From: a virus
Virus record (IMG/VR): IMGVR_UViG_3300043398_000077
Span: 1-22,123 of that record
Direction: 5' to 3' (one strand)
DNA length: 22,123 bases
Shown: piece by piece, positions 1-22,123 of the stretch
Layout of the letters: every line of letters starts with the position of its first letter
Position numbering within the stretch: position 1 is the stretch's first letter
Notes under the pieces: generated by a model
Seen by the model: only the letters and a program-made list of their open reading frames with translations
Told to the model about the DNA's origin: nothing
The model's database searches: none
Translations under genes and position numbers: made by a program

Positions 1-987
1 TCGAATGTATCCGGGCCGGTTGATCTATTGGCATGGGGGCTGCGTAAGGCAGGCCTTCCAATTCCTGATGCGCCTATGGGCGGTTCTCAGTGGATGCGCA
101 ATGCTGGGCTGCTGCAAGACCCGAAGAGCCATGCTGCGGGATTGGCTGGCGAGACGCTGGGGCTATTGGCTGGGCCATTGGCCGCTGCGAAGGCTCCACA
201 AATTGCTGCGGGGTTGCTTCAGGGAGGGGCTAACTTGGCTGCGCCTGCGACATTGAATAAGCAGGCTGGCGCAATCGTTTGGCATGGTTCACCGCACAAG
301 TTTGATGCTTTCGACTCAAGCAAGATTGGCACGGGTGAGGGTGCGCAGGCTTACGGGCATGGGTTGTATTTGGCTGAAAATCCAAGCGTTGCGCGTGAGT
401 ATCAAGAGAAACTTTCTAGCGTTGGTGGGGCTAAGAATCTTGCATCTCAATATGGCGATATTGATGGCGGCATTGCAGAGGCGACTAAGCGCATTCAGCA
501 TTACAAGCAATTGATTGCTGATGGCGGCGGCGGCGACTTAAGACGCGCAAACGGAATGCTAAACATCGCGCAAAAGAACCTAGAAGACTTGACCGCAATG
601 AAGGCTGGACTTCCTGAAAACACGGGCTCTCTCTACAAAGTAGACCTACCAGACGAACACATTGCTAGGATGCTGGATTGGGATAAGCCGCTGAGCCAGC
701 AAGCACCACACATTAGAGATTCGCCAGAAATGAAAGGGTTTTTGTCTCAAGAAACGGGACAAGAAATTTACAACATTCTGAGCAAGGAACTTGCTGGCGG
801 ATCGCAATTTGCAAGAGGTAAAAATGATGCAGCGGCTGATATTCTACGAAAAGCAGGCATCCCCGGTATCCGCTATTTAGACGGTGGCTCACGCGGTGCA
901 GGTCAAGGTACGAGTAATTTTGTCGTTTTCCCCGGTAATGAAGGCTTGCTACAAATCCTCGAACGCAATGGGCAGGCTGTCAAATGA
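1..987 (+). CDS. Virion-associated protein with C-terminal ADP-ribosyltransferase-like domain (5' partial)
   Basis: The reading frame is open from base 1, so the start lies outside the window; the TTG at 28 is only an internal codon. The visible part begins with an Ala/Gly/Leu-rich helical stretch of about 75 residues, typical of phage internal or tail proteins. A domain follows with WHGSPHKFD (about nt 280-306), IGTGEGAQAYGHGLYLAE (about nt 325-378) and a late GIRYLDGGSRG element. That series matches the ADP-ribosyltransferase-like fold found at the ends of large phage polyvalent proteins: His in the first block, Tyr in the GLY-LAE block. If active it would transfer ADP-ribose from NAD to a host target after ejection, but this is inference from the motifs. 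Its last bases overlap the next gene (ATGA). I am confident of the frame, moderately confident of the ART assignment and unsure of the target. Confidence 0.72.
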   Translation, partial: SNVSGPVDLLAWGLRKAGLPIPDAPMGGSQWMRNAGLLQDPKSHAAGLAGETLGLLAGPLAAAKAPQIAAGLLQGGANLAAPATLNKQAGAIVWHGSPHKFDAFDSSKIGTGEGAQAYGHGLYLAENPSVAREYQEKLSSVGGAKNLASQYGDIDGGIAEATKRIQHYKQLIADGGGGDLRRANGMLNIAQKNLEDLTAMKAGLPENTGSLYKVDLPDEHIARMLDWDKPLSQQAPHIRDSPEMKGFLSQETGQEIYNILSKELAGGSQFARGKNDAAADILRKAGIPGIRYLDGGSRGAGQGTSNFVVFPGNEGLLQILERNGQAVK

Positions 988-1232
988 TCTACCGCCCCAC
1001 AACCCCACCGACAGACCCAAAGGCACTGCCTACCTACCTGCAAAGCGAGTTTCAACGCATTGCCGTGGTGATGGCCTCCAACGTCGATAGCGTTTCCCTG
1101 GAGCCTCAATACCGCGCACCCGTGAAGCCTCGGGATGGCCTGGTTGTGATGGCCGATGGAAGCAGTTGGAATCCCGGTTCAGGCGCTGGCGTGTACGTCT
1201 ATCGCGGCGCGGCTTGGCACTTTTTAGGATAA
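984..1232 (+). CDS. Small conserved phage virion-module protein
   Basis: 82 residues. It starts at an ATG overlapping the previous stop (ATGA), which implies translational coupling. The N-terminus is Pro-rich (YRPTTPPTDPKALPTYLQ), followed by an amphipathic stretch and a C-terminal half ending in DGSSWNPGSGAGVYVYRGAAW. This Pro-rich start plus 'ADG..WNPG.G.G.Y.Y..G.W' ending is one I recall from many small proteins in phage structural modules, with no biochemical role known to me. The aromatic, Gly-rich end suggests a small beta structure. The position between an ejected-type protein and the cupin argues for a minor virion or chaperone role, which is inference only. Confidence 0.7.
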   Translation: MIYRPTTPPTDPKALPTYLQSEFQRIAVVMASNVDSVSLEPQYRAPVKPRDGLVVMADGSSWNPGSGAGVYVYRGAAWHFLG

Positions 1233-1234
1233 GC

Positions 1235-1573
1235 ATGCACGTCACAGATACAGCACAAGCAAAAGCCCTCGGTGGCGACATCTTGCACCACTTCGGCGGT
1301 GGGACATACGCCAAAGAAATGCAAGTACCAGCCGGGATGGTCGTCGAGAAGCACATGCACGACTTCACCCACTTGTCGATTCTGGCCAGTGGCAAAGCTG
1401 CGGTAACCATTGATGGCAAAACCCAAACCATCACCGGCCCTCATTGCCTGACCGTGGAAGCCGGAAAGCAACACACCATTTTTGCAATCACCAACATCGT
1501 TTGGTACTGCATCCACGCGACTGAATGCACTGATGCAAATGAAGTCGATCAAGTTTTGATTAAGGAGCATTGA
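1235..1573 (+). CDS. Single-domain cupin protein
   Basis: 112 residues from the ATG at 1235, which has an AGGA ribosome-binding site 7-10 bases upstream; the longer upstream frame overlaps the previous gene and lacks such a site. The protein reads as one small beta-barrel. PAGMVVEKHMHDFTHLSIL carries the first cupin motif with HxH metal ligands, and GPHCLTVEAGKQHTIFA carries the second motif with its conserved His. Cupins bind a metal or a small ligand, and the substrate cannot be told from sequence. Single-domain cupins occur in some phage structural modules between tail genes without known function. It may be a virion component, a folding partner or a sugar/metabolite enzyme; the neighbours favour a structural link. 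Confidence 0.75.
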   Translation: MHVTDTAQAKALGGDILHHFGGGTYAKEMQVPAGMVVEKHMHDFTHLSILASGKAAVTIDGKTQTITGPHCLTVEAGKQHTIFAITNIVWYCIHATECTDANEVDQVLIKEH

Positions 1574-1574
1574 T

Positions 1575-2147
1575 ATGCCAGCAGCATGGATTCCATTGGC
1601 CGCGTCAGTAGCAGGCGGTCTTCTCGGCTCTCAAGGCTCACAGCAAAGCCAAACACAGTCCAACAAGATGGATTCGCGGCTTGACCCGTATGTGTACGGG
1701 ACGAACGGCAAAGGCGGATTGCTGGCTGATGCAAACAACTGGTATCAGGCCAATAAATCCGGCCTGAATGCCCAAATGCTGCAAGGCCTAAATAACCAAT
1801 GGCAGGTGCTGAATGACCCGGCCACGATGAGCGCTTACCGGCAAATGGGCAATCTTGGATCAAGCCTCATGAGTTCGCCGGTGATGGGGAATCCGTTCTC
1901 TGATGGCCGCGCATCGCTCAGTTCGTCGCGACCACAGGGAATGGTCTCTCAGCCACAGCAGCGCTTTTCAGCCCAGCCTGTGACGTTTGGTGGTGGTGCT
2001 CAGGGCCTTCCTGCTGGCCCATTCACAGCGCAGACGATGCCACAGGCGCAAGAGCAACCGCAGGCGCAACAGCCATCACTTTCGACTGAACAGCAGCAGT
2101 TTCTGAATCAACTGATGTTGCTGCAACAGCAAAACCCCAGTTACTAA
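1575..2147 (+). CDS. Putative virion (tail or internal) protein, Gln/Ser-rich
   Basis: 190 residues. The start has an AAGGAG site 8 bases upstream. The N-terminus is a short hydrophobic, Gly-rich segment (WIPLAASVAGGLLGSQGS), which could be membrane-active or simply helical. The middle carries a Trp/Asn-rich stretch with repeated NNWYQAN/NNQWQVL-like pieces. The C-terminal third is low complexity, dominated by Gln, Pro and Ser and ending in QQQ runs. It shows no enzyme motif. It lies first in a run of four genes of the same character, which in podovirus-like genomes usually encode tail or DNA-ejection proteins. Function is inferred from composition and position only. Confidence 0.65.
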   Translation: MPAAWIPLAASVAGGLLGSQGSQQSQTQSNKMDSRLDPYVYGTNGKGGLLADANNWYQANKSGLNAQMLQGLNNQWQVLNDPATMSAYRQMGNLGSSLMSSPVMGNPFSDGRASLSSSRPQGMVSQPQQRFSAQPVTFGGGAQGLPAGPFTAQTMPQAQEQPQAQQPSLSTEQQQFLNQLMLLQQQNPSY

Positions 2148-2156
2148 GAGGTGAAT

Positions 2157-3179
2157 ATGGCCTACGAAGATTTGTTTTCTGGCGTGCAGGGGAACAACCC
2201 CTACACTGGCGGCATGGGCGGTACCTACACGGCCAACGACCCAACGGCGGCCGCTGCCTATCGTCAGCAGCAATTGAGCGCGCAAGGTTTGGTGGATGAC
2301 GGGACGGGTAACTATTACCAGCCTGGTCATGCCCAAGCAAACCAGTTCATGCAAGGCGTTCAATCACAAAACACGACAGCGCTGAATAATAGCGGGTTGT
2401 TTGGCGGCATCCAGGGCAACACGCCAGCAATGGGCGGCGGGTCGTCTGGTGGGGCTACGGGTGGTGGGTTTTCAACTGGCGGCAGTTCCGGCGGCTACCA
2501 GCAAAACCCCTACTTGCGCGATCAAATGTCTGCGCTCACCGGGCAGTATCAGCAGCAGTTCCTGCAAAACACGCTGCCACAAGTGCGCGGCGGCTATCAG
2601 GCGTCTGGGCAGTATGGCGGCTCGCGTCAGGGCATCGCTGAGGGTGTAGCGGCTGGCAATGCGTCTACTGGGTTGGCCTCGGCTCTGGCAAACCTGCAAG
2701 CAGGCACATACCAAACTGACACAAGCAATGCCCTGCAAGGCCAAGCACTGAGCAACAATTACAACCTAGGTCTTGGCAGCCTCGCGTTGACAAACCAGGG
2801 ACAGACCCAAAATTTCTACACCAACCAGCGTGGCCAAGATTTGCAGCAGTACGGATTGGGCGCGACGCTCGCAGGTCAAGGCATCAATGGCCAGCAGTCT
2901 ATCGGCCAAGGCCAATACACGCTTGGCAACACGTTCCAGAATGCCCCAGCGCAGGCCATGAGCCAGTACAACAACCTGATCACGCCCTACACCGGGTATG
3001 GTCAGTCGAATACGACCACGGCGAATACAGGCGGCGGAACGACAGGGGTACTTGGCGGGGCTCTGGCAGGCGCAAATCTGAGCAACCGGCTTGGAAACTT
3101 CGGCTCTGGCGGAACAAACGCGCTTGGCAATGGCGGATATAGCTCGGTGTACGACTACACCTCACAACCCTGGTACTGA
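2157..3179 (+). CDS. Gly/Gln-rich phage virion protein (tail/internal type)
   Basis: 340 residues from the ATG at 2157. The in-frame GTG at 2151 sits inside the AGAGG ribosome-binding site, so the ATG is preferred. The protein is rich in Gly, Gln, Asn, Ser and Tyr. Residues about 85-115 form a flexible Gly/Ser linker. After it comes the core: NPYLRDQMSALTGQYQQQF, LPQVRGGYQASGQYGGSRQG and YNLGLGSLALTNQGQTQNFY. I recall this pattern of NPYL, YGGSRQG and 'N..LGLG.L.L' from virion proteins of podovirus-like phages, where a helical tube-forming or ejected role is suspected. It has very few Cys and no catalytic motif. Confidence 0.7.
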   Translation: MAYEDLFSGVQGNNPYTGGMGGTYTANDPTAAAAYRQQQLSAQGLVDDGTGNYYQPGHAQANQFMQGVQSQNTTALNNSGLFGGIQGNTPAMGGGSSGGATGGGFSTGGSSGGYQQNPYLRDQMSALTGQYQQQFLQNTLPQVRGGYQASGQYGGSRQGIAEGVAAGNASTGLASALANLQAGTYQTDTSNALQGQALSNNYNLGLGSLALTNQGQTQNFYTNQRGQDLQQYGLGATLAGQGINGQQSIGQGQYTLGNTFQNAPAQAMSQYNNLITPYTGYGQSNTTTANTGGGTTGVLGGALAGANLSNRLGNFGSGGTNALGNGGYSSVYDYTSQPWY

Positions 3180-3181
3180 AC

Positions 3182-4444
3182 ATGGGACTATTAGACGCTC
3201 TCTCGAATTTTGCCTCCACTGATGAAGGCATGGGGCTGGCACAAGGTCTGTTGTCTGCCCGTGGCTCTGCTGGACTGGCTGCTGGCATGGCTGGGATGCA
3301 GCAGGCACGCGAACAGGCGCAATTGCGTCAGATGCGAGCCATGCAAGCACAGCAACTGCAAATGTCGCTCGATCAGTCTCGTCGTGAGGCTGAGAAAACA
3401 CAGAAAATCGACGCGCTTAGCTCGCAGTTCATGCGCTCGCCTGAGATGGCTAACGCAATGAGCATGGGGCCGATGCAATCGGGGGGCGCTGTACAAAATG
3501 TACAGCCTGGTTTCGACTTTGGAGGCTATGCGCAAGCCCTGGCAGGCATTGACCCGATGAAGAGCATTGCGGTTCAGCAGGCCATTGCCAAAGACTCGCA
3601 ATTCAACAAGATTGACCCGAAGGACTTCACGCCTGATTCAGTCGCAAAGTTCTCCATGACCCGGAACTATGGCGATCTGAAGCCCCGTGAAAAGCTGCAT
3701 TTTGCAGACACGGGTGGAAGGATTCAAGCACTGGGTGAATACAGCGGCCAACCTGTGAACGCGATTGACAAGACAGGCAACCCATTCTCTGACCTCGTAG
3801 TTGCGGATGGCAGAGGCGGCGTTATTCCAAATTCTCCACTTGTCGGGGTGAAGAAGGATATTGCTGCTGCTGGAAAGCCTGTGAGCAATATCAACGTCAA
3901 CACAGAGAAGAGCTTCCTGGGTGAGGTTGCAAATGGCGTTGGCAAGCAGGTGACAGACTCACTCTCCGGTGCCAAAAGTGCGGCCAATTCATTGCAGACG
4001 ATCGGCAATCTGAATACAGCTCTGAACAGTGGAAAGATTCTGACCGGGCCACTTACTCAGCCTTCCAAGTTGTTGTTGCAACTGGGAACACAATTGGGGC
4101 TGTCTGGAAAAGATGGCAATGAGACGCTTGCCAATACATCCAAGGCCATTCAATCTCTCGCTCAGCTTGAAATGGACGCAGCGCAGGGGATGAAAGGGCA
4201 AGGTAGCGTGACTGAGAATGAACGTTTGCTGATCAAGAGAGCTGCTTCAGGTGACATCAACATGACCATGCCAGAGCTTAAGGCACTTTCCGGGGCTCTG
4301 GACAAGTCTGCTCGATTCCGCATCAACCTGCACAACAAGAATGTGCAGCCATTGATGAGCAATCCCAATGCGGCTTCGTTGGCCCCATTCATGACGGTGG
4401 AAGAACCTGCGTCTAACGGGTTCAAGATCATTGGAGTGCAGTGA
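3182..4444 (+). CDS. Putative internal virion / DNA-ejection protein
   Basis: 420 residues, starting 2 bases after the previous stop, with only a weak ribosome-binding site, so coupling is likely. The N-terminus GLLDALSNFASTDEGMGLAQGLL resembles short amphipathic starts of phage ejection proteins. Residues about 35-75 form a Gln/Arg/Met-rich coiled coil (QQAREQAQLRQMRAMQAQQ). The middle is mixed with a small beta region (KLHFADTGGRIQALGEY). The C-terminal 200 residues are helical and Ala/Ser/Leu-rich (SLAQLEMDAAQGMKGQGSV, ITENERLLI-like). Its tail overlaps the start of the next gene. No lytic or protease motif is visible, so a structural or ejected role is inferred from context. Confidence 0.65.
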   Translation: MGLLDALSNFASTDEGMGLAQGLLSARGSAGLAAGMAGMQQAREQAQLRQMRAMQAQQLQMSLDQSRREAEKTQKIDALSSQFMRSPEMANAMSMGPMQSGGAVQNVQPGFDFGGYAQALAGIDPMKSIAVQQAIAKDSQFNKIDPKDFTPDSVAKFSMTRNYGDLKPREKLHFADTGGRIQALGEYSGQPVNAIDKTGNPFSDLVVADGRGGVIPNSPLVGVKKDIAAAGKPVSNINVNTEKSFLGEVANGVGKQVTDSLSGAKSAANSLQTIGNLNTALNSGKILTGPLTQPSKLLLQLGTQLGLSGKDGNETLANTSKAIQSLAQLEMDAAQGMKGQGSVTENERLLIKRAASGDINMTMPELKALSGALDKSARFRINLHNKNVQPLMSNPNAASLAPFMTVEEPASNGFKIIGVQ

Positions 4445-6180
4445 TGGCCATTTACACGTTGCAAGCCCCGGACGGCAAGACCTACAAGATTGAAGGGCCA
4501 GCAGGTGCCACGGCTGAGCAACTGGGCGCATTCATCACCTCGCAATCGAGCAAAGCCGCGCCATATGACCCAACGGAAGGCATGTCAACCACAGAAAAGG
4601 TATTGGCAGGGATTGGTAAGGCAATGACTGACACGGCCCGTGGTGCGGGTCAGATGGTAGGTCTGGTATCGCGTGACGATGTTGCAGAGTCCCGCAGGCT
4701 GGATAAGCCTTTGATGAATACGACCGGAGGTACGGTCGGCAATGTCATAGGGAATGTCGCTATCAATGCGCCATTGGCCTTTGTCCCTGGTGCGAATACG
4801 ATAGCCGGAGGTGCGGCGATTGGCGCAGCGTCTGGCCTGATGCAGCCTAGCATCAGTTCTGCTGAGACTGCGCAAAATATGGCATTGGGCGGCATCGCTG
4901 GTGGTGCTGTTCCTGCTGCAATCCGTGGATTTCAAATTGCCAAATCTGCGATTGATCCATTCTCTGAATCTGGCAGAAACCTGATCATCGGTCGGGCATT
5001 GAATCGTGCCGCTGGCAACCAATCCGCAGAAGCTGCCCAAGCATTGATATCCACACAATCGGCAGTTCCTGGTGTCCAATACACGGCAGCAGAGGCCGCA
5101 AATAACCCCGGCATTGCTGCTTTGCAGCGGACGGCAACTGCTATTGACCCAATTGCCATGAATCAAGCGGCCGCCAGGCAAGCCGTCAACAACACCGCTC
5201 GGGTAGATATGCTGGAAGGCATTGCAGGCACTCATGGTGCACGCTCCAAAGCGGTAACTGCTCGTCAGGATGTCGCAGGTGATTTGTACGACAAAGCTCG
5301 ATCCGCACCCATTGACCCGGCGGCTCTGACTCCTGAGGCGCAATCCAACATTGCGTCATTCATGCAGCGTATCCCCGATTCAATGATTGAACGGGCAAAG
5401 AAACTTGCGAAGATGAGCGGCATCAACATGGACAATGAAACATCCACACAGGGGATGCACTGGGTTAAAAAGGCTCTGGATGGTGAAATCAATGTCGCCA
5501 TGCGTTCTGGCGATTCAGATATGGCAAGGGCTTACACGATCCTGAAAAAAGACCTTTTGAATGAGATGGATCAAATAAATCCCAGCTACGCCAGTGCTCG
5601 TGAAGCATTTTCCAAAATGTCAAAGCCCATTACCGAAATGGACGTGGCGCAGTTAATCGCAGACAAGTCAGTCCAAAAGCTCACGGGTAATTTGCAGCCA
5701 AATGCCTTTGCACGGGCATTGTCTGACCAGACCGCACAGCAAGCATCTGGAATGGCAAATGCAACGCTACAAGGCGCGATGACACCTCAGAAAATGGCGG
5801 CACTGGAGGCCATCAAGCAGGATTTGATCCGGCAGAATTTTGCGCAGACAGCAGGAAGAGGTGTCGGTTCTGACACAGTGCAGAAACTGGCCATGTCGAA
5901 TATGTTGGATCAGTCTGGTTTGCCGACATTCGTCCGCAACTTCGGCCCTTCCGGTGTGGCCGGCAACATCTTGCAGCGCGGTGGGCAAATTGCCTACGCT
6001 GACGCCAACAAAAAGATGTCTGAGAAGTTGGCACAGTCCCTGCTGGATGCGCAATTGACGGCAGAACTGATGCAGGGTGCAGTTCCTGGTTTGCTATCTG
6101 GCCGGTTGCTCGAAGCAGGCAGGCGGTCAGGTGTCGCGCTTGGCGCGAGTATGCCGGGCCTACTTGGAAAGCCGGAATAG
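4444..6180 (+). CDS. Large internal virion protein, Ala-rich, with N-terminal beta-grasp-like segment
   Basis: 578 residues from the ATG at 4444, which overlaps the previous stop (TGATG) and has GGAG 7 bases upstream; a GTG one codon earlier is less likely. Residues 2-34 (AIYTLQAPDGKTYKIEGPAG followed by ATAEQLGAFI) match a short beta-rich leader often found at the start of phage internal or ejection proteins. Residues about 90-160 are strongly Ala/Gly-rich and hydrophobic, including APLAFVPGANTIAGGAAIGA, a plausible membrane-spanning or pore-forming region. The remaining 400 residues are predicted helical, with a second Gly/Leu-rich stretch near the C-terminus. This design suits a protein stored in the capsid and ejected ahead of the DNA, but no enzymatic motif is visible. 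Confidence 0.65.
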   Translation: MAIYTLQAPDGKTYKIEGPAGATAEQLGAFITSQSSKAAPYDPTEGMSTTEKVLAGIGKAMTDTARGAGQMVGLVSRDDVAESRRLDKPLMNTTGGTVGNVIGNVAINAPLAFVPGANTIAGGAAIGAASGLMQPSISSAETAQNMALGGIAGGAVPAAIRGFQIAKSAIDPFSESGRNLIIGRALNRAAGNQSAEAAQALISTQSAVPGVQYTAAEAANNPGIAALQRTATAIDPIAMNQAAARQAVNNTARVDMLEGIAGTHGARSKAVTARQDVAGDLYDKARSAPIDPAALTPEAQSNIASFMQRIPDSMIERAKKLAKMSGINMDNETSTQGMHWVKKALDGEINVAMRSGDSDMARAYTILKKDLLNEMDQINPSYASAREAFSKMSKPITEMDVAQLIADKSVQKLTGNLQPNAFARALSDQTAQQASGMANATLQGAMTPQKMAALEAIKQDLIRQNFAQTAGRGVGSDTVQKLAMSNMLDQSGLPTFVRNFGPSGVAGNILQRGGQIAYADANKKMSEKLAQSLLDAQLTAELMQGAVPGLLSGRLLEAGRRSGVALGASMPGLLGKPE

Positions 6181-6318
6181 CAGCAAACGCTTCAATCTTC
6201 CGTTAGGCATCCATTGTTGAATTGCCAAACGAGCAGGTAAACAAATCAAGCCAAACAGGATAAGTCCTGCAAATGGCTTGAGCACAACGCCGATTAACCA
6301 AGGTTCCATAGCCGCCAT
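6160..6318 (-). CDS. Small antisense membrane protein in the late region
   Basis: A 52-codon ORF on the minus strand fills the only sizeable gap of the late region and overlaps the end of the preceding plus-strand gene by 21 bp. It reads MAAMEPWLIGVVLKPFAGLI and continues LFGLICLPARL, giving one hydrophobic segment of about 25 residues. A basic tail with KRLLLFRLSK follows. The second Met (6309) may be the true start, since GGCGG lies just upstream of it; no strong ribosome-binding site is seen for the first. I recall very similar single-pass 'hydrophobic segment, then M.....LKR.LL' mini-proteins, often on the opposite strand, in related phages. It could be a lysis regulator or host-membrane effector; no function is established. 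Confidence 0.6.
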   Translation of the reverse strand: MAAMEPWLIGVVLKPFAGLILFGLICLPARLAIQQWMPNGRLKRLLLFRLSK

Positions 6319-6347
6319 TGTGCAGCTTTTAAAACGTCAGGACAATC

Positions 6348-6998
6348 ATGACCATTGAATCAGCATCGTTCGTCAATCAGTTGAATTCAGCCTATCCCGC
6401 AGTGGGCGACCCAAAGTCAGAAGGTGACGACCATTTGCGATTGCTGAAGGCTGTTCTGCTGGCAACCTTCCCCAATCTCTCCAGTGTCATAAATGCGACA
6501 CCGGCAGAATTGAACGCCCTTCTCGGCGCTGCAACGACTGGCGCGACCATCAAAGTAGCGACACAAGCGGCGACGGATGCCAGTCTGAACGCAGCTTCAA
6601 CCGCGATGGTTCAGCTTGCGATTCTGGCGGCATCCGGCATCACAGCGGTGCTCCCTGGCCAATCGTCAAATGCTGCCAAGTTCCTGACCACGGACGGCAC
6701 ATCGGCATCCTGGGCCTACTACATGCCGCTCACGGTGGTATCAGGCACCAGTCAGACGGCGGCAGCCTGGAACCATTACGCGCTCACCAACGTGGCTTTA
6801 ACCACGGTTACGCTACCGGCATCACCGGCTGCCGGGGATACCGTGTGGGTCACGCCTTGCAATGGCTTGCTGACCAATGTCATTGCACGCAACGGCAACA
6901 AGATCATGTCCCTTGCTGAAGACATGACGATCACGAATTTCAATACGACCATCGCACTTCGTTACATCAACTCAACCGTAGGCTGGAGGCTTCTGTAA
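6348..6998 (+). CDS. Tail-fibre-like protein
   Basis: 216 residues, with an AGGA site 7 bases before the ATG. The N-terminal 45 residues (SASFVNQLNSAYPAVGDPKS, then EGDDHLRLLKAVLLATFPNL) match the short conserved leader that many phage tail-fibre or receptor-binding proteins carry at their virion-attachment end. The middle is Ala/Thr-rich and probably a trimeric helical or beta shaft. The C-terminal 80 residues are rich in Thr, Val and Asn and end in TVGWRLL, a typical beta-rich fibre tip. The length is short for a fibre, so it may be a truncated or accessory fibre. It lies directly upstream of a coupled small partner and the lysis cassette. Confidence 0.75.
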   Translation: MTIESASFVNQLNSAYPAVGDPKSEGDDHLRLLKAVLLATFPNLSSVINATPAELNALLGAATTGATIKVATQAATDASLNAASTAMVQLAILAASGITAVLPGQSSNAAKFLTTDGTSASWAYYMPLTVVSGTSQTAAAWNHYALTNVALTTVTLPASPAAGDTVWVTPCNGLLTNVIARNGNKIMSLAEDMTITNFNTTIALRYINSTVGWRLL

Positions 6999-7270
6999 TG
7001 TCCACTTCTTCACAATTCACCGGTGGGGCTATCAAGAGCATCCAGCGCGGCAAGATTACGCTTACGGGAGTGACATCAAATACGGCCACCATCACCGCAG
7101 TGGATACGTCTAAAACAGAACTGCGGATGCTTGGATCGACCTATAACGGCGTGACGTTGGCCGATGTGCTGACAATGATTGAACTGACGAATTCCACAAC
7201 CATTACAGCCACTCGCGCTGCAAGCGGTAGTACGGCGGTTGTTTCGTGGGAACTGACTGAATTCTATTGA
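6998..7270 (+). CDS. Small tail-fibre partner protein
   Basis: 90 residues. The ATG overlaps the previous stop (TAATG) and has GGAGG 9 bases upstream, so the pair is coupled. The N-terminus SSQFTGGAIKSIQRGKITLTG and the Thr/Ser/Val-rich remainder (TATITAVDTSKTELRMLGST, then SGSTAVVSWELTEFY) predict an all-beta fold. I recall the 'QFTGGAIKSIQRG' start from small proteins downstream of phage fibre genes, usually unannotated or called virion proteins. It may cap or decorate the fibre; that is inference. Confidence 0.65.
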   Translation: MSTSSQFTGGAIKSIQRGKITLTGVTSNTATITAVDTSKTELRMLGSTYNGVTLADVLTMIELTNSTTITATRAASGSTAVVSWELTEFY

Positions 7271-7282
7271 TGGGGGGTGTTA

Positions 7283-7651
7283 ATGACTGAGCCAGCGACG
7301 GGTACATTTTCTCTGGCAGTTATTGCCATCGCCATCCTGGGGCCAATGGCTGGCCCGTACGCCTTGATTGTGTTTGCCGCCCTGGCCGGGGCACAATGGC
7401 CACTCTCCAGCGACAAGACGCTGAATTGGATCTCTGGTGGGTGGTTGCTTTTACGATGCACGCTTACCGCCGTGGTTCTGACCGGTGCCATTGGCGCTTA
7501 TTTGCAGACAAAGTACCAAATCAGGATTGATGAATCAGCCGGGTATGTCGCCTTCGCCATCGGGGCGCTTGGCAATGGATGGCGGCCCGTCATCAACTCC
7601 ATAACATCGGCTGTGCAAACTCTCGCCCATAAGCTCGGGGGGCAAAAATGA
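7283..7651 (+). CDS. Putative holin (three membrane segments)
   Basis: 122 residues from the ATG at 7283; a run of six G ends 5 bases upstream, so I prefer it over the GTG at 7277 that lies in that run. Hydrophobic segments fall at about residues 10-25 and 27-39 (AIAILGPMAGPYALIVFAAL), and again around 58-75 (LLLRCTLTAVVLTGAIGAYL). The C-terminal 40 residues are polar and end in HKLGGQK. Size, segment count and position just ahead of a lysozyme suit a holin, which makes lethal holes in the inner membrane at the programmed lysis time. It overlaps the next membrane gene by ATGA, and one of the two could be the antiholin. Confidence 0.6.
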   Translation: MTEPATGTFSLAVIAIAILGPMAGPYALIVFAALAGAQWPLSSDKTLNWISGGWLLLRCTLTAVVLTGAIGAYLQTKYQIRIDESAGYVAFAIGALGNGWRPVINSITSAVQTLAHKLGGQK

Positions 7652-7980
7652 ACTGGCTGCTACTCTCTCACGAGGTCTTGTGTGTCATCCTCGCCCTGTG
7701 CATTTTCAGTCGCTCGGTGCGATCAAGTGATGAGGTGTTGATTATCATCAGGCTGGCATTTTGGGCAATGTGGACGGCTACCCTGATGGGCATCATCGCG
7801 CCGCTGGTGTGGGGCTATGTCCCGCACCCTGTCGAAGTCGCTATGCTGTCAGGGTTTACCATGGTTCAATACAGCACGTCGGTTCACTGGACGGGCGGTG
7901 TGCCATCGCAGTTCCTGCGGAAGAAATTCAGGCCAACACGCAGGCAGTCGGATTTGAGCTTTGCGCAGACAACCAACTGA
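7648..7980 (+). CDS. Second holin/antiholin-like membrane protein
   Basis: 110 residues. The ATG overlaps the preceding stop (ATGA) and a run of G gives the ribosome-binding site. Three hydrophobic stretches are visible: LLLSHEVLCVILALCIFS, IIRLAFWAMWTATLMGIIAP and VAMLSGFTMVQYSTSV. A strongly basic tail follows (RKKFRPTRRQ). Topology, size and location resemble the three-segment phage holins next to endolysin genes in proteobacterial phages. With the neighbour upstream it forms a likely holin/antiholin pair; which one triggers lysis cannot be read from sequence. Confidence 0.6.
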   Translation: MNWLLLSHEVLCVILALCIFSRSVRSSDEVLIIIRLAFWAMWTATLMGIIAPLVWGYVPHPVEVAMLSGFTMVQYSTSVHWTGGVPSQFLRKKFRPTRRQSDLSFAQTTN

Positions 7981-7988
7981 GGTGACCC

Positions 7989-8678
7989 ATGATTATTTCC
8001 CCTGATGGCCTGGCACAGTTGAAACAATTCGAGGGATGCCGTCTCAAGGCCTATCAAGACATTGTGGGCATTTGGACAATCGGATACGGCTTCACGGATG
8101 GCATTCACGCGGGGATGGTCATCACGCAAAAGCAGGCAGAGCAAATGCTGCTTGATCGCCTTGTCCCGTATGAACAGGCAGTGCAGGACGCTTGCACCGT
8201 AACCCCGACGCAAGCCCAGTTTGATGCGTGTGTGTGCTTAGCCTGGAATATCGGCATAGGCGCTTTTCAGAAATCATCTGTCCTGAAATTTCACAATCAG
8301 GGCAAATTCAAAGAGGCCGCAAACGCCTTCGGGCTTTGGAACAAGGCAGGCGGCAAGGTGGTGGCAGGTCTGGTGCGCAGGCGTTCGGCTGAATCGGCGC
8401 TGTACCTGGAAGACTATGGCCCAGCATCAGACATGCCGCAAAAGGTTGACACCCCTGCCACGATGGCCACCAGTAAGATCAACATGGCCCAAGCGACAGC
8501 AGGCATCACGGCATCACTCGCGGCGGTACAGCCTGTCATTGATGCGATCAATGCGTTCAAATCTGGCGTCGATGGTCTTGGACAATGGGCCGTTCCTGCT
8601 GTGCTGATAGGTATTGTCGGCCTGTGCGGGTACACAATCTGGCAGCGTGTCCAACTGCGCAACAGGGGGCAAGCATGA
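7989..8678 (+). CDS. Phage lysozyme (GH24 endolysin) with C-terminal membrane anchor
   Basis: 229 residues, with GAGGTGA just upstream of the ATG. Residues 1-145 are a T4-type lysozyme that cleaves the MurNAc-GlcNAc bond of peptidoglycan. The catalytic spacing E-8-D-5-T is exact: Glu15, Asp24 and Thr30 in FEGCRLKAYQDIVGIWTIGYG-type sequence. The family blocks AQFDACVCLAWNIGIGAFQ-like and LVRRRSAE are also present. Unusually, about 50 residues of linker lead to a hydrophobic segment at residues 199-218 (AVPAVLIGIVGLCGYTIW) followed by basic residues, which would tether the enzyme to the inner membrane with the catalytic domain on one side. There is no N-terminal signal. The stop overlaps the Rz start (ATGA). 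I am sure of the enzyme class; the role of the anchor is inferred. Confidence 0.92.
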   Translation: MIISPDGLAQLKQFEGCRLKAYQDIVGIWTIGYGFTDGIHAGMVITQKQAEQMLLDRLVPYEQAVQDACTVTPTQAQFDACVCLAWNIGIGAFQKSSVLKFHNQGKFKEAANAFGLWNKAGGKVVAGLVRRRSAESALYLEDYGPASDMPQKVDTPATMATSKINMAQATAGITASLAAVQPVIDAINAFKSGVDGLGQWAVPAVLIGIVGLCGYTIWQRVQLRNRGQA

Positions 8679-9130
8679 GCCTTGTCCTTATTCGGCTGCT
8701 TCCATATCTGCTGTGCATTTTCGTAAGCGGATACGGTGCCTGGAACTATCAAGCGAATCATTACGGCTTGCTGATCATGACAATGAGGCTGGACTACGCC
8801 ACAGCGTCAGCAAAGGCCGCGAGAGAGAGCATGGATAAATTCATTGACATGCAAAAAAGGAAAGATGATGCAATCAAATCTGCCGAAAATCGCGCTGCTG
8901 TTAATCGGGCTGCTGCTGTCAGTGCTGCTACTGTCAGTGCAGGGCTGCGCGACGACCTCGCAGCCGCCCGTGATCGTCTCTCCGCCTCCACCTGTAGCTC
9001 CGTCACTGGCTACGCCGCTACCGTCAGTGCCGTACTCGACAGTTGCCAAGCAGAATATCGAGACATGGCGGCAAAAGCTGATGGCCACGCCGCTGATGCC
9101 AAAACCCTGATTGACGCTTGGCCTCAGTGA
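8675..9130 (+). CDS. Rz: i-spanin Rz
   Basis: 151 residues from the ATG at 8675, overlapping the lysozyme stop; a longer upstream frame overlaps the lysozyme and is not preferred. Residues 3-24 are a single N-terminal membrane anchor (IRLLPYLLCIFVSGYGAW). Residues about 40-100 form an Ala/Asp/Arg-rich coiled coil reaching into the periplasm (SMDKFIDMQKRKDDAIKSAE). That is the i-spanin design: it joins the outer-membrane lipoprotein Rz1 to fuse the two membranes in the last step of lysis. The +1-frame Rz1 gene lies wholly within it, as in lambda. Sequence identity to known Rz proteins is generally low, so the call rests on topology and arrangement. Confidence 0.85.
   Translation: MSLVLIRLLPYLLCIFVSGYGAWNYQANHYGLLIMTMRLDYATASAKAARESMDKFIDMQKRKDDAIKSAENRAAVNRAAAVSAATVSAGLRDDLAAARDRLSASTCSSVTGYAATVSAVLDSCQAEYRDMAAKADGHAADAKTLIDAWPQ
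8868..9110 (+). CDS. Rz1: o-spanin Rz1 lipoprotein, nested in Rz
   Basis: 80 residues in another frame inside Rz. The ATG at 8868 has AAGGA 6 bases upstream; the ATG at 8865 and a TTG at 8844 are worse spaced. A lipoprotein signal peptide is clear: Lys, then ALLLIGLLLSVLLLSVQGC, with the lipidated Cys at residue 27 of this start. Next comes the Pro-rich linker typical of Rz1 (SQPPVIVSPPPPVAPS) and a short C-terminal helix (IETWRQKLMA). The protein is predicted to sit in the outer membrane and pair with Rz. The fully embedded layout is the classic one. Confidence 0.88.
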   Translation: MQSNLPKIALLLIGLLLSVLLLSVQGCATTSQPPVIVSPPPPVAPSLATPLPSVPYSTVAKQNIETWRQKLMATPLMPKP

Positions 9131-9131
9131 T

Positions 9132-9725
9132 TCAGCGTGAGTACGTTTTGCGCTTCACGTTGCATACCGGCATTGCCCAAAAAGTACCGTCATTGAGCTT
9201 ATAGGTCTGGTGCCCCGTGATGATGCACCAATTGCCGGTGATTTTGCGCATGTTCTGCCAAACGTCGCCGCGCTCATATCGCCACGTATTGCCCGATTGT
9301 TCCCAGTCTGGCAATAGTGCTGGCTTCCCGTCCACCCAGTTGTTCAGGTCGTACGGGTCTTTCATGTCGCACTCTGCCCGGCATCCGAAGTAGGCCGCCA
9401 TCCCATGCAAGCGGTTGCGATGCCCCGTCCAGATGTACGACGCCAACAGCCTGCGCAGGTAGCCACCATTACCCACAGCGCGGCTCATGGTGGGCTCATA
9501 CAAGCCGCCTGGATACCGTGAGTCAATCGTGGCCACCCACGACAGCCACCAAGGCAAATCACCACGTCGAACAAATGACCTGTCAAACGGATCATCAAAC
9601 CTGCGTACGTATGATGGGACTTCATCCCAGCGGATGAGGAAGACCAGCGGAATCATCAGGATTGGCATCAGCAGGCCAATCAGCGTGACCAGCAGGGCCA
9701 TTATGGGTGTGGTGAAGTGTTTCAT
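9132..9725 (-). CDS. Phage membrane-anchored protein of unknown function
   Basis: 197 residues, last gene of the leftward operon; its start has AAAGG 8 bases upstream. Residues 8-31 are one strong membrane segment (LVTLIGLLMPILMIPLVFLI). The rest is soluble and rich in Trp, Arg, Gly and Asp: DLPWWLSWVATIDSRYPGGL, ASYIWTGHRNRLHGMAAYFG and ITGHQTYKLNDGTFWAMP. I recall this 'LPWWL.W..T.D...PGGLYEP ... Y.WT..RNR' pattern from phage proteins filed under a domain of unknown function. No catalytic assignment can be made. It ends 1 bp from Rz, tail to tail, with no convincing terminator between them. Confidence 0.72.
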   Translation of the reverse strand: MKHFTTPIMALLVTLIGLLMPILMIPLVFLIRWDEVPSYVRRFDDPFDRSFVRRGDLPWWLSWVATIDSRYPGGLYEPTMSRAVGNGGYLRRLLASYIWTGHRNRLHGMAAYFGCRAECDMKDPYDLNNWVDGKPALLPDWEQSGNTWRYERGDVWQNMRKITGNWCIITGHQTYKLNDGTFWAMPVCNVKRKTYSR

Positions 9726-9741
9726 GGAAAACCTTTAATGA

Positions 9742-10065
9742 CTACCTGCTGATCCTGATTTTTGCAGAGGGATGATCGCGGCACGCCTGTAAGTAGTCTG
9801 CACAGAATGGCACGAAGTGTTCCCACATTCCCCAGCCATTGGGAGAATTGAATTTCTCCATCTTGGCCTTTTGTGTCACCAGCATGGCCAGTCCCTTTTC
9901 AAGCGGTTCGATGATTTGTGCAGCATGGGTGATTTCAATTTCATCAGGCCGCCACAAGATCATGTAGATCCCTGCTTCTCTTGCCATCTTCCCAAGATTG
10001 TGGGTGATGTTGCGAGAGTAAAGCTCCCGGCCATCGTCATCAATCAAATCTACATCCAAGCTCAT
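9742..10065 (-). CDS. Conserved small phage protein (ITHNLGKMA/NGWG type)
   Basis: 107 residues. I chose the ATG at 10065 because AAGGGGC lies 7 bases upstream and it follows the previous stop as TGAAATG; the longer frame runs back through the neighbour. Features are an acidic N-terminus (DVDLIDDDGRELYSRNITHN), LGKMAREAGIYMILWRPDEI and a C-terminal FNSPNGWGMWEHFVPF. This exact series (ITHNL, LWRPDE, NGWG) recurs in small phage proteins as I remember them, all uncharacterised. No cofactor motif is visible. Context is a chain of coupled accessory genes. Confidence 0.75.
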   Translation of the reverse strand: MSLDVDLIDDDGRELYSRNITHNLGKMAREAGIYMILWRPDEIEITHAAQIIEPLEKGLAMLVTQKAKMEKFNSPNGWGMWEHFVPFCADYLQACRDHPSAKIRISR

Positions 10066-10066
10066 T

Positions 10067-10366
10067 TCATTGCCCCTTGTTAATGAATTGGTACAGCAAC
10101 ACGCGGACACCGTTGACGATGCCATATTCCTGCTTCGCCCTGCCAGATAGCACAGCACGGCGAAGCCTGTTTCTGACGGTTGGCGTGCTCAGCTTGCACT
10201 CCTTGCTCATTTGGGCCACGCTCATTGGAATGGTACGAAGACGGGCAATCGTCTGATCCCATTTGACGTTCACTACATCCACTTTTTTCTCTTCGTTTTT
10301 GGTGCAGGCTGGGATGTAGTTTGGTGGCACCCAGCCATAACCTGGGGCTAGTGTGGTTTGGATCAT
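10067..10366 (-). CDS. Small DNA-binding (winged-helix type) protein
   Basis: 99 residues. The start has a perfect AAGGAGG 7 bases upstream and overlaps the preceding stop (ATGA). The N-terminal 30 residues are extended (LAPGYGWVPPNYIPACTKNE). The remainder forms a helix-turn-helix: IARLRTIPMSVAQMSKECKL, STPTVRNRLRRAVLSGRAKQ and then a beta wing VNGVRVLLYQFI. This is the layout of short winged-helix proteins that recognise DNA. It could regulate the operon or act on host promoters; the target is unknown. Confidence 0.65.
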   Translation of the reverse strand: MIQTTLAPGYGWVPPNYIPACTKNEEKKVDVVNVKWDQTIARLRTIPMSVAQMSKECKLSTPTVRNRLRRAVLSGRAKQEYGIVNGVRVLLYQFINKGQ

Positions 10367-10782
10367 TTCACAGCCTCCTTATATTCGGCTTCTGTAAGAA
10401 AATGGATTTTGGGCTTTGGATGCCACTCGGCAACGTTAATACGCGTGACTTGCTCAATCCTGATTGACTGATTTGGCATGTCTTTTTTCCAATATTCGGC
10501 CGCTTTTTCCGCTTGCTGCATTGTAGAAAACGTGCCCAGAAGAACACGATCAAAGTTGTAGCGGCGCAGTTGATAAATTTCAAAAAACTCTCTCTTAGTT
10601 GAGAGAGCTTCAGGCTCTTGAAGTTGCTTCAAAGCATCTTGCAAAGCGCACTGAGTTTCTTGATTTTTTTGACGCCATTCCATGCGGCTATCAGAATCTG
10701 ACAAGCTGCAAAGCCTTCCAGTGTCCTCAAGCGCACGGGCAAGCCTGAAAATGGTGTCGGCTTCTTGTTTGGTTATTGGCAT
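10363..10782 (-). CDS. Hypothetical phage protein
   Basis: 139 residues from the ATG at 10782, which follows the previous stop after one base (TGAAATG); the TTG at 10797 overlaps that gene and is less likely. The sequence has a helical N-terminal half (KQEADTIFRLARALEDTGRL, then a Gln/Glu-rich stretch) and a C-terminal half with YNFDRVLLGTFSTMQQAEKA and EYWKKDMPNQSIRI, compatible with a small alpha/beta fold. I do not recognise a family. It ends by overlapping the winged-helix gene. Confidence 0.6.
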   Translation of the reverse strand: MPITKQEADTIFRLARALEDTGRLCSLSDSDSRMEWRQKNQETQCALQDALKQLQEPEALSTKREFFEIYQLRRYNFDRVLLGTFSTMQQAEKAAEYWKKDMPNQSIRIEQVTRINVAEWHPKPKIHFLTEAEYKEAVK

Positions 10783-10783
10783 T

Positions 10784-10963
10784 TCACAGCCTAACAATTA
10801 ACGGGTTAAGAAGTTCTTTGGCACACTTCAATGCTGCTTCGTCTGCTTTTCCACCGGTAGCCTGTTCCACTATTCGCCACCACGGCTTGTACCAATCCCA
10901 CCGCTCGACATAAAAAATTACCACGCTGTCACAACGTGCTTCTTTTCTGATTCGTACTTTCAT
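10784..10963 (-). CDS. Small basic Trp-rich phage protein
   Basis: A 59-residue ORF, supported by GGAAG about 7 bases upstream of its ATG and by the TGAAATG junction to the next gene. It begins MKVRIRKEARCDSVVIFYVE and continues with RWDWYKPWWRIVEQA, then a Lys/Ala helix. The short N-terminal strand with an aromatic-rich second half is a pattern I recall from tiny phage ORFs without known role. Removing it would leave an unexplained 180-bp hole in a tightly packed operon. Confidence 0.65.
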   Translation of the reverse strand: MKVRIRKEARCDSVVIFYVERWDWYKPWWRIVEQATGGKADEAALKCAKELLNPLIVRL

Positions 10964-11109
10964 ACATTTCTTCCAATTTCAGCCGCAGCACGAACGATGG
11001 CGCGGCGGGTCTCTGCGTAAGGGTCGGGCCTACTTGTCCGTGTTCTTTCAACGGTGAGCCGATAGCTGTGCCCCCGAAAATGGTTAAGCGGCCTGCTTGG
11101 CCTGTACAC
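10960..11109 (-). CDS. Possible short ORF in the gap after the exonuclease gene (start uncertain)
   Basis: The 120 bp between the exonuclease stop and the next small gene are covered by an open frame ending in TGA at 10960-10962, overlapping the next start (ATGTATGA). It encodes HFRGHSYRLTVERTRTSRPD and then YAETRRAIVRAAAEIG, which looks like real protein rather than noise. No ATG is present: the frame runs back into the exonuclease gene, where GTG (11109) and TTG (11115) are the nearest candidates, neither with a good ribosome-binding site. It may use a rare start, be reached by frameshift from the exonuclease, or be a remnant. Confidence 0.3.
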   Translation of the reverse strand: MYRPSRPLNHFRGHSYRLTVERTRTSRPDPYAETRRAIVRAAAEIGRNV

Positions 11110-12853
11110 CCTCAATATGGCGCACCAGTGCGGCCAGCATGTCGGACAGTTGTTCACGGTGGTACAGGCATGCACCACGGTCTTTCAGCGCGACTTCAAA
11201 GCCAAGCGTGCGCAGGAAATCGGCAGACAGGTTGAAGCCAAGCAGCACGCCGATTTCGCCCAGCTTGAGTGATGGCGCACTGCGTGGCGTTGGCTCGGTT
11301 GGCCGTGTCATTGGGATGACGTTGGCCGCTGTGATGTGGTCTACCTTTTCATCGTCGTAGATCATTTGATTGCCGGCATGAATTCCATTCGCTGGTATAG
11401 CGGTAGCATAGATAGCAAATGCTTCACGTTCCGCAGCCGCTTGCGCCACCTGTTCGGCAGCAACGCGCACAGCCTCCGCGCGGCTCGCTTCTGCTGCTTC
11501 ACGTTGTGCCTTTGCCTGTTCTTCCGCCCGAATGCGCTCACGTTCCGCTTCCAGCCGCGCCGCTTCTTTCGCTTCGTGATGGGTGACCCGTGCCGTCACT
11601 GTGTTCTGGAAATCTTCGGCAGATTTCAAGCACAGCGTTGTGATGTCGGCAAACAGGAATGCGTAACCGTGCAATCCCTTGGTTTCAAGGTTCGCTTGAA
11701 TGCGGTCAGCGGTTTCGTTTGCTTCGATCTTGCACCGGGCCAACTCGGTGGACACCTTGTCACGCATGCTGTCCAGACTTTTCATTCCCTTGATCACATT
11801 CTGAAAATAAGCAGGGATGACGGGCATGTAGGGCTTGCCGATGCGGTCGTTCAGCTTCTTGATGTGGGTAACCAGCTCTGCAGCAGCTTCGCCAACGATG
11901 GCAACACGCCGGTTCTCCTTTTCGGCCTTGACCAGTTTTTCAATGACCAGGCGATTGGTACGGGCAGTTTCGCGGTACAGCGCAACAGTCTTGCGCATTG
12001 CGTCAATGCTGTCGGTCTGAGCAAGTGCGCCAGCTTCAGCGGCATCGAGGGCATCTTCTGCCGTTTTCAGCGTTTTGACCGTGGCTTCCAGGTCGGCAAA
12101 GTCTTGGTCTGTTTCTGGCTTTTTGTTGATGCGCTCGACGTAGGCAGTCAGTGCAGAACCAAACTTGGCCAGGTTGTCCACCAGGGCGATAGAGCCTTTC
12201 ACGGTGATGCTGACGGCTGGCAAACCCAGTTGAGGCGCTGCGACTGGGGGGGCGACAACTTCGGGCGGGATGTAGGCGTCCATGTCTTGTTCGAACTGAT
12301 CCCATCCGGCCGTGATTTCCGCGCGCAGCTTCGGATCGCTGGCGTACCAGCAATGGCGGGCATCGATCAGAGTATCGCCATCCCATTTGCTGGCCATGAA
12401 CAACACGCGATCAGCACCAGACACCATGAGCTGCTGCTCCATTTGCACTTGGTACATCTTGGGCAATCCGTAGCCGTTCCCTTGATCACCCATGCATGCG
12501 GCCAGCTCGTTGTTCAGCGTCTTGTGTTCAAACGCGGTCGAGTCATCCGCTGTCAACCCGTCAAAGCTGGCGGACAACTTGCCTTCTGAGCCCGTGACTG
12601 GGTAGAGGTCTTCATCAATGATCTTTTCGGCCATCGGCCGTGCCAGTGCTTCAAAACGGTGGCCGTCATCAAACCGGCGCTGGGTAGCTGCGTCAACATC
12701 AGGCACATGGCCGGTGGCCATTTCATGCAGCAGTTGGCTGCGCGTCTTGTACGGACTGCAGCCAAGCATGGCAGGGGCATCGCTGGCATTGAAGTGGTTG
12801 GCGCGATAGGCATGCCAATCTGACGAGCCTTGAATCAATTCATGGGTTTGCAT
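11084..12853 (-). CDS. YqaJ/lambda-exonuclease family recombination nuclease with long C-terminal extension
   Basis: 589 residues, start with AGGAG 8 bases upstream that overlaps the end of the RecT gene. Residues 1-195 are the nuclease: QGSSDWHAYRANHFNASDAP, then LG, GHRFEALAR, the catalytic SFDGL (Asp98) plus EHK (Glu109, Lys111), and YQVQMEQQLMVSGADR, all expected of this fold. It degrades one strand of double-stranded DNA ends to feed the annealing protein. Usual members are 200-350 residues. Here a coil region (about 230-420), a charged coiled coil (about 426-480, EAARLEAERERIRAEEQAKA) and a C-terminal domain (526-585, LKLGEIGVLLGFNLSADFLR) are added. That last domain resembles small DNA-binding domains in phage proteins. 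The pairing with RecT is strong context. Confidence 0.85.
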   Translation of the reverse strand: MQTHELIQGSSDWHAYRANHFNASDAPAMLGCSPYKTRSQLLHEMATGHVPDVDAATQRRFDDGHRFEALARPMAEKIIDEDLYPVTGSEGKLSASFDGLTADDSTAFEHKTLNNELAACMGDQGNGYGLPKMYQVQMEQQLMVSGADRVLFMASKWDGDTLIDARHCWYASDPKLRAEITAGWDQFEQDMDAYIPPEVVAPPVAAPQLGLPAVSITVKGSIALVDNLAKFGSALTAYVERINKKPETDQDFADLEATVKTLKTAEDALDAAEAGALAQTDSIDAMRKTVALYRETARTNRLVIEKLVKAEKENRRVAIVGEAAAELVTHIKKLNDRIGKPYMPVIPAYFQNVIKGMKSLDSMRDKVSTELARCKIEANETADRIQANLETKGLHGYAFLFADITTLCLKSAEDFQNTVTARVTHHEAKEAARLEAERERIRAEEQAKAQREAAEASRAEAVRVAAEQVAQAAAEREAFAIYATAIPANGIHAGNQMIYDDEKVDHITAANVIPMTRPTEPTPRSAPSLKLGEIGVLLGFNLSADFLRTLGFEVALKDRGACLYHREQLSDMLAALVRHIEGVQAKQAA

Positions 12854-12857
12854 GGTC

Positions 12858-13784
12858 TTACTCCTGGTTCATCTCGTTGTGCCGTGCTTCGTACAAGTCC
12901 AGCAGGGCTTGATGGGAATCTTGGTCAGTAATGGACTGAATCAGGCTTGCGGCCTCGTACAGTTGATCCATGTTGGTAGCGTCGCGCAACCCTGCCTCAA
13001 TACTGGCAATGCTTGGGCCTTTTGGCGCGATGTCTTCGACATTGGCTTTTGCACCAGACTTGATGCGCTCGATCTGGTCATCAGTCAGTGGGAATTTGGT
13101 TTGCGCCATCGCGATGATCTGTGCGGCAGTCTTGCGGCCTGCTGCCATCACGTTGATCCATGTTGGCAGGTTCTTTTCAAACTGATCAGCAGGGTAGAAC
13201 GCTTGTGGTTCTGGCTGTGCTGGCGGGTGGGCGACCTGGTTGCCAGATGGGATGTCCATGATTTCTTCGGCCACCGGCATACCACGTAAAACATCAGGGA
13301 ACACGTCACGCAAAGCGAATGCACGGGCACGCATCTGCATCATCCGTTTTGGATACTGAGTCCATGGCCCTTGTTTTCCAAGCAGGCCAGCAGCCTTAGC
13401 ATCGGCCTTGCTGAAAGAACGCTCTTGCTCGGGTTCGCCGCGACGCTTCACCCGACAAGTTGCCACATCATCGGTCTGAGATTCAATGATGTATTCGCAC
13501 ACCGCACTACCACGAGCCAGGGCAATGACTGCATCTCCCCAAAGTGCAGGTCTACCATTAATAATGGCGAGGTTTTGCAGCGCTTGGAGTGGCTTCAAGC
13601 CCAGCTCTGAGCCCCATTGCATGGCGATCAGGCAATTGCCTGGCTTGCCCTTGAAATCCTTTGGGACAAGGTCAGAGTCAGCCAAGTATTGGCTGAACGT
13701 CATAGCTTGATCAAAGGTCTGAGGGCTCAGGTCAAATTGTTGGCGCGTCTGCAGTGCGCCGGTTTCTTGGGACGTGGTATTCAT
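12858..13784 (-). CDS. recT: RecT-family single-strand annealing protein
   Basis: 308 residues, start with GAGG 5 bases upstream. The conserved RecT core spans about residues 20-185: FSQYLADSDLVPKDFKGKPG, NCLIAMQWGSELGLKPLQAL, NLAIINGRPALWGDA and the signature PWTQYPKRMMQMRARAFALR with DVFPDVLRG. It coats single-stranded DNA made by the neighbouring exonuclease and anneals it to a complementary strand, giving RecA-independent recombination and helping repair or concatemer formation. The C-terminal 120 residues are variable and probably mediate partner contacts. It lies 4 bp from the exonuclease gene. Confidence 0.9.
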   Translation of the reverse strand: MNTTSQETGALQTRQQFDLSPQTFDQAMTFSQYLADSDLVPKDFKGKPGNCLIAMQWGSELGLKPLQALQNLAIINGRPALWGDAVIALARGSAVCEYIIESQTDDVATCRVKRRGEPEQERSFSKADAKAAGLLGKQGPWTQYPKRMMQMRARAFALRDVFPDVLRGMPVAEEIMDIPSGNQVAHPPAQPEPQAFYPADQFEKNLPTWINVMAAGRKTAAQIIAMAQTKFPLTDDQIERIKSGAKANVEDIAPKGPSIASIEAGLRDATNMDQLYEAASLIQSITDQDSHQALLDLYEARHNEMNQE

Positions 13785-13791
13785 GTTGTCC

Positions 13792-14031
13792 TCATTGGTT
13801 AAAAAAGTAAGGCAGTGCGATCCCCATCAGCGCTGCGGCAAAAACCAGCAGGGCGACGAATACGGCATAGCCCAGCCGTTGCACGCCATCGGCAATGCGC
13901 TCGATGGGAGCGGTAGGGGTGGGAAGATCGGTGTCGACGTATTTGCCGCCGTTGTTCCACTCAAGGATTGAGCAGTCGTAAGGGTGTGGACAAGGCTGAT
14001 TACCTTTCCAGCAGTGGCCGGAGCATTTCAT
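13792..14031 (-). CDS. Small Cys/His-rich membrane protein
   Basis: 79 residues, start with a perfect GGAGGTGAGAA site, overlapping the previous stop (ATGA). The N-terminus has closely spaced Cys and His (CSGHCWKGNQPCPHPYDC), possibly a small metal site, followed by a linker. One C-terminal membrane segment follows (YAVFVALLVFAAALMGIALP). Phages often carry such 'Cys-rich head plus membrane tail' mini-proteins in early operons; I know no function for them. It directly precedes recT. Confidence 0.68.
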   Translation of the reverse strand: MKCSGHCWKGNQPCPHPYDCSILEWNNGGKYVDTDLPTPTAPIERIADGVQRLGYAVFVALLVFAAALMGIALPYFFNQ

Positions 14032-14285
14032 TTCTCACCTCCAGCCACAACCACAGGACTACCAGTCCTATGCCCACGGTGCGTATAGCACTGCAGGGTT
14101 TTGTCATCCAGCCATTGCCAAGCTGCGTTCTCACCACATACTTGCCTGGCAGCCCATTGGTGGGCGTGATGGCAGTTAGCGTCTTCTGTTTCGACACGCT
14201 CACGTTCGTAGTCAAAGTGCGCAGCGGCAATCAGCCATACGGTGCCAAGCACCATCGCTGTGATCCATGCGATGGCGGTTTTCAT
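14028..14285 (-). CDS. Small exported or membrane-anchored protein
   Basis: 85 residues, start with GAGG 7 bases upstream, joined to both neighbours by ATGA overlaps. The N-terminus is a hydrophobic segment after one Lys (KTAIAWITAMVLGTVWLIAA), compatible with a signal anchor. The remainder is hydrophilic with three Cys and several His (CHHAHQWAARQVCGENAAWQ, then CYTH). It resembles other small phage periplasmic-facing proteins. It is not recognised further. Confidence 0.62.
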   Translation of the reverse strand: MKTAIAWITAMVLGTVWLIAAAHFDYERERVETEDANCHHAHQWAARQVCGENAAWQWLDDKTLQCYTHRGHRTGSPVVVAGGEK

Positions 14286-14632
14286 ACGTCCACCTCGGCA
14301 TTCAATTTGGCATATTCCTGCGCCATCTCGCCGAGGGCTTGCGATGCTTCAATCGTCCCGCGATTGGCACACAGCACCAGGGCACGGAAGACCTTGGCCA
14401 TCAGCGCGTGATTGCCTTCTATGGTCTCGCACATGACATCGAAAACGGATGCGTCAACACGCGCACCCCACACGTATTTCTTAAAACCGGATTTGTCGGT
14501 CAGCGCTTTGGCTGTCACGGTGCCAATGAATTCCGTGGCAATCCGTGACTCTTCACGACGCATTGCATCGTGGTACGTTTCCATGGCCTCAATGTGCCGG
14601 TCTGCGTCTAATACGGGGTCTGCATAGCTCAC
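14282..14632 (-). CDS. Hypothetical phage protein
   Basis: 116 residues. It starts at GTG overlapping the repeat-protein stop (GTGA), with GGAGG 7 bases upstream, and ends by ATGA overlap with the next gene. It is mostly helical and rich in Ala, Glu and Met: MRREESRIATEFIGTVTAKA and MAKVFRALVLCANRGTIEAS. A short piece, GFKKYVWGARVD, resembles GWKQYVWGRIND of the small protein at 20452-20637. No domain is recognised. Confidence 0.62.
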   Translation of the reverse strand: MSYADPVLDADRHIEAMETYHDAMRREESRIATEFIGTVTAKALTDKSGFKKYVWGARVDASVFDVMCETIEGNHALMAKVFRALVLCANRGTIEASQALGEMAQEYAKLNAEVDV

Positions 14633-15468
14633 AGCGCCACCTCGACAAGCTTTCCATCTTGGATTCCATACCAGACGTTGGCTTTAAGGTCTTCACCCAC
14701 ATAGCCAACAGCGATGCGATTGCGCGTTCCATCGTGCCAAGCCATCGCAACAGCGCCTCCACTTCCAGACTTAACTTTTGCTTGTTTGCCAGCACAGCAT
14801 ATGACTGCGTTTTCGCCTTCGGCATTGATCCGTGCGCCGTAGCCACTGGAGCCGATCTGTGCGCCGTAGCCACTGGCGCCGATCTGTGCGCCGTAGCCAC
14901 TGGAGCCGATCTGTGCGCCGTTGCCACTGGAGCCGATCCGTGCGTCGTTGCCACTGGCGCCGATCTGTGCGCCGTAGCCACTGGAGCCGATCTGTGCGCC
15001 GTTGCCACTGGAGCCGATCCGTGCGTCGTAGCCACTGGAGCCGATCTGTGCGTCGTAGCCACTGGAGCCGATCTGTGCGCCGTAGCCACTGGAGCCGATC
15101 CGTGCGCCGTAGCCACTGGAGCCGATCCGTGCGCCGTAGCCACTGGAGCCGATCCGTGCGCCGTCTTCGCCGCCATCGCTATCAGTCGCATCGACAACAT
15201 CAACATTGACTGCTGTTGTCGATGTAATGATCTCCAGTGCTTCGTTTTTGTGATCCTCAGCCACAGCACTAACAACAGATGGCGTCTCCAGAATGACGTT
15301 TTTCCAGACGTTGTTTGTAAGCCACCGTGCATCGTCGAATCGCTTGTCTTCGCGCAAGGCCTTTTGAACTGCTGTGTACTCGGCACCTTGCGGAAACTTG
15401 GCGACGAACCACTTATACCCATCGGAGCAGGGTCTCCATGGCTTGAGAACTTCATTCGTGATTTGCAT
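14629..15468 (-). CDS. Nonapeptide-repeat (putative beta-solenoid) protein, first gene of the leftward operon
   Basis: 279 residues; AAAGGAG precedes the ATG by 6 bases. The N-terminal 60 residues (VLKPWRPCSDGYKWFVAKFP, QGAEYTAVQKALREDKRFDD, ARWLTNN) look like a small globular domain I recall from phage repeat proteins. Residues about 102-209 are twelve copies of the nonapeptide GAQIGSSGY, and two or three decayed copies follow (GARINAEGE, NAVICCAGK). The regular Ile and small-residue spacing suggests stacked beta turns with a Tyr or Asn ladder. The C-terminus (MAWHDGTRNRIAVGYVGEDL, NVWYGIQDGKL) looks like a capping domain. Its place next to the early promoter implies strong immediate-early expression, often the niche of anti-defence or host-takeover proteins; this is inference. 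No catalytic residues are visible. Confidence 0.75.
   Translation of the reverse strand: MQITNEVLKPWRPCSDGYKWFVAKFPQGAEYTAVQKALREDKRFDDARWLTNNVWKNVILETPSVVSAVAEDHKNEALEIITSTTAVNVDVVDATDSDGGEDGARIGSSGYGARIGSSGYGARIGSSGYGAQIGSSGYDAQIGSSGYDARIGSSGNGAQIGSSGYGAQIGASGNDARIGSSGNGAQIGSSGYGAQIGASGYGAQIGSSGYGARINAEGENAVICCAGKQAKVKSGSGGAVAMAWHDGTRNRIAVGYVGEDLKANVWYGIQDGKLVEVAL
14827..15164. repeat. 27-bp tandem repeat array (12 full units plus a partial)
   Basis: Twelve full 27-bp units run from 14827 to 15150, each starting GATC, with a 14-bp partial unit to 15164. Twenty-three of the 27 positions are invariant. The four variable positions each have two states and all change an amino acid in the minus-strand protein: Gln/Arg, Gly/Asp, Tyr/Asn and Ser/Ala. 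I see no synonymous difference between units. Because 27 is a multiple of three, several other frames also stay open here and give false ORFs. Confidence 0.95.
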
Positions 15469-15495
15469 ATCAACTCCTTTGCATGTTGAGCCTCA

Positions 15496-15524
15496 ATTAT
15501 CACCATACCGTTACGCCAAGTCAA
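15496..15524 (-). promoter_or_regulatory. Leftward early promoter
   Basis: On the minus strand a -35 box TTGACT (15519-15524) and a -10 box GATAAT (15496-15501) are separated by exactly 17 bases. Predicted transcription starts near 15489, leaving a leader of about 20 bases that holds the AAAGGAG ribosome-binding site of the repeat-protein gene at 15468. This is the best sigma70 match I see in the window and would drive the whole leftward operon. The spacer contains GTAACGGT on the minus strand. Confidence 0.8.
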
Positions 15525-15581
15525 CGCTATCCGCATCTTTTTTATTATCGTAAACCCTATGAACAAAATTCACGTTGCCCG

Positions 15582-15610
15582 TTGCTTTGCAAACAGTTTA
15601 GCTATATAGT
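15582..15610 (+). promoter_or_regulatory. Rightward early promoter (predicted leaderless start)
   Basis: A -35 box TTGCTT (15582-15587) and a -10 box TATAGT (15605-15610) are separated by 17 bases. A start 6-8 bases beyond the -10 box falls at or within a base or two of the ATG at 15618, so the regulator mRNA would have essentially no leader. The palindrome TTTGCAAA (15586-15593) lies across the -35 box and spacer and could be part of an operator. Confidence 0.65.
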
Positions 15611-15617
15611 CATCCCC

Positions 15618-15824
15618 ATGAACTGGAAAACACAAATCTACAGCATCCAAGCAAAGCATGGGCTATCTCAGCAGCAGATAGCCAGGTATTGCGGATGCTC
15701 GCAGGCCACGATCAGCGACCTCGTCAATGGCGTGATCAAAGTACCGAATTTCGAGATCGGCACCTACCTGGTCGATCTCGAAAAAGCAAGCCGGGCGAAG
15801 ATTCGAGAATTCTTCGCGGAGTAA
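15618..15824 (+). CDS. Cro/C1-type helix-turn-helix regulator
   Basis: 68 residues from the ATG at 15618; the upstream extension of the frame is out of keeping with the domain and overlaps the promoter. The HTH is clear: LSQQQIARYCGCSQATISDL with VNG after the recognition helix, at residues 16-38. A short tail EKASRAKIREFFAE may dimerise. At this size it is Cro-like, with no room for the cleavable C-terminal domain of a CI repressor. It probably binds between the divergent promoters and sets the early balance. No ribosome-binding site precedes the ATG, matching the leaderless prediction. A terminator follows 55 bases downstream. Confidence 0.82.
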   Translation: MNWKTQIYSIQAKHGLSQQQIARYCGCSQATISDLVNGVIKVPNFEIGTYLVDLEKASRAKIREFFAE

Positions 15825-15879
15825 GTTGTCTCCCAGCCGCGTGTCATCCGTGCCACTCCTCACGGTGTGCGGTTGTTTT

Positions 15880-15911
15880 CCCCACTGGCCTTCGGGCTGG
15901 TGGGGGTTTTT
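15880..15911 (+). terminator. Intrinsic terminator after the regulator gene
   Basis: CCCCACTGGCC pairs with GGCTGGTGGGG across a TTCG tetraloop, giving an 11-bp stem with two G-T wobbles. The stem is followed by GTTTTT. A smaller hairpin, CCGTG/CACGG (15848-15865), lies just before it. The next gene starts 12 bases downstream with no clear promoter in between, so the rest of the rightward operon would need read-through. Confidence 0.8.
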
Positions 15912-15922
15912 ATAAGGTCGAA

Positions 15923-16141
15923 ATGAACTCAACATTTAATTGGCGAACTGGGCCATCTTGCATGGCGAATGAGGCGGAGGCGAGAAAGGCCGCGCAGCAT
16001 GCCCGGTCTGTCGGCAAGACGCTGGATGCGCAAGGCCGCGCTACCGTCAATCTGGCCAAGGCTGTATCTGGCATCAGCCTGTCTAAAACGGCTCAAGCTG
16101 ATGCTGAGCGCAATGCGCGGATTCGGGGGAGGGCGCTGTGA
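15923..16141 (+). CDS. Small hypothetical phage protein
   Basis: 72 residues from the ATG at 15923, with AAGG 6 bases upstream; an in-frame ATG at 15962 is an alternative start giving 59 residues. The product is helical and rich in Ala, Arg and Lys: ANEAEARKAAQHARSVGKTL, then a C-terminal basic stretch ERNARIRGRAL. Net charge is positive, so it may bind nucleic acid, perhaps as an antitermination or accessory factor, though nothing specific is recognised. Its stop overlaps the next GTG start. Confidence 0.6.
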   Translation: MNSTFNWRTGPSCMANEAEARKAAQHARSVGKTLDAQGRATVNLAKAVSGISLSKTAQADAERNARIRGRAL

Positions 16142-16710
16142 TCTCTGTATTGTTTGCCAGGTCAGATAGCGTCTACAAGCGGCTACCCGGCTGTGATGTT
16201 TACGACATTGACCGTGACGCCAGGACATGGACAGGCACTTGTGCTGTAGTCGCGCACCCACCCTGCAGGGCATGGGGAAAACTGCGCCAGTTTGCCCAAC
16301 CCAGACCAGACGAGAAGGCCTTGGCTCTATATGCCGTTGATATGGTGCGCCAGTTTGGCGGTGTGGTAGAGCATCCTGCCGGATCGACTCTATGGGCTGC
16401 CAAGGGACTGCCAACACCTGGCCGCGCTCCCGATGACTTTGGTGGCTGGACTGCCGAAATCCGCCAATGCGATTTTGGCCACAAAGCCGAAAAGTTGACG
16501 TGGCTCTATATCGTCGGATGCCATCCGGACGATCTGCCAGACCTCCCTCCGCGTGGTGAGCCAACTGGCGTCATCAAGCCACAGCGCGGAGTGCCGCGGA
16601 CGCTGAAGATCGTCACAAAAGCTGAGCGAGAGCACACGCCGATGCCATTGGCTCAATGGTTGGTTGATTTGGCGGAGCGTTGCAACATTAAAAAAGAGAT
16701 AGCAGCATGA
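16138..16710 (+). CDS. PPC-motif protein resembling a degenerate C5-methyltransferase
   Basis: 190 residues from a GTG overlapping the previous stop (GTGA), with GGGGAGGG upstream. Key elements are an N-terminal strand-loop SVLFARSDSVYK, a possible second strand CDVYDIDRD, then VVAHPPCRAWGKLRQF (Pro41-Pro42-Cys43) and GGVVEHPAGSTLW (Glu78). In DNA cytosine-5 methyltransferases a PPC loop supplies the catalytic Cys and a nearby ENV loop a Glu, and the order matches. However, the classic glycine-rich SAM loop is not evident and the protein is short. Further blocks are QCDFGHKAEKLTWLY and QRGVPRTLKIVTKAEREHTP. I recall it as a conserved phage family of uncertain activity. It may modify DNA or nucleotides, or be a non-catalytic relative. 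Confidence 0.65.
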   Translation: MISVLFARSDSVYKRLPGCDVYDIDRDARTWTGTCAVVAHPPCRAWGKLRQFAQPRPDEKALALYAVDMVRQFGGVVEHPAGSTLWAAKGLPTPGRAPDDFGGWTAEIRQCDFGHKAEKLTWLYIVGCHPDDLPDLPPRGEPTGVIKPQRGVPRTLKIVTKAEREHTPMPLAQWLVDLAERCNIKKEIAA

Positions 16711-16937
16711 CCAACACCCTCATCCAAATAGCCCTTGCAGTCTTTGGCTTGACCGCCATGTGGATGGCCATGGGCCACAACGCCAAGGGTCGCAAGTGGG
16801 CACCTGTTGTCGGGCTTTGCGGCCAACCCGCATGGATGCTGTTTTCTTGGCAATCCCAAGCCTGGGGCTTGATGCTGCTGTCAGTGGCGTGGAGCTTGGT
16901 CTATGTGCGCGGGATTGCTGTGCAGTGGGGGGATTGA
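16707..16937 (+). CDS. Small phage membrane protein
   Basis: 76 residues; the ATG overlaps the previous stop (ATGA). Two to three hydrophobic segments are seen: IQIALAVFGLTAMWMAMG, GLCGQPAWMLFSWQS and WGLMLLSVAWSLVYVRGIAV. The 'G..GQP.W......Q.WG.......Y' pattern recurs in small phage membrane proteins I remember from replication regions. Its function is unknown. The stop is 1 base before the PP-loop gene start. Confidence 0.68.
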   Translation: MTNTLIQIALAVFGLTAMWMAMGHNAKGRKWAPVVGLCGQPAWMLFSWQSQAWGLMLLSVAWSLVYVRGIAVQWGD

Positions 16938-16938
16938 A

Positions 16939-18030
16939 GTGATCAAGCACGTTATATCCGTCAGCGGCGGCAAAGACAGCACGGCAACGCTGCTGCTGGC
17001 ACTGGCCCGGTGTCTGCGGGAATCTGTTATTCCAATCTTCTGCGACACCGGAAACGAGCACGCTGTCACCTATGCCTATCTAGACTATTTGGAGAGCGCT
17101 TTGGGCGTGAAGATCATTCGCCTGAAGGCTGATTTCACAGAGCAGATTCTGGCGAAAAGGCATTTCATCGCCAGAGATATGCGCCACCGCCGCGAGTACG
17201 ACACTCGGCCAGTGTTCGAAGCCGATGGCGTCACACCAGTACCGAAGCGCGACGGGCGCGGCAACATCGTGCTGAACAAGAAGGGCAAGCCAGTACAGAA
17301 GACGGTCAAAGTCGGTGGCGGTCGTCGGGTGCGCTGGACTAACAAGGCGAAGCGTCGCGCTCTGGCCGTGCTGTTTCCTAGCGGAAACCCATTCCTCGAT
17401 CTGTGCATGTGGAAGGGTCGATTCCCATCCCGAAAGGCGCAATTCTGCACCCAGGAGCTCAAGACAAACATGGCTGTAGCTTTTCAGCTTGAGCTGCAAG
17501 AGGCCGGGCACAAGGTCATAAGCTGGCAAGGCGTGCGCCGCGATGAATCTGAGAACCGGCGTAACGCCAAGAAGTCCGAGCGCGTCGGCGGTGGTCTATG
17601 GATTTTCAGGCCCATTGTGGATTGGACAGCCGCCATGGTGTTTTCACATTGCACGTCGCACGGCATGCGCCATAACCCGCTTTACACCCAAGGCATGGGG
17701 CGTGTGGGCTGTATGCCTTGCGTCAATATCAACAAGCCAGAGTTGCGCCAGATCGCGGCTCGCTTCCCCGAGCACCCTGCGCGCATCGCCGAGTGGGAGC
17801 GCATCGTCGGCGAGTGCTCTAAGCGGGGCTTTTCCACCTTCCTTGCTGATGCCAATGCCGCAAAAGACCGTCGTGTGATCTTCGACGATCTGAACATCTG
17901 GTCACGCATCGAATGGTCAAAGACCACGCGCGGCGGCAAGCAGATGGACTTGTTGAGTATTGAGGATTCTGGCTGTTCATCAAGCTACGGCCTTTGCGAT
18001 GTCGCTGATTTTGAACTGGAGGCAGCATGA
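16939..18030 (+). CDS. PP-loop ATPase, PAPS-reductase/adenine nucleotide alpha-hydrolase family
   Basis: 363 residues from the GTG at 16939, with GGGGGGATT upstream; the earlier in-frame start overlaps the membrane-protein gene. The PP-loop SGGKDS is at residues 9-14, followed by IPIFCDTGNEHAVTYAYLDY. Later blocks are QFCTQELKTNMA (Cys170), GVRRDESENRR, FRPIVDWTAAMVF and GRVGCMPCVN (Cys258, Cys261). The family activates a substrate with ATP. Relatives include PAPS reductase, tRNA thiolation enzymes and the DndC protein of DNA phosphorothioation. Three well placed Cys could hold an iron-sulfur cluster. A basic insert at about 85-145 is unusual. Phage copies are common, and their role is not established. 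It sits by an HNH protein and the PPC-motif protein. Confidence 0.82.
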   Translation: MIKHVISVSGGKDSTATLLLALARCLRESVIPIFCDTGNEHAVTYAYLDYLESALGVKIIRLKADFTEQILAKRHFIARDMRHRREYDTRPVFEADGVTPVPKRDGRGNIVLNKKGKPVQKTVKVGGGRRVRWTNKAKRRALAVLFPSGNPFLDLCMWKGRFPSRKAQFCTQELKTNMAVAFQLELQEAGHKVISWQGVRRDESENRRNAKKSERVGGGLWIFRPIVDWTAAMVFSHCTSHGMRHNPLYTQGMGRVGCMPCVNINKPELRQIAARFPEHPARIAEWERIVGECSKRGFSTFLADANAAKDRRVIFDDLNIWSRIEWSKTTRGGKQMDLLSIEDSGCSSSYGLCDVADFELEAA

Positions 18031-18863
18031 AAACCAACGTCTCCGAAACAAGCCTTGAGGCCTACCACTCCCTTTCGGTCAAGCACGATCTGCAGCCTAA
18101 GGAGCGTGCCGTCCTGAGCGTGTTTGGCGGCCCGGCAGATACCTACACCCGCCAGCAGTTAGCCGACAAGGCTTGCATGCCCATCAATGTGGTGTGTGGC
18201 CGCGTCAATTCGCTGGTTGCCAAAAAGGCCTTGTGTGTGCGTGGGTCGCGTGTAGACCCACTGACGCGCAAACGCCAGGAGTTGCTGGGTTTCCCGGTGG
18301 CCGAGCAGGGGGGGGCTGCTTTGAATAATCGAATCTCAATTCCAAAGCGTGTTCGCTTTGAGGTTTTCAAACGTGATGGATTTACATGCCAATACTGCGG
18401 TGCTCATCCGCCATCAGTGGTCCTGCATGTTGATCATGTCCACCCTGTATCTCAGGGAGGCACCAATGACATTGACAACTTGGTCACGGCCTGTGAGGCA
18501 TGCAACCAGGGTAAATCTGATGTCTTGCTTTCTGACATTCCGCAAAGCCTTCAAGAAAAAGCTGCGCAGATTGTAGAGAAGGAAGAGCAAATCAAGGGAT
18601 ACCAGCGAGTTTTGGCAGACAAGCGCCAGCGCATCAGTGATGAAGCCGATCTGGTGAATGACGTTTATGAGTTGCTGAACCCTGGGTACACGCTGAACGA
18701 ATCGTCACTGGTTTCAGTTCGCTTGTTCATTGAAAAGCTGGGTGTTGGCACGGTGATGGAAGCAATGCAAATCGCCATGACCGCCAACCATATCAAGACC
18801 ACCAACCGGCAATTTAAGTATTTCTGCGGCATCTGCTGGAACCGCATTAGGGAGTCAGCATAG
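18027..18863 (+). CDS. Winged-helix plus HNH endonuclease fusion
   Basis: 278 residues; ATG overlaps the previous stop (ATGA) and has GGAGG upstream. Residues 10-90 form a winged helix (YHSLSVKHDLQPKERAVLSV, TRQQLADKACMPINVVCGRV, NSLVAKKAL). Residues 107-165 are an HNH nuclease: RFEVFKRDGFTCQYCG, HVDHVHPVSQGGTNDIDNLV and CEACN, with zinc ligands Cys121, Cys124, Cys156 and Cys159 and the catalytic His near residue 137. Residues 180-278 form a helical tail (SLVSVRLFIEKLGVGTVMEA, KYFCGICWNRIRE). An eight-G tract (18308-18315) separates the first two domains. It may nick DNA in replication or packaging, or be a selfish nuclease inserted in a replication protein; I cannot tell which. Confidence 0.8.
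   Translation: MKTNVSETSLEAYHSLSVKHDLQPKERAVLSVFGGPADTYTRQQLADKACMPINVVCGRVNSLVAKKALCVRGSRVDPLTRKRQELLGFPVAEQGGAALNNRISIPKRVRFEVFKRDGFTCQYCGAHPPSVVLHVDHVHPVSQGGTNDIDNLVTACEACNQGKSDVLLSDIPQSLQEKAAQIVEKEEQIKGYQRVLADKRQRISDEADLVNDVYELLNPGYTLNESSLVSVRLFIEKLGVGTVMEAMQIAMTANHIKTTNRQFKYFCGICWNRIRESA
18308..18315 (+). other. Eight-G homopolymer tract at a domain junction
   Basis: The run spans codons CAG GGG GGG GCT of the wHTH-HNH gene. If one G is gained or re-read, translation ends after Gly-Cys-Phe-Glu; if one is lost, it ends after Leu-Leu. Either event leaves only the winged-helix domain. Confidence 0.85.
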
Positions 18864-19690
18864 TGGCACGCTCACGCAATATCAAGCCTGGATTCTTCAC
18901 CAATGAAGACCTTGTTGAACTCGACTTTGGCACACGACTTCTGTTTGCAGGCCTTTGGACTATTGCAGATCGAGAAGGGCGACTGGAAGACCGGCCAAAG
19001 AAAATCAAGATGAACATTTTCCCGGCTGACACCGTGGACGTTGATTCCATGCTCGATGAACTTTCCCGTTATGGGTTCGTTCAGCGCTACGAGGTTAACG
19101 GTGCGAAGTACCTCCAAATCACCAATTGGAGTAAGCATCAAAACCCTCACCACACTGAGAAAGCCTCTGAAATTCCGGGCAATAACGGTGAGATAACGGT
19201 TAATCAACCGTTACAACCCAAAGAGTCACAGGAGCAAGACGGTGGAAATCTTGCTGATTCACTGATTCCTGATTCACTGATTCCTGATTCACCTTCACTT
19301 CGTTCGGACTCGCGCACGGCGCCGGGGTCGGCTTGCATGGCAATGAGGAAAGCAGGGATGGCGGATGTGAACCCGGCACACCCAACGCTTCGGGCTTTGC
19401 TGGATGGTGGCATCACGATTGATGAACTGGTGTCGGCTGCCGCCGATGCGGTGGCAAAAAAAAAGCCGTTCGCTTATGCCTTGGCTATTGCCGAAGGGCG
19501 CCGCCGCGATGCAGCAGCCGTGGGTCAATTGCCTGCCGCAAAGGACGCTGCCAACGAGACCACGTACCAGCGAAGCATGCGCAAAAAGATGCAGGAATGG
19601 GCGCCTGGAATTGCAGTAAAAGCCCCGAATTTTTCAAAACCATTTGACGATCTGGAGACCATCAATGTCCCTTCCATTGAAAGCCGTTGA
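18863..19690 (+). CDS. Phage replication initiator, O-like
   Basis: 275 residues from a GTG sharing a base with the previous TAG, with AGGGAG upstream. The N-terminal 100 residues are RSRNIKPGFFTNEDLVELDF, GTRLLFAGLWTIADREGRLE, DRPKKIKMNIFP and then YGFVQRYEVNGAKYLQITNW with KHQNPHHTE. This winged-helix block is common in phage replication initiators. A Ser/Pro/Asp-rich linker follows, with the repeat SLIPDSLIPDS, then a helical C-terminal domain (LDGGITIDELVSAAADAVAK). The gene itself carries clustered repeats (19183-19213) that could be the origin, as in lambda O. The product should bind the origin and recruit the helicase through the P-like protein downstream. Confidence 0.8.
   Translation: MARSRNIKPGFFTNEDLVELDFGTRLLFAGLWTIADREGRLEDRPKKIKMNIFPADTVDVDSMLDELSRYGFVQRYEVNGAKYLQITNWSKHQNPHHTEKASEIPGNNGEITVNQPLQPKESQEQDGGNLADSLIPDSLIPDSPSLRSDSRTAPGSACMAMRKAGMADVNPAHPTLRALLDGGITIDELVSAAADAVAKKKPFAYALAIAEGRRRDAAAVGQLPAAKDAANETTYQRSMRKKMQEWAPGIAVKAPNFSKPFDDLETINVPSIESR
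19183..19213. repeat. Candidate replication-origin repeats inside the O-like gene
   Basis: TAACGGT occurs at 19183-19189 and 19194-19200 as direct repeats and inverted at 19207-19213. The last two form a perfect 8-bp inverted repeat, TAACGGTT-AATC-AACCGTTA (19194-19213). The direct copies fall in different codon frames, so they are not produced by amino-acid repetition. Clustered repeats inside an initiator gene are how lambda-type origins are built. Confidence 0.5.
19254..19293 (+). repeat. 15-bp tandem repeat in the O-like gene linker
   Basis: Two identical copies of CTGATTCACTGATTC (19254-19268, 19269-19283) and most of a third copy follow the candidate origin by 41 bases. They encode the SLIPD repeats of the linker. 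Each unit holds two CTGATTC half-units, and the stretch is AT-richer than its surroundings, so it may also serve as an unwinding or binding region. Confidence 0.8.
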
Positions 19691-20114
19691 CCGACTCTTT
19701 GATCGCTTGATTGCCACCTATGGACGAGACTTTTCGTCGAAGTGGGAAGGGTTGGATCAAGCTGCAATAAAGACCTCTTGGTCGCACGAACTTTATGGGT
19801 TTACGTCGAACTTGGGCTCACTGGCCTGGGCTCTTGAAAATCTTCCTGAACGCGCACCGAACGTTATCGAGTTCCGAAACTTGGCTCGCCGAGCCCCCGC
19901 AACGCCTGAAAAACAGTTACCCGCTCCAAAAGCCGACCCAGAGCGGGTTGCTGCCGAACTGGCCAAGCTGGCTCCAATTCGCCGGGAACGTAATTTTTCT
20001 GGCGATGACGGCAAGGACTGGGCTCGTCGCCTGGTAGCCCGTCACCAAGCGGGCGAGCGCCTGCGTCCCATCCAAATCCGCTTTGCGCATGAAGCGCTGA
20101 GGATCACACCATGA
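19665..20114 (+). CDS. P-like replication protein (probable helicase loader)
   Basis: 149 residues from the ATG at 19665, with GGAG 8 bases upstream, overlapping the end of the O-like gene in another frame. Residues 3-75 carry VDRLFDRLIATYGRDFSSKW, SHELYGFTSNLGSLAWALEN and LPERAPNVIEFRNLARRAP, the pattern of the lambda P / helicase-loader family in proteobacterial phages. It would bring the host DnaB helicase to the initiator at the origin. The C-terminal 70 residues (PERVAAELAKLAPIRRERNF, KDWARRLVARHQAGERL) are basic and helical. No Walker motif is visible, so it is P-like rather than DnaC-like. The O-then-P order strengthens the call. Confidence 0.72.
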   Translation: MSLPLKAVDRLFDRLIATYGRDFSSKWEGLDQAAIKTSWSHELYGFTSNLGSLAWALENLPERAPNVIEFRNLARRAPATPEKQLPAPKADPERVAAELAKLAPIRRERNFSGDDGKDWARRLVARHQAGERLRPIQIRFAHEALRITP

Positions 20115-20344
20115 GCTACATCACTCAATCTTGTTCCGACCTTGTCGGGGCGCAGGACAAACTGCACCGGCTCAGCCTGTACAGCGCAGCTTTCCGCCGA
20201 GAGCCAACAAAATTTGGCCTCGGTGTGCACATGAGCCTGGAGTCTGCACAGCGTGCCCAGTCGAACGAGGTCAAGCGCATCAACGCCATCCTGTCTGGCC
20301 TGCCCGCGGCGAACGACATGGACATGCATGTGGGGGCAGCATGA
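20111..20344 (+). CDS. Small hypothetical phage protein
   Basis: 77 residues; ATG overlaps the P-like stop (ATGA) with GAGG upstream, and its own stop overlaps the next ATG. The sequence is helical and amphipathic (AQDKLHRLSLYSAAFRREPT, LESAQRAQSNEVKRINAILS). It is not recognised. Its tight coupling to replication genes suggests a role in replication or recombination control. Confidence 0.6.
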   Translation: MSYITQSCSDLVGAQDKLHRLSLYSAAFRREPTKFGLGVHMSLESAQRAQSNEVKRINAILSGLPAANDMDMHVGAA

Positions 20345-20451
20345 GCGAACTGCTTGAAGCCCGCCGCCTGCTGAATCTGGTACGCGCTGGTGTGGATGTG
20401 CCTGATTCGGCCATCACTTGGGCGTTGATTGTTTGCGGGGATTTGTCCTGA
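20341..20451 (+). CDS. 36-residue mini-protein
   Basis: An ORF of 36 residues (MSELLEARRLLNLVRAGVDV, then PDSAITWALIVCGDLS). Its ATG overlaps the previous stop (ATGA), GGGGG lies upstream, and its TGA is followed at once by the next ATG. The frame fills the space between two coupled genes without slack, which supports translation. It reads as two short helices. Similar tiny 'EARRLL..V..G...P......AL...GDL' ORFs occur in phage replication regions as I remember; function is unknown. Confidence 0.6.
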   Translation: MSELLEARRLLNLVRAGVDVPDSAITWALIVCGDLS

Positions 20452-20637
20452 ATGACCAATTCCGAGAAAGTCCTAGCCCATTACGTAGGCCTGGCCAAAG
20501 AGCCGGGATGGAAGCAATACGTGTGGGGCCGCATCAACGACTTGGCCACAGAACACCCAGAAACCTACGGCGAGTTGCCAAAATTATTGACGGAGGCCAT
20601 GCGTGAAGTTGACCCTGCCATTTCCGCCGAGCGTTAA
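20452..20637 (+). CDS. Small phage protein (YVWGR motif)
   Basis: 61 residues, starting on the base after the preceding stop. It is helical: TNSEKVLAHYVGLAKEPGWK, QYVWGRINDLATEHPETYGE, LPKLLTEAM. The YVW(G/H)R..EL...P..Y..LP..L..AM pattern is one I recall from small phage proteins next to RusA. Its last 35 bases overlap the start of rusA. Function is unknown. Confidence 0.65.
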   Translation: MTNSEKVLAHYVGLAKEPGWKQYVWGRINDLATEHPETYGELPKLLTEAMREVDPAISAER

Positions 20638-21145
20638 CACGTACTGGCGTCATCCCACTACCGGCAAGCTCGCCGGCCGCCACCTCATCAGCGATAAAGG
20701 CCGCAAGTACCGCGATGCCGTCACTGCATTGGCTGCAGAGGGCCGGTACAAGACCATGACCGGGCCGCTGGTGGTAGACCTTGAAGTGTTCATGCCAGAC
20801 AAACGCCGCAGGGATTTGGACAATCTTACAAAAGCAATTTTTGATTCGCTGACCCATGCCGGGGTATGGGAAGACGATAGCCAGATCGTGGATTTTCGCG
20901 TGTGGAAAAACCCAGCAATTGGCGGCATGGTCAAGGTGACGATTGAGCCTTGGCACGAAAGCACCACTGTTCAGAGTCTGATTGCACGGCTGCGAACGTT
21001 GACAGACGACATGATCGATATTGGCGCATCCATGGACTACTTCGGCGGCTTAAACGCGGAAATCGTCCAGCACGGGCGCGAGCTAATCGGTGCGTCTGCG
21101 ATGGTAGAGGCTTGGGCCGATGGCCTGGAGGATGACCATGCGTAA
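20603..21145 (+). CDS. rusA: RusA-family Holliday junction resolvase
   Basis: 180 residues from a GTG with CGGAGG 6 bases upstream. Residues 1-110 match RusA: LTLPFPPSVNTYWRH, LISDKGRKYRDAV, RRRDLDNLTKAIFDSL and WEDDSQIVDF. Asp71, Asp73, Lys77 and Asp91/92 line up with the catalytic Asp70, Asp72, Lys76 and Asp91 of E. coli RusA. It cuts four-way junctions symmetrically and would resolve the joint molecules made by the RecT/exonuclease pair and by replication before packaging. Residues 115-180 are an added helical tail (LIARLRTLTDDMIDIGASMD) not needed for the core fold. The start overlaps the previous gene by 35 bases. Confidence 0.9.
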   Translation: MKLTLPFPPSVNTYWRHPTTGKLAGRHLISDKGRKYRDAVTALAAEGRYKTMTGPLVVDLEVFMPDKRRRDLDNLTKAIFDSLTHAGVWEDDSQIVDFRVWKNPAIGGMVKVTIEPWHESTTVQSLIARLRTLTDDMIDIGASMDYFGGLNAEIVQHGRELIGASAMVEAWADGLEDDHA

Positions 21146-21629
21146 GCACACAAACCGCACCATGTGGGCCATTGTCCCAGGCCGGTCGCCTTTTGAAATC
21201 GCGCAGTACAACGCGGCCAAGCTCACGGCTGAGGAATGGAATGAGCAGATTGTCCCGTTGCAGGTGGCCATTGACAGCCTTTGCCGGGGTGACTGGAGCA
21301 ATCAGCAATGGCAGATGCTTTTCGACGCCGTGAACCGGATTGAGAGCATGCTGAAGCTGGCCAAGCGGCCAGATCACGGCTTCCTGGATCAATGCAAGGC
21401 GGTGTTTGTAAGCGCCCTGGATCGCCGTAAATCCAAGACTGGCACGGCATTCAAAGCCGATGAAATGGCGATAATCAAGGATGTTGGCTTGGTGTACGGT
21501 GACCTGCTTAAAGAGGTCACGCACAAGCAGTTCCAGCAGGCTTGCGCACACACCAATGCGAATGTCACCCGGATCATCAAATCCCACAAGGGTGTCAAAG
21601 AGGTTTCTGGCTGCCTAATCGAACACTGA
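21138..21629 (+). CDS. Conserved phage protein downstream of rusA
   Basis: 163 residues from the ATG at 21138, chosen because GGAGG lies 6 bases upstream; earlier in-frame ATGs at 21120 and 21132 are badly placed. It overlaps the end of rusA by 8 bases. The product is helical: KHTNRTMWAIVPGRSPFEIA, WSNQQWQMLFDAVNRIESML, FKADEMAIIKDVGLVYGDLL. It resembles a family of phage proteins of about 150 residues often found between resolvase and late-regulator genes in proteobacterial phages. I know no activity for it. Confidence 0.65.
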   Translation: MRKHTNRTMWAIVPGRSPFEIAQYNAAKLTAEEWNEQIVPLQVAIDSLCRGDWSNQQWQMLFDAVNRIESMLKLAKRPDHGFLDQCKAVFVSALDRRKSKTGTAFKADEMAIIKDVGLVYGDLLKEVTHKQFQQACAHTNANVTRIIKSHKGVKEVSGCLIEH

Positions 21630-21633
21630 GGAC

Positions 21634-22029
21634 GTGACATTGAAAACTGACATTGACCACAAGCTGGACTCATTGCTTGCAGACTGGCACAAGTACGCCA
21701 TCAGATACCGGCTCAGCAGGGGCTATGCCGGGACGGATGCCACTTGCAAGGATTACCGGGCACCTGGGCACTATGACTGGCAGAACGGGGCCACAGAGGC
21801 CAAGAGCGAGCGCATAGACATGGAGACGATGGATGACGCGATGGGCAATGTGCCGAACCATCCGCACCGCTGGCGCACGTGCTTGGAGTTTCAGGCGCGG
21901 AACCTGGCCACGGGGTTTAGCGTGTGGAGTTCGCCAGTCCTCCCGAAGCGCCGAGATGAGCTGGAGGTCTTGCAGCTTGAGGCCAGAAACAGGCTTTTGC
22001 AGCAACTGCGCCGCCTGGGGGTGATGTGA
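21634..22029 (+). CDS. Conserved phage protein, possible late-gene regulator
   Basis: Up to 131 residues. Two starts are possible: GTG 21634, only 2 bases after GAGG, or TTG 21640, 8 bases after it and better spaced. The sequence includes LLADWHKYAIRYRLSRGYAG, CKDYRAPGHYDWQNGATEAK, PHRWRTCLEFQARNLATGFS and WSSPVLPKRRDELEVL. The 'YR.PG.YD.QNG ... EARNLL...L...GVM' pattern is conserved in phages near the end of the early operon, where late regulators lie. The link to antitermination or late activation is an inference from place, not from a motif. Confidence 0.65.
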   Translation: MTLKTDIDHKLDSLLADWHKYAIRYRLSRGYAGTDATCKDYRAPGHYDWQNGATEAKSERIDMETMDDAMGNVPNHPHRWRTCLEFQARNLATGFSVWSSPVLPKRRDELEVLQLEARNRLLQQLRRLGVM

Positions 22030-22123
22030 AAGCCGATCATATCAAGCGCATGGAAGCCTACCGCGACAGCCTTAAAAAGCAGGGCCGGTTGCTGGAGGCT
22101 CGCGCGGTGGAGCGCTGCATTTT
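22026..22123 (+). CDS. Partial CDS cut by the right edge
   Basis: An open frame from a GTG overlapping the previous stop (GTGA) runs off the window. The visible product is KADHIKRMEAYRDSLKKQGR, then LLEARAVERCI, a basic helical start. An ATG at 22050 is an alternative start. Too little is present to identify it. Confidence 0.5.
   Translation, partial: MKADHIKRMEAYRDSLKKQGRLLEARAVERCI

Follow-up and report, generated by a model that had tools for sequence, protein, structure and literature searches.

A YdhT-like phage repeat protein, from a family with three hypervariable codons per unit, as a candidate early counter-defence factor

Hypervariable repeat genes of phages were noticed between 2004 and 2007. 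In Tweety gp54, Che8 gp57 and PMC gp51, unique N- and C-terminal parts flank a variable tandem array of tetrapeptide AAxx units, encoded in the early region. The third codon positions of the Tweety gp54 repeats are invariant, which its authors read as selection for variation (PMC2884959). In a later report, gp54 acts in counter-defence, and escape from the Phrann gp29/gp30 defence goes with changes in the number of its repeats (PMC9262239). A second case is Bbp36 of the Bordetella phages, the gene that holds the annotated "variable region 2" (VR2). It is reported to be dispensable and to have no link to tropism (PMC2884959), and being nonessential it fits an accessory counter-defence gene. VR2 was described without a function or a mechanism, and repeats of this sort go by the labels collagen-like, lectin, tail or hypothetical in annotations. 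In Podospora, the WD40 repeats of the HNWD proteins (het-d/e/r) evolve in concert while four surface codons of each unit are under positive selection, and their repeat number is unstable (PMC2873952).

The DNA analysed here (the window) is a linear virus record of 22,123 bases, and therefore the absence of other genes from it proves little. An ORF on the minus strand (14629-15468) starts with ATG and encodes a YdhT-like repeat protein of 279 aa, which consists of a helical N-terminal domain, twelve units of 9 aa and a beta cap. Tandem Repeats Finder reported the array with a period of 27 bp, 12.5 copies, 94% matches and no indels. Its score of 578 far exceeds those of all other tandem arrays in the window; a short 15-bp tandem repeat lies within the replication-initiator gene (19254-19292, plus strand; SLIPDSLIPDS). 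Twelve units in exact register occupy residues 104-211 (nt 15159-14836), flanked by the non-repeat residues 1-103 and 212-279, and the arrangement of twelve 9-residue units between two non-repeat domains given in a preliminary description of this DNA was found to be real. The periodicity of nine residues was confirmed as well, but the reading of the unit as GAQIGSSGY is better replaced by A[RQ]IG[SA]SG[YN][GD] (14836-15159, minus strand), because the hypervariable residues then correspond to unit positions 2, 8 and 9. In this array codons 2, 8 and 9 vary, and two Ser-to-Ala changes are found at codon 5. Three long ORFs in other frames span the array (14545-15489 and 14832-15209 on the plus strand, 14589-15566 on the minus strand); they are by-products, since the 27-bp repeat is free of stop codons.

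Upstream of the array on the same strand, the N-terminal domain (residues 1-60; 15289-15468) carries the motif ITxxxxxxWxxCxDGxxWFxxKFPQGxxY...AL..D.RFDDARWL, which is kept in relatives. It is followed by a helix (residues 63-85) in the AlphaFold2 model and by an acidic linker to residue 103 (together 15160-15288). The C-terminal beta cap (residues 212-279; 14632-14835, minus strand) was delimited from the model and from the cap common to DUF7666 repeat proteins and Bbp36.

When the protein was compared with NCBIfam, residues 3-271 aligned to positions 2-262 of the 269-position YdhT model (NF007410, E = 1.3e-45, 156 bits). The curated NCBI cut-off is 300 bits, and the E. coli YdhT copy scores 488 bits. 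On these alignments the protein is YdhT-like in architecture, not a member by the rule of NCBI: the N-domain, the 9-aa frame of the array and the cap are co-linear with E. coli YdhT over the full length. The latter differs in that its own units are mutually diverged, its length is fixed in E. coli and its gene lies outside a phage operon. Pfam gave no domain in the window protein or in its isolated N-domain. A single-sequence scan of viral contigs found no homologue, alignment-based scans recovered several dozen further ones among viral contigs, and a scan of genome contigs with narrow patterns returned only 8 loci. The closest annotated phage homologue is ORF55 of Edwardsiella phage GF-2, a "putative collagen-like protein" (44.5% over 99%); another of the best annotated ones is "ydhT" of Komagataeibacter phage phiKX1. 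GF-2 ORF55 has the same architecture and is encoded in the left operon directly after N; it differs in its 20 units, its palette DR/ND/YY/DS and its framework codons.

A tblastn search with the cap only matched 56 phage records, including Bbp36 of BPP-1 and BIP-1 (E = 8e-6, 47%), ES18 gp53 (2e-7), Salmonella S107 orf54 and many Pseudomonas phages. The N-domain of Bbp36 and ES18 gp53 is DUF7666 (PF24703; 1.7e-10 and 5e-34, respectively), which Pfam does not find in the window protein. Since the cap is common to proteins with different N-domains, the family is, as judged from these matches, modular: a YdhT-type or a DUF7666 N-domain is combined with a variable array and the common cap. Bbp36 of BPP-1, BIP-1 and BMP-1 shares with the window gene the cap and a location in the cI-side early operon. 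Its array joins an invariant framework to a variable di-residue (YR/ES/NY) and varies between sister phages; it differs in having a unit of 24 bp (8 aa) and DUF7666 in place of the YdhT-type N-domain. An invariant framework with a variable di-residue is found in the window array and across the family, and the difference between close phages was seen in relatives. ES18 gp53, S107 orf54, gp13 of Pseudomonas phage phi2 and gp30 of Acinetobacter phage fLi-Aba02 have the common cap, 9-aa units and the operon position, and differ in the DUF7666 N-domain and in units of the xNTGxxSAA type. The link through the common cap between YdhT, the DUF7666 repeat proteins and Bbp36 was not found in the literature searched and appears to be new here. 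The N- and C-terminal regions of Tweety gp54 scored at most about 1 bit in profile comparison with the window family. With its tetrapeptide units, gp54 is an analogue and not a homologue, and function can be proposed from it by analogy.

Family members have between about 1 and 37 units. With one or two units in loci L025, L029 and L087, a long array is dispensable in some members. In L040 and L041 a YdhT-type N-domain is found without an adjacent array (L041 lies at a contig end); to go by the sequences, this domain may be an independent module. Many contigs end or start inside the array (L016, L027, L028, L030, L031, L033-L036, L057, L059 and L118), and this is also seen in isolates, where 2648501177_000011 and _000012 carry the two halves of one array. 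Because short-read assembly breaks in the array, the family is under-represented as full-length genes. Over 7.6 kb, L003 (CP025887.1 13751-23083, "Escherichia phage 503046") has a 97% match to the region of the ydh operon in E. coli, which suggests a chromosomal and not a phage origin for at least this stretch.

The differences between units inside single arrays sit on codons 2 (mostly R/Q), 8 and 9. In GF-2, the six remaining codons show not a single nucleotide difference among the 20 units, and each of the eight possible pairings of {Q,R} with {DR,DS,ND,YY} is represented. In order to evaluate this pattern across the family, arrays were grouped by their framework codons into 28 independent arrays with 382 units, and the distinct codon variants were counted per column as minimal event counts. 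The final statistics exclude L015 (minus strand), a false array read in antisense. Within arrays, 128 nonsynonymous and 10 synonymous variants were counted, as compared with 38 synonymous variants expected from the code (P ~1.5e-9, for arrays that are distinct in framework and still share deeper ancestry). The P value was 2e-8 to 8e-11 across transition/transversion weights of 1 to 4, and 4.6e-7 when single-nucleotide changes only were used. No synonymous variant was found in 22 of the 28 arrays, and 118 of the 128 nonsynonymous variants fell on codons 2, 8 and 9. The window array alone holds 4 nonsynonymous and 0 synonymous variants, which is not significant by itself. The invariance of third codon positions, with variation at the first and second, that was described for Tweety gp54 is matched by the window (4:0) and by the family (128:10).

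Framework codons behaved differently within and between arrays. In the 16 IGSSG arrays, synonymous pairs amounted to 0.41% within arrays as against 48% between arrays, and the framework codons of the IGSSG consensus units never differed nonsynonymously between arrays. The uniformity of the framework is due to homogenisation, but homogenisation alone fails to explain why only amino-acid-changing variants persist. Taken from these codon counts, the array is evolving in concert, with diversifying selection on three codons per unit. Through gain, loss and shuffling of units, six of the nine codons remain identical within a phage, and the residues at unit positions 2, 8 and 9 are held diverse. A role of the repeat at the DNA level was considered and is unlikely, because framework codons are synonymously different at 48% between arrays. 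Hypervariability at three codons per unit is the strongest signal obtained. It was absent from the preliminary description, as were the links to YdhT, DUF7666 and Bbp36/VR2, and no family-wide selection test was found in the literature searched, so that the test is new here.

The same counts bear on two alternatives. If the array were a passive rod or spacer that does no more than keep N-domain and cap a given distance apart, its surface residues would drift and its length alone would be tuned. The range of unit numbers agrees with this, as does the difference in repeat number among Tweety escape mutants (PMC9262239), and surface residues should tolerate change. However, drift would yield synonymous variants, of which there are nearly none, and variation falls on one set of three codons in almost all arrays; we regard a passive rod as unlikely. 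Alternatively, heterogeneity at positions 2, 8 and 9 could stop stacked charges or aromatics from destabilising or aggregating the rod, with no recognition code being involved. Variation at the amino-acid level only would be explained, and a weak, uncorrected avoidance of identical di-residues two units apart was observed in several arrays. Nevertheless, neighbouring units show no avoidance and identical units are often adjacent, as in the ten YR units in a row of BPP-1, while the R/Q alternation would not require two to five types of di-residue per array. This makes the breaking of residue ladders decidedly improbable.

The chromosomal ydhT gene of E. coli served as control. Its array is not homogenised: of 468 framework pairs, 123 were synonymous and 289 nonsynonymous. 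Between two Escherichia copies of ydhT the array differs by 12 synonymous and 5 nonsynonymous codons. The gene was found in 5,367 of 5,426 E. coli genomes, in 5,362 of which at least 80% of the query was covered, with near-constant length. By these comparisons the E. coli array is evolving conservatively, without the pattern of the phage arrays. ydhT is the last gene of the ydhYVWXUT operon, which encodes Fe-S and aldehyde ferredoxin oxidoreductase proteins. This position and the full-length similarity to YdhT would suit a metabolic helper related to that redox operon and carried by phages as an auxiliary gene. This is highly unlikely, since no redox genes lie near the phage copies and the phage arrays are hypervariable, in contrast to the frozen E. 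coli YdhT.

Phage arrays change fast and differ even between close relatives. L019 and L021 are 99.8-99.9% identical in their 6-kb flanks, yet they have 10 and 8 units, respectively. L070 and L071 share 99.9% identity as far as the array, from which point they diverge. BPP-1, BIP-1 and BMP-1 hold 14, 20 and 18 units in different order. The VR2 of BIP-1 (L123) has seven GTATAGNY units; BPP-1 is represented by L122 and L128. No source of the NY units was found in the BPP-1 genome stretches examined (effectively all but the last ~2.8 kb). Two loci of one isolate (L107 and L110; 2721755548_000002 and _000004) carry identical N-domains and different arrays. In an evolution experiment with Serratia symbiotica, a 54-bp deletion in ydhT_1 at position 782,372 was one of 21 mutations and was listed without comment (PMC12505973, Tables 1 and 2). 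The position lies inside a mitomycin-inducible prophage at ~772-819 kb (PMC12505973). Judging from its length, the deletion would correspond to two 27-bp units. A diversity-generating retroelement was rejected as the mechanism because the base pattern is not adenine-specific, 37 of 124 variable nucleotide columns being without A. No reverse transcriptase was found among the Pfam-scanned ORFs of the 22-kb linear fragment.

An AlphaFold2 model of the window protein was built with 24 relatives. The N-domain was helical and confident (pLDDT mostly 81-94, residues 1-60), and the cap reached 88-93. Both are kept in relatives, which bears out the expectation of conserved caps around the repeats. The array was modelled with one five-residue strand per unit at a pLDDT of ~40-42. 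A second model, of an Escherichia YdhT with diverged units, displayed the same strand pattern, with confidence increasing towards the cap. The beta-solenoid proposed in the preliminary description is thus favoured by one strand per unit in two models and weakened by the low pLDDT across the array. It is plausible only, given the known tendency of AlphaFold2 to predict beta-solenoids too readily for near-perfect repeats (PMC11795689). In the model, the variable residues are probably exposed, with A-x-I pointing inward, position 2 pointing away from the interior and the turn holding positions 8-9. In Foldseek searches of the PDB, all matches had E values of at least 1.5 (model 2) or 0.28 (model 1), and a PDB profile search gave nothing convincing. 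VIA-align returned assorted beta-helices at Z 6-11, which is unspecific; the array fills the match list and the N-domain is barely sampled. Matches to RTX chain profiles were weak (E 0.07-0.9), and the aligned Asp and Leu of GGxGxDxLx are absent from the window units.

Among the beta-solenoids aligned with the low-confidence model were QnrB1, MfpA and AlbG (Z 6-9). Together with the early position beside recombination genes, this could indicate a DNA mimic or DNA-binding rod, like the pentapeptide-repeat gyrase inhibitors or Gam. However, these Z values are at the level which the tool calls common for repeats, the array is near neutral (+2) in a protein of net charge -4, and family arrays range from -13 to +8. 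A pentapeptide-repeat mimic of the Qnr/MfpA kind was rejected on the 9-aa units, the charge of the array, and the lack of both a Pfam pentapeptide match and an A(D/N)LXX motif. DNA mimicry, raised in the preliminary description, therefore finds no backing in the charges, and a DNA-directed rod is very improbable.

The repeat gene is the first of a leftward operon, as had been described. Its ribosome-binding site is AAAGGAG (15474-15480, minus strand). A predicted sigma-70-like promoter, TTGACT-17 nt-GATAAT (15524-15496, minus strand), lies 28 nt before the ATG. It matches the consensus at 10 of 12 positions and is the best such match in bases 1-20000, although promoter-like matches as a class are no commoner than in shuffled sequence (8 found, 11 expected). 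The position and score of this match suggest a strong promoter. Divergently, an HTH regulator (Cro/repressor-like; Pfam HTH_3 and PHROG repressor families) is encoded at 15621-15824 on the plus strand. Downstream on the minus strand follow a gene for a 116-aa protein of no family (14282-14632), whose GTG overlaps the stop codon of the repeat gene, a RecT-like ssDNA-annealing protein (12858-13784; phrog_561, E = 2.8e-64) and a YqaJ-type recombination exonuclease (11084-12853; PF09588, E = 5e-12).

A location in the cI-side early operon was found in all eight phages or prophages in which the homologue was placed (GF-2, phiKX1, BPP-1, ES18, S107, phi2, fLi-Aba02 and a Roseomonas prophage), so that homologues are early and not scattered among late genes. 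The gene heads the operon in the strict sense in two cases alone, the window and the Roseomonas prophage (in the latter it faces a gene for an HTH protein of the YdaS type), and it comes after N or its equivalent in GF-2, ES18 and S107. In 15 of the 28 loci a recognisable, co-oriented gene for RecT, Erf or an exonuclease follows, and in three further ones a ParB-like gene; several other contigs end too early for this to be seen. In a Roseomonas plasmid (L113), a Lar-family restriction-alleviation gene (6888-7265) lies downstream of a DUF7666 repeat gene in the same leftward operon.

That the gene consistently belongs to the early left operon, at a distance from tail genes, bears on the "collagen-like" annotation of GF-2 ORF55, which would imply a structural or adhesive protein. 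Weak profile matches to PHROG tail-fibre, collagen and the Scl adhesin point that way, but GXY triplets are absent and the caps are those of early proteins, which makes such a role the least probable of all those considered. A collagen-like protein was also rejected on the repeat itself, whose period is 9 aa, with two Gly positions in each unit and no Gly-X-Y triplets. The Pfam collagen match was below cut-off and occurred in one relative only.

The explanation we favour, though tentatively and by analogy, is an immediate-early counter-defence protein whose array would be retuned by gain, loss and shuffling of units. The evolutionary signature and the operon position, on which it builds, are read from the sequences. 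The protein would appear within minutes of infection, before the products of the recombination genes. We infer that residues 2, 8 and 9 occupy the outer face of a stacked beta-rod; together with the unit number, these three residues would form a quickly re-encodable interaction surface. It would bind and disarm, or hold inactive, a polymorphic antiviral factor encoded by the host or a prophage. When this factor changes, variants with another number or order of units would be selected. The model for such retuning is Tweety gp54, in which escape from Phrann gp29/gp30 maps to repeat number, and the anti-defence or decoy role suggested in the preliminary description is in this way given an experimentally supported analogue, although not one related by homology (PMC9262239). 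A point against this explanation is that a protein of this architecture, YdhT, is encoded in a redox operon of E. coli, so that the family may originally have had a different role.

PADLOC gave no match for the repeat protein. Elsewhere in the window, the early right region encodes a PAPS-reductase-domain protein (16903-18030, plus strand) with PADLOC similarity to SspD, BrxP and DndC, possibly, by this similarity, a DNA-modification or defence-related gene. An HNH endonuclease-domain protein (18027-18863, plus strand; PF01844, 5e-15) is encoded between it and the replication initiator. At 28-987 (plus strand) a weak match to ART-PolyVal, an ADP-ribosyltransferase of polyvalent proteins, was below the Pfam cut-off.

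A more specific form of the counter-defence explanation, possible but doubtful, is that the three variable residues make up a combinatorial recognition code, with R/Q at position 2 multiplied by a di-residue palette at 8-9. The array would be regenerated by recombination within each phage lineage, its order and number matching polymorphic host or prophage defences. A point against counter-defence by a unit code is that Tweety escape mutants vary in unit number and not in unit identity (PMC9262239). If true, such a code would be a phage counterpart of the hypervariable WD40 recognition arrays of fungal NLRs; the HNWD proteins are eukaryotic allorecognition receptors of unrelated fold, and their likeness to the window array lies in the evolutionary mode only. 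If counter-defence by a retuned array is true, the family would represent a general means, independent of reverse transcriptase, by which phages rewrite a surface used for interactions inside the cell.
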